Shown here piece by piece: positions 1 through 64,000 of a stretch of 64,000 nt of DNA (within the stretch, counting starts at the first letter, position 1; each line of letters starts with the position of its first letter). Source of the DNA: Hyphomicrobiales bacterium (lineage in GTDB: Bacteria; Pseudomonadota; Alphaproteobacteria; Rhizobiales; Methyloligellaceae). The position numbers and the translations under genes were made by a program. A model generated the notes under the pieces. That model worked only from the letters and a program-made list of their open reading frames with translations. It was not told where the DNA came from and made no database searches. Location of the stretch: positions 1 through 64,000 of the forward strand of contig JAJFHP010000040.1 in NCBI GenBank assembly GCA_021775555.1, given 5' to 3'.

Positions 1-38
1 GATATTAGTGAAATTTGCGGACTGCCTCGGCGTGTCTG

Positions 39-66
39 ATGTCCGCTTTGGGTGATAAGCGGACAT
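39..66. repeat. Palindromic intergenic repeat, copy 1
   Basis: Two 10-base arms, ATGTCCGCTT and AAGCGGACAT, flank an 8-base centre, so the copy can fold into a hairpin or be bound as a dyad. The same arms recur at 789-816 and, shortened to 9 bases, at 835-863. A decayed half-copy (ATGTCCACT) follows at about 92-100. From memory this family is widespread between genes in Hyphomicrobiales; its function is not known to me. Confidence 0.8.
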
Positions 67-99
67 TTCCATCCCAAGGGTGGTATCAGCCGATGTCCA

Positions 100-651
100 C
101 TAAAGGTACGCTTCGATCGTCGATCTGAAGCGTGGCGACGATGGCCGGATCGGAGTGGAAAACCAGGCTGCCAGGTGACCGTTTCTGGCAATGACGTACT
201 TGTAGAAATTCCACTTTGGTATGGCGTTCGTGCCGGCAATGGAGCCCACCCGTTGGAAGAACGGGTGTTGGTTTGCACCTCTGGTCTTGACCTTCTCGGT
301 CAAGGGAAAGGTGATGTTCAGTTGCGAACGGTATATTTCGCTTATCTGTCGGGCGTCACCGGGCTCCTGGTTCCAGAAATCTGCTGACGGCATGCAAAGC
401 ACCTGAAAACCATGTTGATGAAAGTCTTGATGGAGAAGCTGCAACTCACTCATCTGTTGCCGGAAACCACATTTCGATGCCGTGTTCACGACGACAACGG
501 TTTGCCCCGCATAACTTGATAGGGAGATCGTTTCACCGTTTATTCCCGTGAAGGCGATATCACCCATCGCCGTTTCAGGCGCATGAGGGTCAAGCACACC
601 CTGTCTTGGTGCGAATATCAGTGAAAGAGCTGAGAATATTGATCCAGACAC
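100..651 (-). CDS. Glutathione peroxidase family protein
   Basis: Predicted thiol peroxidase that reduces hydrogen and organic peroxides. The family signature is clear: NTASKCGF carries the peroxidatic Cys, a divergent NQEPG segment carries the conserved Gln, and KWNFYKY carries the conserved Trp. The length (183 residues from a GTG at 651) fits the family. The first 15 residues are mildly hydrophobic and could be part of an export signal. No good ribosome binding site supports either GTG 651 or the internal ATG at 567, so the start is uncertain. The gene stands alone, with palindromic repeats on both sides and no operon partner. Whether it uses glutathione or thioredoxin cannot be told from sequence. 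Confidence 0.85.
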   Translation of the reverse strand: MSGSIFSALSLIFAPRQGVLDPHAPETAMGDIAFTGINGETISLSSYAGQTVVVVNTASKCGFRQQMSELQLLHQDFHQHGFQVLCMPSADFWNQEPGDARQISEIYRSQLNITFPLTEKVKTRGANQHPFFQRVGSIAGTNAIPKWNFYKYVIARNGHLAAWFSTPIRPSSPRFRSTIEAYL

Positions 652-788
652 GGTGACATTTTACCCGAAATGAATGCCTTTGGTAACTTCTCAGCACGTC
701 ACTTTTGAAGGTCAACACCGAAACGGCAGATATCAGATAATGTTGACCAAGGAGGAGCCCAAAAATGGCTGCCTCCTTATGTTCGATA

Positions 789-816
789 ATGTCCGCTTTG
801 GGTCATAAGCGGACAT
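789..816. repeat. Palindromic intergenic repeat, copy 2
   Basis: Same 10-base arms as the copy at 39-66; the 8-base centre differs from copy 1 at one position (TGGGTCAT against TGGGTGAT). It lies upstream of the glutathione peroxidase gene and only 18 bases from the next copy. Confidence 0.8.
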
Positions 817-834
817 AAAACCACTAAGCTTGGA

Positions 835-863
835 ATGTCCGCTTTACCCCCAATAGCGGACAT
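835..863. repeat. Palindromic intergenic repeat, copy 3 (variant)
   Basis: Nine-base arms ATGTCCGCT and AGCGGACAT around a different, C-rich 11-base centre. The arms are conserved and the loop is not, which suggests that the dyad itself is what is maintained. Confidence 0.75.
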
Positions 864-1692
864 CTCTCAAACTTATCCCCGCCTGCCAAAACCTACTTTA
901 AACTCCGCCCTATCTCTTCCTCGCAACGGGATGCGGCTCGAGACCGTCTTGATCCGAGAGGCAAGAGAGCGGTTCCTGCTAAGACTCTTTGTCTGCGCCA
1001 CCGCCCTTTGGGCTACGTGAGCGCGGTTTGTGATTTACAAACCCCGTCCTCAAGCAGGCGATAGCCGGCAGGACAACTTAAGTGAGACGCCGGGCGGATT
1101 TCGACAAGAGGCTATCGTGCGGGCGCTGGAAGGCTGCCCTAAGATAATTGGATGCGCGGCCCTTCAGTGCTCCGCACAGTCCCTTGCGTGGGGATTAAAG
1201 CAACTCCCGGAACCCCATGGCTGCTGAACGAACAATGCTGCGCGGAAAGAGAGTGGCGACATGTGCAAGGTCTATTTTGCTCACGGCTATTCCTGCCTCC
1301 GGCAGGGCCTGCGCGGGCGCGCCTTTCTAGGCGGCGCCGTTCGGCCTTGCCTCGGCTACGCCTCGGGTACAGCGAGAAACGGAACTTCGTTGCTGTATTA
1401 TGCCAATCCAACCGTAGGGAGGCAGACCATTGAGGCCCGGCCGTTAGGCAGCCCGCGCGGAGGCCCGCGAAGCGGAACAGCCGTGAGCAAAAATAATCTG
1501 ATACAAAGCATCACCCTCAGACGACGGGTTCCTGTGGATTAATTCGTACCATGATGGTCCGGGCGCAAAACAGGTTGCGGCCTGGGTTGAGAACAGCCTA
1601 GGCTTGAGAGATAAAGACGCGCGCTATCATGATGTTGGCACAATTGTCAGCACTTGTTCCGCAGGAAACAAAATAAGACTTGGGAGGTCATC
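864..1692. other. Region without a convincing gene
   Basis: About 830 bases. Short open frames exist on both strands, but none has a ribosome binding site together with recognisable protein features. The stretch has several local hairpins (for example GGTTTGT/ACAAACC near 1025-1043 and CCTGCC/GGCAGG near 1292-1307) and the inverted-repeat element at 1274-1494. I checked it by eye for RNase P RNA, tmRNA and SRP RNA hallmarks and found none. Confidence 0.6.
1274..1494. repeat. MITE-like element with imperfect terminal inverted repeats
   Basis: The left end (1274-1293) and the reverse complement of the right end (1474-1494) share TTTTGCTCACGGCT, then differ at one base before TTCC. Similarity continues inward in a degraded form, with GC-rich GGGCCT and GCGCGGG blocks on both sides. 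The interior has no transposase. This suggests a non-autonomous mobile or repetitive element of about 220 bases. I saw no clear target-site duplication, so mobility is inferred. Confidence 0.5.
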
Positions 1693-2925
1693 GTGAACAG
1701 GTTTATCCAGCTGGCTATAACTCTCACATTCCTGTTCTCAGCACATCACGCCTCAGCAATGCCCTTTCCAAAATTCTTGTCCCCTGCCCCGGATGGATCA
1801 CTGGTCATTCAAGCCCAGGGCCTTCAGATCGGTGACAATGGCCTTCAAATCCAGCTTGGTGTTTCCGACGGCATGATCCTGAGTGTCCTGTCGCGAAACG
1901 GCTATAGCGATATCCGGATAACAAAGAAGAAACTGACCAAGGCAAACGCCGAGGCCTGCAAGAACGGAACGCGTTTCAAAGTGGAGATCAGCTTCGATGG
2001 CCGCATCCGCAAGGCGAAACGGATCGGCGATTGCCGCCCCGTGATCAACGCCGATATCGCGCGAAATATTCTCCGGAATAAAGGTTTCAGGAAAATCCAG
2101 CTGTCGCCCGATGGGGCAGGCTTCATTGCCGCTGCGTGCCGCAAAAACCGCCGTTTCAGGGTCAGGCTGGACCAGTTTGGCGATATCGCGGGCAAAAAGG
2201 TCCTCGGCCGGTGCGGCGGTTCCCTAACACAATATGACATCGCGGCTATTTTACGGACGCAAGGGTATAGCCGCATCCAGGCAAAACGGGTTCCCCGGGG
2301 CAATTTTTCCGTCCAGGCCTGCCGGGGTGACAACAGGTTCGAAATGCTGGTTGGCGATGATGGCGCTGTCCTGCGCGAGCGGCGGATCGGGCGCTGCGAT
2401 CCACCCATTCATCCCGCGACCATTCCCGCCGTGCTGGCCCGATACGGCTTCACGCGCATTGATGTCATCGACCGGAAACTGCCGCGCTATGTGGCCCATG
2501 CGTGCCGCGGCACCCAGCGGCTTGAGATCAGCATGAACCGCTTTGGCGAGATTGCCGATGAGAAATCAATCGGGCGCTGCGATCCGCCTCTAAGTGCCGC
2601 TGCACTGGAAGACCGGCTGCGCGGCATCGGATATGACACGGTTCGCATTGTGCGCGATGACGCCAGCGGATTTGTCGCAGAAGTTTGTGAAGAAGGCGCG
2701 CGCTTCCAGTTGCAATTGACCAGACATGGCGAAACCCTGAGCGAAAAGCGGGTGGGAGATTGCTCCTCACGACGCGTGAGGAAAATCCTGAAGCAACTTG
2801 AGAAGCAGGGCGTTCGCGACGCCAGGCTCTATGTCGATGGCTGCCGCAAGAACAAACGCGTCCGGATTATGCTTGACCAGTATGGCTCTGTTGTCAGGCG
2901 CAGTGTTATCGGCCCCTGCCGGTAA
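1693..2925 (+). CDS. Secreted protein of six tandem two-cysteine modules
   Basis: Predicted exported protein of 410 residues. I chose the GTG at 1693 because GGAGG sits five bases upstream and a clean signal peptide then starts at once (hydrophobic run to about residue 22, ending HASA-MP). After a linker, six modules of about 60 residues follow (about 61-114, 120-174, 180-235, 241-296, 301-357, 361-409). Each has the pattern GY/GF-x-x-I/V, basic strand, Cys, R/K-F, short strand, G, and a closing I/V/L-G-x-C. The two cysteines of a module are always 25 positions apart (89/114, 149/174, 210/235, 271/296, 332/357, 384/409), so each module probably has its own disulfide. The outline recalls PepSY-like folds, but I do not recognise the family. 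It is followed 48 bases later by another cysteine-patterned secreted protein. Confidence 0.75.
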   Translation: MNRFIQLAITLTFLFSAHHASAMPFPKFLSPAPDGSLVIQAQGLQIGDNGLQIQLGVSDGMILSVLSRNGYSDIRITKKKLTKANAEACKNGTRFKVEISFDGRIRKAKRIGDCRPVINADIARNILRNKGFRKIQLSPDGAGFIAAACRKNRRFRVRLDQFGDIAGKKVLGRCGGSLTQYDIAAILRTQGYSRIQAKRVPRGNFSVQACRGDNRFEMLVGDDGAVLRERRIGRCDPPIHPATIPAVLARYGFTRIDVIDRKLPRYVAHACRGTQRLEISMNRFGEIADEKSIGRCDPPLSAAALEDRLRGIGYDTVRIVRDDASGFVAEVCEEGARFQLQLTRHGETLSEKRVGDCSSRRVRKILKQLEKQGVRDARLYVDGCRKNKRVRIMLDQYGSVVRRSVIGPCR

Positions 2926-2973
2926 GATTTTTGGGGGAAAGTTGGTTGGTTCAAATCAGTATCGGAGATAGAC

Positions 2974-3303
2974 ATGCATCACATTGAAGGTTTCAGATCC
3001 CCCACGGTGTCCCGGTTCATATCGCACGCCATGCTGGCAGCTGTCCTGGCAGCACCCCTGTTGCTTGTCCCGGCGACCGCCAACGCCCAGGCAAAGCCGC
3101 TAACTGCACAGCAGGAAACAATGGTCCAGTGCCTGCTCCCCTGCAACAAGGGGGATGCGACCTGCCAGAATGGCTGCATACAGAATTCGCCCTCACCCGC
3201 CTATTCCACATGCGTCAAAACATGCGCCAACGCCACGGCGGCTCCGGGGCAACAACAAAGTCAGGCCAGTGATCTGAAGATTTGCGTTCAGGCCTGCAAT
3301 TAG
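2974..3303 (+). CDS. Small secreted protein with four CX3C motifs
   Basis: Predicted exported protein of 109 residues; I do not recognise a family. GGAG lies about eight bases before the ATG. A basic start and a hydrophobic stretch (about 19-34) end at ATANAQA, a good signal peptidase site near residue 38. The mature part has exactly eight cysteines, arranged as CLLPC (53-57), CQNGC (64-68), CVKTC (80-84) and CVQAC (104-108). Such spacing suits helical hairpins closed by disulfides, or metal binding. The gene follows the six-module protein in the same direction and may be co-transcribed with it. A later ATG (3031) would shorten the signal peptide and is less likely. Confidence 0.65.
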   Translation: MHHIEGFRSPTVSRFISHAMLAAVLAAPLLLVPATANAQAKPLTAQQETMVQCLLPCNKGDATCQNGCIQNSPSPAYSTCVKTCANATAAPGQQQSQASDLKICVQACN

Positions 3304-3368
3304 AGCCTGTTCAGGAAGCAGGGCCGGTTTAGAAAGCAGATTGAACCTGGTCTTGGTGTCGATGACCG

Positions 3369-3767
3369 CTAATCAGACTTCAGCTTCCGCGCCACGCGGG
3401 CATCGAACTTGGCAACATGAACAACCACGCGGTTGTGGGTGCCAGAGCCAATCTCCTCAATCTCGTCTTCAGCCCGCACCTTCAATTGCAGCTGGCGTCC
3501 ATCGACTTTCACCAGTTCTGCCGTGGCTGTCACTTTCATACCGACCGGAGTTGCGGCGATATGAGAGACATCGAGATGCGTGCCGAGGCTCTGCTGGCCC
3601 TCGGGCAAATGCGGATCGATGCAGGCAAGCGCAGCAGCCTCGATCACGTTGATCATCACCGGAGTCGCCAGCACGCCGACCTTGCCGCTACCGACGCTCT
3701 CGGCGGTATGCTCAGGGCCAACAACCAGTTCCGCTGTGCCTGTCAGGCCGGGTTTCAGTTCTGACAT
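3369..3767 (-). CDS. Hotdog-fold thioesterase (FlK-like)
   Basis: Predicted acyl-CoA thioesterase of 132 residues. The sequence has the hotdog layout of the fluoroacetyl-CoA thioesterase-like group: an N-terminal strand region ending in VGVLATP, a long central helix (VMINVIEAAALACI), and strands starting LGTHLDVSHIAATP and VGMKVTATAELV. The natural substrate cannot be read from sequence; members of this group often hydrolyse small acyl-CoAs. It begins three bases after the stop codon of the class IV aminotransferase, so the two are almost certainly one transcript. That suggests a shared role in amino acid or short-chain acyl-CoA turnover, which is inference. Confidence 0.75.
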   Translation of the reverse strand: MSELKPGLTGTAELVVGPEHTAESVGSGKVGVLATPVMINVIEAAALACIDPHLPEGQQSLGTHLDVSHIAATPVGMKVTATAELVKVDGRQLQLKVRAEDEIEEIGSGTHNRVVVHVAKFDARVARKLKSD

Positions 3768-3770
3768 TGA

Positions 3771-4628
3771 TTACCCACCATGCGCCCAGTCCCAATAGAG
3801 TTCGCGCGCTCGGGTGTAGAGCGGGCCAGGCTGGAGACCGCGCTGCTGGATTTTCGTTACCGGCATCAGCTTGAAGTAATTTCCTGACGCGAAAATCTCG
3901 TCCGCTTCCTCGAAATCCTCAAATGTGAGGGAACGCTGGTGAACGCTTACGCCAGCGTCTTCCAGCAGCTTGACCGTGCGCTGACGCGTCACGCCATTCA
4001 GGAACGTGCCGTTGGGAAATGGCGTATGCACCTCGCCGTCCTTGGCCATGAACACATTGGCCGTCGCCAGTTCCGCCACATGGCCAACGGGGTCGAGCAC
4101 CAGCGCATTGTCAAAACCCTTCTCAGCCGCCTCGGCCAGTGCCCTCGCGGAGTTCGGGTAGAGGCACGAGGCCTTGGCATTGACGGTTGCCTGGTCAACC
4201 GCCGGGCGGCGATAGCTTGAGCGGGTCACGGAAAACCCCGTTGGCTCCGGCATGGGCAACGCATAGACGCACATGCAGAACACGGTGCTGTCGGGGTTTG
4301 GCGGCACAGAAAAGCGCCCGCCATCCTGGGCCCAGTACATGGGGCGGATATACAGCTCGGCACCGGGATCGAATTTTCCCACACCATCTTGCGCAATCTC
4401 GATGATTTCGCCTGTCTTGAGGCCGGGCTTCAGCCCGAGAGCGAGAGCTGAATTGTTCACCCGCTCGCAGTGGAGGTCCATATCTGGCGTCACGCCTTCA
4501 AAGGCGCGAGCGCCATCGAATACGGTCGATCCAAGCCAGGCGGCATGGTCCCGGGGCCCGAGCACTTGTGGGTTTCCCTCGCGCCATGTGCCATCAAAAA
4601 ATGTCCAGGTCTGTGACCACTCGGTCAT
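3771..4628 (-). CDS. Class IV (branched-chain-like) aminotransferase
   Basis: Predicted PLP enzyme of the fold-type IV family that contains branched-chain aminotransferase and D-amino acid transaminase. The 285 residues match family length. VFDGARAF (about 36-43) is the entry motif, NAKAS (about 150-154) holds the PLP lysine K152, GHVAELATANVF carries the conserved Glu and Asn, and FLNGVTRQRTV is the phosphate-binding turn. It lies just upstream of a thioesterase gene with a 3-base gap. True IlvE proteins are usually somewhat longer, so a specialised transaminase or aminodeoxychorismate lyase-like activity is possible; branched-chain transamination is the default reading. Confidence 0.8.
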   Translation of the reverse strand: MTEWSQTWTFFDGTWREGNPQVLGPRDHAAWLGSTVFDGARAFEGVTPDMDLHCERVNNSALALGLKPGLKTGEIIEIAQDGVGKFDPGAELYIRPMYWAQDGGRFSVPPNPDSTVFCMCVYALPMPEPTGFSVTRSSYRRPAVDQATVNAKASCLYPNSARALAEAAEKGFDNALVLDPVGHVAELATANVFMAKDGEVHTPFPNGTFLNGVTRQRTVKLLEDAGVSVHQRSLTFEDFEEADEIFASGNYFKLMPVTKIQQRGLQPGPLYTRARELYWDWAHGG

Positions 4629-4714
4629 GGCTCTTTCCTCTCACACGCCCTCAACACATTGAGCTGGTGGCAAAGTAACGCTGTCACGTGCAAGAAACCA
4701 GCGAGGAAATATCC

Positions 4715-5452
4715 TTATACCCCAACCCGCCCGAAGCCCGGGACCTTGAGGGCGGGGTGGCGAAAATCTATCCCGATGACGGCGCCGAGAATATTAATCT
4801 CGAACCCTTCGACCCAGGCGAGCGTCAGGCCGGTATATCCGCCGAATGAAATTCGAAAGCCGGTCCCTGAAGGCGTGATGGAGAACCAGCGCCCATCGGT
4901 GGGAAAGTCCTTGCCGATGGCTGTGGGTGGCAGGGTGGCGGCAAGCTCCGGGATATTGGCAAGGACCGAGGCTATGAAGGTGTTGGAGTTTGGCCCGGGC
5001 CAGACGCGATAATCGCCGCGGTCAGTATAGACGTAGTTGGCAATACCGGCACGGATCATCGGAATCAACCGATCGGCGTCTTGACCACGCACCTCATGCA
5101 CAACCCGGGGGTCATTGCCATACCAGCGCCCGTCCGGGGCGTAATTGTTACGGCGAACGGGATGTCCCCATCCAACCTTGTCCCAACGCTCATAGGCGGT
5201 TGCCCCCTCTTCTTTCAGCACGATCCAGCTGTGGGTGGCGAACACGCCTTTCCAGCGACCGGTCCGCGCGGAATAAATACGGACCATCGCCGGCTTGCTC
5301 CGGGAGGCAGGTGGAAGCGTTCGGGTGCTGGACCAGTTGGCCGTAGCCCAGCTTGAGGGATGAGCCTTGCTCCACCAATGCGCAGCATGAAGCCCGAGCG
5401 GCGTTACCACCATGAGCAGAAAAGCTAAAATGAACATTTTGAGGAATCGCAC
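4715..5452 (-). CDS. DUF3750 family protein, probably exported
   Basis: Protein of about 245 residues whose central part matches my recollection of DUF3750: THSWIVLKE, YERWDKVGWGHPV, then PGPNSNTF and LPPTAIGKDF. The function of the family is unknown; the His, Cys-free SxT-rich core and the PGPNSNTF motif recall papain-like or NlpC-type hydrolases, but that is only a guess. I prefer the GTG at 5452: it has AGG upstream and yields a basic start (MRFLK) followed by a hydrophobic segment, as in a signal peptide or membrane anchor. ATG 5437 would remove the basic residues; ATG 5512 adds an unlikely N-terminus. No operon partner is evident. Confidence 0.65.
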   Translation of the reverse strand: MRFLKMFILAFLLMVVTPLGLHAAHWWSKAHPSSWATANWSSTRTLPPASRSKPAMVRIYSARTGRWKGVFATHSWIVLKEEGATAYERWDKVGWGHPVRRNNYAPDGRWYGNDPRVVHEVRGQDADRLIPMIRAGIANYVYTDRGDYRVWPGPNSNTFIASVLANIPELAATLPPTAIGKDFPTDGRWFSITPSGTGFRISFGGYTGLTLAWVEGFEINILGAVIGIDFRHPALKVPGFGRVGV

Positions 5453-5558
5453 CTTTGCCTGACCTTTCAGGCAACATAAGTCACCAAATATGTCTGGGGG
5501 ATTAATAACCAAATGCAGCCAAAAGGTGGCAAGTCAAATGCCCGGTACCTGCGTATGA

Positions 5559-6662
5559 TTACACACGCGAAGATTCTGGCGGTGCATTGAGAAATCGCTC
5601 GGTTCCAAAAGGCGCGAGAAGCTCATGGCGGTTTCCGGTCAGGAGCTCTTCAGCGACCATGGCACCAACCGCCGGACAGAGCGTGACACCCGAATGCATC
5701 ACCGCCACACTAAGCCCCGAAATACCGTGCGGGCGACCAATGACGGGCAGGCCATCGGCTGGCGTGGGGCGATAACCAGTGGTAGTGCGCTCCAGAACGA
5801 GCGGTTCGCTGTTCTTCAGTGCTGAGCCCAGCCGGCGGATCAGTTCCTCACCACCGCTTTTCGGGTCATCCGCCAGTTCCGCACCCTGGAAATCAGAGCC
5901 GGCGAGAATTTGTCCATTGGCTTTCTGGCGCATATGCAACCCTTCCGCCAGAACCAGCCCGTTCAAGACCCTGGAAACCGGCTTGGTATGCGCCAGCAAT
6001 CCGGGCGGTGTGGAGAGCGGCAAGTCATAGCCCACTTCGCGGACGAGCTCCGGTGTCGCGGCCCCCGCGGCAATAACAACCTCGTCGGCGGAAATGGTCT
6101 TGTCGCCCGCGCGCACGCCGGTTACACGCCCGTCCTCAACTGCTAATCCGTCGACCCGTGCACCGGTTCGCAACTCAGCGCCCTCATCCACCGCCGCGGC
6201 GGTTAGAAGCTCCGCAACCTCCTGCGCTTCGACAGCGCCTTCATCATGCGCATGGGCGGCAACCTCGGTCTCCAGCGCCAAGTTCGGCTCAAGGCTTTTA
6301 ACGCGCTCACCGTCGATGATCTCAATCCGGTATCCCCAGGCAGTATTTCGGGCGACGAACTCTTCCAGGTCCATGCCTTTTGCCGGTAGATACACCGACC
6401 CCGACAGGGAAACGGGAAGCTGCGGCAAAGCGGCAGATAAGCGCCGCCACTCGCCCATGGAATGGTGACGCAGGACAAAATACTCCTGGGCAAAGTGATA
6501 ATTGGAATTGATCCAGCTGAAGGAGTTGGGGGTGGCCACGCCGCCAGGTTCACATGCCTCCAGAATGGTAACGTGAACCCCTGAACGGGTGAGGTGCCAT
6601 GCGATGGAGGCGCCGATGATCCCGGCGCCAACAATGATGATTTCCGGCCCCTTGCGCGCCAT
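5559..6662 (-). CDS. FAD-dependent glycine/D-amino acid oxidase family protein
   Basis: Predicted flavoenzyme of the DAO family, 367 residues, oxidising an amine or D-amino acid. A Rossmann FAD-binding motif (IVGAGIIGASIAWHL, about 9-23) starts the protein, followed by an acidic residue at the end of the second strand (ILEA). The second FAD segment (DEVVIAAGAATPELV) and the C-terminal TGYRPTPADGLPVIG that closes over the flavin are both present. A strong ribosome binding site (AAGGGG) precedes the ATG. The substrate is not predictable. No amino acid racemase or transporter lies next to it. Confidence 0.8.
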   Translation of the reverse strand: MARKGPEIIIVGAGIIGASIAWHLTRSGVHVTILEACEPGGVATPNSFSWINSNYHFAQEYFVLRHHSMGEWRRLSAALPQLPVSLSGSVYLPAKGMDLEEFVARNTAWGYRIEIIDGERVKSLEPNLALETEVAAHAHDEGAVEAQEVAELLTAAAVDEGAELRTGARVDGLAVEDGRVTGVRAGDKTISADEVVIAAGAATPELVREVGYDLPLSTPPGLLAHTKPVSRVLNGLVLAEGLHMRQKANGQILAGSDFQGAELADDPKSGGEELIRRLGSALKNSEPLVLERTTTGYRPTPADGLPVIGRPHGISGLSVAVMHSGVTLCPAVGAMVAEELLTGNRHELLAPFGTERFLNAPPESSRV

Positions 6663-6685
6663 TGGTTCCCCTTACAAACCGTGCC

Positions 6686-6994
6686 TTAAGAGCACACCCG
6701 CGCCTTGGCCACACAATGCCGGTGCTGCAGCAGGTATTTTTCGAACCACGGCCCGCATTTTGTCCGCACACGGCCCATGCGCACGCGCCTGGGCGCCTTT
6801 TCGATTTTCAGCTGATCGACCTTTGCCAGAAGCTTGTTGATGGCCGCGCCCACTGCACCTGTTTCATGGAACATATCGGTGCCATTGTGACTCGCCTCCA
6901 TGGTCTTGCAGGCCGCCTGGACTCTGTCCGGCGTCACCACGAAAACCAACCCCATGGCGAGAACAACACCCGCCGCAACCTGAACTCCACGCAT
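6686..6994 (-). CDS. Small secreted four-cysteine protein
   Basis: Predicted exported protein of 102 residues with no recognised family. The ATG at 6994 has an excellent GGGGG ribosome binding site and opens a signal peptide (hydrophobic 6-21, cleavage near VQA-AC at 28). The mature chain has only four cysteines (29, 80, 94, 101), which could form two disulfides, and is rich in Arg/Lys between 62 and 80. Upstream extension to 7084 is unlikely because it precedes the strong ribosome binding site. It sits 23 bases upstream of the oxidase gene on the same strand and might be co-transcribed with it. Confidence 0.6.
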   Translation of the reverse strand: MRGVQVAAGVVLAMGLVFVVTPDRVQAACKTMEASHNGTDMFHETGAVGAAINKLLAKVDQLKIEKAPRRVRMGRVRTKCGPWFEKYLLQHRHCVAKARVCS

Positions 6995-7065
6995 CTTCAC
7001 TGCCCCCTGAAATAATCCCTCAATGATGACGATTATAATCGGGGTGTGGCATGCCAGCCAAGACG

Positions 7066-7097
7066 AAAAAAGAGGCAGGCCCAAACGGACCTGCCTC
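7066..7097 (-). terminator. Rho-independent terminator
   Basis: Perfect 8-base stem GAGGCAGG/CCTGCCTC with a 10-base loop. On the minus strand it is followed by six T residues. It lies 28 bases after the stop codon of the 43-residue gene and so ends that transcript before the next minus-strand gene. Confidence 0.85.
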
Positions 7098-7125
7098 CAA
7101 AATCCGGTAACTCGTTCCGGTACCG

Positions 7126-7257
7126 TTAGTTTTTGGGTTCGAAAACATTCACCCAGTCAGAGTCGGCCGTGCTGTCAATTGTCGGCATGGCGCTCGCAGC
7201 GCCTGCGCTGGCAATAAGAGACACAGCAATGGCAAGTGCACCAAATGTCGTTTTCAT
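7126..7257 (-). CDS. Exported 43-residue peptide
   Basis: Short gene read directly from the minus strand. It encodes 43 residues: a basic start (MKTT), a hydrophobic run to about residue 17, a signal peptidase site at AGAASA-MP near 23, and a mature peptide of only about 20 acidic residues (about 24-43) ending WVNVFEPKN. A proper rho-independent terminator follows at 7066-7097, which is strong evidence that this is an expressed unit. No family is recognised. The mature peptide has no cysteine, so it is not a classic bacteriocin-like peptide; a periplasmic or secreted role is inference. Confidence 0.55.
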   Translation of the reverse strand: MKTTFGALAIAVSLIASAGAASAMPTIDSTADSDWVNVFEPKN

Positions 7258-7478
7258 GAGAGTCACTCCATTAGTCATTTTCACACTACCGGCTCAAGGC
7301 GGTTGGGGGGTGCCCGCCGGCTTGTGCTGACATTTGGTGTCGAATCTCGTCTCGGAAAGGCTATCTCACGCTTGATTGAACGCAAGCGCAATTAGTGTGA
7401 TTACGCGCTACCGAACAATCTCGAATGCGTGATCAACCGTGCAGATAAACGCCCCCTCCCCTGCCGGGAGGATCTGCG

Positions 7479-8882
7479 TTACTGCATCAGCACGATAAAG
7501 TCGCTGCCCTTGGGCGTGGTTTCCCTGGAGATACCATCATTGGTGATTGCAAGCGACGAACCCGGGTTGAGCATCTCGGAAATGCGTTTGCGGACGTCTT
7601 TGGGAATCTCGACACGGGCGAGAGCTTCTTCTGCGGTTGAAGGCAATGGCGCCTTCTCGGTCAGAACGATTTCACTTTGCTGCTTTTTCTTCCTATTCCC
7701 ACGACGGCTATATGAACGCTTGTTTCCAGAACCCCGTGTCAGGGTCACCGACAACCAGCGCGTCTGGTCGTCGCCACGTTCGAAATGCATTGCCGTAAAC
7801 ATATGAGAACCCAGCGGTCTCGCGTCATCTTTGATCACAACCGGAACATCGAAGACTGGGTTAAAATTCTGACGCACATAGAGATGGCCGTTCAATGGCT
7901 TGCCTCTGCCTGAGACTTCGTAAAGCTTGTCCATCAATTCATCTGACTTGATGCCGTTTTTAGCCAGGCCGTAGGTTGCCTGAAAGCGGCGAATGGCCTG
8001 TGACGTGTCGGGACCCATATAACCATCCTCGTCACCGGCTCCGAAGGATAATTCGTTCAGCATTTTCTGCATTTCAACGAACTGATTTCGGCCGGTACGG
8101 CGCGTGATCAGAATGCGAACGGGTTTTTCCGAGCGCAGTTTGCCCTCGAACTCGATACCTGCAAGTTTTGCAATCCTGCTCGCCTCCGCTTCATAAAACT
8201 CTTCTTGTGTCATAGGGGACGGCTGGAACAGCGTGTCATGCACGACCTCGACCGGGGCTATGTTATCCTCGTTCGCCACCACCACATGTCCGCCCTTCAG
8301 AGTGACCTGGAACAGCTGTTTGGCGAAGGAAGGGGGCAAGCGGATACATCCATGGGACGCAGGACGGTTTGGCACAGAATTGGACGCGTGAAGTGCAATG
8401 CCGGACCAGGTGAGCCGTTGCATGAAGGGCATTGGCGCGCCGCGATAGATATTTGAAAAATGCCGAGGTTTTCTCTCGAGAATGGAGAACACGCCGGAGG
8501 GTGTTGAGTAACCCGGCTTGCCGGATGACACCTTCGATGTGGTCAGAATCTTGTCACCCTTGTAGACCGTCATCTGCTGCTTGGGCAGTGACACGATGAT
8601 ATGCACCGGATCCTTGTTTTCTTCTTTCGTGAACCATGCGGGCGGCCCTACGGGTTTTTTGGGTGCCTTGCGCCGGCGCACATAACGGCGGTGGCGCTTC
8701 TTCTTGATATGGTAGGCAATTTGAAACTCGCCGGAAGCCACTGACTGCGAAGCACGCTGTGCACCAGCTGGTGCAGATCCTGCGGTAGTCAATATCAGGG
8801 CTAGAGCAACCCCTGCAGACATACAGGACGCCCGCCTGATTACATGCGTGGCGGCATCGGTCCTGAAAAGCGTTTGCGGCAT
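7479..8882 (-). CDS. L,D-transpeptidase with peptidoglycan-binding domain
   Basis: Predicted periplasmic YkuD-family enzyme that makes 3-3 cross-links in peptidoglycan or attaches proteins to it. The ATG at 8882 has GGGAGGG upstream and gives 467 residues. Order of parts: signal peptide (to about 42), a very basic linker (KKKRHRRYVRRRK, about 60-75), the catalytic domain (about 92-205) with HASNS and the active-site motif SHGCIRL (Cys about 179), and a peptidoglycan-binding domain (about 275-335, GYMGPDTSQAIRRFQ). The C-terminal tail is again basic and then acidic. The basic linkers probably touch the wall or the outer membrane. A single gene with its own upstream region. Confidence 0.9.
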   Translation of the reverse strand: MPQTLFRTDAATHVIRRASCMSAGVALALILTTAGSAPAGAQRASQSVASGEFQIAYHIKKKRHRRYVRRRKAPKKPVGPPAWFTKEENKDPVHIIVSLPKQQMTVYKGDKILTTSKVSSGKPGYSTPSGVFSILERKPRHFSNIYRGAPMPFMQRLTWSGIALHASNSVPNRPASHGCIRLPPSFAKQLFQVTLKGGHVVVANEDNIAPVEVVHDTLFQPSPMTQEEFYEAEASRIAKLAGIEFEGKLRSEKPVRILITRRTGRNQFVEMQKMLNELSFGAGDEDGYMGPDTSQAIRRFQATYGLAKNGIKSDELMDKLYEVSGRGKPLNGHLYVRQNFNPVFDVPVVIKDDARPLGSHMFTAMHFERGDDQTRWLSVTLTRGSGNKRSYSRRGNRKKKQQSEIVLTEKAPLPSTAEEALARVEIPKDVRKRISEMLNPGSSLAITNDGISRETTPKGSDFIVLMQ

Positions 8883-9007
8883 TGTCACCCTCCCAAATCT
8901 CGTCTAACTGCTCGCAGCGTAAAATGTAATGAAAAGCACCTTGATATCAAGTCAATCCTGCTTGATCTGCATATGAGACTGTCTCGTAACATATAGCAGC
9001 CCCGAAT

Positions 9008-9985
9008 TCACCGCGCCCTGGGATGAGCTTCATCGTAAATATTCAGCAATCGGGCAGTGTCCACCTCGGTATAAATCTGGGTGGTGGAAAGGCTCGAATG
9101 ACCCAGAAGTTCCTGGATTTCGCGTAAATCCGCACCATGACCCAGCAGATGCGTGGCAAAGGAGTGACGCAATGCATGGGGCGTTGCAGTTTCAGGCAGG
9201 CCCATCGCGCCGCGCAGCCGTTCCATGACAAGCTGAATGATGCGAGGGGAAAGGCGCTTGCCTTTCACGCCGACGAACAGTGGGCCATCGGGCGACAGGC
9301 TGTAGGGACACAAGTCCAGATAGCGCTTTATGGCTTTGCTCGCGACCGGCAATACAGGAACGACACGTTCCTTGTTGCCCTTACCGGTAATCCGCAGCAC
9401 ATCGCGGCGTCCAGTTGGTGCTTCATCAAGATTGAGCCCCAAGGCTTCTGAGATGCGCAGCCCCGAGCCATAGAGCAGGGTCAGCACAGCGCTGTCGCGC
9501 GCGAGCACCCATTCAGGCGAATTCACATGCGCCCCCGCACTGGCGTCATCAGAAATGGATAGTGCCGCTTCGACACCAATTGGCTTGGGCACTCCATGCG
9601 GGAGCTTGGGGGTCTGAACGGCTGTCACAGCGTCGTTTTTCAAAATCCCCCGGCGATCCAGAAACCGGAAGAACATGCGCAGCGCAGACAATGTGCGCGC
9701 CAGCGACCGGCTGGAGACACCATCATTGCGGCGCGCAGCGAGAAAAGAGCGGAAGTCGCGGGGGGTGAGCTTCTTCAAAACCTTCAGCGAGGCCGGTCCA
9801 CCATGATGGCGAGCAAGAAAACCGAGAAAATATTTGAGGTCGCGGGTGTAGGCCTCGCGGGTTTTATCTGCCAGTTGCCGCTCAGAAGCGAGATAGACAA
9901 GCCACGCCTCTACCGCACGGGCAAGATCACCCTTGGCGATAAAGTCTGTAGGGGCAGAGGTCATGCCCTTACTTTGACCCTCCAT
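9008..9985 (-). CDS. xerC: Tyrosine recombinase XerC
   Basis: Site-specific recombinase that resolves chromosome dimers at dif together with XerD. The 325-residue protein has the N-terminal SAM-like DNA-binding domain (EAYTRDLKYFLGFL) and the catalytic domain with Arg in GSGLRISEALGL, Lys in the GKGNKERVVP hairpin, HALRHSFATHLL (His and Arg), LGHSSL (His) and the nucleophile Tyr in TTQIYTEV. The SRSLARTLSALRMFFRFLDRRG segment layout and neighbourhood fit XerC rather than XerD. An alternative start at 9964 cannot be excluded. The talC gene lies three bases upstream, so both are in one operon. Confidence 0.88.
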   Translation of the reverse strand: MEGQSKGMTSAPTDFIAKGDLARAVEAWLVYLASERQLADKTREAYTRDLKYFLGFLARHHGGPASLKVLKKLTPRDFRSFLAARRNDGVSSRSLARTLSALRMFFRFLDRRGILKNDAVTAVQTPKLPHGVPKPIGVEAALSISDDASAGAHVNSPEWVLARDSAVLTLLYGSGLRISEALGLNLDEAPTGRRDVLRITGKGNKERVVPVLPVASKAIKRYLDLCPYSLSPDGPLFVGVKGKRLSPRIIQLVMERLRGAMGLPETATPHALRHSFATHLLGHGADLREIQELLGHSSLSTTQIYTEVDTARLLNIYDEAHPRAR

Positions 9986-9988
9986 GCG

Positions 9989-10645
9989 TTAAAGAATCGT
10001 CTGGCCGGTTTTTTCCCAGTCCGCGAGGAACGCGGCCAATCCTTTGTCGGTCAGTGGATGCTGGCTCAGTCCTCGCAGAACGTCTGGCGGCACGGTCGCC
10101 ACATCGGAACCGGCAATCGCCACCTGTTTCACATGTTCGTCGCTGCGGATGGAGGCAGAGAGGATTTGCGTCGATAGCGCATCGTAATTGTCATAGATGG
10201 TGCGGATATCACGGATCAATTGCACGCCATCTTCACCGATATCGTCCAGGCGGCCGATGAAGGGTGAAATGAAGGTGGCCCCGGCCTTGGCCGCGAGCAG
10301 CGCCTGGTTGGCGGAAAAGCACAAAGTCACATTGACCATGGTACCGCCCTGGGTGAGCGCCTTGCAGGCTTTCAGCCCATCCCAGGTGAGCGGCACCTTG
10401 ATGGTCACATTGCTGGCGATCTGCGCCAGCTTCTTGCCCTCGTCGACCATGGCGCCAGCTTCTGTCGCTGTCACTTCCGCGCTCACCGGGCCATCGACAA
10501 TGGTGCAAATCTCTTTCACCACTTCGACAAAGTCACGGCCCGACTTGGCGACGAGGGACGGATTGGTGGTGACGCCATCCACAAGGCCGGTCTCGGCCAG
10601 GTCGCGGATTTCGTCCGTATCTGCTGTATCGACAAAAAATTTCAT
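9989..10645 (-). CDS. tal: Transaldolase (small TalC/MipB type)
   Basis: Cytosolic enzyme of the non-oxidative pentose phosphate pathway that moves a dihydroxyacetone unit from sedoheptulose 7-phosphate to glyceraldehyde 3-phosphate. The 218 residues are typical of the short subfamily shared with fructose-6-phosphate aldolase. DTADTDEI and the GVTTNPSL strand are diagnostic, and the Schiff-base lysine lies in NVTIKVPLT. The ending [14 protein letters not shown] is standard. Sequence alone does not separate transaldolase from fructose-6-phosphate aldolase; in alphaproteobacteria transaldolase is the usual activity. It leads the operon with xerC, and priA diverges from it. Confidence 0.9.
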
Positions 10646-10740
10646 GGCTGCTGGTCAACTCCTGATGCACTTGCTCGCTTATAGCCTGCCCGGGGTTACT
10701 ATAGGAGCCTGATTCTTCCGCTTCCCTTAACGAGGACGCC

Positions 10741-12909
10741 TTGGCTTTAGACGATACCGTGCCGGTCCTGCTACCCTTGGCGCTCGAGGCCCCTTACGAC
10801 TATCTCGCGCCGCCAGGTATAACACTCGCCCCAGGAGACTTTGTAACCGTTCCGCTGGGAACGCGCGAGCGCATAGGCGTCGTCTGGCCGGGCGCGGGAG
10901 GAAGCGTCGACGCGGCCAAGCTGCGCCCCGTCATGGACAGGCTGGATGTGCCGCCACTTCCAGTTGAATCCCTCAAGCTTGTCATGTGGGTGACAAATTA
11001 CACTCTCAGCTCCCCCGGCATGGTTCTGCGCATGATGATGAGCGCGAAAGAGGCCTTTTCGCCGCCAAAACCACGGCTGGGGCACCGGCTGACGGGTGCT
11101 GAACCAACACGTCTGACCCCGGCGCGCGCACAGGTGCTGGAGGTGGCTGCCAATGGCCTGTTATGGGCCAAGCGCGACCTGATGGAGGAGGCCGGCGTCG
11201 GCGTCAGCGTCATCAACGCTCTGGTGGATGCAGGCACGCTTTCCGTTGAGCCCATGCCCCCTGCCAAGCAACCCGTGCCGGACCCGGACTTCTCAAAGCC
11301 GGACTTGACGGATGATCAGGCCAAAGCGGCCGGGACACTCGCCGAGAGTGTGAGCGAAGGCGGGTTCAGGGTCACCTTGCTGGATGGCGTGACGGGTTCC
11401 GGCAAGACACCGGTCTATTTCGAGGCCGTTGCGGCAGCCCTCAATGCAGGCAAGCAGGCGCTCATCCTGTTGCCCGAGATTGCGCTCACACGCCAGTTCG
11501 TCCAGGCGTTTGAGGCACGCTTTGGCTGCACGCCGGTCGAGTGGCATTCAGACATCACGCCGCGCCAGCGCGGTAACAGCTGGCTCAGCACCGCCAGAGG
11601 AGAGGCCCGCGTCGTGGTTGGGGCGCGCTCGGCGCTCTTTCTCCCCTTCCCGGACCTTGGCCTCATTGTCGTCGATGAAGAGCATGACGCCTCCTACAAG
11701 CAGGAGGAGCGCGTGAGCTACCACGCCCGCGACATCGCGGTGGTGCGCGGGTCTATCGGCAAATGCCCCGTGATCCTTTCGTCCGCCACGCCGAGCGTGG
11801 AGAGCCATGTCAACGTGATGCAGGAGCGTTATGGCCATGTGCAGCTGCCTAAGCGCTTCACCGGCGTGTCGCTGCCGGACATCAAGGCCATCGATTTGCG
11901 CAAATCTCCGCCCGAGAAGGGGATGTGGCTGTCGCCTGTGCTTGTTAGCGCAGTTGAGGACACACTGAACAACAAACAACAGGCATTGCTGTTCCTCAAC
12001 CGCCGGGGCTACGCGCCCCTGACGCTTTGCCGGGCCTGCGGGTTTCGTTTCGAGTGCCCCCAATGCGCCGCATGGCTGGTCGAGCACAGGTTTCGCGGCC
12101 GCCTGCAATGCCACCATTGCGGCTTCACTTCGAAAGCCCCTGATGCCTGCCCGAGTTGCGGTGCGGAAGATGCTCTCATTCCCTGTGGTCCCGGCGTGGA
12201 GCGCATCGCCGAGGAAGTGAAACAGCGCTTTCCAGATGCGCGCAGCGTTATTTTATCCTCGGACCTGGCGCCAAACTTGAAAGCGCTGCGTGAGGTGCTG
12301 GACTCAATCGCGCAAGGAAAGGCCGACATCATTATCGGCACGCAACTTGTGGCCAAGGGGCACCATTTCCCGCAGCTCGCCATGGTCGGCGTGGTTGATG
12401 GCGACCTCGGCCTCGGCCAGGGCGATCCGCGTGCGAGTGAGCGCACATACCAGTTGCTCTCCCAGGTCACGGGCCGGGCGGGGCGTGAGCAAATCACCGG
12501 GTCGGGCTATATCCAGACCCATATTCCCGAACATCCCGTCATCAAGGCGCTCGTCTCGGGGGACCGTGATGCATTTCTGGCCCAGGAAATTGCCGCGCGC
12601 GAAGGCGCGGGCTATCCACCTTTTGGCCGTCTCGCAGCCCTCATCGTCTCGGCGTCCTCTATTCCCCAGGCGATGGACTATGCCCGCAACTTTGCCAAAT
12701 TTGCACCCAAGGCGGAAAAAATCCGCGTACTGGGTCCAGCCGAAGCACCGCTATCGGTTATTCGCGGGCGCTATCGCGTGCGGCTGCTGCTCAAGGCGGC
12801 GAAGGAAGCGGACATTCAGGCTTACCTGCGGCAATGGCTGTCCGCAGCCCCGTCACCCAAAGGCAGCGTCCGTCTCATGATCGATATCGATCCGTATAAT
12901 TTCATGTAA
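10741..12909 (+). CDS. priA: Primosomal protein N' (replication restart helicase PriA)
   Basis: Superfamily 2 3'-5' DNA helicase that reloads the replisome at stalled forks. The 722 residues show the N-terminal fork-binding domain (PLALEAPYDY...VTVPLGTRERIGVVW), Walker A GVTGSGKTPVYFEA, Walker B VDEEHDASYKQ, SATPS motif III, and a zinc-binding insertion with eight cysteines (CRACG, CPQC, CHHCG, CPSCG). Late motifs include GTQLVAKGHHFP and QVTGRAGR. The start is TTG at 10741 with GAGG about ten bases upstream; no ATG nearby fits. It is divergent from talC. Confidence 0.95.
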   Translation: MALDDTVPVLLPLALEAPYDYLAPPGITLAPGDFVTVPLGTRERIGVVWPGAGGSVDAAKLRPVMDRLDVPPLPVESLKLVMWVTNYTLSSPGMVLRMMMSAKEAFSPPKPRLGHRLTGAEPTRLTPARAQVLEVAANGLLWAKRDLMEEAGVGVSVINALVDAGTLSVEPMPPAKQPVPDPDFSKPDLTDDQAKAAGTLAESVSEGGFRVTLLDGVTGSGKTPVYFEAVAAALNAGKQALILLPEIALTRQFVQAFEARFGCTPVEWHSDITPRQRGNSWLSTARGEARVVVGARSALFLPFPDLGLIVVDEEHDASYKQEERVSYHARDIAVVRGSIGKCPVILSSATPSVESHVNVMQERYGHVQLPKRFTGVSLPDIKAIDLRKSPPEKGMWLSPVLVSAVEDTLNNKQQALLFLNRRGYAPLTLCRACGFRFECPQCAAWLVEHRFRGRLQCHHCGFTSKAPDACPSCGAEDALIPCGPGVERIAEEVKQRFPDARSVILSSDLAPNLKALREVLDSIAQGKADIIIGTQLVAKGHHFPQLAMVGVVDGDLGLGQGDPRASERTYQLLSQVTGRAGREQITGSGYIQTHIPEHPVIKALVSGDRDAFLAQEIAAREGAGYPPFGRLAALIVSASSIPQAMDYARNFAKFAPKAEKIRVLGPAEAPLSVIRGRYRVRLLLKAAKEADIQAYLRQWLSAAPSPKGSVRLMIDIDPYNFM

Positions 12910-12947
12910 AGAGATGCCTCACAGCCGATCATGGAGATAAATGCGCC

Positions 12948-13634
12948 ATGCCTTTTAAAATCGGACTTCTTCTGTTCCCCAACATCACTCAGCTCGATCT
13001 CACCGGGCCGTATGAGGTGTTCATCAAGTTTCCCGAAGCCAATGTGCGATTGGTCTGGAAGACCCTTGATCCGGTTACAGCGGGTGGAGGAATGCAGATT
13101 ATTCCCGACACGACCTTTGACAATTGCCCCCAGCTTGATCTCGTCTGCGTACCAGGTGGTGCGGGGATGAATCCGCTTCTGAATGACGCGGAGACACTCA
13201 GCTTCCTGAAAAAACAGGCCAAAGACGCCCGATATGTAACGTCCGTGTGCACAGGCGCACTCGTATTGGGAGCAGCAGGCCTCCTCAAGGGCAAACATGC
13301 AACGACCCACTGGATGTCACATGAAATGCTGAGTGATCTCGGGGCAATTCCGGTTCACCAACGCTACGTGATAGATGGCAATGTCGTAACTGGAGGGGGT
13401 GTAACCGCCGGCATTGATTTCGCATTGGCAGTTGCCGCTGATCTCCATGGAGAGGAAATTGCCCGCTCCATACAACTCGGCATTGAATATGACCCGGCCC
13501 CGCCCTTTGCCTCAGGATCACCTGCAAATGCCGACCCTGCTCTCATCGAGAAAACCCGCACAGCATCCCGGGCCCGGCAGCAGGAACGCAAGGCAGCCGT
13601 CGCGATGGCAGCTGAAAAGCTGTCCGGGAGCTAG
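12948..13634 (+). CDS. DJ-1/PfpI family protein, isonitrile hydratase-like
   Basis: Cytosolic glutamine amidotransferase-like protein of 228 residues. SVCTGALVLGAAGLLKG holds the nucleophilic Cys at the elbow, followed by HATTHW as in cyclohexyl isocyanide hydratases of this family. The N-terminus (IGLLLFPNITQLDLTGP) is also the one typical of that group, which contains the N-terminal part of AraC-type activators too; here there is no DNA-binding domain. Hydration of isonitriles is the best-known activity, but the true substrate is unknown. It lies five bases upstream of a DMT transporter gene and is likely co-transcribed with it. Confidence 0.8.
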   Translation: MPFKIGLLLFPNITQLDLTGPYEVFIKFPEANVRLVWKTLDPVTAGGGMQIIPDTTFDNCPQLDLVCVPGGAGMNPLLNDAETLSFLKKQAKDARYVTSVCTGALVLGAAGLLKGKHATTHWMSHEMLSDLGAIPVHQRYVIDGNVVTGGGVTAGIDFALAVAADLHGEEIARSIQLGIEYDPAPPFASGSPANADPALIEKTRTASRARQQERKAAVAMAAEKLSGS

Positions 13635-13639
13635 AATCC

Positions 13640-14551
13640 ATGACCAAAACACATCCCGGCCTCGCGGATTACGCGTGGCTGATTCTGCTGGCCGCGATAT
13701 GGGGAAGCAGCTTCATGGTCATCAAGGTCGCGGTCGACACCGTGCCTGCGGCAACCATGACACTTGCCCGTGTGATGATAGCCGCGCTGGTCCTTCTGGT
13801 GGTGGCGCGGCACGCGGGCCAGAACTTGCCACGATCCCCACGCGTATGGGGTCTTGTCTGCCTGGCGGCACTTTTCGGCAATGCCCTGCCCTTTACTCTC
13901 ATTGGCTGGGGAGAGGAAAAAATCGACAGCGGTCTTGCGGCTATTTTGATGGGTGTCATGCCGCTCACAACAATTTTGCTGGCTCACCTCATGACCAGCG
14001 ACGAAAAACTCACACTCAGCAAAATTGCCGGTGTCATTCTTGGTCTTGCCGGACTGGTAATATTAATCGGTCCACAAAAGCTGACGCACCTCGGAGAAGA
14101 CACGTTGCGCCAACTGGCTGTGGCCTCTGCCGCAGCCTGCTATGGAGCAAATGCGGTTATTTCCAAATCTCTAGTAGGCCAGCCTAGGCGCGCTTTGACC
14201 GCCGCATTGATGCTGGTATCAACAGCCATGGTCCTGCCGGTAAGCTTGTGGTTCGACCGGATATGGGCCCTTGAGGTGAGCAGAATTTCCGTGCTGGCCA
14301 TCATCCTGCTCGGCCTGCTGCATACCGCTTACGGGACGCTCCTGATGTTCAAGGTTATCGACCGCCAGGGTGCGTCATTCTTTTCCCAGATCAACTTCCT
14401 CGTGCCGGTCTTCGGGCTTTTTTGGGGCATGCTCATTCTTGCCGAGCGGCCACCCGCGAATGGGTATGTCGCGCTCGCGGTCATTTTGCTCGGTGTTGCC
14501 GTTGCGCGCGGCGGTCAGCGAAAAGCCTCATCTGAAGAAAAGAAAAATTGA
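13640..14551 (+). CDS. EamA/DMT superfamily transporter
   Basis: Inner-membrane protein of 303 residues with ten predicted transmembrane helices in two EamA repeats. The first repeat begins WLILLAAIWGSSFMVIKVAV, a standard opening for this family, and the second starts near LRQLAVASAAACYGANAV. A glutamate-containing loop (GWGEEKID) between helices and the C-terminal VFGLFWGML...AERPP are family features. It probably exports a small metabolite or amino acid derivative. Its translational neighbour, the isonitrile hydratase-like gene, may make or remove the substrate, which is inference from proximity. Confidence 0.85.
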   Translation: MTKTHPGLADYAWLILLAAIWGSSFMVIKVAVDTVPAATMTLARVMIAALVLLVVARHAGQNLPRSPRVWGLVCLAALFGNALPFTLIGWGEEKIDSGLAAILMGVMPLTTILLAHLMTSDEKLTLSKIAGVILGLAGLVILIGPQKLTHLGEDTLRQLAVASAAACYGANAVISKSLVGQPRRALTAALMLVSTAMVLPVSLWFDRIWALEVSRISVLAIILLGLLHTAYGTLLMFKVIDRQGASFFSQINFLVPVFGLFWGMLILAERPPANGYVALAVILLGVAVARGGQRKASSEEKKN

Positions 14552-14777
14552 CCTCGGACATGGCCCGGGAATACCACTTGCCTTGCCCCCCGGATTCAAG
14601 AGCATGCGAAAAAATTCTTGCAGAAACATGGTTCAACTTCTGTTGCCAGCCCGCAGGGCCTATGCTAGATCAAGCGCGGCTTTGGGGGGCGAGGTATGCT
14701 TCTCTTGGGGACAGCGCGAAACATGTAGATTTTGCGCCATGAACGCGGGCAAAAATCCGGTAATGAGAGCGTAACAG

Positions 14778-15338
14778 GTGGCAGGCGAAGATCCCATCAT
14801 TGCTGGCATGGCGGGCCGCTATGCACTCGCATTGTTCGAACTCGCGCAGGAGTCCAAAAAACTCAAGGGCGTCGAAACAGATTTGAAGAGATTCGCCGGG
14901 CTGCTCGAGGGCAGCAGTGACCTTCAGCGCCTTGTCCGCTCACCCGTATTTTCCTCCGATGAACAACAACGCGCCGTTACCGCGATTGCCAAAAAAGCGA
15001 AAATTTCCGGCATTACGGCCAATTTCCTGCAGCTGATTGCGCAGAACCGGCGCCTTTTCGCTGTTGGCGACATGATCCGCGCTTTTCATGCCCTTGCCGC
15101 CAGGCATCGCGGCGAGGTTTCAGCGGAAGTGACATCCGCCAACCAGCTTTCTCCCGATCAGACAAAAGCGCTCACAGCATCGCTGAAGTCTGTAACCGGC
15201 AAGGACGTACAACTCACATCCCATGTCGATCCCGCACTACTGGGCGGGCTGGTGGTCAAGGTCGGCTCCCGCATGATCGACACATCGCTCAAAACCAAAC
15301 TCGATAATCTTCAATATGCTATGAAAGAGGTCGGCTGA
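14778..15338 (+). CDS. atpH: F1F0 ATP synthase subunit delta
   Basis: Peripheral stalk subunit that links F1 to F0. Length 186 residues, starting GTG at 14778. The N-terminal helical bundle ([14 protein letters not shown]) and the C-terminal strand region ([23 protein letters not shown]) are classic. The stop codon TGA overlaps the ATG of atpA by one base, so the two are translationally coupled. It opens the F1-only operon atpHAGDC typical of alphaproteobacteria, in which the F0 genes lie elsewhere. The 226 bases before it should contain the operon promoter, but I could not identify one with confidence. Confidence 0.95.
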
Positions 15339-16870
15339 TGGATATCCGCGCCGCAGAAATTTCTTCAATCCTGAAGGACCAGATCAAGAATTTCGGCAAA
15401 GAGGCACAAGTCTCCGAGATTGGACAGGTCCTGTCGGTCGGCGATGGTATCGCCCGCGTTTACGGACTGGACAATGTTCAGGCCGGTGAGATGGTTGAAT
15501 TCCCCGGCGGCATCGCCGGCATGGCGCTCAACCTTGAAGTCGACAATGTTGGTATCGTGATTTTCGGCGATGACCGTGACATCAAGGAAGGCGACACCGT
15601 CAAGCGGACGGGCGCTATCGTGGAAGTGCCGGTCGGCAAGGAGTTGCTGGGACGCGTTGTTGACGGTCTTGGCAACCCGATCGACGGCAAGGGACCAATC
15701 AAGGCCAAGAAAAAGTCCCGCGTGGACGTAAAAGCGCCGGGCATTCTGCCGCGTAAATCCGTGCATGAGCCGATGCAGACGGGCCTCAAGGCCATCGATG
15801 CGTTGATTCCGGTTGGGCGCGGCCAGCGCGAGCTGATTATTGGTGATCGCCAGACCGGCAAGACGGCCGTGATTTTGGATGCCATCCTGAACCAGAAATC
15901 GATCAACACCAGCAAGGACGAGAGCAAGAAGCTCTATTGCGTCTATGTGGCTGTTGGCCAGAAGCGTTCAACCGTTGCCCAGTTCGTCAAGACGCTGGAA
16001 GAAAACGGTGCCATGGAATATTCCATCGTCGTCGCGGCAACTGCTTCCGAACCCGCCCCAATGCAGTTCCTGGCACCCTACGCCGGCTGCGCCATGGGCG
16101 AGTTCTTCCGCGATAATGGCATGCACGCGCTGATCGCTTACGATGATCTGTCGAAGCAGGCAGTTGCCTACCGGCAGATGTCCTTGTTGCTGCGTCGCCC
16201 TCCTGGACGCGAAGCCTATCCCGGTGACGTGTTCTATCTCCATTCCCGGCTGCTGGAACGCTCGGCAAAACTGAACGAGGATCATGGCTCCGGTTCACTT
16301 ACCGCTTTGCCGGTGGTGGAAACCCAGGCCAACGACGTGTCGGCCTATATCCCGACCAACGTGATTTCGATTACAGATGGACAGATCTTCCTGGAAACGG
16401 ATTTATTCTACCAGGGCATCCGCCCCGCGGTGAATGTGGGCCTGTCGGTTTCACGCGTGGGCTCCGCTGCACAGTTGAAAGCCATGAAGCAGGTTGCGGG
16501 CGCCATTAAGGGCGAGCTCGCCCAGTATCGCGAGATGGCAGCCTTTGCGCAGTTCGGCTCTGATCTCGATGCCTCCACCCAGCGCATGTTGAACCGCGGC
16601 GCACGGCTGACCGAACTCCTCAAACAACCGCAATTCTCGCCCATGACGGTCGATGAGCAGGTTGCGTCCATTTATGCGGGCACGCACGGTTACCTTGATG
16701 AGATTCCCGTCTCCGCCGTTGGCAAGTTTGAAGAAGAGCTGCTGCGGCATCTGAAGGACAAGCATGCCGGCGTCATGGACACCATTCGCGAGAGTGGAGA
16801 GCTTGATGACAAGTCTGAAGAGAAGTTGAAGAAGGCGCTCGACGCTTTCTCCAAGGCCTTCACGGCGTAA
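15338..16870 (+). CDS. atpA: F1F0 ATP synthase subunit alpha
   Basis: Non-catalytic nucleotide-binding subunit of the F1 hexamer, 510 residues. It opens with the usual [16 protein letters not shown], has the P-loop GDRQTGKTA near residue 169, and the conserved arginine-containing [13 protein letters not shown] that reaches into the catalytic site. The length and the ending AFSKAFTA are standard. Coupled to atpH by a one-base overlap. Confidence 0.97.
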
Positions 16871-16897
16871 CGAAACAAACGGCCAGGATCAGGCACC

Positions 16898-17785
16898 ATG
16901 CCTTCACTCAAGGACCTTCGCAACAGGATCGCCAGCGTCAAGGCGACCCAGAAGATCACCAAGGCCATGCAGATGGTGGCCGCCGCCAAGCTGCGCCGTG
17001 CGCAGGAAGCGGCCGAAGCCGCGCGCCCCTATGCGGAGCGTATGGACAAGGTACTCGCCAATCTGGGTGAGCGTGTGAACGCACAGGAAGGGGCCTCCCC
17101 GCTGCTCGTGGGCACCGGCTCGGACAAAGTGCATTTGCTGGTGGTGGCAACGGCTGAACGCGGCCTGTGCGGCGGGTTCAACTCGAATATCGCCCGGTTG
17201 GCGCGCACCCATGCCAAAAGGCTGCTCGACCAGGGCAAGATGGTGAAAATCCTGTGCGTAGGGCGCAAGGGGCGTGACGCGCTCAGACGAGATCTCTCGT
17301 CCAATATAATTGATCTCATTGATATGAAGGCTGTGAAGACGCTTGGTTTTGAAGACGCAGACAAGATCGGCGCGCGCGTTCTGGAGATGCTCGACAATGG
17401 CGAGTTTGATATCTGCACGCTCTTTTTCTCCGAATTCAAGTCGATCCTGACGCAGGAACCAACAGCGCTGCAACTGATCCCTGTGAACCTGCCAGAGGCC
17501 AGCGAAAGTGATACCGGGCAAGGTTCGCTGGCGGGCTATGAATATGAGCCCGACGAGGATGAAATTCTGGCCGAGCTGCTGCCGCGCAACATCTCCACGC
17601 AAATCTATCGCGGGCTGCTGGAGAATGCGGCAAGCGAACAAGGCGCGCGCATGACGGCCATGGACAATGCGACCCGCAATGCGGGCGATATGATCGACGA
17701 TCTGACGCTGCTCTACAACCGCTCGCGTCAGGCGCAGATTACCAAGGAACTGATTGAAATCGTTTCAGGCGCGGAAGCGCTGTAA
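16898..17785 (+). CDS. atpG: F1F0 ATP synthase subunit gamma
   Basis: Central rotor shaft of F1, 295 residues. N-terminal helix [22 protein letters not shown] and the C-terminal helix ([15 protein letters not shown] ... [19 protein letters not shown]) form the coiled coil inside the hexamer and are both intact. A middle segment ([15 protein letters not shown]) is also conserved. It lies 27 bases after atpA. Confidence 0.97.
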
Positions 17786-17804
17786 TAGAGTTTTGACGAC
17801 GTGA

Positions 17805-19244
<1,440 letters not shown>

Positions 19245-19261
19245 CGGGTTAAAGGACAACC

Positions 19262-19669
19262 ATGGCCGACACCTTCACATTCGAGCTGGTTTCACCAGAA
19301 AGGCTTCTGATTTCAGAGCCCGTGGAAAGCGTTGTGGTACCGGGATCAGAGGGCGACTTTCAAGTGCTGGCCCACCATGCTCCTGTACTATCCACTCTCC
19401 GGCCGGGACTGCTGGATGTGGTTCTGCCGGGAGGCAAGGAGCGGCGTATTTTCCTGCGCGGCGGATTTGCGGAAGCGGGACCCGAGAGCCTCACCGTGCT
19501 GGCGCAGTACGCGATTGACTCAGCCGACCTCAACAAGTCCGCTCTGGCGCAGGAAATCACGAACGCGGAAGAAGACGTGGCTGACGCCAAGGTCGATCAA
19601 ACCCGCGACAAGGCGCAAGGTGCGCTGGACCGGCTGAAGCTGATTCGCGATACGCTTGGATTGGGCTAG
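19262..19669 (+). CDS. atpC: F1F0 ATP synthase subunit epsilon
   Basis: Small stalk subunit of 135 residues. The N-terminal beta sandwich (FELVSPERLLIS ... VVPGSEGDFQVLAHHAPVLSTLRPG) is diagnostic, and the C-terminal part forms the two helices that can inhibit ATP hydrolysis. It closes the F1 operon; no clear rho-independent terminator was found in the about 100 bases that follow. Confidence 0.95.
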   Translation: MADTFTFELVSPERLLISEPVESVVVPGSEGDFQVLAHHAPVLSTLRPGLLDVVLPGGKERRIFLRGGFAEAGPESLTVLAQYAIDSADLNKSALAQEITNAEEDVADAKVDQTRDKAQGALDRLKLIRDTLGLG

Positions 19670-19770
19670 CTCCACACTCCGCGATTAGCCTCCAGATAAA
19701 CCGAAAAACAACACTTTACAGCTATCGTAGCGTCCAGATCGGGCGCCATTTTGTTGTGTGAGTATGTGTT

Positions 19771-20232
19771 GTGCAGGTTTTGAAAAACACACCTGAAAAA
19801 CTCGTTCTTGAGGAACGCTATACCTTTTTCGCCGGAACAGCCTGGTTTTCCGCCATGACGCTGATCTATGGCATTTATAACAAGTGGCCTGAACTTGACG
19901 ACCCCAGCAAATGGGGTATGGGCGCCACCTGTCTGGGGTTTATCGCCGTTACGGTCTATTTCCTGCGCCCTTCCATTTTTGAATTCGACCGGCCTGCCAA
20001 CCATTTCCGCTGGACCAAACCGGGGCTCTTCAAATCCTATTCAGGAGAAACACCGCTTGACCAGATCAAGCGCGTGCGTGTCGATTCAACCGACTGCGAC
20101 GGATCCAAGGGATACCGGGTGCTGGTGGAAACACGCGGAGCGACGATTCCCTTCCAGCACGCCTACACCACAAGCCAGGCCAGCCATCACCAACAGATCG
20201 TGGGCCTGATCCGCAACTGGCTTGAGAACTAG
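19771..20232 (+). CDS. Small two-helix membrane protein of unknown function
   Basis: Predicted inner-membrane protein of 153 residues, starting GTG at 19771. Two hydrophobic segments (FFAGTAWFSAMTLIYGI, about 18-34, and MGATCLGFIAVTVYF, about 51-65) are followed by a soluble domain that alternates short strands (IFEFDRPANHFRW, PLDQIKRVRVDS, YRVLVETRGATIPF), the look of a bacterial PH-like domain. I do not recognise a named family. Its TAG stop codon and that of rppH on the other strand share the palindrome CTAG (20229-20232), so the two genes converge with overlapping stops. Confidence 0.65.
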   Translation: MQVLKNTPEKLVLEERYTFFAGTAWFSAMTLIYGIYNKWPELDDPSKWGMGATCLGFIAVTVYFLRPSIFEFDRPANHFRWTKPGLFKSYSGETPLDQIKRVRVDSTDCDGSKGYRVLVETRGATIPFQHAYTTSQASHHQQIVGLIRNWLEN

Positions 20233-20732
20233 CCCTTCGCGAGCTGGGCAAACTCCCTCACCAGCTCTTGATAGATGGGCCGTTTGAAATCAACGATACG
20301 CGTCACAGTCTCCTCGAGTGGGACCCATTTCCAGTCATCAAATTCTGCCTTGGCGCCCATGGGGGCGTCGATATTGATATCGTCATCGCCACCAAGAAAT
20401 CGCATGGCGAACCATTTCTGGGCCTGCCCGCGATATTTACCTTTCAGCCCGATGCCTAGAGCCTCTTCGGGCAAATCATATCTGAGCCAGCGCGGGCATT
20501 CACCGATGATTTCAGCATCTGCCGTGCCGGTTTCCTCTTCCAGTTCGCGCATGGCCGCCTGGGTCGGGCTTTCGTTCTCATCAATCCCCCCTTGCGGCAT
20601 CTGCCACAAGGAGGGAGAAACATCGCCTTCCCACTTGGCAATGCGGCGGCCAACCCAAACCAGACCCGTGGCATTGAACAGTACGATGCCGACGCAGGGC
20701 CTGTATGGCAGCTTTGAGAAATCCCTGGGCAT
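20229..20732 (-). CDS. rppH: RNA pyrophosphohydrolase (Nudix)
   Basis: Cytosolic enzyme that removes pyrophosphate from the 5' end of triphosphorylated mRNA and so starts its decay. The Nudix box GGIDENESPTQAAMRELEEE is complete. YRPCVGIVLFNATGLVWVGRR at the start and LPEEA...KGKYRGQAQKWFAMRF are typical of RppH/IalA proteins. I chose ATG 20732 (167 residues, MPRDFSKLPYRPCVG), which matches family length; the longer frame would run into the polysaccharide deacetylase gene just upstream. It is the last gene of the envC-ctpA-deacetylase-rppH run, conserved in Hyphomicrobiales. Confidence 0.92.
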   Translation of the reverse strand: MPRDFSKLPYRPCVGIVLFNATGLVWVGRRIAKWEGDVSPSLWQMPQGGIDENESPTQAAMRELEEETGTADAEIIGECPRWLRYDLPEEALGIGLKGKYRGQAQKWFAMRFLGGDDDINIDAPMGAKAEFDDWKWVPLEETVTRIVDFKRPIYQELVREFAQLAKG

Positions 20733-20748
20733 GGGGCTAAGCGGCGGA

Positions 20749-21888
20749 TCAGGTTTGCTTGTCGGAGCGCACGGCAGCACTGATGGGGATGAGTTCGATC
20801 CCCTTGGATTGCAGGGTGCGCACCCATACGGAAACCCGTCCGATGGTCAGTGGCAGGCTGGAGCCAATGCCGATGGCGATGCCGTTTTCCTGAGCCAGCG
20901 TTTCAAGCTTTTTCAGCGCCAAGTCTATTTCCTTGCCGTTGCGTTCTTCGTCGACAGTGATTTGGGAAACACTGAAATCGAGCCCGAGATCACGAGCTAT
21001 CTGCCCGGCAGTGGAGCGTCCTGCTGTCCCGTCATCAAGATAGAGGAGACCACGCGATTTCACCTCCTCAAGGACCGGTAAAAAAGCATCCTGGGCCGCG
21101 GCAAACTTTGCTCCCATCTGGTTGGTAATCCCGGTATAGCCGGTAAAACGCGACATGATCCAATGCAGCCGCTTGATATTCTCCTCAGGCGGCAGGCTGG
21201 TGAGGAGTGTGTGCGGGCCAGGGTCATTGTCAGGATAGTCAAACGGCTCAAGCGGCACTTCCAGCATCACTTCATGACCCGCATCGCGTGATTTGCGCAC
21301 CCAGCCATCCAGATTGCGGCCATAAGGGCCGAATGCCAGGGACACGGCACCGGGCAATGAGTCTATGGCCTGGGTTGTTGCCACTTCAGATAAACCCATT
21401 CCGGTGATGAGCAGGGCTATGCGCGCCGATTGGCCCGGACCAGGGTTAACCGGACCTTTGACAGGCCGGGCGTAAACCTGGCTCGGACGGCGGCCGTCAG
21501 ACGCAATCTTCGGCAATGGTCCGTAGCGGGACGTCTCCACCACGGCGCGCATCGGAACCGGCGGGAGTGATCCACCTTGTGCGGCCGCCGATGTCATCGC
21601 GGCATCGGCTTGGGAAACTCCGGCAACCGGCATTTGAGTTCCGGAAAAAGCTTGGCTGGGAACGGTCTGCTGTACCGGTCCCTCGGAGGGCAACGGCACC
21701 AGCGGCGTGATTTCTTTCACATCTGGCACATTGGCAGCCGTTTGCCCGGCCATGGGTCTGCTGTTGGGATCAATCGCGATGACAACGACAGGCTCCCCGC
21801 CCATCGGATCGGCACGCATCACAAACCAGCCAAGGATGGTGGCGATCAGCCCCAGGGCCACCGCGGAAGTTATGGCAAGCGCCTTCAT
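20749..21888 (-). CDS. Divergent polysaccharide deacetylase family protein (YibQ-like)
   Basis: Predicted periplasmic or membrane-anchored protein of 379 residues. An N-terminal hydrophobic segment (ITSAVALGLIATILGWFVM, about 6-24) anchors or exports it. A Pro/Ala-rich linker follows, then the divergent deacetylase domain (about 155-375): ARIALLITGMGLS, LPGAVSLAFGPYG, HEVMLEVPLEPFDYPDNDPGP, and LYLDDGTAGRS. The canonical catalytic residues of true polysaccharide deacetylases are not all present, so catalytic activity is unproven. The gene always tends to accompany envC and ctpA, which points to a peptidoglycan-related role. Confidence 0.85.
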   Translation of the reverse strand: MKALAITSAVALGLIATILGWFVMRADPMGGEPVVVIAIDPNSRPMAGQTAANVPDVKEITPLVPLPSEGPVQQTVPSQAFSGTQMPVAGVSQADAAMTSAAAQGGSLPPVPMRAVVETSRYGPLPKIASDGRRPSQVYARPVKGPVNPGPGQSARIALLITGMGLSEVATTQAIDSLPGAVSLAFGPYGRNLDGWVRKSRDAGHEVMLEVPLEPFDYPDNDPGPHTLLTSLPPEENIKRLHWIMSRFTGYTGITNQMGAKFAAAQDAFLPVLEEVKSRGLLYLDDGTAGRSTAGQIARDLGLDFSVSQITVDEERNGKEIDLALKKLETLAQENGIAIGIGSSLPLTIGRVSVWVRTLQSKGIELIPISAAVRSDKQT

Positions 21889-21960
21889 TGTGCCTCAGTG
21901 TCCAGACCCTGGAATATTTGAATACATCCAGGCCACCCGCTCCGGTTCATCAAAACCGCT

Positions 21961-23277
21961 CTAGTTTTCCGCCGATTCCTTTTCCGGCTTGATATCCGCT
22001 TTCAGGCCACGGATGAAGTTCAGCGCATATTTGAGCTGGCTGTCCTTCTCCTTGTCTTTCGGCACATAGGCGGAACTCCCCGAAGCTTCCTTCTCGTCCT
22101 TGTTTATGAGGTGTCCGCGCAACCCGGCTTCGCCGCGTGGCTTCTGGGCCCGCTTTTTCAGCTCTTCGGGCAATTCCTGTTCAACCACGACATTGGGATC
22201 AATCCCCTTTGCCTGGATGGAACGCCCTGACGGTGTGAAATAACGTGCCGTCGTCAGCCGGATCGCGCCATTGCCATCAAGCGGAATGATCGTCTGTACC
22301 GAGCCCTTGCCGAATGACCGCGTGCCTATGATCGTGCCGCGGCGCAAATCCTGAATGGCGCCAGCCACGATTTCAGACGCGCTCGCCGAACCGCCATTGA
22401 TCAGGACAGCAAGCTTCTTGCCATCGGTAATATCACCGGCGCGGGCATTGGAACGCTGGGTCTCCTGAAGGTTACGTCCGCGCGTAAGTACGATGGCACC
22501 CTTGTCGAGGAAAGCGTCGGACACCGATATCGCCTGGTCCAGCAAACCGCCTGGATTGTTGCGCAGATCTATCACATAGCCCTTGAGATCCTTGCCAATT
22601 TCCTTTTTCAACTTGCCAACCGCCTTCTTGAGCTCGCTATAGGTCTGCTCGTTGAAGGTGGTGATACGGATATAGCCAACCTTGCCCTCGGCGCGCGATT
22701 TAACCGGGTTGATGCGGATCACGTCGCGCACCACCTTGATCTTCAAAGGTTCTTCCTCGCCCTTGCGCACCACAGTGAGGGTGATTGGCGTATTGATGCG
22801 GCCTCGCATCTTTTCTACCGCCTCCTGAAGGGTCAGGCCCTGAATCTGCTCGTCATCCAGATGGGTGATATAATCGCCTGACTGGAGGCCAGCCTTGTCG
22901 GCAGGGGTATCCTCGATTGGCGACACCACTTTAACGACACCCTTTTCCATGGTGACTTCTATGCCAAGCCCGCCAAACTCACCGCGGGTCTGAACCTGCA
23001 TGTCCCGGAAATGCTTGGCATTGAGATAGGATGAATGGGGATCAAGCGCACTCAACATGCCGTTGATCGCCGACTCGATCAGCTTGTCGTCTTCGGGCTG
23101 CTCCACATAATCGGCCCGCACCCGTTCCAGAACATCCCCGAACAGATCAAGCTGCCGGTAGATTTCGGAATTGGCTGCGATCGCGCTGTGGCTCCGGGTC
23201 AGGTTCAATACCGCTGTACCCGCCGCCAGACCAGCCAGAATTAAAAAAGCCCAAAGTACGAATTCGGGTCTGCGCAT
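21961..23277 (-). CDS. ctpA: Carboxy-terminal processing protease CtpA (S41)
   Basis: Periplasmic serine protease of 438 residues that trims or degrades envelope proteins, often peptidoglycan hydrolases. It has an N-terminal signal/anchor (ILAGLAAGTAVLNL), a PDZ domain (about 95-170, GLGIEVTMEKGVVKVVSP) and the S41 catalytic domain with the nucleophile Ser in NGGSASASEIVAGA and the Lys in SFGKGSVQTIIPLDG. The C-terminus is charged and variable. Its ATG overlaps the stop codon of envC by one base (TAATG), so the pair is translationally coupled. Confidence 0.93.
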   Translation of the reverse strand: MRRPEFVLWAFLILAGLAAGTAVLNLTRSHSAIAANSEIYRQLDLFGDVLERVRADYVEQPEDDKLIESAINGMLSALDPHSSYLNAKHFRDMQVQTRGEFGGLGIEVTMEKGVVKVVSPIEDTPADKAGLQSGDYITHLDDEQIQGLTLQEAVEKMRGRINTPITLTVVRKGEEEPLKIKVVRDVIRINPVKSRAEGKVGYIRITTFNEQTYSELKKAVGKLKKEIGKDLKGYVIDLRNNPGGLLDQAISVSDAFLDKGAIVLTRGRNLQETQRSNARAGDITDGKKLAVLINGGSASASEIVAGAIQDLRRGTIIGTRSFGKGSVQTIIPLDGNGAIRLTTARYFTPSGRSIQAKGIDPNVVVEQELPEELKKRAQKPRGEAGLRGHLINKDEKEASGSSAYVPKDKEKDSQLKYALNFIRGLKADIKPEKESAEN

Positions 23278-24650
23278 TATCCTTCACCCCTTTCAGGATT
23301 TCCGGTCCACCATGGACCTGAATCAATTGACTGGCCGTCCTTGCGAAATTCTACATACAGGACCGGGCCCGGTTTATTACTTTTATCTTTGTCGCCTTTA
23401 TCATTCCTGCTTTGCGCTAATGCGCCCATGACCGCCACCGGTTCGCCAGCAAGAACAAACTGGCCTATACCCACATCGATTCGTTGCATACCGGCCAGAA
23501 GGATATGATACCCCCCGCCGGCATTTATGATCAAGAGTTGCCCATAGGTACGGAACTCGTCGGCATATGCAACCCAGCCGTCAACAGGCGATGTAACCTG
23601 GGCATTCGGACGGCTGGCAATCGAGATGCCTTTTGTCTTTTCGCCCAGCTCGTTTGTCCCGCCAAAGCCGCGTACCTGCCTTCCACTGACGGGGCGGGCG
23701 AGTTTGCCCCTCGTGGTGATGAATTCCATTGCCGGCTTAAGCCTGCCTGGGCTGAGGAATGCCACCTTCGTGACCTTGTCCGGCTTGACCTCAACCACAG
23801 CGCGGCCCTTGCGTTTTGCGGCTTCCGCAAGCGCTTTTTCCCGGGCCCGCTTGGCGGCAATTTCGGCCTCATATTGCGCCAGACCCGCAGCCGCTATTTC
23901 CTTATCCATACGCTGCACCAGTTCACCCAGATAGCTCACGGCGCTGGCGTGACGCTTTGCCGCTTCACGGATTTTGGCCAGTTTCGTCTGGCGTGATTTT
24001 TCCAGTGTCTGTTTCTCGGCAATCAAACCACCTATCCGATCACGTGCGGCAATCAAATTATCGTTTTCAGACTTCAATTTATCGCGTTCAAGTTTGATAC
24101 CCTCACCAAAGCGCAAAAGATCATCAAGCTCCGCGCTCAGCCCGTCAGCCTGGGATTTGAGTTCAGGGAACACCGAGGCCATCAGCATGGCAGACCGCAC
24201 CATCTTCAGGGCATCGTTGCGCCGGGTCACAAGAGCTGGTGGCGGCTGGCGGCCAATGCGCTGCATCGCGGAGAGAAGACGGGCAATGGTGGCATGACGC
24301 TCACCCATGGAGGCGCGTACCTGTGCCTCCTGGCCCGAAAGCGTTTCAAGCCGCGCTTCGATAGCCGTTAATTTTGTTTCACTTGCCTGCACTCGCCTGG
24401 CCGTTGCAATCAGGTTTTCGTTCAGCGCAGCCCGTTCACGCCCAAGCCTTTCAAGATCGCCGGAAATTTCCTTTTCACGGGCACGGGTCGCCTCCAGATC
24501 CCGCTGTGAGTCCTGCAACTGCTTCTTTGCATCTTTCTGGTCCACCTGCTCCTGCGCGGCAGCAGGATGCAGGGCAAAGACCATGAGCGCAAAGAATGCT
24601 GTAGCAAGACGCGCTATGGTCTCTCGACGCAGTGGGGCGAAAACACTCAT
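23277..24650 (-). CDS. envC: EnvC-like murein hydrolase activator
   Basis: Predicted periplasmic coiled-coil protein that activates amidases at the septum. I chose ATG 24650 (457 residues): it has GGAAG upstream and begins a signal peptide ending HPAAAQE. Residues about 35-250 are heptad-rich coiled coil. The C-terminal LytM domain is degenerate: KTKGISI stands where active M23 enzymes have the HxGxD metal ligands, and INAGGGYHILLAGM replaces the HGxxxxTxYxHL segment. So it is probably an activator, not an enzyme, as in E. coli EnvC. It is coupled to ctpA, whose product may degrade it or its partner. Confidence 0.88.
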   Translation of the reverse strand: MSVFAPLRRETIARLATAFFALMVFALHPAAAQEQVDQKDAKKQLQDSQRDLEATRAREKEISGDLERLGRERAALNENLIATARRVQASETKLTAIEARLETLSGQEAQVRASMGERHATIARLLSAMQRIGRQPPPALVTRRNDALKMVRSAMLMASVFPELKSQADGLSAELDDLLRFGEGIKLERDKLKSENDNLIAARDRIGGLIAEKQTLEKSRQTKLAKIREAAKRHASAVSYLGELVQRMDKEIAAAGLAQYEAEIAAKRAREKALAEAAKRKGRAVVEVKPDKVTKVAFLSPGRLKPAMEFITTRGKLARPVSGRQVRGFGGTNELGEKTKGISIASRPNAQVTSPVDGWVAYADEFRTYGQLLIINAGGGYHILLAGMQRIDVGIGQFVLAGEPVAVMGALAQSRNDKGDKDKSNKPGPVLYVEFRKDGQSIDSGPWWTGNPERGEG

Positions 24651-24706
24651 ATGTCTTCCAATAAGCCCTGGCTGTGTCCGGGACAAGGCATAAGGCCCTA
24701 CTCCTT

Positions 24707-25189
24707 TCAACTGCGGTGATAGGGATGACCAGCCAGTATGGTCACAGCCCGGTAAACCTGCTCCACAAGAACCACCCTTGCCAGTCCATGAGGTAAGGTT
24801 AGGGTACTGAGTGAAATGATGCGCGCAGCCTTTTCCCCTATTGCTTCTCCCAGACCATCGGGCCCGCCGATTATGAAACACAGATTTGAGGTCCCCGCAT
24901 CGCGCTGCTTGCCCAGAAGGCGGGCAAATTGCTCACTGGTATGCGCATCACCTTTTTCATCCAGAGCGACCAGGGTTGATACATCGGGGATTTTGGCAAG
25001 CAGTGTTCCGCCTTCTTCAAAGCGGCGTTCTTTTGCACTGCCCTTGCGCGATTCTGAGATTTCAATGCAAGCAAGCGGCCCTAGGCCAAGCGCCTTGCCT
25101 GCAGGCGTCACCCGCTTCGCGTAGCGCTGGTAGAGATCGCGGTCCGGCCCCGCTTTCAGTTTGCCAACGGCGCCAATGGTCAGGTGCAT
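24707..25189 (-). CDS. rlmH: 23S rRNA pseudouridine-1915 N3-methyltransferase
   Basis: SPOUT-class methyltransferase that modifies helix 69 of 23S rRNA on assembled ribosomes. The 160 residues from ATG 25189 (MHLTIGAVGKLKAGPDRDL) match the family. FIIGGPDGLGE forms the trefoil knot that binds S-adenosylmethionine, and the C-terminus LVEQVYRAVTILAGHPYHR is diagnostic. It follows rsfS by 22 bases on the same strand. Confidence 0.95.
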   Translation of the reverse strand: MHLTIGAVGKLKAGPDRDLYQRYAKRVTPAGKALGLGPLACIEISESRKGSAKERRFEEGGTLLAKIPDVSTLVALDEKGDAHTSEQFARLLGKQRDAGTSNLCFIIGGPDGLGEAIGEKAARIISLSTLTLPHGLARVVLVEQVYRAVTILAGHPYHRS

Positions 25190-25211
25190 CTGAAAACACC
25201 GCACGGACCGC

Positions 25212-25622
25212 CTAGATGGCGATGCGTTCGTCCGGCCGGTCCGCCGTCCACATTTTTTCCAGATTATAAAAATCGCGAACTTCAGGCCGGAAGATGTGCA
25301 CGATCACATCGCCACCGTCGATCAGCACCCAGTCGCAATGGGGCAGGCCCTCGACCCTGGCGCCAAATTCGGTTGCCTGCTTAATCTTTTTGGCAAGCTG
25401 ATTGGCAATCGCGCCCACATGGCGGTTGGAGCGACCCGTCGAGATGACCATATGGTCCGCTATCGAGGATTTGCCCTCAAGGTCGATGGACGTCACGTCC
25501 AGCGCCTTGGCTTCATCAAGAGTCTCGAGAATGAGACCAAGTAACGTGTCCGAAGCTTCCTCATTTTGAGCAATCTTGGACGCAGGCGCGCCTTTAGAGG
25601 CGCCCTTGCGAGAGGTTCCCAT
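25212..25622 (-). CDS. rsfS: Ribosomal silencing factor RsfS
   Basis: Binds ribosomal protein L14 and blocks subunit joining under nutrient limitation. 136 residues with family features SSIADHMVISTGRSNRHV, GLPHCDWVLIDGGDVIVHIF and REFYNLE-like RDFYNLEKMW. The order nadD-rsfS-rlmH on one strand is the common bacterial arrangement. The first 20 residues are a charged extension. Confidence 0.94.
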   Translation of the reverse strand: MGTSRKGASKGAPASKIAQNEEASDTLLGLILETLDEAKALDVTSIDLEGKSSIADHMVISTGRSNRHVGAIANQLAKKIKQATEFGARVEGLPHCDWVLIDGGDVIVHIFRPEVRDFYNLEKMWTADRPDERIAI

Positions 25623-25745
25623 GTTTTGGTGGATGTCCTTTTGTCATACAGCCATTTAGCGCTTAAGCGATGGCTCTCCTGTTTTCAGGAGCGCAACGGC
25701 CCCAAGAATAGCCTGCGAATTAAGTCAATTTCAATACCCGGCTTA

Positions 25746-26348
25746 TTAATCATTCCGGATACCGCCAGCGCGCAGCCCTGTGGATGACAGTTCGGAGAGT
25801 GGTGCGCTTAGCAATGTCCATGCCGGGGGCTGGTAGCGGTATAGACCGTACGCATCGCTTTCATCCACGTAAACATGGGCAAAGCATTGGGCCGCTTTTC
25901 CTGAACGTGCAGCGTATCTGTAACCCGGACGGTCGATAACCGCGACTGGGGCCAGCCCTAGAATATCACGCCAGTTCTGCCAGTTATGGAAAGTGGCGAG
26001 ATTGTCCGCCCCCATGACCCAGATGAAACGGGTTCCGGGAAATCGCTTCGTGAGAAAGCCCAGCATGTCAGCGGTATAGGCGCTACCCCGCGACGCCTCG
26101 AAGCCGGTGACATCGATACGCGGATGAGATGCAAGCTTTTCGGCCTGCGCCAAGCGTTTGGCAAAGGATGCTTCATCACACTTGGTTTTAAGCGGATTGC
26201 CCGGCGTGACCAGCCACCAGAGCCGATCGAGTCCAAGACGCTTCAGCGCAATTTGTGAGATATGCAGATGCCCGGAATGCGGCGGATTAAAACTGCCCCC
26301 GAGCAGGCCGACGGTCATTCCGGCATAAGCCGGAGGTGGTTTCAGCAT
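25746..26348 (-). CDS. nadD: Nicotinate-nucleotide adenylyltransferase
   Basis: Transfers AMP from ATP to nicotinate mononucleotide in NAD synthesis. I chose ATG 26348, giving 200 residues; the frame stays open further upstream, but that part is read-through into proA. GLLGGSFNPPHSGHLHIS is the nucleotidyltransferase HxGH signature, and WVMGADNLATFHNW is the second conserved segment. The gene starts 25 bases after proA ends. The distance to rsfS (123 bases) suggests rsfS has some independence in expression. Confidence 0.93.
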   Translation of the reverse strand: MLKPPPAYAGMTVGLLGGSFNPPHSGHLHISQIALKRLGLDRLWWLVTPGNPLKTKCDEASFAKRLAQAEKLASHPRIDVTGFEASRGSAYTADMLGFLTKRFPGTRFIWVMGADNLATFHNWQNWRDILGLAPVAVIDRPGYRYAARSGKAAQCFAHVYVDESDAYGLYRYQPPAWTLLSAPLSELSSTGLRAGGIRND

Positions 26349-26373
26349 CACAGGCGGCACATCGCGCAAAGCA

Positions 26374-27666
26374 TCACCCGCCACGGGTCTGTCCCTTGCC
26401 GCGTACCACATATTTGAAACTGGTGAGCTGCTCCACACCGACAGGACCGCGCGCATGCATCTTGCCTGTGGCGATTCCAATTTCCGCGCCCATGCCGAAT
26501 TCACCGCCGTCGGCAAACTGGGTTGAGGCGTTGTGCAGCACGATGGCCGAATCCACCTTGTCCAGGAAAGCATCGGCCACCTTCTGGTCATCGGTGATAA
26601 TGCTGTCTGTATGGGCCGAGCCATATTGCTCAATATGATCGATGGCAGCCTCAGTGCCGTCCACCACTTTGACGGAAATCACGGCATCAAGATATTCGGT
26701 GCCCCAGTCATCATCGCTGGCGGGATGGACGCGGGAATCTACGGCTTGCGTCTCATCATCGCCGCGCACCTCGCATTCCGCATCAAGCAGCGCCGTCACG
26801 AGCGGTTTGAGATGTGTCTCTGCGCAGGACCGGTCCACCAGCAGGGATTCAGCAGCACCGCAGATACCCGTACGGCGCATCTTGGCGTTGACGGCAATCT
26901 CCATTGCCATGGTGAGATCTGCGGCTTCATGTACATAGACATGGCAGATGCCCTCCAGATGTGCGAACACCGGCACGCGTGCATCTGTTTGCACTCGCTC
27001 CACAAGGCTCTTGCCACCGCGCGGAACGATCACGTCAATAGTGCCATTCAACCCTTTCAGCATTTCTCCCACGGCGGAACGGTCGGTTGTGGGGACAATC
27101 TGGATCGCGTCTTCAGGCAATCCTGCCGATATCAGCCCCTCTTTGAGACAGGCATGAATGGCGCGCGCGGAATGCGCACTCTCGGAGCCTCCTCGCAGGA
27201 TGACCGCGTTGCCGGACTTCAGGCACAACCCACCGGCGTCCGCCGTTACATTGGGGCGGCTTTCATAGATGATACCAATGACGCCGAGCGGTGTGCGTAC
27301 GCGTTCTATCAGCAGCCCGTTGGGGCGCTCCCATGCGCCGATGACATCTCCTACCGGGTCATCAAGGTCTGCTATGTCCTCCAGCCCCTTGGCCATACCC
27401 TCGATCCGCTCCGGGTTGAGCATGAGCCTGTCGAGGAATGAAGCGGGGCGGCCCTTCTCAGCGGCTGCCGCCATGTCCTTTTCATTGGCCGCAAGGATAT
27501 TGTCCTCACTCGCGCGGATTGTTGCTGCCATGGCCTGCAGCGCGCTGGTCTTGGCTTCGGGTATGGCATTGGCAAGCACCCTGGCTGCAGCCTTGGCGCG
27601 TGCACCGATCGCGTCCATGAGGCCGACGACATCCTGATGCTGTTTTTCCATGACACTCGTGCTCAT
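26374..27666 (-). CDS. proA: Glutamate-5-semialdehyde dehydrogenase
   Basis: Second enzyme of proline synthesis: NADPH-dependent reduction of glutamyl 5-phosphate. The 430 residues are standard for the family. The catalytic Cys lies in [15 protein letters not shown], and [21 protein letters not shown] is the usual NADP-binding stretch. It starts on the base next to the stop codon of proB, so the two are translationally coupled and their products probably channel the unstable acyl phosphate. Confidence 0.95.
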
Positions 27667-29876
<2,210 letters not shown>

Positions 29877-29952
29877 CTACCAAAGCTATCTATCGGCGTG
29901 CAGATGGCGACGCAAGCAACCCAATTCAATTGGTGAAGCCGGAGAAGCACCC

Positions 29953-30546
29953 TCACGCCGCCCCCCACCGCTTCAGGCTCTCCCAGACAGAGCGCTCAAG
30001 CACAAACTCTTCTGAGGGAATGGAGGCATTCAATGCACCACAAGCACACATGCCAGTGCATGAAAACTGGAACCCACATTTTTCCAGCACCCGCCTTGAA
30101 CCGCGATTGGCAGCCCCGCAACGACCGATGATGCGCTCTATGTCCAGTATCGAAAATGTATAGTCAATAATTGCCTGCACCGCTTCGGTCGCCAGCCCAT
30201 TTCCCCAATGATGCTCACCCAGGAAATAGTTCAATTCAAGCTCGTCATTTTCATTGGGGATAATACCCGTTGCCCCCGCAATCTCACCATTCTTAAGCGT
30301 GATCAGGTAGGAGACATTATTCGGATCAGTATTTGTGCGTGTTGCTGCAATCCAGCTCTCAGCGTTTTTTTCCGAATAAGGATGCGGTAGATGGCTCATC
30401 TGCGAGGCAATAGCCATATTGTTGGCCACATGAGAAAATGGCACTGCATCGGCTGGTTCCGGCATGCGCAACACCAATCTCGCCGTTGCAATCGGCAGCA
30501 GCTTTATCGGTGCAATTCCGTTCTGTTCGTCACTTTGCTCATCCAT
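29953..30546 (-). CDS. GNAT acetyltransferase, RimJ/RimL type
   Basis: Predicted N-acetyltransferase of 197 residues. TARLVLRMPEPADAVPFSHV, GATGIIPNENDELELNYFLG and the acetyl-CoA loop HWGNGLATEAVQAIIDYTF are typical of the Acetyltransf_3 group, which includes acetylases of ribosomal proteins. The position between rpmA and obgE is common for this gene in Hyphomicrobiales, but the substrate is not established to my knowledge. Confidence 0.85.
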   Translation of the reverse strand: MDEQSDEQNGIAPIKLLPIATARLVLRMPEPADAVPFSHVANNMAIASQMSHLPHPYSEKNAESWIAATRTNTDPNNVSYLITLKNGEIAGATGIIPNENDELELNYFLGEHHWGNGLATEAVQAIIDYTFSILDIERIIGRCGAANRGSRRVLEKCGFQFSCTGMCACGALNASIPSEEFVLERSVWESLKRWGAA

Positions 30547-30561
30547 GGGTCCTCTCCGGTC

Positions 30562-30595
30562 AAAAGAAAAAGGGAAGATGGCATCCCATCTCCCC
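30562..30595 (-). terminator. Rho-independent terminator after rpmA
   Basis: On the minus strand GGGGAGATGG and CCATCTTCCC pair around a GATG loop, and the stem is followed by TTTTTCTTTT. It lies 63 bases after the rpmA stop codon and just before the GNAT gene. Confidence 0.85.
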
Positions 30596-30657
30596 TTGTT
30601 TGACCTTCACGATCCCCCGGTTCGACAGATGCCGGCGGGTCGTTATGAAAACCGCCG

Positions 30658-30921
30658 TTACTTGGTGGCCATCGGGTCCACCGATACGTAGACGCGACCT
30701 TTGGCTTTTGTGGCAAAGCTCACATTGCCTTCGCGCATGGCGAAAATCGTATGATCCTTGCCCATGCCGACGCCTTCGCCCGGGTGCCATTTGGTACCGC
30801 GCTGGCGAATGATGATGTTTCCGGGGATCACGTTCTCGCCGCCATATTTCTTGACGCCAAGCCGCCGGCCCGCTGAATCGCGTCCGTTGCGTGATGAACC
30901 ACCTGCTTTTTTATGAGCCAT
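30658..30921 (-). CDS. rpmA: 50S ribosomal protein L27
   Basis: Component of the large subunit near the peptidyl-transferase centre. 87 residues; [20 protein letters not shown] and [19 protein letters not shown] are diagnostic. Preceded by rplU with a 49-base gap and followed by a terminator. Confidence 0.97.
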
Positions 30922-30970
30922 GTCTCTGTCCTCTTATCGCCCCATATACCCTATTCGGAGCGGTTCGTCG

Positions 30971-31477
30971 TTATTTTTTCGCTGCCGGTTTCTTCGCAGC
31001 TGGTTTTTTAGCTGATGCTTTTTTTGCCGGCTCTTTTGCCTTGGCTGCGGGCTTCGCATCTGCCTTTTTCGCAGCTGGTTTCTTTTCATCAGCCTTCTTG
31101 GCGTCAGCCTTGGCTTCTTTTTTTGCAGGCGCTGGTTTGGCCGCTGCCTTTGAAGGTTTTTTGCCTCCGGTCAGAATCTCGGTAATGCGAACCGCCGTCA
31201 TATGCTGGCGGTGGCCTTTCTTGCGGCGGTAGTTTTTACGCCGCTTCTTCTTGAAGACGATGATCTTGTCGGCACGCTTCTGCTCGACCACCTGGCCCGC
31301 AACGCTCGCGCCTTCCACGGTCGGTGCGCCGATCTGGGCCGCGCCTTCGCCACCAAGCATCAGCACTTGATCAAACTGGATGATTTCACCCTGTTCGCCG
31401 ACAATTTTTTCGATTTCGATAATATCTTCCGGCGCAACACGGTATTGCTTGCCGCCGGTGCGGATGACTGCATACAT
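30971..31477 (-). CDS. rplU: 50S ribosomal protein L21 with long Lys/Ala-rich tail
   Basis: Large-subunit protein that binds 23S rRNA. The first about 103 residues are ordinary L21 (MYAVIRTGGKQYRVAPEDII ... KKRRKNYRRKKGHRQHMTAVRI). The chain then continues for about 65 residues of low complexity made of Lys, Ala, Pro and some Asp/Glu (for example AKKADEKKPAAKK), giving 168 residues instead of about 103. Some alphaproteobacterial L21 proteins have such tails, resembling histone H1. I chose ATG 31477 because the L21 fold begins there. The tail probably sits outside the ribosome surface and may bind nucleic acid, which is inference. Confidence 0.93.
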   Translation of the reverse strand: MYAVIRTGGKQYRVAPEDIIEIEKIVGEQGEIIQFDQVLMLGGEGAAQIGAPTVEGASVAGQVVEQKRADKIIVFKKKRRKNYRRKKGHRQHMTAVRITEILTGGKKPSKAAAKPAPAKKEAKADAKKADEKKPAAKKADAKPAAKAKEPAKKASAKKPAAKKPAAKK

Positions 31478-31688
31478 CTCATTCGTCCTTCTTGATCCGC
31501 GCCCTGTGGCGCCGCGCTTGAAGTATCGCGGACTTGCTCGGGTTTTGAGGGCCGCCATATGCGGCCTGCCTCGGACAGCGACTTAATGCGCAAAGTTTAA
31601 TGAATTGCGCAGTTCGCCGCGCACTATACGGATCGCGTGACTTAAGTCAATTTGCTCGAAGCGGTATTTAAAAGAGGGTTACTCAGGA

Positions 31689-33185
31689 ATGGAATTACTC
31701 AGCTCAATCACCAGCGAGGGCTTGCGGCTACTTTCCTCAATATTTGTTTTTGCGGTTGGACTTGGAGTTCTTCTGCTCCTCACCCTGTTTATTGCCGACA
31801 TCACACAGAGGCGGGATGCAATTCGGCGAAATTATCCTGTGATTGGACGATTTCGGACGCTTTTCACGAGCCTGGGGGAATTCTTCCGCCAATATTTCTT
31901 CGCCCTTGACCGTGAAGAGATGCCTTTCAACCGTGCTGAACGGGACTGGGTCAATCAATCCTCTGACGGCGCAGACAATACGGCTGCCTTCGGCTCGACC
32001 AACAATCTCAGTATCCCGGGCTCGGTTATCTTTGTGAACAGCACATTCCCAACCGAAGAAGATGAAGGCATTCCCGCCCCGCCGGTCATTATCGGCCCTG
32101 ATTGTCCGGCACCTCACGAGGCGCAATCCATCATAAATATTTCAGCCATGAGTTATGGCTCGATCTCAAGGCCCGCCATCAGGGCGCTCTCAAAGGGAGC
32201 AAAATTGTCAAGTTGCTGGCTCAATACGGGCGAAGGCGGGCTTTCTCCCTATCATCTTGAAGGCGGCGGAGAACTTGTCTTCCAGATCGGCACGGCCAAT
32301 TACGGGGTGCGCAGTAAAGACGGCACGCTCGATTTTGACAAACTGAGCGAGGTCGCCTCACAGCCACAAGTCAAGATGATTGAACTCAAGCTCTCCCAAG
32401 GAGCTAAACCGGGAAAGGGCGGCTTACTGCCGGGTGTGAAAGTCACTGAGGAAATAGCATCCATTCGCGGCATACCGGAAGGCGAGGACTCCATTTCCCC
32501 CAATGGGCACCCCGGCGTTCATTCAGTATCCCAATTGCTGGATCATTTGGGCCGTATCCGGAAGGCGGCAGGCAAGCCTGTTGGTTTTAAAACGGTGATT
32601 GGCGAAACCCGGTGGCTTGAGGAGCTGTGCGAGGAAATTCACCGGCGAGGACTGAAACACGCACCGGACTTTATAACTGTCGATTCCGGCGATGGCGGCA
32701 GTGGTGCTGCCCCAATGGCCCTCATCGACAATTGCGGCCTGCTCATCCGCGAGGCCCTGCCGCTCACCATTGATGCATTAACGCGCAACGGTCTCAGGAA
32801 GCGGATCAAGGTGATTGCATCGGGCAAGATCATCTCACCTGCTGAAGTCGCCCGGGCCTATTGTGCAGGGGCCGATTTCGTCAATTCCGCGCGTGGTTTC
32901 ATGCTGGCTTTGGGCTGCATTCAGTCAATGCGCTGCAATAAGAACACCTGTCCCACGGGCATCACTACTCATGACGCCCGCCTGCAAGCCGGTCTTGACC
33001 CGCAAGACAAGGCGGTTCGTGTTCAAAATTTTGTTGAGCGAATGCGCAAGGATGTCGGGATCATCGCCCATTCCTGTGGTGTCACTCACCCACGAGCGCT
33101 CACACGCCACCATTGCCGTATCGTGCAAGCCAGTGGTCTTTCCATGCCGATGGACGAACTCCACCCGCCTCAGCGCGCCACATAG
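31689..33185 (+). CDS. FMN-binding glutamate synthase-like protein (orphan GltB domain)
   Basis: Predicted membrane-anchored flavoprotein of 498 residues. A hydrophobic N-terminus (LLSSIFVFAVGLGVLLLLTLF, split by the reading at about 14-36) is followed by the glutamate synthase central/FMN domain. Recognisable parts are SAMSYGSISRPAIRALSKGA, GEGGLSPYHLEGG, AKPGKGGLLPGVKV, ISPNGHPGVHSV, TVDSGDGGSGAAP and ALGCIQSMRCNKNTCPTGI, whose cysteines match those that hold the 3Fe-4S cluster in glutamate synthases. No glutaminase domain and no gltD are nearby. Such stand-alone proteins are common in bacteria; the reaction is unknown. Confidence 0.85.
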   Translation: MELLSSITSEGLRLLSSIFVFAVGLGVLLLLTLFIADITQRRDAIRRNYPVIGRFRTLFTSLGEFFRQYFFALDREEMPFNRAERDWVNQSSDGADNTAAFGSTNNLSIPGSVIFVNSTFPTEEDEGIPAPPVIIGPDCPAPHEAQSIINISAMSYGSISRPAIRALSKGAKLSSCWLNTGEGGLSPYHLEGGGELVFQIGTANYGVRSKDGTLDFDKLSEVASQPQVKMIELKLSQGAKPGKGGLLPGVKVTEEIASIRGIPEGEDSISPNGHPGVHSVSQLLDHLGRIRKAAGKPVGFKTVIGETRWLEELCEEIHRRGLKHAPDFITVDSGDGGSGAAPMALIDNCGLLIREALPLTIDALTRNGLRKRIKVIASGKIISPAEVARAYCAGADFVNSARGFMLALGCIQSMRCNKNTCPTGITTHDARLQAGLDPQDKAVRVQNFVERMRKDVGIIAHSCGVTHPRALTRHHCRIVQASGLSMPMDELHPPQRAT

Positions 33186-33342
33186 GCCCGGCAACCGCTC
33201 CCCCAAAACCCTGTTCAGCAGCAGGGATAGGTCGCATTTTTCATGCAAATCGGCTAGTTTCCAGACAGCATCTGATGCATCTGTCTGCACACTCAATCCC
33301 GTATAAGAGTGCATCCAGGCTAATTAACATGGAGGTGAGAAT

Positions 33343-33837
33343 ATGAAACGTTTTCTGTTTGGCGGCATCCTTGGCTGCCTGTTCGGTTTCGCTCTCGGCA
33401 TATTCATTTATCCATTCTGGTTCCTGAACGAAGCCGCCACGGAGCAACTGGTTCAGAACAGCGCCCGGGTAGAGATCGCCAAAGGCGAATTCATCCACGC
33501 CAACCCGTCCGACCCGGTCCACTATGGCAAGGGACATGTGACGCTCTTTAACGAGGGGGATGGCCGCAAGACTGTTCATCTCGCTGATGATTTTCAGGTT
33601 GGTCCGGGTCCCGCGTTCCATGTTTATCTGGTCGATCATACCAAAGTCCGCACGGCGGCAGATTTCAATGATGCCAACAAGGTTGACCTAGGCAAAATCC
33701 GTGCCTTCAGGGGGAGCCAGATCTTTCCGGTTCCGGCATCGGCGGACATGTCAACTTTCAAGAGTGTTGTTGTCTGGTGCAAGGAATTTGGCGTGTTGAT
33801 CTCTCCGGCGACACTGAAAAAGGGTAACAGTTCCTAG
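33343..33837 (+). CDS. DM13 domain protein, membrane-anchored
   Basis: Exported or anchored protein of 164 residues. GGAGGTGAG gives a strong ribosome binding site. A hydrophobic N-terminus (FGGILGCLFGFALGIFIYPF) is followed by the DM13 domain (about 45-160): GKGHVTLFNEGDG, FQVGPGPAFHVYLVD, DLGKIRAFRGSQIFPVPA and SVVVWCKEFGVLISPATL. DM13 domains carry a conserved Cys (here in VWCKEF) and have been suggested to take part in redox or electron transfer chemistry. It stands alone just upstream of tRNA-Ser. Confidence 0.85.
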   Translation: MKRFLFGGILGCLFGFALGIFIYPFWFLNEAATEQLVQNSARVEIAKGEFIHANPSDPVHYGKGHVTLFNEGDGRKTVHLADDFQVGPGPAFHVYLVDHTKVRTAADFNDANKVDLGKIRAFRGSQIFPVPASADMSTFKSVVVWCKEFGVLISPATLKKGNSS

Positions 33838-33915
33838 CGTGCTAACCCTTGAATTGTTCAACCACTCCCGATATCGAGTGTTCAGTCTCGCGACCACGCT
33901 CAAACGTATCTCTGC

Positions 33916-34005
33916 GGAGGGGTGCCGGAGTGGTTGAACGGGGCGGTCTCGAAAACCGTTGGGCGCGCAAGCGTCCCGGGGGTTCGAATCCCTCCCCCTC
34001 CGCCA
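33916..34005 (+). tRNA. tRNA-Ser (CGA)
   Basis: Class II tRNA of 90 bases. The acceptor arms GGAGGGG and CCCCTCC pair exactly, followed by G and an encoded CCA. The anticodon stem CGGT/ACCG closes the loop CTCGAAA with anticodon CGA, the variable arm is long (about 33958-33977) and the T loop is TTCGAAT. All are serine features. Confidence 0.95.
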
Positions 34006-34045
34006 TTGACATCAATTACACTTGGGAATACCGGATTCTCACAGC

Positions 34046-34249
34046 CTAGCGAGAGCGCGCCGCGCCGCGTCTCATCCCGGCATTGGAATGGGCATTCGCA
34101 CCACCGCCGATATTGCGCATTGCGTTTGACTTGGCATCAAAGTGTCCCGCCTGCGCTTTCTCTTCGCTCTTCTCACCCTTGGCACTCGGCTTGGCGGCCT
34201 TGGCGGCAGCTCTGGCTTTTGCCCTGGCCCGGGCCTTGGCTTTTGTCAT
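34046..34249 (-). CDS. Small basic Lys/Ala/Arg-rich protein
   Basis: 67 residues with a strong ribosome binding site (GGAGAAGGTG). The first 25 residues are a highly basic AK/AR helix-former (MTKAKARARAKARAAAKAAK), then a short acidic patch and a C-terminal AMRNIGGGANAHSNAGMRRG segment ending in RGAARSR. I recall similar small proteins in many Hyphomicrobiales, with an unknown role; nucleic acid binding is plausible. The gene points toward tRNA-Ser from the other strand. Confidence 0.6.
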   Translation of the reverse strand: MTKAKARARAKARAAAKAAKPSAKGEKSEEKAQAGHFDAKSNAMRNIGGGANAHSNAGMRRGAARSR

Positions 34250-34626
34250 GACAGATTCACCTTCTCCATGTGCGTGTCTGGAATACCCCTACACGATTCA
34301 CCCCCCATATGGAGAGGGAAATCGGTTCTCCGGCAAGAGGGCCAGTGACATCGAGAAGCCTTGCTCCGGCCTCTTATGCGCCTTTGCCATGCCAGAATCA
34401 GCAATTAACACTTGGTCAAGCTGGCCCGGACTACTCTTGGGTGTGTGTTCGGCAGCAAGCCATAGCCGTTTATCATATGGGCCGTTTTGTGGACTTTTAA
34501 CCGCAAAAGGTGCAAGTATCAGGGTGGTAACGTGCCCAATTTACTTACAAGCCGCCAGTTCGAGGCGGCAAGGCCTCAGGAAACAGTTCCAGCACCGTCT
34601 GCAGTACAGGACGAGGGACCGAGGGA
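34250..34626. other. Intergenic region with no gene seen
   Basis: 377 bases between two divergent genes. Apart from a 6-base stem GCCGCC/GGCGGC with a 7-base loop at 34551-34569, I find no recognised element. Promoters for both flanking genes should lie here, but none is clear enough to mark. Confidence 0.5.
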
Positions 34627-35823
34627 ATGTTGCGAAACCCGCATTACGTGTTCAGCTTGATCGTGGCCTTCGCGCTGGGATTCGTCACCGTGCTGGCGAT
34701 GCCCGTGGGTGGACCGGACGCACGCGACACAATTGCCATGCGATCGCACGGCGGCTCATCGATCCATTATAAAAGGACAATCGTAGTGGCATCCCGGGGG
34801 GTGACGACAAAACCCGCCAGGGCACCGGCCCGGCAGGTGGCAATCTCCTCTCCATTGTCAGCGGCGGATGACGCGCGTTTCCAGGACCAGGATCCGGCCT
34901 CTTCTAAATGGTCATACCCCTCCTTGACAAAACTCGTCTCAATGGCGTCTTCGCCATTTCCCTATAGCGGGCTTGTGCCACGCACCAAGCGGCCGTTCCT
35001 GAATATCCGGAATGGTGGGCGCCTGGGCCGAAAGACCGGCAGGGGCCGCGTCTACTGGGCCGACAAGACCTATAGTGACAGCCGTGTCCTGCTGCACATC
35101 CCGCGCGGCTATGACACAGGCAAGCCCTCCGTCATCGTGTTGTTCTTCCACGGCCACGGGGCAACGCTGGCCCGCGATGTTGTCGCCCGCCAGCGCTTGC
35201 CAGCGCAAATTTCTGACTCGGGCATCAACGCCGTCCTGGTGGCACCGCAATTCGCCGTTGACGCACGAGATTCAAGTGCAGGCAACTTCTGGAAACCAGG
35301 TGGCACGCGCCGCTTCCTTGACGAGGTGGCGCCACAGCTTGCCAGGTTGATCGGCGAACCGAATACTGCGGACAACTTCGCCAACCTGCCGGTCGTAATC
35401 GTCGGCTACTCGGGCGGCTATGTGCCTACAGCCTGGTCGCTTGCAAATGGCGGAATTGGAGATCGCGTGAAGGGCGTGGTTCTTCTGGACGGTCTTTATG
35501 GCGAATTCAACAGGTTCGCCAAGTGGATCGAGCGTGACAATTCGGGCTTTTTCCTGAGCGCCTATGCCACATCTACCACCAAGGGCAACGCGGCCCTCAA
35601 GGGCATTTTGAAAAAGCGCGGCATTGCCTACAGCACGAAGCTTGGACCGACACTCAAGCCAAACAGCGTTACTTTCCTCAGGGCCGTAAAAGGCCACCGG
35701 GACTATGTCACCCGTGCCTGGGCCGACAACCCGATCAGCGACTTGCTGTCACGCATACCCGGCACAGCGCCGCGCATCGACCCTGCGCGCTCTGCTTCGC
35801 TCACGGGCTCGCCTAAAAAATAA
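34627..35823 (+). CDS. Exported alpha/beta hydrolase
   Basis: Predicted secreted or anchored hydrolase of 398 residues. An N-terminal hydrophobic segment (YVFSLIVAFALGFVTVLAMPV) is followed by a low-complexity linker to about 100, then an alpha/beta hydrolase fold: SVIVLFFHGHGAT (oxyanion region), VVIVGYSGGYVPTAWSLA (nucleophile elbow G-Y-S-G-G), VVLLDGLYGEF (likely acid) and VKGHRDYV (likely His). The layout is that of esterases or depolymerases. The substrate is unknown. Confidence 0.75.
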   Translation: MLRNPHYVFSLIVAFALGFVTVLAMPVGGPDARDTIAMRSHGGSSIHYKRTIVVASRGVTTKPARAPARQVAISSPLSAADDARFQDQDPASSKWSYPSLTKLVSMASSPFPYSGLVPRTKRPFLNIRNGGRLGRKTGRGRVYWADKTYSDSRVLLHIPRGYDTGKPSVIVLFFHGHGATLARDVVARQRLPAQISDSGINAVLVAPQFAVDARDSSAGNFWKPGGTRRFLDEVAPQLARLIGEPNTADNFANLPVVIVGYSGGYVPTAWSLANGGIGDRVKGVVLLDGLYGEFNRFAKWIERDNSGFFLSAYATSTTKGNAALKGILKKRGIAYSTKLGPTLKPNSVTFLRAVKGHRDYVTRAWADNPISDLLSRIPGTAPRIDPARSASLTGSPKK

Positions 35824-35921
35824 GTATATTTTCACCCTCAATCCCTCAGTCCATGCTTGCTTGCCCCGCCACGTACCAGTAACTTGGCGCTTCCCGGCAT
35901 TTATCGAGTGATAAAGCAGCA

Positions 35922-37289
35922 ATGAGTAAAACGCGCGGCCAAGACCGCTCTGGCCAGCGCCAGCCCAAAAGTGCGGGTATCACCACATTTACCGCCAGTG
36001 CCATCGCCGTGGCCGACATGGTCGGTATTGGGGTTTTCACCAGCCTTGGCTTTCAGGTGATCGATATCACCTCTGCTTTCTCGGTCATGGTGCTGTGGAT
36101 CCTTGGTGGCGTGGTGGCGCTGTGTGGCGCCCTGTCCTACGGCGAGCTCGCCGCGGCCCTGCCGCGCTCTGGCGGTGAATATAATTTCCTCACGCGCATT
36201 TATCACCCGGCACTCGGCTTCATGGCCGGATGGCTGTCGGCTACGGTTGGCTTTACGGCGCCAATTGCCCTCGCAGCACTCGCCTTCGGGGCCTATTTCA
36301 ACGGCGTATTTCCAGGTATCGCATCACCGCTCTGGCTGGGTCTTGGCATTAGCTGGATCATTGCCATGGTGCACCTGACGGGAATGAGGCACTCCAGCCA
36401 GTTCCAGAACATTTCAACGATATTGAAAATCCTGCTGATCATCGGATTCATGGCCGCCGGATTAGTCTATGGCACTCCCGAGCCAATTTCCTTCGCGCCT
36501 TCATCGGTTGACCTCCACCACATCACCAGTGCGCCATTTGCTATTGGACTGGTGTTCGTCATGTATTCCTATTCGGGGTGGAACGCGCAGACGTACATCA
36601 TGGGCGAAATCAAGGAGCCCCGGCGCACGGTGCCGCGCTCGCTGTTCATAGCCACATTGATTGTTCTGCTGCTGTATCTCGGGCTGAACGCGGTGTTTCT
36701 CTACACCACGCCAATAGAAAAAATGGCCGGGCAGGTCGAGGTGGCGCTGGTTGCAGGAAAACATATTTTTGGCGAGGCTGGAGGCCGGATAGTCGGTGCA
36801 CTAATTTGTATCGGGCTGATTTCGACAATCAGTGCCATGACGTGGATCGGGCCGCGCGTCACTAAGGTCATGGGCGAGGATATACCCCTGTTCGCAATTT
36901 TCGCGCGCGAAACCAGCAACGGCGTACCGGCTTTCGCAATCCTGCTGCAACTCTCCATCGTAACACTGCTGATCCTGACCCAGAGCTTTGAGCATGTGCT
37001 CAATTACATCCAGTTTGCCATCACATTGTCCTCATTCCTCACCGTGCTTGGCGTGATGGTGCTGCGGTGGTCACAGCCGGAACTGGATCGGCCCTACCGC
37101 ACCTGGGGTTACCCCATCACGCCTATTATTTTTCTTGTCGTGACGGCGTTCATGATGGGATATCTGTTACTGGAGCGGCCAGTGCAGTCATTCGCCGGGC
37201 TGGCCACATTGATCGTAGGGCTGGCGGTTTATTTCTACACTCTCAAGAACAATTCAAAATCATCGCAAGGAGCTACACCCGGTGAATAG
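35922..37289 (+). CDS. APC superfamily amino acid permease
   Basis: Inner-membrane transporter of 455 residues with about 12 predicted helices. The first helix has ASAIAVADMVGIGVFTS, whose broken GIG region binds substrate backbone in this family. Loop motifs LPRSGGEYNFLTRIYHP and YSYSGWNAQTYIMGEIKEPRRTVPRSL are typical. The amino acid specificity is not evident. The last 8 bases overlap the next gene. Confidence 0.88.
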   Translation: MSKTRGQDRSGQRQPKSAGITTFTASAIAVADMVGIGVFTSLGFQVIDITSAFSVMVLWILGGVVALCGALSYGELAAALPRSGGEYNFLTRIYHPALGFMAGWLSATVGFTAPIALAALAFGAYFNGVFPGIASPLWLGLGISWIIAMVHLTGMRHSSQFQNISTILKILLIIGFMAAGLVYGTPEPISFAPSSVDLHHITSAPFAIGLVFVMYSYSGWNAQTYIMGEIKEPRRTVPRSLFIATLIVLLLYLGLNAVFLYTTPIEKMAGQVEVALVAGKHIFGEAGGRIVGALICIGLISTISAMTWIGPRVTKVMGEDIPLFAIFARETSNGVPAFAILLQLSIVTLLILTQSFEHVLNYIQFAITLSSFLTVLGVMVLRWSQPELDRPYRTWGYPITPIIFLVVTAFMMGYLLLERPVQSFAGLATLIVGLAVYFYTLKNNSKSSQGATPGE

Positions 37290-38382
37290 GATCTCTGTAC
37301 CCGCCAGAATGGCAGTCGCAGTATTTGCGCTGTTGATTTCTCTCTCACAGGCATTCGCTGCCGAACTTCCAAGCGTCAATGATACCGCGCGCTACCTGGC
37401 CGGGTTGAAACCCTCAGAAGGCTCGCCCCTGGCGCGCCTGACTAAGGAAGGGGGCTGGGTTCACCATGCCCGCACCATGGATGCCGCCTGGAAGCGCATC
37501 GAATCGCGGCAGCTCAGCAAGATCCGCGTCTGGTCCAAGGAGAATGTACCGGGCAAGCGCAAGCAGATGCTGTATATGTTCTCAGGTCCGGATTTTCTCT
37601 ACGCCAACGCCTTCTACCCCAATGCTGAAACCTATGTGCTTAGCGCCCTGGAACCGGTTGGCCCGATCCCCAACATGGCAAAATTTTCTCCGGGCTCGCG
37701 GTCAGGCGCACTACATGAGCTCCGGGGGTCCATGCAGACGGTGCTGAACTATTCCTTCTTCATCACCAAGCATATGAAGTCTGAACTGCGTTCGGGAAAT
37801 ATGCGTGGCACCCTGCCGGTGCTGTTCGTGTTCCTTGCGCGTTCAGGAAACACCATCAACGAAGTTGAATATGTTTTCCTGAACCCCGACGGTCTCGTCG
37901 TCCCGAAAGACGCCGCCTTAAAGGGTAATTCTCCGGGTGTCCGGATTGCCTTTACGGACAAGGGCGGCAAAGCCAAGACGTTGTATTATTTCCGTACCGA
38001 CCTTTCCAATGGCGGTTTGAAGAAAAGCGGCTTTCGCGAATTCTCAAAAGGCCTTGGCCTCGCCGACGCCCTGATCAAGAGCGCGTCATACCTGCTGCAC
38101 AGCGGCAATTTTACCGTTGCGCGTGAGTTCCTGCTGAAACAGAGCGATGTCATCATTCAGGACCCTTCCGGGATCCCGCTGCGGCATATCCCGAAAGACG
38201 CATGGGACTTTCATCCCTTCGGCCGTTATGTCGGCCCGATCAGCATCTTTAAAGGCCGCTACCAGCGAGATCTGAAGCAACTGTTTTCAAAGAACCGCGC
38301 CAAGCCGGTCAAGTTTGGCATCGGCTATCGCTGGAAGTTGAATGAAACGTCAGTGCTGCTCGCCATCAAGAAGAAGCCCTAG
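37282..38382 (+). CDS. Exported protein of unknown function
   Basis: 366 residues from GTG 37282, which has AAGGAG about eight bases upstream inside the permease gene. A signal peptide (about 1-26) ends at AFAAE. The body has a segment WSKENVPGKRKQMLYMFSGPDFLYANAFYP (split here: the WSKEN and MFSGPDFLYANAFYP parts are striking) and alternating strands later; no cysteines are obvious in the mature chain. I recall similar proteins in many bacteria without a known role. Translational overlap with the permease suggests related function. Confidence 0.65.
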   Translation: MNRISVPARMAVAVFALLISLSQAFAAELPSVNDTARYLAGLKPSEGSPLARLTKEGGWVHHARTMDAAWKRIESRQLSKIRVWSKENVPGKRKQMLYMFSGPDFLYANAFYPNAETYVLSALEPVGPIPNMAKFSPGSRSGALHELRGSMQTVLNYSFFITKHMKSELRSGNMRGTLPVLFVFLARSGNTINEVEYVFLNPDGLVVPKDAALKGNSPGVRIAFTDKGGKAKTLYYFRTDLSNGGLKKSGFREFSKGLGLADALIKSASYLLHSGNFTVAREFLLKQSDVIIQDPSGIPLRHIPKDAWDFHPFGRYVGPISIFKGRYQRDLKQLFSKNRAKPVKFGIGYRWKLNETSVLLAIKKKP

Positions 38383-38392
38383 AGCCAGACGT

Positions 38393-41300
38393 CTAGGCTT
38401 TTCCGGTGAGCGTGTCCGCATCGGCAAGCTCTTCAGCCAGCGCCTCTGTTGCAAGTCCGCGCGGCCGCACCCAGCCGGCGATCAGCACATAAAGCGCCGG
38501 GGTCAGGAAGAGCGTAAACACGGCTGCCAGACCGAGCCCGCCGAACACCACCCAGCCGATTGCCGCGCGCGATTCCACACCTGGCCCACTCCCCAGGATA
38601 AGCGGCAACCCTGCCAGCACCGTCGAAACCATGGTCATGAAAATTGGACGCACGCGAACCAGTGAGGCTTCGCGCACGGCATTGGCGACGCTCATGCCCC
38701 TATCGCGAAGCTGGTCCGCAAACTCAACCATCAGGATCGAGTTCTTGGCCATGATGCCGATCAGCATCAACACGCCGATCTGGCTGTAAATATTGATGGT
38801 CGTACCTGTCAGAGCCAGTGCGAAGATGGCAGCGCACACGCCAAACGGGACGGTCAGCAGCACGACAAGTGCGGAGGTCACGCTCTCGAACTGGGCCACG
38901 AGCACCAGGAAGACGACGAGCAATGCGACTAAATATGTAATGACGATCCCTTTTGATGTCTCATCTAGCTCGGCGGCCTCATTCAGAAACAGAAGTCCGA
39001 TCCCGGGAGGAAGTTCCTTATGCGCCAACGCCCGTACGGCATCGACGGCCTCGCGCAGGGTAAAACCTTCCACAGGATCAGCATCGACTTCGATGGCGCG
39101 GCGCTGCCCGTGCCTGTCCAGCTCGGCAGCCACCGCGTTTTCCTTGAAAGTAACGAGTTGAGACAATGGAACCAGTCGTCCGCCAGAAGCACCAACGTAG
39201 AGCTTGCGCAAATCAGACGGATTGGAAACCGTCCCCTCTATCGCCTGAAGGATAATTGGGACAGTCTGGTCATCGACCGTGAGTTCCGCCACCTCGTCAT
39301 TATCAACCAGCACTTGAATCGTTGAGGCCAGATTGTCGATCGATACACCAAGATCGGTGGCGCGACGGCGGTTTATGTTTACAGAAAGCTGCGGCTGGGT
39401 GGCCCGGAACTCGACGCGGATACCCTGCAGTTGAGGAATTTCGCGCTCCATTGCAAGCACGAAAGCATCGGTCGCTTCGAGGATCTTAGTGTAATTTGAT
39501 CCTGTCAGGGCAAACTTCAGCCCACCGCTCGCATTACGCAAACCCAATGAATTAGTGCGAACGATGCGGCCCTGGGCACCGGGAATTTGCCGGACCGGTT
39601 TGTTCAGGGTCCTGGCTATTTCACTTTCAGTTTTGCTGCGCTCGGCCCAATCCCGGAGAGGGGCGCTTATCCAGCCACGATTCAAATCGTAGTAGCCGGT
39701 AATGGTGAACAGGTCGGTAATAGTCCCCTCGTCCACGAGTGGGCGCAGGATATTTTCCACATGTTCAACCTGCTTGTCGGTATATTCCAGGCCCGTGCCA
39801 TCAGGGCCTGTCAGCCGGACGGTGAGGATGCCCCGATCTTCATCAGGAACCAGCTCTTCGCCGAGCGTGCCAAATACAACAGCCGCGGCCATGATAACAA
39901 TGGCGCAACCTCCCACCAGAACCAGAGGTGCCGCCAGAACAGCATCAAGCCCTCTGGCATAGGTGCGTTTGAAAATGCCGAATTTTTCCTTCGTTTTTCC
40001 TGCCGCCACTTTCTTTGGAACTGCCTTGTCGGGAAGCTTCGAGGCCATCATCGGACAGAGTGTGAGTGCCACGAATGAGGAAATGGTCACTGTAACCGCA
40101 AGCACAAACCCGAATTCGGTAAAGAGCCGTCCTGCAGTTGAGGGCAGGAATGAAATGGGCAGGAACACTGAAATGAGAGTGGCCGTTGTAGCGACAACTG
40201 CGAAAAAAACCTGCCGTGTGCCAATAACGGCAGCGGCCCGCGAGGCAATACCTTCAGCACGACGGCGCTGAATGTTCTCCAGCACCACGATGGCATCATC
40301 AACCACCAGTCCCGCGGCCAGAACAAGGGCAAGCAGGGTAATCAGGTTGATGGAGAATCCCAGCAGCCAGATGGCAGCTACCGTACCAATCAGTGCGATA
40401 GGTATCGTTGCAGCGGGAATAAGTGCCGCCCTGAGCTGCCCGACAAAGAGCGCAATCACCGTTATGACGATGGCAACCGCCAACCCAAGGGAGATCAGGA
40501 CTTCGCGGATCGCCCCTTCGATGAATTTTGAATCATCCGATGTGGTCTGGATTGTCAAATCCTTGAACCGGGCATTCATCTGACCGACCACCCGATTGAT
40601 GCCCCTTGCGATCGATACAGTGTTGGACTGCGCCTGACGCACGATGCCAAGATTGATTACCGTACGGCCATTGAGCCGGACGTAATTGACCGGGTCCGCC
40701 GGACCGAAAGAAGCTGTCGCCAGGTCGCCAATGCGTACCGGATCACGAACGATCAACTCCTCTATTTCCTTCGGATTGGTAACGGAAGCATTGGCGCGCA
40801 CCAGAACTTCCTGGCGGTCGGACTTGAAGCTGCCGGCGGGTACATCATAGCGGGCATTTTTTAGGACATTCACCACGTCGGCTACGGAGAGCTTGTAGCT
40901 GGCAAGTTTCATGGGATCGATCACAACACGAAGCACACGTTCACGATCGCCAAACAAAACAATGTCCGCAACCCCCTCAACAGACATGAGTTCAGGAACC
41001 ACCTCATCCTCGACCTTACGGGTTATGTCTTCGATGGTGAGCTGGTCGCTATAGGCGGAAAGCCGAATTATGGGGCGCGCATCGGCATCCGCCTTGATGA
41101 CGAAAATATCCTCGACACCATCAGGTAACTCACGCTCTACCCTGCTCACCGCCTCGCGCACATCGTTGGCGGCGTCGATCAGGTTCACAGAGGGGCTGAA
41201 CTCGACACGGATTCTGAAATTGTCTTCTTCGCTTGAAGACCGCACCGCCTTCACGCCGTTAACACGCGCAACAGCGCCCTCCACGCGCGAAGTGATTTCC

Positions 41301-41497
41301 GCATCGATGGTTTCAGGAGAACCGCCGGGATAGTTGGCCCGCACCGTCACGATCGGCCGGTCGATGTCGGGAAGCTCTCGCACCTCGACACCGAAAATGG
41401 CGGAAATACCGGCAATGATGATCAGCAGGTTGATGACGCCGGCGAGATAGGGACGGCGTACGCTTAAAGCCGGGAGATCGTTGGCGGGGGCGGACAT
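38393..41497 (-). CDS. RND efflux pump inner-membrane subunit
   Basis: Proton-driven exporter of the hydrophobe/amphiphile efflux family, 1034 residues from ATG 41497. It has the 12-helix plan with two large periplasmic loops. The proton-relay aspartates lie in LAAGLVVDDAIVVLENIQRR (about 405-425) and the partner lysine in GIMAKNSILMVEFADQL. PGGSPETIDAEIT near residue 55 is another family mark. The start codon lies one base after the stop codon of the adaptor gene, so the pair is coupled. No outer-membrane channel gene or regulator lies here, so it probably uses a shared TolC-type channel. Substrates are unknown. Confidence 0.92.
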   Translation of the reverse strand: MSAPANDLPALSVRRPYLAGVINLLIIIAGISAIFGVEVRELPDIDRPIVTVRANYPGGSPETIDAEITSRVEGAVARVNGVKAVRSSSEEDNFRIRVEFSPSVNLIDAANDVREAVSRVERELPDGVEDIFVIKADADARPIIRLSAYSDQLTIEDITRKVEDEVVPELMSVEGVADIVLFGDRERVLRVVIDPMKLASYKLSVADVVNVLKNARYDVPAGSFKSDRQEVLVRANASVTNPKEIEELIVRDPVRIGDLATASFGPADPVNYVRLNGRTVINLGIVRQAQSNTVSIARGINRVVGQMNARFKDLTIQTTSDDSKFIEGAIREVLISLGLAVAIVITVIALFVGQLRAALIPAATIPIALIGTVAAIWLLGFSINLITLLALVLAAGLVVDDAIVVLENIQRRRAEGIASRAAAVIGTRQVFFAVVATTATLISVFLPISFLPSTAGRLFTEFGFVLAVTVTISSFVALTLCPMMASKLPDKAVPKKVAAGKTKEKFGIFKRTYARGLDAVLAAPLVLVGGCAIVIMAAAVVFGTLGEELVPDEDRGILTVRLTGPDGTGLEYTDKQVEHVENILRPLVDEGTITDLFTITGYYDLNRGWISAPLRDWAERSKTESEIARTLNKPVRQIPGAQGRIVRTNSLGLRNASGGLKFALTGSNYTKILEATDAFVLAMEREIPQLQGIRVEFRATQPQLSVNINRRRATDLGVSIDNLASTIQVLVDNDEVAELTVDDQTVPIILQAIEGTVSNPSDLRKLYVGASGGRLVPLSQLVTFKENAVAAELDRHGQRRAIEVDADPVEGFTLREAVDAVRALAHKELPPGIGLLFLNEAAELDETSKGIVITYLVALLVVFLVLVAQFESVTSALVVLLTVPFGVCAAIFALALTGTTINIYSQIGVLMLIGIMAKNSILMVEFADQLRDRGMSVANAVREASLVRVRPIFMTMVSTVLAGLPLILGSGPGVESRAAIGWVVFGGLGLAAVFTLFLTPALYVLIAGWVRPRGLATEALAEELADADTLTGKA

Positions 41498-41498
41498 G

Positions 41499-42662
41499 CT
41501 AGCTTCCGGGTGCTGGGGCAGGCATTGAAAATTGGACATGCCGCCCCGGGCGCAATCTCTGCACGCCTTCGACAACGACCAGATCGCCCTTCGAAATATT
41601 GCCGTCTATCAGGATTATGCTGTTCAGCCGCTTCACGGAACGCACAACCACTTTTTCGGCCTTGTTCTCGCGTACGCGCCACACATAACTTACCCCCTTG
41701 CGCCACTGGAGCGCCAGTTCGTGCACCGCAGGGTAAGTCTTGCCCGGAATCGTAAGATCGACCACGAAGGACAGGCCGGGTCGCAGCAAATCTTCCTTGT
41801 TGGGGATATTGGCGCGCACAATCACAGTGCGCGAGGTCGGGTCAATACGGCTGTCGATATCTTCGATCACACCCTCGAACTCGCGCCCCCGGAAACTCGG
41901 CGTTTGCGCGGCGACCTTCTGGCCGATGACCAGTTGTGAGAGAAACTGCTCAGCGACTTCAAACTCGACAATCAACTGGCTGCGGTCATCCAGCGTGACG
42001 ACGGATGTGCTCGGTGAAATGCGGTCCCCGAGCTCAACCTTAGAAATGCCGACAACGCCATCGAACGGGGCTTTCATTTCGCGGTCCGCCAACGCCTCTT
42101 CAGCCTGCTGCAACTCAAGCTCTGCGCGGTCCACCAGATTGCTGGCGTCATCCACATTGGCCTGCGAATTGATGTTTTTCTTGAGCAGTTGTTCAGAACG
42201 CTGCATCAGCCGGTCGGCCTCGATGAGCCGTGTCCTGGCGACCTTGACGGCCAGTTCCGCATCGCGTGAATCGAGCCGCAATATCGGCTGCCCTTTCGAT
42301 ACGCGCCCTCCGGCGCGTGCAAAGACGTGGCGAATTTCGCCAGTGGCTTCGGGATACAGCATGACAGAGCGCCGCGCCCGTCCCGTCCCGATTGCGCCAA
42401 CGATCATATCATTTGCGCGTTCTTGCGCGGGGGCGACAACAACGGGCACCGAGCGCTGCTTTTTACCCTTGCCCGTTTTGGTGCCTTCTACTGTTCCGCT
42501 GAATCCGGCGAACACCTTGGAGACCTGATCGCGGCCGGTCCACAGCATGACAGCGGCTCCCAGCAGCACCAGAAGCAGGACAAGCTGGATTCCACCTGCA
42601 AGTTGCCTCCTGGCCGGTTCGGGTGTTTTTCTGGACTTCGCTCGAGCGCGCCGTTGTGCCAT
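41499..42662 (-). CDS. RND efflux periplasmic adaptor (membrane fusion protein)
   Basis: 387 residues. An N-terminal anchor (GGIQLVLLLVLLGAAVMLW) follows a basic, alanine- and arginine-rich start. Then come the lipoyl half-motifs (GEIRHVFARAGGRVSKGQPILRLD in two halves around a coiled-coil hairpin at about 150-200, with MKAPFDGVVGISKVELGDRI), a beta-barrel domain, and the membrane-proximal domain. It joins the inner-membrane pump to an outer-membrane channel. It is the first gene of the pump operon. Confidence 0.9.
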   Translation of the reverse strand: MAQRRARAKSRKTPEPARRQLAGGIQLVLLLVLLGAAVMLWTGRDQVSKVFAGFSGTVEGTKTGKGKKQRSVPVVVAPAQERANDMIVGAIGTGRARRSVMLYPEATGEIRHVFARAGGRVSKGQPILRLDSRDAELAVKVARTRLIEADRLMQRSEQLLKKNINSQANVDDASNLVDRAELELQQAEEALADREMKAPFDGVVGISKVELGDRISPSTSVVTLDDRSQLIVEFEVAEQFLSQLVIGQKVAAQTPSFRGREFEGVIEDIDSRIDPTSRTVIVRANIPNKEDLLRPGLSFVVDLTIPGKTYPAVHELALQWRKGVSYVWRVRENKAEKVVVRSVKRLNSIILIDGNISKGDLVVVEGVQRLRPGRHVQFSMPAPAPGS

Positions 42663-42847
42663 GCGCGTTGATTCCTCAACTCTGTCGGTTCATGTGAAGA
42701 AGAGTGAACCACATCAGGGCGGTATTTGCCCAGAACAAGAACGTGTGATCTCTCCACATTCATGAATGAAGAGGCAATAAACAATTCAACGTGAAAAGCT
42801 GCCTTTTTCCGTCGAAATGAATAACGGAGTTGTTGCCTGAAGTGACG

Positions 42848-43258
42848 CTAGACGACGTCAAAGGCCCGCAACACAGCCGCACCCCATACCAGGCCAGCCA
42901 GGGCAAGCGTGAAAAACACGCCTGCTGATGCATAGTCCTTGGTAATGCCAATCGCCTCGTGCCTGTCAGGGTGAAGATGATCGCACAGTTCCTCGATAGC
43001 GCTGTTGAGAAATTCAACCGCCAGCACGGCCAGCAAGCTGGCGATGAGTGCCACCCACGTCCACAGGCTGTCGGCAATAAAGAACGAAACCGGAAGTGCC
43101 ATTGCCAGAACCGCCATTTCCTGCTGGATGGCCGCCTCGGTGCGCAAGCCTGCGCGAAGCCCGTTCATGGTGTTCTTCATAGCACCCATGATGCGCATCA
43201 GACCGCCTTTGCCAGTAACGCCCGATTGCTGTTTTTCCTGGGATTGCTTTGCGCTCAT
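42848..43258 (-). CDS. dgkA: Diacylglycerol kinase
   Basis: Small inner-membrane enzyme that phosphorylates diacylglycerol for lipid recycling. 136 residues from ATG 43258, which has GGCGGGG upstream. Three membrane segments follow an amphipathic helix; NTMNGLRAGLRTEAAIQQE and LAVEFLNSAIEELCDHL carry the conserved Glu and Asn of the active site. The N-terminal 22 residues are an extension. It is transcribed alone, divergent from the sigma factor operon. Confidence 0.93.
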   Translation of the reverse strand: MSAKQSQEKQQSGVTGKGGLMRIMGAMKNTMNGLRAGLRTEAAIQQEMAVLAMALPVSFFIADSLWTWVALIASLLAVLAVEFLNSAIEELCDHLHPDRHEAIGITKDYASAGVFFTLALAGLVWGAAVLRAFDVV

Positions 43259-43418
43259 TATTTTACCCCGCCTCTGTTCTGGCATGATGACCAAAGTTTG
43301 AATCTATAAGACAGGTTTACGGAACGGTCTAATGGAGTATTCATTTTGCTAAGCTATGATCTCTGGTCGCAGCCATATCGCGTGGTCTAGGGTCAAAAAA
43401 TTATTTTTGCAGGCCTCA

Positions 43419-43444
43419 TGAACTTTTTTCGCCGCCACCGCGAC
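43419..43444 (+). promoter_or_regulatory. Putative ECF sigma promoter before the sigma operon
   Basis: TGAAC, then 17 bases, then CGAC, followed by TAAGGA. The same elements with the same 17-base gap stand at 46362-46387 before the secreted protein gene. The GAAC-type -35 box is what ECF sigma factors commonly recognise. The sigma gene starts 38 bases after the CGAC. Assignment to the adjacent sigma factor is inference. Confidence 0.65.
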
Positions 43445-43481
43445 TAAGGATACAGATGGCACCCGCAAGCGGAGCCTGGAA

Positions 43482-44045
43482 ATGACGAATACGGACCCTG
43501 ACCGGGACCTGATTTCACGAACAGCCGCGAAAGATCGCGCGGCGATGCACGCCCTTTTTGCGCGCCATAATGTTCGGGTTTTCAGATTTCTCATGGGCCG
43601 GGTCAGGAACGAGGCAATAGCCGAGGAACTGACCAGTGAAGTGTTCCTCGATGTCTGGCGGCTTGCCGGCCGCTATGAGGGACGCGCCGCGGTGACTACA
43701 TGGCTGCTGGCCATTGCCAACAACAAAGCCATGAGCCTGCTGCGGAAGAAACGTGAAGATGAACTGGAGGACGAACTCGCAGAGCAAGTGGAGGACGACG
43801 GCGACGACCCTGAGGAGAGCGAACAGAAGCGCTCCAAGGCGGAGCTGATGCGCGAGACCATTAACGCCCTGTCACATGAACATCGCGAGGTCATCGACCT
43901 TGTGTATTACCACGAGAAGTCCGTCAAAGAGGTTGCCGAGATCACCGGCATCCCCGAAGCGACGGTGAAGACGAGAATGCATTATGCCCGAAAAGCTTTG
44001 GGCGAATTGATGAAACAGGCAGGAATTGATCGAGGTTGGCCATGA
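43482..44045 (+). CDS. ECF-family RNA polymerase sigma factor
   Basis: 187 residues with sigma region 2 (MHALFARHNVRVFRFLMGRV ... SEVFLDVWRLAGRYEGRAAV, then TTWLLAIANNKA) and region 4 (INALSHEHREVIDLVYYHEK ... ITGIPEATVKTRMHYARKAL), linked by a strongly acidic stretch (EDELEDELAEQVEDDGDD) that is unusually long. CGGAG precedes the ATG. The TGA stop overlaps the ATG of the anti-sigma gene (ATGA), the standard coupling. A matching promoter lies upstream, so autoregulation is likely. The acidic linker could lie over the DNA channel and is worth noting. Confidence 0.93.
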   Translation: MTNTDPDRDLISRTAAKDRAAMHALFARHNVRVFRFLMGRVRNEAIAEELTSEVFLDVWRLAGRYEGRAAVTTWLLAIANNKAMSLLRKKREDELEDELAEQVEDDGDDPEESEQKRSKAELMRETINALSHEHREVIDLVYYHEKSVKEVAEITGIPEATVKTRMHYARKALGELMKQAGIDRGWP

Positions 44046-44734
44046 GCAATACCGAGAACCAGATGACAGAGCGCGAGGCCATTGAAGCCATGCTGCCCTG
44101 GTATGAGAGCGGCCAGCTCGACACGCAGGACAAAGCCCGTGTCGAGGCCTACCTCTCCTCCCATCCCGATATGGCGAGCCAGCTTTCCTTGGTGGAAGAA
44201 GAGCGTATCGAAACGGTTCAGATGAACGAGGCACGAGGCGCACCAAGTGCCGGCGCGCTTGATCGGCTGATGGCATCGATCGAGGAACATGAAGTGTCTA
44301 ATCCTTCATTTGCAAGCACCAGGACGGCGGTTTGGGGCTGGGCCTCGAAGTTGCTGGGCGCGCCCGTTCCTGCAAGCCTGCAATGGGTGGCGGCAGCCGC
44401 CGCCGTTCTGATCGTCGTGCAGGGTGTATCACTGGGCGTGCTTATGACCTCCGGTGTTCCGCAAGGCCCTGCCTATGAGACCGCATCTGGTCCGGGTCAG
44501 GCAGCAGCGCAGGGAAGCTTTGCCCTGGTGCAATTTAACGAGAGCGCCCGCGCTGAAGAGATCAGCGGAATCTTGACGCAAATGGGCTTTACTATTGTCG
44601 ATGGGCCAAAGCCCGGCGGTGTCTACAAAATCCGCATTTCCGACAAGGTTCTGGAAGATGCTAAACGCGACACTATATTGAAGGAATTGCTGGCGAAGCA
44701 GAACCTGATCTCATTTGCGGTCCCGGCGGAGTAA
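44042..44734 (+). CDS. Membrane anti-sigma factor with periplasmic domain
   Basis: 230 residues. The cytosolic part (about 1-110) has MLPWYESGQLDTQDKARVEA, like anti-sigma domains, but without the His/Cys zinc ligands. One transmembrane helix follows (about 113-136, WVAAAAAVLIVVQGVSLGVL). The periplasmic part (about 150-230) contains ALVQFNESARAEEISGIL, MGFTIVDGPKPGGVYKIRI and LLAKQNLISFAVP. That pattern (strand, helix, strand with G, strand, helix, strand) resembles the prodomain of subtilisin-like proteases, including the one in the next gene. It probably holds the sigma factor until a periplasmic event releases it. Confidence 0.85.
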   Translation: MSNTENQMTEREAIEAMLPWYESGQLDTQDKARVEAYLSSHPDMASQLSLVEEERIETVQMNEARGAPSAGALDRLMASIEEHEVSNPSFASTRTAVWGWASKLLGAPVPASLQWVAAAAAVLIVVQGVSLGVLMTSGVPQGPAYETASGPGQAAAQGSFALVQFNESARAEEISGILTQMGFTIVDGPKPGGVYKIRISDKVLEDAKRDTILKELLAKQNLISFAVPAE

Positions 44735-44740
44735 TCTTTG

Positions 44741-46294
44741 ATGACGAGCTGGACAAAAACTCCAGAACTGCGAGGACTTGCCGCCCTGTTCGTCGCGCTC
44801 GCGATCATGGCCCTGAGCCACGATACGCTTCGAGCACAAACAACGCTGAAAAACACCCAGACAACAAAGCCCGGCAAGACTCTGGTTTTTCCGGGCATCA
44901 CCAAGACCCCGAGCCGGGTCACGCCTTCAATCACCGGACGCACGCCTACGGTCAAGTGGCCGACCTACCAGCCACGGCCTAAAACACCCACGGTCAAATG
45001 GCCGACTTACCAGCCGCGGCCCAAAACGCCCACGGTCAAATGGCCGACCTATCAACCGCGGCCCAAGACGCCCAAATATGTCACGCCCAAGCCAAAGAAG
45101 CCCAAGGTCACCACGGCCAAGCGCCCGCCGCGGCGGCCCACAGGCCTGGCGGTTATTCAGCCGATCCCGCAATTCATCGCCAATCAAGTCGTGGTCCTGT
45201 TCGACGGGCTCGAGAGCGATGGCGTGGATGATGCGCTGGCGCAATCGCTTGGGCTGACGAAACTCTCTTCTGTGGCCAATAGCCTGCTCGATGGGCGCAT
45301 CGTCACATTCTCGATCCCCGGCAACCGTCAGTTGCCGCAGGTCATCGCCGCCCTGACATCTGATCCGCGTGTGAGCCTGGCCCAGCCGAACAATATCTAC
45401 CTCACCGTGGGCCAGAAGAACCATGCGGCCAAGCCGTCCGCGCAATATTCACTCACCAAGCTCTCCGTTGAGCCGGTGCACAAGACGACCCAGGGGCGCA
45501 ATGTGCCGGTGGCCGTAATTGATACCGGCATTGATGTGTCCCATCCCGTGCTCTCAAAGTCAGTGGCCCTGTCCTTTGATGCGGTTGGCAATGGCCCGCC
45601 AAAGGTTCAGCAGCACGGTACCGCGATAGCGGGACTGATCGCGGGTAAGGGCAAAGTCAAAGGCGTCGCACCGCTCTCCAACCTGCTGGCTGTACGAGCC
45701 TTCTATATGCACCCGGTCTACAAGCGCCCCGTCACCAGCAGCGCCATCTTGTTGCGTGCGCTGGACTGGTCATTCGTCAACAAGGCGCGGATTTTCAATC
45801 TGAGCTTCGCTGGCCCCTACGATCCACTGGTGAAAGCCGCACTCACATCTGCGTCAAACAAGGGCGTTATCCTCGTGGCCGCCGCCGGCAATGGCGGGTC
45901 GAAAGCCGCACCGGCCTACCCGGCCGCTTATGAGAATGTCATCGCCATTACCGCGCTTGACCACAAGGACAAGCTCTACGCCCACGCCAATCGGGGCAAC
46001 TACCTGACGGTTGCAGCACCGGGCGTCGATGTACTCGTGCCCACGCTGAAGCGGGGCTATCGCTATTCATCCGGCACATCGCTTGCCGCGGCCCATATCA
46101 GCGGCCTCGTTGCCCTGCTGCTGGAGCGCCACCCGGAAGCGAGCGCTAAACAGATTCTCGACGCCATTCGAAACAGTGCCCACGACCTAGGTCCCAAGGG
46201 TCACGATGTCCAGTTTGGCGCCGGTCGGGCGGACGCGCATGCGTCACTCCTGTCCATGAGCAACAACGCGGTCAAGTTGACCAGCGATCAGTAG
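44741..46294 (+). CDS. Secreted subtilisin-like serine protease (S8)
   Basis: 517 residues from ATG 44741 (GGCGGAG upstream). Parts: signal peptide (to about 32), a Pro/Lys-rich linker with three copies of a 14-residue unit TPTVKWPTYQPRPK (about 68-109), a prodomain-like region (about 146-222, VVVLFDGLESDGVDDAL ... ALTSDPRVSLAQPNNIYL), and the catalytic domain with Asp261 in AVIDTGIDVSHP, His292 in QQHGTAIAGLIAG, the oxyanion Asn384 in AAGNGG and Ser447 in SSGTSLAAAHISG. All catalytic residues are present. Third gene of the sigma operon, 6 bases after the anti-sigma gene. Confidence 0.9.
   Translation: MTSWTKTPELRGLAALFVALAIMALSHDTLRAQTTLKNTQTTKPGKTLVFPGITKTPSRVTPSITGRTPTVKWPTYQPRPKTPTVKWPTYQPRPKTPTVKWPTYQPRPKTPKYVTPKPKKPKVTTAKRPPRRPTGLAVIQPIPQFIANQVVVLFDGLESDGVDDALAQSLGLTKLSSVANSLLDGRIVTFSIPGNRQLPQVIAALTSDPRVSLAQPNNIYLTVGQKNHAAKPSAQYSLTKLSVEPVHKTTQGRNVPVAVIDTGIDVSHPVLSKSVALSFDAVGNGPPKVQQHGTAIAGLIAGKGKVKGVAPLSNLLAVRAFYMHPVYKRPVTSSAILLRALDWSFVNKARIFNLSFAGPYDPLVKAALTSASNKGVILVAAAGNGGSKAAPAYPAAYENVIAITALDHKDKLYAHANRGNYLTVAAPGVDVLVPTLKRGYRYSSGTSLAAAHISGLVALLLERHPEASAKQILDAIRNSAHDLGPKGHDVQFGAGRADAHASLLSMSNNAVKLTSDQ
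44942..45067 (+). repeat. Three tandem 42-base repeats inside the protease gene
   Basis: Units at 44942-44983, 44984-45025 and 45026-45067 differ from each other at only a few third positions and encode the linker unit TPTVKWPTYQPRPK. They keep the reading frame, so copy-number change by slippage would alter linker length without disrupting the gene. Confidence 0.9.
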
Positions 46295-46361
46295 TTTCCT
46301 GATATTTTCACCTTTGATGTGCCTGCCCTGACGGGCTGGGAAATTTATTCTTAAAAAAGTT

Positions 46362-46387
46362 TGAACCTTTCTCCGTACCGCTGCGAC
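46362..46387 (+). promoter_or_regulatory. Putative ECF sigma promoter before the secreted protein gene
   Basis: TGAAC, 17 bases, CGAC, then CAAAG. It matches the element at 43419-43444 in both boxes, in spacing and in several spacer and downstream bases. The gene starts 71 bases after the CGAC. Confidence 0.65.
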
Positions 46388-46457
46388 CAAAGCTATGAGA
46401 CGCGCGGGGCCTGATGGCGCATGCGCAAAACAAATTTTAAAATTACGGAGAAAGACT

Positions 46458-47816
46458 ATGTTGAATGTAACGAAACAGACCGCGAGCGCGGTCCTAAAAG
46501 GAGTGACCATGACAGCCCTGCTGTCTGGTGTGCTCGCCACTACCGCCTATGCCGAGGACGCCAAAATCAAGTCGGCCTCATTCTCGATCCAGCCGATCTA
46601 TCAGGCAGACGAGATCGTCGTCACATCGAGCGATGGCAAAAAATGGGACAAAATTGACTCTAAAGCCCTGCAACTGTCTGCCACCATGAAGGTGGATACA
46701 AAACACCCGGGTTACGTAGATCGTATTGGTGTGTTTTTGGGTGCATGCAACAACACGCAATGCGTCAACAGGCCAAAAATGTTCAGCGAAACCATCAATA
46801 CGCGCGATGTAAGCCTGAACAGGAAAATAACATTCGCCGGCAGCAAGTTCCCGGTCTCTACCACCGGCATCGCGCTTCCCAGCTACGGGGATGAGATCCT
46901 GAAAGGGTGCAACTCGAAATTAACGTCCGATGGCGCGACAAAATCCCATTCATTTTCAAAACTCATGACCGCCTCCTTTTCAGCAAACACGAGAAAGAAG
47001 AGCGGCCAACTCCCCATTACAGAAGTGTCAGAGCCTGGCGAGTATCCGGAATTTGGCGGCGGTGATGTCACCCGGCAGGACCAGTTTGCCGTGAAGATCA
47101 CCTGCAAGCCATACGTGGCGCCGCCGATGGTGCTGAAACATACAAATTTTTGGGTGGGTATAGCTCATCCAAAAGCGTGCCCCAGAAAGGCTTCGGTTTC
47201 GGCCGAATTTTTTACTGATAAGGCGGGAAAAATTGAGTTCATGTTTGTCCGCAATGATGGCGCCAATCAGAAGATAACGGTTAATGCCACAAAACAAAAT
47301 GGAGAATTCAGAGCCTTCTGGAGCAAGGAATACCTCTTCTCCAAATCAGTGGACCGCAAATATATGATCTCCACTTTCGGCCATAAATACAGCTCCGAAT
47401 GGAAGCCAATGGTCATCAAATGTGGTGTTCAGAACGACGCGCCGGGTGCAGGTGGCAAGACGGATGTCCCGAACCCGACCCATGGCAATCCGAACGATCG
47501 GCCCCAGGTCATCGTGACGCCGAAGCCGCCGAAGCGACCCGTCAAGCCCGGCATCAAGGTTGCCCCCTTGCCGAAAGTCGTCTGTATCGGCGGCAAGATC
47601 TCCAAGAACAGCTGCTTCTGCCCGGCCAGGACGAAGAAGATGAAATTTGGGTCCAATAAATATCGTTGCCTGAACAGCGTCGTGAAGCCGAAATTACCAC
47701 CCAAGCGGGTTGCACCGAAGCGGATTGCACCGAAGGCCCAAATCAAGCGGGTCGCGCCCACCAGGGCAAGAGTTCTGATTGGTAAGAAGCGCAGGTCTTC
47801 AGCGCTTGCTCGATAA
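46458..47816 (+). CDS. Secreted protein with C-terminal Cys motif and basic tail
   Basis: 452 residues from ATG 46458, which has GGAGAAAG upstream. A signal peptide ends near TAYAED (about 33). The central part (about 35-330) is rich in strands with cysteines at intervals (GACNNTQC, KITCKP, HPKACPRK, VIKCGV). A Pro/Lys-rich segment leads to VCIGGKISKNSCFCP ... YRCL (about 384-418), a CxGG-CxC-C pattern I recall from exported proteins of Hyphomicrobiales, and then a basic tail (RVAPKRIAPKAQIKRVAPTR). No known family. It has its own copy of the sigma promoter and could be a substrate or partner of the protease; that is inference. Confidence 0.75.
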   Translation: MLNVTKQTASAVLKGVTMTALLSGVLATTAYAEDAKIKSASFSIQPIYQADEIVVTSSDGKKWDKIDSKALQLSATMKVDTKHPGYVDRIGVFLGACNNTQCVNRPKMFSETINTRDVSLNRKITFAGSKFPVSTTGIALPSYGDEILKGCNSKLTSDGATKSHSFSKLMTASFSANTRKKSGQLPITEVSEPGEYPEFGGGDVTRQDQFAVKITCKPYVAPPMVLKHTNFWVGIAHPKACPRKASVSAEFFTDKAGKIEFMFVRNDGANQKITVNATKQNGEFRAFWSKEYLFSKSVDRKYMISTFGHKYSSEWKPMVIKCGVQNDAPGAGGKTDVPNPTHGNPNDRPQVIVTPKPPKRPVKPGIKVAPLPKVVCIGGKISKNSCFCPARTKKMKFGSNKYRCLNSVVKPKLPPKRVAPKRIAPKAQIKRVAPTRARVLIGKKRRSSALAR

Positions 47817-47837
47817 AGCACATCTTCAAATACAAAA

Positions 47838-47862
47838 GGGGGCGTCGTAATCCGGCGCCCCC
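47838..47862 (+). terminator. Hairpin terminator between convergent genes
   Basis: GGGGGCG pairs with CGCCCCC around a partly pairing centre, followed by a weak T-rich stretch (TCGTTATTT). It lies 22 bases after the secreted protein gene and 26 bases before the end of the convergent PilZ-kinase gene, so it may serve the plus strand mainly. Confidence 0.7.
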
Positions 47863-47887
47863 TCGTTATTTGCGACAGCTGTTCCAG

Positions 47888-48976
47888 CTATTCTGATTCA
47901 GGCAATTCGAACCAGACAGTCGTTCCCGTACCGGGGCGAGCGTCGATATGCAATTCACTGCCGTGCTGCTGAAGCACGGTGCGACAGATATTCATATCCA
48001 GCTCGGTACCTGGATCATCGTCTGCGCCACCATGTTTGCCATCGGCATCGCCGTGCCAGACATTTGATCCCAGACCCCTGTCAGCGACCGCGACCCTTAT
48101 TGACCCTTCAACACGGGTGATGGTCACCGTCACCATTTCAGCAATAGGGGAATATTTGGCAGCGCTGGCCAGAAGGTTGGTTAGCACTTCATCAAGCCGT
48201 ACCGGGTCTGCCTGAATCATGGCATTTCCCACGTCATTCTTGATCTCGAAGCGCACGTCATTTTTTGCGGCAAATCCCGTATTTACCAACGCCGCGTTGC
48301 TGACAAGAGCGACGATTTCAACCGGCATGATGCTGAAGGGAAGAACACCCAAAGACATCTTGTCTGCATGCAGCGCCTCTTCGACGAGAGACTCGGCCTT
48401 TTCGGCATTCTCGTGCGCCGTCTTGATAATCGTTCTGGCCTTCTTGGGTATGGGTCGGATGGTCTCTCCCATAAGAAGCTCGAGCAGACCCTTGATCGCC
48501 GTCAATGGATTGCGGACACCATGCAGCACACGAATTCCGAAGCTCGGCACCCCAATGGGTTCGCGATTTTCATCGCGCATTGCCTGCCCCGAACGCCGGC
48601 GTAAACCGGCCAGGGATTGCAGCTTGGAAAAGAACCCGGCCGCAGACGTCTCTCTCGGCCGGGTGGGCTTGTCGCGTTCAAAGTCCTCCAGTTCGGCAGC
48701 GCTGAGGAACTGCACACCGGCCACTTTCGAGTTGCGCCAGATAATCTTGCCGCTCATCGGCTTGTCGAAGCCTTCAGGCGTAATTTCAATGATACGCGGT
48801 AAATCCTGGATGTAGCTGGTTGCGATCCGGCAGCCGCCCTTGGAGATATCCCGGATCATGCATTTCAGATCGACGATATCTTCCCGGTCCGAAACAAAAG
48901 CGTGCATCATCGCTTTTTTTCGCGGCTCACTTCGCCTTTCGTAAGGCTGCTCTTGTATCTGTTCGCTAGACTGCAT
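47888..48976 (-). CDS. PilZ domain-histidine kinase-like fusion
   Basis: 362 residues from ATG 48976 (GGGGGGAG upstream). The PilZ domain (about 13-92) has both c-di-GMP motifs: RxxxR (R15-SEP-R19) and DISKGG (D43-x-S45-x-x-G48). After a linker, a DHp-like helix pair holds the putative phospho-acceptor His152 in LHGVRNPLTAIKG. The ATPase domain follows with the N box (DEVLTNLLASAAKYS, N267), VAVADRGLG and a degraded end GTGTTVWFEL. No sensor domain or membrane segment is present, so it is cytosolic. It may couple c-di-GMP level to a phosphorelay; no response regulator gene is adjacent. The HGVRNP box differs from the usual HExRTP, so kinase activity is not certain. Confidence 0.85.
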   Translation of the reverse strand: MQSSEQIQEQPYERRSEPRKKAMMHAFVSDREDIVDLKCMIRDISKGGCRIATSYIQDLPRIIEITPEGFDKPMSGKIIWRNSKVAGVQFLSAAELEDFERDKPTRPRETSAAGFFSKLQSLAGLRRRSGQAMRDENREPIGVPSFGIRVLHGVRNPLTAIKGLLELLMGETIRPIPKKARTIIKTAHENAEKAESLVEEALHADKMSLGVLPFSIMPVEIVALVSNAALVNTGFAAKNDVRFEIKNDVGNAMIQADPVRLDEVLTNLLASAAKYSPIAEMVTVTITRVEGSIRVAVADRGLGSNVWHGDADGKHGGADDDPGTELDMNICRTVLQQHGSELHIDARPGTGTTVWFELPESE

Positions 48977-49049
48977 CACTCCCCCCAGGCAGGTGTAGAG
49001 CGCACAAAATACGCGGCAGAGTTGAATTAAGGTTTAATCCGCAACCAAT

Positions 49050-49427
49050 TTATTTTTCAGATTCATCATAATACGCGGCCTCAAGCCTGACCGGCTGGCC
49101 ATGGGGCGTATTCATATAGGCTTGCCGCCAATTCGAGACCCTTCTCTCCACCACATCAACTGTTAGTGGGCCCTTTTCCCGTAAAAGGCGTTCCACGGCC
49201 TTCACGACCGCCTCGTAATAGGTCCGGGTCGTATCTGCCGCTCCGCCCCCAAGCAGCCCGCGATGTTCCGAACCCAGCGTCCGTGACCACTCCGCTGGCG
49301 AAAAGACACCGCGCTCGGCCAGCGAAAAGGCGAGCCCAAGTGCCTCGGCCTGCCACAGCTCATCAAATACGGGCTCATTGTCATGCCGCACCAGCGGGGC
49401 AAACTGATCCGGATCAAGCTGGGTCAA
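49050..49427 (-). CDS. Nitrile hydratase accessory/activator protein
   Basis: 125 residues. I chose the TTG at 49427, which has GGGAG upstream and overlaps the end of the beta-subunit gene by 14 bases; the frame continues upstream inside the beta gene but without a good start. The segment VFDELWQAEALGLAFSLAERGVF and WSRTLG, then TYYEAVVKAVERLL, match small activators of cobalt-type nitrile hydratase, which carry the metal-loaded alpha subunit into the enzyme. They resemble a shortened beta subunit N-terminus. Last gene of the nitrile hydratase operon. Confidence 0.85.
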   Translation of the reverse strand: MTQLDPDQFAPLVRHDNEPVFDELWQAEALGLAFSLAERGVFSPAEWSRTLGSEHRGLLGGGAADTTRTYYEAVVKAVERLLREKGPLTVDVVERRVSNWRQAYMNTPHGQPVRLEAAYYDESEK

Positions 49428-50067
49428 GATAACTCTCCCAAAGATCGAGAAGGACAAGATGGGCGTGCCCTTCACCGGGCCAGATGTCAGATGCCTTGAA
49501 GGCCACCGTGTAGAGCGGCTCTGCCCGCTCGAGACCTGTAGCAGAATCATCGGGAAAAATGAATGTCCCTCTCACATGAGCAATCTCGCCGATATGCCCG
49601 CGAATATAGGATGGCAGTCGAGTGTGCCCGCCATGAGCATGGGATTTTGTCCGAACTTTGTCCTTCACGCTGAAGGCGGGCGCGCCACCCGGGCGCTCAA
49701 ACATCACCAATGCCTGCTTGCGCTCAGCAGACACGCTGGCAGGACCAGGTGGTGATCCCAACCTGGCCGGACCTGAAATGCTATGCCCGCTGGCGATTTC
49801 CTCGACGCTGGCAACATCTGAACCCACCATAAGTGCGGCATAGCTTTGCAGCCATTGATCGTAATAGGGCCGGGTGAGATAGACCGCCGGGTCAATCTGT
49901 TCGCGGGTGAAACGGAACTTGTCAATTGTCCAGCCTGGCGCCTTTGTCATGGCGCGGACGATACCGTATGCACGGGCTTCCCAATCTGAATGAAACGCCT
50001 CTTCAGGCTCTTCCACATCAACCTTGCCAAAACCCTGCCTGCCACCCAGATCGTGAATGCCGTCCAT
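49414..50067 (-). CDS. nthB: Nitrile hydratase beta subunit
   Basis: 217 residues from ATG 50067. The start MDGIHDLGGRQGFG is the family signature. The C-terminal part has the SH3-like barrel (FSVKDKVRTKSHAHGGHTRLPSYIRG split over two strands, then RGTFIFPDDSA and EPLYTVAFKASDIWG-like ending). It forms the heterodimer with alpha that converts nitriles to amides. Start codon lies one base after the alpha stop. Confidence 0.92.
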   Translation of the reverse strand: MDGIHDLGGRQGFGKVDVEEPEEAFHSDWEARAYGIVRAMTKAPGWTIDKFRFTREQIDPAVYLTRPYYDQWLQSYAALMVGSDVASVEEIASGHSISGPARLGSPPGPASVSAERKQALVMFERPGGAPAFSVKDKVRTKSHAHGGHTRLPSYIRGHIGEIAHVRGTFIFPDDSATGLERAEPLYTVAFKASDIWPGEGHAHLVLLDLWESYLDPA

Positions 50068-50068
50068 G

Positions 50069-50716
50069 TCAGGCAGCTCCTTCATCTGGAGACAGAACAC
50101 GCTGCGTCCCGATCATGGAATTGCGGGTCACAATCGAGGCCAATCTTTCCTCGTCCCAACCTTGCGTCCCTTCAGGACGTTCGGGCAGCACAAGGTAACG
50201 CAGCTCAGATGTGCTGTCCCAGACCAGCAGCTCGATATCTTCCGCCAGGGACATTCCGAACTCATCAAGCACGCCACGCGGATCACGCACTGCGCGTGAG
50301 CGGTAAGCCGCCATCTTGTACCAGTTAGGTGGCGGCCCAAGGATGGCATGCGGGTAGCAGGAGCAAAGCGTGCAGACGACCATGTTGTGAATATCGGGAG
50401 TGTTTTCGATTACCTTCAGATGTGCCACCGCCCACCCGGCATCATCGAGTTCCTTGACGGCTTCGGTACCATTTTCCAGCAGCCGCGCCTTGAAGGCGTC
50501 ATCGCACCAGGCTTTTGCAACAATCCGCGCGCCGCATTTGGGTCCTATTTTTTCACTGTAGGTCTCGACCCACGCATCTACCGTGTCGGGATCAAGCATC
50601 CCCTTCTCGATCAGCAGGCTCTCCATCGCCTTGACCCTCAGGCCCGGCTCGGGCGGGAGGTGGGAATGAAGCTCGTGATGCACCTCCCCGGCACTTTTAT
50701 GTTCATCGTCTGACAT
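50069..50716 (-). CDS. nthA: Nitrile hydratase alpha subunit, cobalt type
   Basis: 215 residues. The metal claw is VCTLCSC (Cys115, Cys118, Ser119, Cys120); the Thr in CTLC marks the cobalt type, whereas iron enzymes have Ser. The following YPHAILGPPPNWYK is standard. The N-terminus is His-rich (EVHHELHSHLPPEPG), as usual. It leads the operon alpha-beta-activator. No amidase gene lies in the window. The operon diverges from the cobalamin riboswitch and cobalt transporter genes, which is discussed as a finding. Confidence 0.94.
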   Translation of the reverse strand: MSDDEHKSAGEVHHELHSHLPPEPGLRVKAMESLLIEKGMLDPDTVDAWVETYSEKIGPKCGARIVAKAWCDDAFKARLLENGTEAVKELDDAGWAVAHLKVIENTPDIHNMVVCTLCSCYPHAILGPPPNWYKMAAYRSRAVRDPRGVLDEFGMSLAEDIELLVWDSTSELRYLVLPERPEGTQGWDEERLASIVTRNSMIGTQRVLSPDEGAA

Positions 50717-50879
50717 GCACCTACCTTTAGGAAACGGTTTTCAAGCCTTCAAGACTAGCGGCTTTTCCAAAAGCAAGAAATACTCAAACGCTTTTGGTGA
50801 CGCGCTCTTTTTGACTATGAGAATGTGAAAGTACACAATTGCAGTTGACCCGCATCCTCGGCAAATGCCACATTTGCAC

Positions 50880-51075
50880 TTGGTGGTTCCCCTTTAGCGC
50901 GGATGCACAAAGGGGACGTTAAGAGGGAACACGGTGAGGCGTACCCATCAGGGACCAAAACCGTGGCTGCCCCCGCAACTGTAAGCGGCGAGAGTTCGTG
51001 CACAACGCCACTGGAGATTTGATTTCCGGGAAGGCGCGCGATACCCGAAGACCCGTGAGCCAGGAGACCTGCCGC
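50880..51075 (+). promoter_or_regulatory. Cobalamin riboswitch
   Basis: The conserved core is easy to read: AAGAGGGAACACGGTGAGGC, then GGCTGCCCCCGCAACTGTAA with GCGG, then GCCACTG (the B12 box region), GGGAAGGC, and the closing GAGCCAGGAGACCTGCC. It lies upstream of cbtB and is expected to lower expression of the whole transport and synthesis operon when adenosylcobalamin is plentiful. Edges are approximate. Confidence 0.96.
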
Positions 51076-51079
51076 CAGC

Positions 51080-51103
51080 GGATGAAGCAATGATGCTTCA
51101 TCC
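51080..51103 (+). promoter_or_regulatory. Hairpin after the riboswitch, likely expression platform
   Basis: GGATGAAGCA and TGCTTCATCC form a perfect 10-base stem with an ATGA loop right after the aptamer. No T run follows, so it is not a simple terminator. A second palindrome, GGTTCATGAACC, lies at 51107-51118, just before the cbtB ribosome binding site. Control at translation start is the likelier mode. Confidence 0.6.
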
Positions 51104-51136
51104 TGTGGTTCATGAACCAACACGGGAGGTGTCGAA

Positions 51137-51319
51137 ATGCATACCAATTCTTCAAATATTTCCATTGCCGGTTTGAGCGCACAGGAGCGCATTACGACCG
51201 GGGTGATCGCAGCGCTGCTGGGAACGTTCATGCTGTACGGAGTTGCATTCGCGCATTCCGACATCCTGCACAACGCGGCGCACGATACCCGGCACGCTAT
51301 CACCGTCCCCTGTCACTAG
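51137..51319 (+). CDS. cbtB: Cobalt transporter subunit CbtB
   Basis: 60 residues with one membrane helix (GVIAALLGTFMLYGVAFAHS) and a histidine-rich C-terminus (HSDILHNAAHDTRHAITVPCH) that can bind cobalt. The ATG has GGGAGG about eight bases upstream. First gene after the cobalamin riboswitch and followed by cbtA, the standard arrangement of this uptake system. Confidence 0.92.
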   Translation: MHTNSSNISIAGLSAQERITTGVIAALLGTFMLYGVAFAHSDILHNAAHDTRHAITVPCH

Positions 51320-51331
51320 GGGGGCCTCATC

Positions 51332-52042
51332 ATGATATCGCGGGTATTACTCGCCGCCATCATCGCAGGGATGATCGCGGGAGCCGTTGCTGCGAGCGTT
51401 CAGATCTGGCGGGTGACGCCATTGATCCTCGCAGCCGAGGTTTATGAAGCTCAACCAGACGCCGGTTCAGCGCATTCACATGGCCAAGCGGAACAGGGCG
51501 CGCAAACGCACGAACATGCCGCTGAAACCTGGGCACCGGAAGACGGGTTTGAGCGCACGGCCTACACGCTGCTCTCAAGCCTCATCATGGGCGTTGCATT
51601 TGCACTTATTCTGTCGGCTGCCGTGATGTTTTCCGGACGCAACATTACCGCGCAAAATGGCTTCATATGGGGGATTTTGGGATTCCTGGTCTTCAATCTT
51701 GCACCTACGGCAGGCTTGTCACCGGAACTGCCCGGAATGCCGGCTGCTGATCTTATCGCGCGCCAGACATGGTGGTGGGGAACGGCCATAGCCACGGCCG
51801 GCGGAATCGCCTTGATCGTGCTGACAAAGCCTCTGGCCTTGAAAGCGCTTGGGGCAGGTCTCATCGCGCTGCCACATATCATTGGTGCGCCTCACCCTGA
51901 ATCCGATGAGAGCGCAGTACCCGCATCACTCGCCGCAGACTTTGCCGCCAATTCACTTGCCATGATGGCACTGTTTTGGATTGTCCTCGGCGTCTCACTG
52001 GGTTGGGCCATGAACCGGTCGCAAATACCGGCGGAGAGCTAG
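51332..52042 (+). CDS. cbtA: Cobalt transporter subunit CbtA
   Basis: 236 residues with five or more predicted membrane helices. The start MISRVLLAAIIAGMIAGAVA and the later GFLVFNLAPTAGLSPELPGM are typical. A histidine-rich loop lies near 47-62 (HSHGQAEQGAQTHEHA), likely on the outside and metal-binding. Works with CbtB in cobalt uptake for B12. Separated from cobW by four bases. Confidence 0.92.
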   Translation: MISRVLLAAIIAGMIAGAVAASVQIWRVTPLILAAEVYEAQPDAGSAHSHGQAEQGAQTHEHAAETWAPEDGFERTAYTLLSSLIMGVAFALILSAAVMFSGRNITAQNGFIWGILGFLVFNLAPTAGLSPELPGMPAADLIARQTWWWGTAIATAGGIALIVLTKPLALKALGAGLIALPHIIGAPHPESDESAVPASLAADFAANSLAMMALFWIVLGVSLGWAMNRSQIPAES

Positions 52043-52046
52043 AGCC

Positions 52047-53090
52047 ATGACGAAAGACACACAGAAAATCCCGGCCACTGTTGTCACCGGTTTCCTCGGC
52101 GCAGGTAAAACCACGCTCATTCGCAACCTGCTGGAGACCGCCAACGGCAAACGCATAGCCCTCATCATCAATGAATTCGGCGATGTCGGTGTTGATGGCG
52201 AGGTGCTCAAGGGCTGCGGCCAGGAAATCTGCGGTGAGGACGATATCATCGAGCTTGCCAATGGCTGCATCTGCTGCACGGTGGCCGATGACTTTATCCC
52301 CACCATGGCCAAGTTGCTGGACCGGACAAACCCGCCCGACCATATCGTCATTGAGACATCAGGCCTTGCGTTGCCGCAACCTCTGGTGAGGGCGTTCAAC
52401 TGGCCGGAAATCAGGAGCCGCGTCACTGTCGATGGCGTGATCACCGTGGTCGACAGCGCCGCGGTGGCCGAGGGACGCTTCGCCCATGACGAACAGGCCG
52501 TGCAGGCCCAACGCGAAGCCGATGAAGCGCTGGATCATGACAGCCCGCTTGAAGAGCTTTTCGAGGATCAGCTCGCCTGCGCCGACATGATCCTGATGAG
52601 CAAGGTGGACCTTCTTGAAGAAGATGAACTGGACAAGGTTGAGACTTGGCTCAGGGATGCAGCACGATCCGGGGTTTCCTTCCTGCGTGTGAAGAATGGT
52701 GATGTGCCGTCAGACATCTTGTTGGGTCTTTCAGCATCCGCCGAGGAAGATATGGATGCTCGCAAGTCCCATCACGAGAGCCATGGCGAAGAAGATCACG
52801 ACCATGATGACTTCGAAAGTTTCGTTATCTCGCCCGGCTCCATTGGACAGCGCAATGTGTTCCTCAAGGGACTCGAGATCCTGATTGCGGAACACAACAT
52901 TCTGCGACTCAAGGGCTTCGTCCATATCGAGCAGGCAGATGCGCGACTTGTTATTCAGGCGGTCGGCCCTCGTATCGAGAGTTATTTCGACCGGCCCTGG
53001 GGAAAGAAAGAGAAGCGTCACTCTTCCCTCGTGATCATTGGTGAAAAAGGCCTCAACGAAGCTTCGATCCGAACGTCACTTGAAGGCTAG
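52047..53090 (+). CDS. cobW: Cobalamin biosynthesis protein CobW (G3E GTPase)
   Basis: 347 residues. P-loop VTGFLGAGKTTLIRNLL (about 9-25), the metal-binding CxCC motif in NGCICCTVADDF (about 69-80), and a His/Asp-rich stretch (HHESHGEEDHDHDD, about 240-255). CobW-type G3E proteins hand a metal, here presumably cobalt, to the chelatase; CobN follows directly. The gene lies in the riboswitch operon. Confidence 0.95.
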   Translation: MTKDTQKIPATVVTGFLGAGKTTLIRNLLETANGKRIALIINEFGDVGVDGEVLKGCGQEICGEDDIIELANGCICCTVADDFIPTMAKLLDRTNPPDHIVIETSGLALPQPLVRAFNWPEIRSRVTVDGVITVVDSAAVAEGRFAHDEQAVQAQREADEALDHDSPLEELFEDQLACADMILMSKVDLLEEDELDKVETWLRDAARSGVSFLRVKNGDVPSDILLGLSASAEEDMDARKSHHESHGEEDHDHDDFESFVISPGSIGQRNVFLKGLEILIAEHNILRLKGFVHIEQADARLVIQAVGPRIESYFDRPWGKKEKRHSSLVIIGEKGLNEASIRTSLEG

Positions 53091-53100
53091 GACCTGATCC

Positions 53101-56100
53101 ATGCATATCCTTGCTGCCCAGTCAGGTGTTATTGGCGACACTGTTGAGCCGGTCGACCTGGCGCAGGAGCCGGGCGACATTGTAGTAATCTCGGCCGCTG
53201 ATTCAGAGCTGGCAGCGTTGGCCCGGGCACATGATGCACTGGGTGGCGCGCCGTCACTGCGGCTGGCCAATTTCATGGCCCTCACCCACAATTACTCGGT
53301 CGATCTTTATGTGGAAAATACTCTTGTCACGGCAAAGCTGATTGTCCTGCGGCTACTCGGGGGTGCCGCCTACTGGCCCTACGGCCTGGAGCAGATTGTA
53401 GCACTTGCCCGCGAGAAGGATATCAAGCTCGCCGTGCTGCCTGGCGATGCCAAAGCGGATGACGGTCTGGTGGCTCACTCCACCCTTCCCGCCAAACACT
53501 CGCAGTTGCTCTGGGACTATCTCACGCAAGGCGGTCCGGAAAACATGCAGGGCTTTTTGCAGGCCTGCGCACATCTGATTGATGCAGGGGATGCACCGCC
53601 CTCGCCACGGCCTCTCCTGAAGGCCGGGCTCTACTGGCCGGGGCAAGCCAACCCCTCCTTGGAACACGTAAAGTCGCGCTGGCGTAAGCAGACGCCCGTG
53701 GTTGCCATCACATTTTACCGGGCACTCATCGAGGGAGCGAACACTGCCCCCCTGGACGCCATGATCGAGGCGCTTCGCGAGCGCGGGCTGAACGCGCTGC
53801 CCATTTTTGTCTCCAGTCTCAAGGATGAGGTTTCGGCAGCGACAGTCTCAAAACTGTTTGAGGCAACAACACCCTCCATTGTCCTGAACGCAACGGGATT
53901 TGCGGTTGCCGCATTCGGCAGGGAAACGGTGAACACTCCATTCTCGGGCGCGGACTGTCCCGTGTTGCAGATGGTGTTCTCTGGATCGGGCCGGGCCGCG
54001 TGGCAAGAGAATGCCCAGGGGCTGAATGCCCGTGATCTTGCCATGAATGTGGTGCTGCCGGAACTGGACGGGCGCATTCTCACCCGTGCGGTTTCTTTCA
54101 AGTCAGACGCCCGACGCCATGAGGGAACGCAGACCAATATAGTCACCTACGAGGAGGAGCCGGACCGAATCGAATTCGTTGCAGATCTTGCCGCCAACTG
54201 GGTGCGCCTGCGCGAGACGCCAACGGATGACCGCAAGGTTGCGCTCATTCTTGCCAACTATCCCAACCGCGACGGGCGCATCGGCAATGGCGTGGGCTAC
54301 GACACACCGGCCAGTACCGTGAAGCTGCTCAATGCCCTCAAGGGTGCGGGATATGGTCTGAGCGAATTTCCAGATGATGGCACCGCCCTCATTCACAAAC
54401 TGCTCGAAGGCCCGACCAACTCAACCGAGACCTTGCGCACGGCATCGGATGCGCACCTCACATTGGCGCAGTATCGCATTCACTATGAGAAGCTACCAGC
54501 CAGTGTGCGCAATGAGGTCGAGCAGCGCTGGGGCCCACCGGAGGATGACCCGTTTATACGTGAAGGTGCGTTTCAACTGGCAGTACAAATATACGGAAAT
54601 GTCACGGTCGCGGTGCAGCCCGCGCGCGGCTACAATATAGACCCATCAGAGACGTATCACGACCCGGCGCTTGTCCCCCCGCACGGCTATTTTGCTTTCT
54701 ATATGTGGCTCACCCATGAATTTAGCGCGCAGGCCGTGTTGCACAATGGCAAGCATGGAAACCTGGAATGGCTGCCCGGCAAGGCACTGGCGCTATCCCA
54801 GAGTTGCTACCCGGAAGCCGCCCTTGGCGCCCTGCCCAACATCTACCCCTTCATCGTCAACGACCCGGGTGAAGGGACACAGGCCAAGCGGCGCACATCC
54901 GCCGTCATCGTTGATCACCTGACACCGCCGCTCACGAGGGCGGAAAGCTACGGGCCGCTGAAAGACCTCGAAGCACTGATCGATGAATATTACCTTGCGA
55001 GTGGGCTTGACCCTCGCCGCACCGAGTTGCTGCGTAAACATATTCTCGATCTGGTTCGCGCCAACGGTCTTGACGAGGACTCGGGGATTTCGAAGACGGA
55101 CAGCGAAGACGCCGCGCTGCAAAAACTCGACACTTATATCTGCGAACTGAAAGAAGCACAGATCAGGGACGGACTGCATGTTCTGGGGCAAGCGCCTGAA
55201 GGGCGTCTCGAAACCGACCTGCTCGTGGCGCTCACCCGCATACCGCGCGGATTTGCTCAAGATGGCGATGCCTCACTTATCAGGGCTCTTGGCTCTGATT
55301 TGGGGTTTCAAGATTTTGACCCGCTTGATTGCGAGATGGGTGCGAACTGGCCTGGAGCGCAACCAGAAGCTCTTGCCCATCTGACAGATGATCCCTGGCG
55401 TACCAATGGCGACACGGTGGAGCGACTGGAATTGCTTGCCGGTGATCTTGTATCGGGTGAGACTGCTTGCGCACCTGAATGGACGGCAGCAGGGATGGTG
55501 CTGGAGGAAATCACGGCGACTATCCGCCCTGACCTCAAGCAATCCGCCTTAAACGAAATCTCATCTTGCCTGGCCGGGTTATCAGGACGATTTGTGCCGC
55601 CCGGGCCCTCGGGCGCGCCGACGCGGGGGCGTCTCGATGTCCTCCCCACGGGACGTAATTTTTATTCCGTCGACAACCGGGCCATCCCGACACCGGCTGC
55701 TTGGGAACTGGGTCGCAAATCCGCCGAGCTGCTAGTGCAAAGGCATTTGCAGGATCACGGTCGCTGGCCAAAAGCACTTGGTCTTACCGCCTGGGGCACA
55801 TCCAACATGCGCACGGGCGGGGATGACATAGCCCAGGCGCTTGCCCTCATCGGCGCCAAGCCCGTCTGGGACACCTCAAGCTGGCGGGTGACCGGTTATG
55901 AAATTATACCGCTCGCCAAGCTTGCCCGCGCGCGCGTTGATATCACATTACGGATTTCCGGTTTTTTCCGCGACGCCTTCCCGTCGCAAATCGAGCTGTT
56001 CGACAGCGCCGTCCGCGCCGTGGGTGCATTGGATGAGGAGCCTGATGACAATCCAATCGCGGCACGGATGAACGAGGATGCCACGGAAGCAATGTCGCAG

Positions 56101-56862
56101 GGCATGATTGAGACACAGGCCAGGCATATTGCGGGTCTGCGCATCTTCGGCTCAAAGCCTGGTGCTTACGGTGCGGGGCTTCAGGCGCTCATCGACGAAC
56201 AGCTTTGGGACCAGCCAAGCGATCTGGCGGAAAGCTATATCGGCTGGGGCGGCTATGCGTATGGCAAGGGCATCGAGGGTGAGGAGCGCAAGGAAACCTT
56301 CACGCTGCGGCTCAAGCACATTGAGGCCGTGGTGCAGAACCAGGACAACCGTGAGCATGATCTTCTCGATTCAGATGACTATTACCAGTTCGAGGGCGGC
56401 ATGACGGCTGCGGTCGAATATGCCTCGGGGACACGGCCCACCGTCTATCACAACGACCATTCGCGGCCCGAGCGCCCGGTTATCCGCACGCTGGAAGAAG
56501 AGATTGGCCGCGTGGTGCGCTCACGCGTCGTCAATCCGAAATGGATCGCCGGCGTCATGCGTCACGGCTACAAGGGCGCCTTCGAGATCGCCGCTACGGT
56601 TGACTATATGTTTGCCTTCTCTGCCACTACGGGCGCTGTACGCGACCATCATTTCCAACTCGCCTATGATGCTTTCATTGCCGATGAAACGGTGCGCGAA
56701 TTTATGGCCGAGAACAACGAACCGGGCCTGCACGAGATGGCGAAAAAATTCCTTGAGGCCTTGCAGCGCGAATTGTGGACGCCTCGTTCAAACTCCGTCT
56801 ACCATGAGCTGAAAGCACTTACGGGCAAGCAGGAAACCGAAATCGCAGGGGCAGCGGAATGA
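53101..56862 (+). CDS. cobN: Cobaltochelatase subunit CobN
   Basis: Large subunit (1253 residues) of the ATP-dependent enzyme that inserts cobalt into hydrogenobyrinic acid a,c-diamide in the aerobic pathway. Homologous to magnesium chelatase H. Segments such as ILANYPNRDGRIGNGVGYDT, HGYFAFYMWLTHEF, LHNGKHGNLEWLPGKALALS and YAYGKGIEGEE are diagnostic. It needs CobS and CobT, which are not in the window and are usually elsewhere in these genomes. Its TGA overlaps the ATG of cobO. Confidence 0.95.
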   Translation: MHILAAQSGVIGDTVEPVDLAQEPGDIVVISAADSELAALARAHDALGGAPSLRLANFMALTHNYSVDLYVENTLVTAKLIVLRLLGGAAYWPYGLEQIVALAREKDIKLAVLPGDAKADDGLVAHSTLPAKHSQLLWDYLTQGGPENMQGFLQACAHLIDAGDAPPSPRPLLKAGLYWPGQANPSLEHVKSRWRKQTPVVAITFYRALIEGANTAPLDAMIEALRERGLNALPIFVSSLKDEVSAATVSKLFEATTPSIVLNATGFAVAAFGRETVNTPFSGADCPVLQMVFSGSGRAAWQENAQGLNARDLAMNVVLPELDGRILTRAVSFKSDARRHEGTQTNIVTYEEEPDRIEFVADLAANWVRLRETPTDDRKVALILANYPNRDGRIGNGVGYDTPASTVKLLNALKGAGYGLSEFPDDGTALIHKLLEGPTNSTETLRTASDAHLTLAQYRIHYEKLPASVRNEVEQRWGPPEDDPFIREGAFQLAVQIYGNVTVAVQPARGYNIDPSETYHDPALVPPHGYFAFYMWLTHEFSAQAVLHNGKHGNLEWLPGKALALSQSCYPEAALGALPNIYPFIVNDPGEGTQAKRRTSAVIVDHLTPPLTRAESYGPLKDLEALIDEYYLASGLDPRRTELLRKHILDLVRANGLDEDSGISKTDSEDAALQKLDTYICELKEAQIRDGLHVLGQAPEGRLETDLLVALTRIPRGFAQDGDASLIRALGSDLGFQDFDPLDCEMGANWPGAQPEALAHLTDDPWRTNGDTVERLELLAGDLVSGETACAPEWTAAGMVLEEITATIRPDLKQSALNEISSCLAGLSGRFVPPGPSGAPTRGRLDVLPTGRNFYSVDNRAIPTPAAWELGRKSAELLVQRHLQDHGRWPKALGLTAWGTSNMRTGGDDIAQALALIGAKPVWDTSSWRVTGYEIIPLAKLARARVDITLRISGFFRDAFPSQIELFDSAVRAVGALDEEPDDNPIAARMNEDATEAMSQGMIETQARHIAGLRIFGSKPGAYGAGLQALIDEQLWDQPSDLAESYIGWGGYAYGKGIEGEERKETFTLRLKHIEAVVQNQDNREHDLLDSDDYYQFEGGMTAAVEYASGTRPTVYHNDHSRPERPVIRTLEEEIGRVVRSRVVNPKWIAGVMRHGYKGAFEIAATVDYMFAFSATTGAVRDHHFQLAYDAFIADETVREFMAENNEPGLHEMAKKFLEALQRELWTPRSNSVYHELKALTGKQETEIAGAAE

Positions 56863-57497
56863 GCGACACGCCGAAGAAAAAAGCGGATATGAGCGAGGCC
56901 GAACTCGACGCACGCCATGCCGACAAGATGCGCAAGAAGAAGGAAGCACGAAAAAAAATACTCGCCACGAAGACCCAGGAAAAGGGCCTCGTCATCGTTC
57001 ACACCGGCAAGGGCAAGGGCAAGTCCACGGCCGCCTTCGGTATCGTGTTTCGCTCGCTCGGCCACGGCCACAAGGTCGGTGTCGTCCAGTTCGTAAAAGG
57101 TGCGTGGGAGACGGGCGAGCGCGATGTGCTGATGAAATTTGAAGACCAGGTGACCTTCAAAACCATGGGGGAAGGCTTTACGTGGGAAACGCAGGACCGC
57201 CAGCGCGATATCGCCGCCGCCAGTTCAGCCTGGGAGGAAGCGAAGAAAATGATCGCGGACCCGTCTTTCAATCTCGTGCTTCTGGACGAGTTGAACATTG
57301 TGCTGCGCTACGACTACCTGCCGCTCGAAGAGATCATCGAGGTTCTGAAGAACAAGCCGGAGATGACCCACGTCATCATTACCGGACGCAATGCCAAGGA
57401 TGAGCTGATCGAGATCGCCGACCTGGTGACGGAAATGACACAAATCAAACATCCCTTTCGCGACGGTGTGAAAGCGCAGGTAGGAATTGAGTTTTAA
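56859..57497 (+). CDS. cobO: Cob(I)yrinic acid a,c-diamide adenosyltransferase
   Basis: 212 residues. P-loop HTGKGKGKSTAAFGI, then GVVQFVKGAWETGE and NLVLLDELNIVLRYDYL are signatures of the CobA/CobO/BtuR family, which attaches the adenosyl group to cobalt. The N-terminal 45 residues are Lys-rich and longer than in E. coli BtuR, as in Pseudomonas CobO. It overlaps cobN by four bases. Confidence 0.95.
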   Translation: MSDTPKKKADMSEAELDARHADKMRKKKEARKKILATKTQEKGLVIVHTGKGKGKSTAAFGIVFRSLGHGHKVGVVQFVKGAWETGERDVLMKFEDQVTFKTMGEGFTWETQDRQRDIAAASSAWEEAKKMIADPSFNLVLLDELNIVLRYDYLPLEEIIEVLKNKPEMTHVIITGRNAKDELIEIADLVTEMTQIKHPFRDGVKAQVGIEF

Positions 57498-57687
57498 CTG
57501 GAGTAGAACTGAGCAAGACAAAACGGTTAGCAGCGTTCCAGGTTAAGGAACTGAAAGCGAGTCCGGTGCGGTCGACCCAATTCGGGGGCCAACGCCGGTG
57601 CTGCATTTAGTAAGGCCAGCATAACTGTGCGGGCCGCCTCCTGACGTGCAACGTCTGCGCATGAGATAAATGCAACAGGAGGAACAG

Positions 57688-57876
57688 ATGAAATCTCTTA
57701 TTCTCACCATACTGACTGCAGCAACATTGCCAGGAGCAGCACTCGCTCATCCAGGTCATATCGCTGATACCGGCCAGGGCCATGCCCACTGGTCGCTATA
57801 TCTCCTGCTTGGGGTCGCCCTTTTTGCCGGTGCCACCTGGGTTTGCGGCATTCTCACCCGGCGCACCGGATCATGA
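57688..57876 (+). CDS. DUF6732 family small membrane protein
   Basis: 62 residues from ATG 57688, which has AGGAGG upstream. A signal peptide (to about 19, ending ALAHPGH), a short His-containing segment (HPGHIADTGQGHAHW) and one membrane helix (SLYLLLGVALFAGATWVCGIL). I recall small proteins of this type in alphaproteobacterial cobalamin clusters. The histidines suggest metal binding at the membrane surface. Its stop overlaps the ATG of cbiX. Confidence 0.75.
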   Translation: MKSLILTILTAATLPGAALAHPGHIADTGQGHAHWSLYLLLGVALFAGATWVCGILTRRTGS

Positions 57877-58859
57877 GCGAAAAAATCGGCGTCATGGTGT
57901 GCGGCCATGGCAGCCGCGATGAAGGTGCCGTCACGCAGTTCGCCAGCGTGGCGAAAGGTCTTCGTAAGCTCATGCCGGACACCCCAGTGGAATATGGCTA
58001 TCTGGAATTCGCAACACCAATCATCCGCGACGGCCTCGACAAGTTGCGTGACCAGGGCGTAACCCGCGTGCTCGCCGTACCGGGCATGCTGTTCGCCGCG
58101 GGGCACGTGAAAAACGACATCCCATCTGTGCTGAACACCTACGCGGCACAGAATGAAGGCGTCACCATAGAGCTGGGCAAAGAGCTTGGCGTTGATCCGA
58201 AAATGACTCGCGCAGCTGGCGCACGCATCCAGGAGACGCTGGATGCCGCCAGCGATGACATATCCCTGCATGAGACCATGCTTGTAGTCGTTGGGCGCGG
58301 TGCCTCTGACCCCGACGCCAATGGCAACGTCACGAAAGTCATGCGGCAGTTGTGGGAAGGGTTTGGTTTTGGCTGGGGCGAGACGGTCTATTCAGGCGTC
58401 ACCTTCCCGCTGGTGGAGCCGGGGCTGGAACATGCGACAAAGCTCGGTTTCAAACGCATTGTCGTATTTCCCTATTTTCTTTTCACCGGCATTCTCATTG
58501 ATCGCATCTATGAGCACACCGACCGGGTTGCAGCGCGGCACCCAGATATTGAATTCATCAAGGCGGGATATCTCAATGACCATCCGCAGGTGATCGAAAC
58601 CTTCAAGGAGCGCGTCGAACAGATCCTGACCGGCGATACGGCGATGAATTGCGGCGCCTGCAAATACCGCACGCAGATACTGGGCTTTGAGGACCAGGTG
58701 GGACTGGCCCAGGAAAGCCATCACCATCACGTCGAGGGCATCGGCTCAGGGCATTCCCATAGTCACGATCACGACCACTCCCACGATCACGACCATGGGC
58801 ATCATCACCACCCCTATCCTCACGCGGACCATCCGCTGGGTCCGAAGACGCTCAAATAG
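57873..58859 (+). CDS. cbiX: Sirohydrochlorin chelatase CbiX with His-rich tail
   Basis: 328 residues from ATG 57873, overlapping the previous stop codon (ATGA). The long-type CbiX has two chelatase repeats; CGHGSRDEGAV and AVPGMLFAAGHVKNDIP lie in the first, VGRGASDPDANGN and FPYFLFTGILID in the second. A CGACKYR segment (about 263-269) resembles the iron-sulfur or redox motif of other long CbiX. The end is very His-rich (about 284-325, with HSHSHDHDHSHDHDHG). CbiX inserts cobalt early, before ring contraction; together with CobN, this is a mixed picture. Confidence 0.92.
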   Translation: MSEKIGVMVCGHGSRDEGAVTQFASVAKGLRKLMPDTPVEYGYLEFATPIIRDGLDKLRDQGVTRVLAVPGMLFAAGHVKNDIPSVLNTYAAQNEGVTIELGKELGVDPKMTRAAGARIQETLDAASDDISLHETMLVVVGRGASDPDANGNVTKVMRQLWEGFGFGWGETVYSGVTFPLVEPGLEHATKLGFKRIVVFPYFLFTGILIDRIYEHTDRVAARHPDIEFIKAGYLNDHPQVIETFKERVEQILTGDTAMNCGACKYRTQILGFEDQVGLAQESHHHHVEGIGSGHSHSHDHDHSHDHDHGHHHHPYPHADHPLGPKTLK

Positions 58860-58876
58860 AACGCGCAGGAGGGACC

Positions 58877-59500
58877 GTGTTGGCGTATTTGAAAGACCCG
58901 CAAGCAATCTATGACGCGTCCTTTTCCACTGTGCGCGCCGAGGCTGATCTTGCAGGCCTGCCTGCCTCTCTTGAGAGTGTTGCAGTGCGCATGATCCACG
59001 CCTGCGGCATGACGGATATTGTGGACGATCTGCGCTATGTGCCGGAGGTCGTCGCATCAGCGGGCGTAGCGCTTAAATCCGCCGCACCAATCATTGCCGA
59101 CTGCGAGGCCGTTGCCGCGGCCATCACGCGGGACTTTCTGCCCAGGCAAAACGAGATCATATGCACGCTCAACGATACCCGCACGCCCGCGCTCGCAAAG
59201 ACGCACGCTACAACACGCTCCGCGGCAGCCGTGCATCTGTGGGAAACAGAAGGAGCCATCATCGTCATCGGCAACGCACCAACGGCGCTTTTTACCCTGT
59301 TGGAGCGGCTTGATGAAGGTGCGGGCAAGCCCGCCGCCATTATTGCCACCCCGGTCGGCTTTGTCGGTGCGGCGGAATCCAAGGAAGAGCTCGCAAGCAA
59401 TGCGAGGGGCGTGCCCTTCCTCACCCTGCTCGGGCGGCGCGGCGGGTCCGCCATGGCGGCAGCTGCCCTCAACGCCATTGCGTTAGGGACGAAGCCATGA
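58877..59500 (+). CDS. cobH: Precorrin-8X methylmutase
   Basis: Moves the methyl group from C11 to C12, giving hydrogenobyrinate. 207 residues. The catalytic His lies in RMIHACGMTDIVDDL, and VIGNAPTALFTLLE and ATPVGFVGAAESKE are signatures. AGGAGGG precedes the start; GTG 58877 gives a short spacing of three bases, TTG 58880 a better one, so the start is uncertain by one codon. Confidence 0.95.
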   Translation: MLAYLKDPQAIYDASFSTVRAEADLAGLPASLESVAVRMIHACGMTDIVDDLRYVPEVVASAGVALKSAAPIIADCEAVAAAITRDFLPRQNEIICTLNDTRTPALAKTHATTRSAAAVHLWETEGAIIVIGNAPTALFTLLERLDEGAGKPAAIIATPVGFVGAAESKEELASNARGVPFLTLLGRRGGSAMAAAALNAIALGTKP

Positions 59501-60708
59501 GTGCCTGGCTCACAATTGTCGGCGTCAATGATGATGGACCGAACGGCCTGGCATCAGGACCCCGCGCCCTCGTCAACGCGGCAGACATCGTCGTCGGTTC
59601 ACAGCGCATTCTTGACCGTGAAGAGCTGAGCGACACTGAAACACATATCTGGGCATCACCGTTTGAGGACATGCTGAAGCAGATAAAAAGCTGGAGGGGT
59701 AAGAATGTTGTTATTCTTGCAACCGGCAATCCGATGCACTACGGCGTTGGCGCAACGCTGATCCGCCATATTCCACCAGAAGAGATGACCGTCATCCCCG
59801 CGCCTTCCGCCTTTTCTCTCGCGGCAGCAAGATTGGGATGGCCGGTTCAAAATCTCGATATGCTTTCACTCCATGGGCGGCCAGTCTCCCTGCTGCATCC
59901 ATTTGTGCAGCCTGATGCTAAATTGCTTGCCCTGATGGGAGATGGCCAGACGGTGCACAAGGCAGCTTCACTGCTTTGCGAGCGTGGGTTTGCAGACAGC
60001 AAGCTCACGGTGCTGGAACATATGGATGGGCCCTATGAACGTATCGTGCGGCTGACTGCACTGGAATGCAGATCGCAGGATTTCGCAGATTTCAACACGC
60101 TCGGCATTGAATGTGTGGCTGGTGCAAAGGCAATCCTCCTGCCGCGCGTTCCCGGCCTTCCGGATGACGTCTATACCCATGACGGCCAGATTACAAAACG
60201 CGAGGTTCGCGCTGTCACTCTGGCAGCCCTTGGGCCGACGCCCGGTGCTTTGCTGTGGGATGTGGGCGCGGGCTGCGGCTCTGTCGCTATCGAGTGGATA
60301 CGCGCAGCGAGTGATGCGCGGGCTATAGCCTTTGAGCAAAACAAGCCCCGCATCAAGATGATCGCGGAAAACGCAGTGGCACTCGGCGCACCGGGTCTGG
60401 AAGTGGTCGCGGGCGACGTGGGCAAGACGCTCAACGGCCATACCGCTCCCGATGCTATATTCCTCGGTGGTTCCGTGACCAGCAAGGAGGTTTTCAAGAC
60501 CTGCTGGAGCGCACTCAAACCAGGCGGGCGTCTTGTCGCCAATGCGGTGACGCTGGAAGGGGAAGCCGCACTCATCTCCCGTCATGAGTCCCATGGTGGA
60601 GAGCTGGTGCGTATCGATATCTCGCACGTGACTTCGATCGGTACGCGCCGCGCGCTCAGGCCCCGCATGGCCGTAACGCAATGGCGCGTGACAAAGGACC
60701 GGGCATGA
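59497..60708 (+). CDS. cobL: Precorrin-6Y C5,15-methyltransferase (CbiE-CbiT fusion)
   Basis: 403 residues. The N-terminal CbiE domain (about 1-205; LTIVGVNDDGPNGLA, VILATGNPMHYGVGATL, PAPSAFSLAAARLGW) methylates C5, and the CbiT domain (about 220-400; LWDVGAGCGSVAIEWIR) methylates C15 and removes the acetate side chain. Both S-adenosylmethionine sites look intact. Overlaps cobH and cobI by four bases each. Confidence 0.95.
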   Translation: MSAWLTIVGVNDDGPNGLASGPRALVNAADIVVGSQRILDREELSDTETHIWASPFEDMLKQIKSWRGKNVVILATGNPMHYGVGATLIRHIPPEEMTVIPAPSAFSLAAARLGWPVQNLDMLSLHGRPVSLLHPFVQPDAKLLALMGDGQTVHKAASLLCERGFADSKLTVLEHMDGPYERIVRLTALECRSQDFADFNTLGIECVAGAKAILLPRVPGLPDDVYTHDGQITKREVRAVTLAALGPTPGALLWDVGAGCGSVAIEWIRAASDARAIAFEQNKPRIKMIAENAVALGAPGLEVVAGDVGKTLNGHTAPDAIFLGGSVTSKEVFKTCWSALKPGGRLVANAVTLEGEAALISRHESHGGELVRIDISHVTSIGTRRALRPRMAVTQWRVTKDRA

Positions 60709-61412
60709 TGAGCGCCAGGGGGACTCTGTACGGGGTAGGCGTGGGACCAGGAGACCCGCAGTTGCTGACCCTGAAGGCATGCGAAGTGATCCGGTCATCA
60801 GATGTACTGGCATATCCGGTGAATAGCGCGGGAGAGAGCTTTGCGCGATCCATAGCGTCCGGCGTGATCGTCGAGGGAACTGATGAGCTTCCCATCCATG
60901 TGCCCATGAAAGTGGAACGAGGCCCGGCTCAAGCCGCATATGACGTTGCCACTGGCGCCATCTCGGATCACTTGAATGCGGGGCAAAACGTCGCCTATCT
61001 GTGCATCGGCGACCCGCTCTTCTATGGCAGCTTTATGTATCTTGCCGCACGTCTGGGTGAAGAGCACACACTTGAAATCGTGCCCGGCATCACCTCGCTC
61101 TCAGCCTGTGCCGCGCGCACCCATATACCCCTGGGCGGGCGCAATGATATATTGAGCGTGATCCCCGCAATCCTTGATGAAGACGCACTGAAAGTCGCGC
61201 TGGCAGGAGCGGACATGGCAGTCATCATCAAGGTTGGCCGACATTTTGAAAAGCTACGCAATGTGATTGGTGCACTGGGCCTCATCGACAAGGCTGTGAT
61301 CGTCGAAGGCGCAACGGGTGAGGACGAACACGTGACCCCGCTTGAAGACATCACGCCGGGAGAGCAACCCTATTTCTCGACCATTCTCCTGCGCCGGGGC
61401 GAATTGTCATGA
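60705..61412 (+). CDS. cobI: Precorrin-2 C20-methyltransferase
   Basis: 235 residues from ATG 60705, which overlaps the cobL stop codon; an earlier ATG at 60681 is less likely. YGVGVGPGDPQLLTLKA and CIGDPLFYGSFMYL are signatures of the CbiL/CobI group within the tetrapyrrole methylases. VPGITSLSACAAR completes the binding site. Confidence 0.94.
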   Translation: MMSARGTLYGVGVGPGDPQLLTLKACEVIRSSDVLAYPVNSAGESFARSIASGVIVEGTDELPIHVPMKVERGPAQAAYDVATGAISDHLNAGQNVAYLCIGDPLFYGSFMYLAARLGEEHTLEIVPGITSLSACAARTHIPLGGRNDILSVIPAILDEDALKVALAGADMAVIIKVGRHFEKLRNVIGALGLIDKAVIVEGATGEDEHVTPLEDITPGEQPYFSTILLRRGELS

Positions 61413-63223
61413 GGGCTGCTCCTGCGATCATCCTACTGGGGCCATCGGGTCAGGAGACTGCACTGCGTATCAAGAGCCTTCTTAATGGCGCGGAGATTCA
61501 CGGGCTGGAGACACGCGTTCCGGAGGCCGATATTGTCTTTAACAAAACGTCTGATCATCTCGCCAGCCTGTACCGCGAAGGGCGACCCATCATCGGCGTA
61601 TGTGCGTCCGGCATCTTGCTTCGAGCGCTTGGACCCCATCTCACCGACAAGCGGGAGGAACCGCCCGTCATTGCCATGGCAGAAGATGGCTCCGTCGTCG
61701 TGCCGCTGCTTGGCGGGCATCATGGCGCAAACGAAGTAGCACGTGAGATTGCCGGTATGTTTGGAGTTGCCGCCGCGATCACCACCGCTGGAGACATCCG
61801 CTTCGGTGTCGCCCTGGATGCGCCTCCTGCAGGCTTTGCGCTCGCTAACCCTGAGCATTCAAAAGACGTAATGGCGGCGCTACTGGCAGGAGCGCATGTC
61901 CGTGTTACCGGCGATGCTCCATGGCTGGAAGAGGCGAAACTGCCGTTCTCTCCGGACGGCGAGGTAGAGCTGCTTGCCACGTACAATCGCGAAAAAGGCT
62001 CTTCAACAAGGCTTGTTTATCATACCGAATGCCTTGCCCTTGGCGTGGGGTGTGAGCGCGATTGCGAAGCTGATGAACTGATCGAGCTGGTGGAGAACAC
62101 CCTCAATGCCCATAACCTCGCACCCGAGGCCATTGCCCTTGTCGCCTCGCTGGGCCTCAAGGCCGATGAGACCGCGATCAATGCGCTAGCCAATCATCTT
62201 GGTGTGCCTGCCCGCTTTTTCACCGCTGAAGAGTTGAACCAGCAGACGCCGCGGCTCAGGAACCCTTCTGATGTTGTGCTTCAGGAGGTTGGCTGCCCTG
62301 GAGTTTCGGAAGGCGCTGCACTTGCCTGTGTGAGCACGGACGGCAAACTCATTGTCGAAAAAAACAAATCTTCACGCGCCACATGCGCAATTGCCCAGGG
62401 GACTTCCCCAATAGATGTATTTTCGGTTGGCCGTGCACGCGGACATCTCTTCGTCGTCGGTATTGGACCCGGAGGCGAGGCATGGCGCAGCGCAGAGGCA
62501 GTTTCTCTTTTACGCGCGGCCACCGACTGGGTGGGCTACGGGTTGTATCTCGACCTGGTGTCGGATTTGTCGGAAGAGACGCGCGAACATCGATTTGAAT
62601 TGGGCGAGGAAGAGGTCCGCGCACGTCATGCGCTTGAACTGGCCGGCGAAGGCCGGGACGTAGCACTTGTTTGCTCGGGCGATGCGGGCATTTACGCCAT
62701 GGCGAGCCTCGTATTCGAGTTGCTCGATACCGGCAGCAGCGGCGCGGCCCTCTCCGATGCAGCAAGCCGCGTCGACATCACTGTCGTGCCGGGCATTTCA
62801 GCACTTCAGGCAGCGGCGGCAAAAGCAGGTGCTCCATTGGGGCATGATTTTTGTGCCATATCGCTTTCGGACCTTCTCACGCCATGGGAGGCAATCGAGA
62901 AACGCATTCATGCCGCCGCCGAGGGCGACTTTGTTGTCGCCTTCTACAATCCAAAATCACGCCGCCGCACGGACCAGCTCGGGCAGGCAATTTCGATCCT
63001 CAGCACAAATCGTCCTGACGACACGCCGGTCATCATTGCCGCTAGCCTCGGACGCCCGGAAGAGCACATTACAACCACAAGCCTTGGTACGTTTGATCCG
63101 GAGCAGGTGGACATGTTGAGCATCGTCATTGTGGGATCCAGCGCCACGCGGTGCATTGCCAAAATTCGGCCTGCGCGCATCTACACTCCGCGCGGTTACG
63201 AGGCCAAGGAGCATACCCCATGA
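61409..63223 (+). CDS. cobJ: CbiG-CobJ fusion (hydrolase and precorrin-3B C17-methyltransferase)
   Basis: 604 residues. Residues 1-190 match complete CbiG, including VCASGILLRALGPHL and LGGHHGAN (about 101-108). Residues about 205-335 are the CobE/CbiG C-terminal domain (LGVGCERDCEADEL). From about 345 the CobJ methyltransferase begins (FVVGIGPGGEAWRS, VGYGLYLDL, VVPGISALQAAAAKAGAP, VAFYNPKSRRRTDQL). CbiG opens the lactone in the anaerobic route after CobJ/CbiH has contracted the ring, so the fusion joins consecutive steps. Overlaps both neighbours by four bases. Confidence 0.93.
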   Translation: MRAAPAIILLGPSGQETALRIKSLLNGAEIHGLETRVPEADIVFNKTSDHLASLYREGRPIIGVCASGILLRALGPHLTDKREEPPVIAMAEDGSVVVPLLGGHHGANEVAREIAGMFGVAAAITTAGDIRFGVALDAPPAGFALANPEHSKDVMAALLAGAHVRVTGDAPWLEEAKLPFSPDGEVELLATYNREKGSSTRLVYHTECLALGVGCERDCEADELIELVENTLNAHNLAPEAIALVASLGLKADETAINALANHLGVPARFFTAEELNQQTPRLRNPSDVVLQEVGCPGVSEGAALACVSTDGKLIVEKNKSSRATCAIAQGTSPIDVFSVGRARGHLFVVGIGPGGEAWRSAEAVSLLRAATDWVGYGLYLDLVSDLSEETREHRFELGEEEVRARHALELAGEGRDVALVCSGDAGIYAMASLVFELLDTGSSGAALSDAASRVDITVVPGISALQAAAAKAGAPLGHDFCAISLSDLLTPWEAIEKRIHAAAEGDFVVAFYNPKSRRRTDQLGQAISILSTNRPDDTPVIIAASLGRPEEHITTTSLGTFDPEQVDMLSIVIVGSSATRCIAKIRPARIYTPRGYEAKEHTP

Positions 63224-63993
63224 CCGTCCACTTCATTGGTGCAGGCCCCGGCGCTCCTGATCTGATAACCGTGCGCGGGCTGGAACTGATCAAACGTTGC
63301 CCGGTCTGTCTTTATGCCGGATCGCTGGTTCCGCGAGAGGTTGTCGAAGCTGCGCCAGATAATGCCCGCGTGCTCGATACGGCCCCCATGACGCTTGAAG
63401 AAATTATCGCGGAAATGGAAGCCGCCGATGCTCGGGGTGATGATGTAGCCCGAGTGCATTCCGGTGATCCGTCGCTCTATGGCGCGATTGCCGAGCAGAT
63501 GCGTTTGCTTGAAGGGCAGGGTATTGCTTACGACATTACGCCCGGCGTACCCGCCTTTGCAGCGGCGGCAGCGGCGCTTGGTACCGAGCTCACCCTGCCG
63601 GAGATTGCTCAAACCATCATCCTAACCCGCACCGATGGCAAGGCGTCACCCATGCCGGAGGGCGAGTCGCTGGAACGCCTGGGCGCATTGGGTGCAACAC
63701 TTGCCATTCATCTCTCGATCCGCAATCTGAAAGCAATCGAACGCGCACTCACGCCCCATTACGGGGCGGACTGCCCTGTCGCCGTCGTTTACCGGGCAAG
63801 CTGGCCCGATGAGCAGATCATTCGCGGAACGCTCAACGACATCTGGAGCAAAGTGCGCGCGGCCAAGATCACCCGCACGGCACTGGTTCTGGTAGGGCCG
63901 GTTCTGGGGGAAAGCAGGTTTCGCGACTCAGCCCTATATGATGCTGAGTACGAACATGTGCTTCGGAACAGGAAAACCAATGCGGCACCTTAA
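63220..63993 (+). CDS. cobM: Precorrin-4 C11-methyltransferase
   Basis: 257 residues from ATG 63220, inside the ATGA overlap with the fusion gene. VHFIGAGPGAPDLITVRGLE, RVHSGDPSLYGAIAEQM and TPGVPAFAAAAAALGTELT are family signatures. The gene is complete and ends seven bases before the window does, so more cobalamin genes may follow. Confidence 0.95.
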   Translation: MTVHFIGAGPGAPDLITVRGLELIKRCPVCLYAGSLVPREVVEAAPDNARVLDTAPMTLEEIIAEMEAADARGDDVARVHSGDPSLYGAIAEQMRLLEGQGIAYDITPGVPAFAAAAAALGTELTLPEIAQTIILTRTDGKASPMPEGESLERLGALGATLAIHLSIRNLKAIERALTPHYGADCPVAVVYRASWPDEQIIRGTLNDIWSKVRAAKITRTALVLVGPVLGESRFRDSALYDAEYEHVLRNRKTNAAP

Positions 63994-64000
63994 AAAAAAT

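What the first reader, a model, noticed from the sequence alone, without database searches (positions are those of the whole stretch)
44042..46294. Anti-sigma periplasmic domain looks like the prodomain of the neighbouring protease
Seen: the periplasmic part of the anti-sigma factor (about 150-230) and the protease region 146-222 share a strand-helix-strand-strand-helix-strand order with similar spacing (ALVQF..., MGFTIVDGP..., LISFAVP against VVVLF..., LGLTKLSSV..., VSLAQPN). Known: subtilisin prodomains bind and inhibit their protease. Inference: the protease could be inhibited by, or could cleave, the anti-sigma factor and thereby release sigma. I know of no described system with this arrangement.
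Basis: inference. Interest (0 to 1): 0.8.

Follow-up and report, generated by a model that had tools for sequence, protein, structure and literature searches.

The report
Sigma switch paired with dedicated subtilisin
A membrane protein that holds a bacterial gene switch (a sigma factor) inactive carries, outside the inner membrane, a domain resembling the removable "cap" of a subtilisin-type protease, and a gene for such a protease sits beside it in almost every relative examined, which points to a protease-operated switch not found in the papers searched.

Summary
The resemblance is real. Profile comparison aligns the anti-sigma periplasmic domain with the neighbouring protease's prodomain along most of its length (score 31.5; 300 column shuffles reach at most 17.9). 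Pfam's S8-prodomain family is the commonest Pfam match among 62 domain sequences (19 of 62, mostly weak). AlphaFold gives both segments the same strand and helix order; subtilisin prosegments head the anti-sigma domain's Foldseek list, with weak E-values.

Stronger evidence lies in the neighbourhood. Sigma, this anti-sigma type and an S8 protease with intact catalytic residues recur together. Besides the window, 89 of 90 testable loci have the protease beside the anti-sigma, even where order or strand changed, against 1 of 28 control anti-sigma loci. A promoter motif marks the operon and other genes, mostly for exported proteins by eye.

The domain usually stops short of the tail with which prodomains plug the active site, and a conserved Tyr/Phe-x-Thr-Ala-Ser-like motif lies between membrane and domain. 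I therefore favour a docking site for a dedicated site-1 protease over an inhibitor. Neither binding nor cleavage was tested.

The parts
43419..43447 (+). predicted promoter of the sigma operon, TGAAC-C/T-TTT-N13-CGAC-N-AA
   Evidence: 11 matches with one spacing in the own genome, reversed-pattern control 0; 15 of 15 chosen genomes with the trio have sites at up to 1 mismatch, 0 of 10 chosen genomes without it
43482..44045 (+). ECF sigma factor
   Evidence: NCBIfam PRK12515 subfamily 267.7 bits, cut-off 236; Pfam Sigma70_r2 and r4_2
44042..44734 (+). membrane anti-sigma factor: cytoplasmic anti-sigma part, one hydrophobic (transmembrane) segment, periplasmic prodomain-like domain
   Evidence: weak NCBIfam anti-sigma matches (39 bits, cut-off 100); position; matches in 70 of 249 genomes of the order, own included
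44474..44491 (+). conserved juxtamembrane motif YETASG; candidate cleavage or recognition site (inferred)
   Evidence: relaxed pattern in 74 of 83 homologues by alignment column, in an otherwise variable linker; same scan without alignment: 73 of 83 homologues against 2 of 25 readable controls, strict [YF]xTAS 44 of 83 against 0 of 25
44510..44731 (+). prodomain-like periplasmic domain, ends without the active-site tail
   Evidence: hhalign and controls; Pfam PF22148 in 19 of 62 domain sequences, not in the window's own; AlphaFold and Foldseek
44741..46294 (+). exported S8 (subtilisin-family) serine protease: signal peptide (by eye), Pro/Lys-rich repeat linker, prodomain, catalytic domain
   Evidence: Pfam Peptidase_S8 156.5 bits; Asp, His, Ser kept in every homologue that covers them
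45170..45391 (+). prodomain of the protease
   Evidence: Pfam Fervidolysin_NPro-like 22.0 bits, cut-off 21, residues 144-217; model
46362..46390 (+). second copy of the same promoter motif
46458..47816 (+). exported protein (by eye) of unknown function, predicted member of the sigma regulon
   Evidence: no Pfam match; motif upstream; full-length relative only in L033 among the loci compared

Best explanation
The three genes form one envelope signalling module. Shown: sigma, a single-pass anti-sigma with a prodomain-like periplasmic domain, and an S8 protease with its own prodomain and an intact triad occur together; the predicted promoter lies upstream of the sigma gene and of other genes, mostly for exported proteins by eye. 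Inferred: the anti-sigma domain is a docking site that the protease recognises as it recognises a prodomain. As it lacks the tail that fills the active site, docking leaves the enzyme free to cut the flexible linker between membrane and domain, most likely at the conserved aromatic-x-Thr-Ala-Ser motif. This is the site-1 cut; the M50 (site-2, RseP-type) protease found in the genome then cuts in the membrane and releases sigma, which raises its own operon and the exported regulon. The signal would be whatever frees the protease from its own prodomain, or from exported substrates.
For: Prodomain-like sequence well above shuffled controls, commonest Pfam match in 62 domain sequences, one zinc-type anti-sigma (L173) above the Pfam cut-off with 24.7 bits against 21, subtilisin prosegments first in Foldseek. 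Protease beside the anti-sigma in 80 of 80 testable loci plus 9 of 10 further loci (exception G806), in 5 of the 80 upstream on the same strand and in 2 on the opposite strand; controls 1 of 28 (Fisher for 80/80 against 1/28 p about 1e-24). Triad kept: Asp 79/79, His 79/79, Ser 77/77 of sequences covering the site, out of 80. Tail of 7 residues or fewer in 68 of 83. Linker motif 74 of 83 by column; strict form 44 of 83 against 0 of 25 readable controls. One M50 match in the genome. Promoter tied to the trio.
Against: No binding or cleavage data. The Foldseek matches are weak (best E 0.0047) and VIA Z of 6.6-6.9 is tied with unrelated ferredoxin-like folds. A profile search of PDB sequences found no subtilase. 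Distance-matrix comparison showed no special coupling of the domain to the catalytic domain; the cytoplasmic part correlates more (0.475 against 0.274). The motif could serve something other than cleavage, and 9 of 83 lack even its relaxed form. One locus (G806) has the domain without S8 within about 6 kb. 12 of 83 members have tails of 9 or more residues that might reach an active site.
Confidence: 0.42

Rival explanations
1. Inhibitor model: the anti-sigma domain binds the protease like a free prodomain or I9-type inhibitor and holds it inactive at the membrane. The protease is an output of the pathway; destruction of the anti-sigma by other proteases releases both sigma and the protease.
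For: Foldseek neighbours include POIA1 (1v5i_B, rank 16) and the Aeromonas ASP chaperone ORF2 (3wqb_B, rank 3), separately encoded partners of S8 proteases; ORF2 is thought to act as a temporary inhibitor of ASP (passages of PMC5638518).
Against: The domain ends about five residues before the position of the prodomain's P1 residue in most members (with the recalled BPN' propeptide; 1scj_B aligned only to residue 373). The protease keeps a full prodomain of its own.
Confidence: 0.2
2. No contact: the domain is a ferredoxin-like sensor (for example SPOR-like, glycan binding), perhaps descended from a prodomain, and the protease is only an effector in the same operon.
For: The fold is common; SPOR matches 2 of 62 domain sequences at E 5e-4 or better against 4 of 62 for PF22148; no domain-specific coupling to the protease; G806 has the domain without S8.
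Against: Association of this domain with S8 survives changes of gene order and strand and, in at least two genomes (L173, L175), a zinc-finger type cytoplasmic part, whereas the control anti-sigma loci have S8 in 1 of 28.
Confidence: 0.2
3. Maturation checkpoint: the domain is a membrane-bound folding helper for the protease (as ORF2 is for ASP), so that sigma reports whether the protease or other exported proteins fold properly.
For: ORF2 precedent (passages of PMC5638518); predicted regulon of exported proteins.
Against: Unlike ASP, described as propeptide-deficient in a reference title of PMC5638518, this protease carries its own prodomain.
Confidence: 0.1

Closest known systems
RseA-DegS-RseP (sigma-E) regulated intramembrane proteolysis
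   Same: ECF sigma, single-pass anti-sigma, periplasmic serine protease, M50 protease in the genome; site-1/site-2 logic as described in PMC7593790 (passages)
   Different: protease is S8, not S1 with PDZ; encoded beside its anti-sigma; prodomain-like domain on the anti-sigma. PMC7593790 names DegS, DegP, SipS, SipT and Prc as identified site-1 proteases, none of them S8
Aeromonas sobria ASP-ORF2 (passages of PMC5638518; structure 3wqb)
   Same: S8 protease with a separately encoded partner in the adjacent gene; ORF2 is Foldseek rank 3 for the anti-sigma domain
   Different: ORF2's C-terminal region sits at the active site and ORF2 is not an anti-sigma factor; here the protease has its own prodomain and the domain lacks the tail
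Subtilisin propeptide and POIA1 (I9 inhibitors)
   Same: same strand and helix order; propeptides rank first and POIA1 16th in Foldseek
   Different: no active-site tail in most members; membrane-anchored on an anti-sigma factor
RskA-type anti-sigma factors (PF10099)
   Same: weakly similar cytoplasmic/transmembrane part (NF052375, 39 bits)
   Different: RskA_C replaced by the prodomain-like domain; strict linker motif in 0 of 25 readable controls; S8 neighbour in 1 of 28 controls
ECF54 systems (passages of PMC8999054)
   Same: subtilase among the genes near an ECF sigma
   Different: there discussed as lacking an anti-sigma factor; the trio here was found through its anti-sigma
Eukaryotic site-1/site-2 protease pathway (recalled, no call)
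   Same: subtilase as site-1 protease followed by an M50 site-2 protease, if the favoured model holds
   Different: common descent not tested; different substrates

Membership tests
S8 prodomain family (Fervidolysin_NPro-like, PF22148), for the anti-sigma domain | Pfam score above the curated cut-off (21 bits) | tested here: not met
   window domain: no match at E 10; among 62 domain sequences 19 at E 10, 4 at E 5e-4; one more distant relative, L173, passes with 24.7 bits
S8 prodomain family (Fervidolysin_NPro-like, PF22148), for the anti-sigma domain | beta-alpha-beta-beta-alpha-beta fold | tested here: met
   AlphaFold model, second helix in two pieces; pro-subtilisin prosegments head the Foldseek list
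S8 prodomain / I9 inhibitor | C-terminal tail reaching the active site (about 10 residues past the aligned beta-4 position in the BPN' propeptide, recalled sequence) | tested here: not met
   5 residues in the window and L033; 7 or fewer in 68 of 83, 8 in 3, 9 or more in 12
S8 peptidase (PF00082), for the protease | domain score above cut-off and Asp-His-Ser triad | tested here: met
   156.5 bits, cut-off 21.8; triad read in sequence and conserved
ECF sigma factor, PRK12515 subfamily | score above the curated cut-off | tested here: met
   267.7 bits, cut-off 236
RskA anti-sigma family | RskA_C domain (PF10099) or NF052375 above cut-off | tested here: not met
   no Pfam match at E 1; NF052375 39.1 bits, cut-off 100
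Regulated intramembrane proteolysis system | M50 site-2 protease encoded in the genome | tested here: met
   one PF02163 match, 224.9 bits
Regulated intramembrane proteolysis system | site-1 then site-2 cleavage of the anti-sigma factor | not testable with these tools
   needs an experiment

The most novel reading that the evidence does not exclude
A widespread bacterial sigma switch whose site-1 protease is a dedicated subtilase recruited by a tail-less prodomain mimic on its substrate: a bacterial counterpart, by logic, of the eukaryotic subtilase site-1 / M50 site-2 pathway.
Probability: 0.4. Interest if true: 0.85.

Novelty: new variant of a known kind. Interest (0 to 1): 0.68.

Why it matters
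Which protease starts the cascade is unknown for many anti-sigma factors (general knowledge). Here sequence alone names the protease, a candidate cleavage motif, a promoter and a predicted regulon for a system whose anti-sigma is found in 70 of 249 sampled genomes of the order and in some genomes elsewhere in the class and phylum, so the question can be tested directly. If the docking model holds, a prodomain-type fold has become a recruitment module for signalling.

Tried and rejected
Simple chance resemblance of a common fold: rejected as sole explanation by shuffles, real decoy windows and Pfam ranking, although the PDB profile search and VIA do not single out prodomains, and the prodomain model's own Foldseek list is generic (best S8 prodomain rank 5). 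A pseudoprotease: rejected, triad conserved. The idea that the anti-sigma motif copies the protease's own processing site (noted): dropped, because the junction after the prodomain is poorly conserved and the scissile bond is unknown. Distance-matrix coupling: negative for a domain-specific effect; 73 of 83 loci used, 10 dropped for missing or short parts. Viral contigs: no relatives. One of the 70 genomes (G128) was not examined for its neighbours.

The anti-sigma profile matched the prodomain region of an S8 protease in a distant genome (L181, E 9e-4), but four serine hydroxymethyltransferases (named by eye, L177-L180) scored about as well, so I give it little weight. A first regular-expression check of catalytic motifs was too strict and was replaced by alignment columns.
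Full report
What is there. The window carries an ECF sigma gene (43482-44045), an overlapping anti-sigma gene (44042-44734) and an S8 protease gene (44741-46294) on the + strand. The anti-sigma has one hydrophobic segment and a C-terminal domain of about 75 residues; the protease has, by eye, a signal peptide and a Pro/Lys-rich linker with a repeated unit, then a prodomain that just passes Pfam's Fervidolysin_NPro-like cut-off (22.0 against 21 bits) and a catalytic domain. The only close relative with a name that I found is a Hyphomicrobiales MAG (L033), with 94% identity for sigma, 86% for anti-sigma and 81% for the protease. A more distant named one is Methylocapsa polymorpha (31% for the anti-sigma).

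Is the resemblance real? None of 300 column shuffles comes near (maximum 17.9 against 31.5), and windows of the three proteins outside domain and prodomain score 19.5 or less. Against Pfam-A, 19 of 62 domain sequences (the window's included, which has no match) match the S8 prodomain family at E up to 10, and no other family matches more than 7; at E 5e-4 it is 4 of 62, with SPOR at 2 of 62. One relative with a zinc-finger anti-sigma part passes the Pfam cut-off (L173, 24.7 bits). None of 10 RskA-type control anti-sigmas matches it. In the predicted fold, E-H-E-E-H-H-E, the second helix is split; pro-subtilisin, a subtilisin prosegment and the ASP chaperone ORF2 are the first three hits in PDB by Foldseek, at E 0.005-0.015. 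Against this: VIA ranks prodomains level with many ferredoxin-like folds, a sequence-profile search of PDB finds no subtilase, and the prodomain's own model (pLDDT 61) has a generic hit list.

Is the partnership real? Counting loci other than the window, 83 anti-sigma loci with this domain were examined (L130 and L151 are two pieces of one locus). 80 have an S8 protease beside the anti-sigma; the other three (L040, L052, L054) stop at a contig end. In 73 the protease is downstream on the same strand, in 5 upstream on the same strand, in 2 on the opposite strand; the largest gap is 1.7 kb. Ten further loci, from genomes not in that set, came from the phylum-wide search: nine have the protease; one (G806) has none within about 6 kb. 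So 89 of 90 testable loci; five more matches are not anti-sigma genes. In at least two distant genomes (L173, L175) the cytoplasmic part is of zinc-finger type, yet domain and protease stay together. Control: of the 30 loci returned for NF052375 anti-sigmas in 61 genomes of the same order, two belong to the family under study (L210, L211); the other 28, with flanks of up to 1.5 kb, contain an S8 protease in 1 (L209, a divergent gene next to another kind of anti-sigma). A sigma of the same subfamily without this anti-sigma (L153) has no S8 match either. The protease is catalytically intact in every sequence that covers the triad; the oxyanion Asn is aligned in 76 of 80, the other four being three incomplete sequences and L093, where the alignment slips.

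Anatomy that bears on mechanism. In the BPN' propeptide (sequence recalled) about ten residues separate the aligned beta-4 position from the P1 residue that sits in the active site. In the window's anti-sigma five residues follow; 68 of 83 members have seven or fewer, 3 have eight, 12 have nine or more. VIA aligns the last residue of the model with residue 373 of propeptide 1scj_B (its end at 377 is recalled). Between membrane and domain the linker is variable except for one motif, aromatic-x-Thr-Ala-Ser, kept in relaxed form in 74 of 83 by alignment column. With one alignment-free scan of the residues after the hydrophobic segment, the relaxed form is found in 73 of 83 members and 2 of 25 readable controls, the strict form [YF]xTAS in 44 of 83 and 0 of 25; three of the 28 controls could not be read. 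Together these suggest a docking domain with a cuttable linker rather than a plug. This is inference. The distance-matrix test gave no support for a special domain-protease coupling.

Regulon. TGAAC-N-TTT-N13-CGAC-N-AA occurs 11 times in the own genome with one spacing although the pattern allowed seven, and 0 times reversed. Two copies lie in the window, before the sigma gene and before the gene at 46458. A slightly different pattern with one mismatch finds 14 sites in the own genome, control 1. With one mismatch allowed, 15 of 15 chosen genomes with the trio have sites (54 in all, control 3), and 10 of 10 chosen genomes without the anti-sigma have none (control 4) (the 15 were chosen by hand from the 70, the 10 from the unmatched genomes). 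Of the 13 of these 15 with sequence upstream of sigma, 8 have a site with at most 1 mismatch 34-53 bases before the first sigma residue matched; in the other 5 the best match has 4-5 mismatches, at 37-54 bases. Of 20 sites followed up in five of these genomes, 14 precede, within 100 bases, a gene whose product begins like an exported protein, judged by eye. One M50 protease was found in the genome.

Literature. Searches of an open-access library (listings, plus passages of PMC8999054, PMC7593790, PMC8103513, PMC7406223, PMC3420878 and PMC5638518) showed me no S8 site-1 protease and no prodomain-like anti-sigma; longer hit lists were seen only in part. PMC7593790 lists DegS, DegP, SipS, SipT and Prc among identified site-1 proteases. 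PMC8999054 mentions subtilases near ECF54, discussed there without an anti-sigma. The 2021 ECF reclassification paper (identifier recalled) is not held and may list the gene neighbourhood, so I claim only that the mechanism was not found in what I searched.

Verdict. The most likely working is docking and site-1 cleavage (0.42), against inhibition (0.2), no contact (0.2) and folding checkpoint (0.1).

Noticed in passing
L209 (G036), 1195-3428: A different kind of anti-sigma (weak zf-HC2 match below the cut-off, no prodomain-like domain found) lies beside a divergent gene for an S8 protease with prodomain; perhaps a second sigma-subtilase arrangement.
   Followed up: partly
L234 (G806), 1876-6768: The one testable locus with the domain but no S8 nearby: it has a diverged sigma, a second ORF with a weak match to the domain (4948-5451), and about 2 kb upstream a gene that looks caspase-like by eye.
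   Followed up: partly
window 44945-45075: In-frame repeat of about 42 bases (TVKWPTYQPRPKTP three times) in the linker between signal peptide and prodomain; linkers differ greatly in length and composition among the relatives printed.
   Followed up: no
window 46458-47816: Exported protein (by eye) of unknown function with a Lys/Pro-rich Cys-containing C-terminus and its own copy of the promoter; full-length relative only in L033 among the loci compared.
   Followed up: partly
window 38393-42662, - strand: Large membrane protein and smaller partner that look like an RND efflux pump and its membrane fusion protein (by eye), next to a diacylglycerol kinase gene (42848-43294, Pfam DAGK_prokar).
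   Followed up: no
L137 (Methylocapsa polymorpha plasmid pRX1): The trio is carried on a plasmid with transposase genes nearby, the S8 gene upstream of sigma.
   Followed up: no
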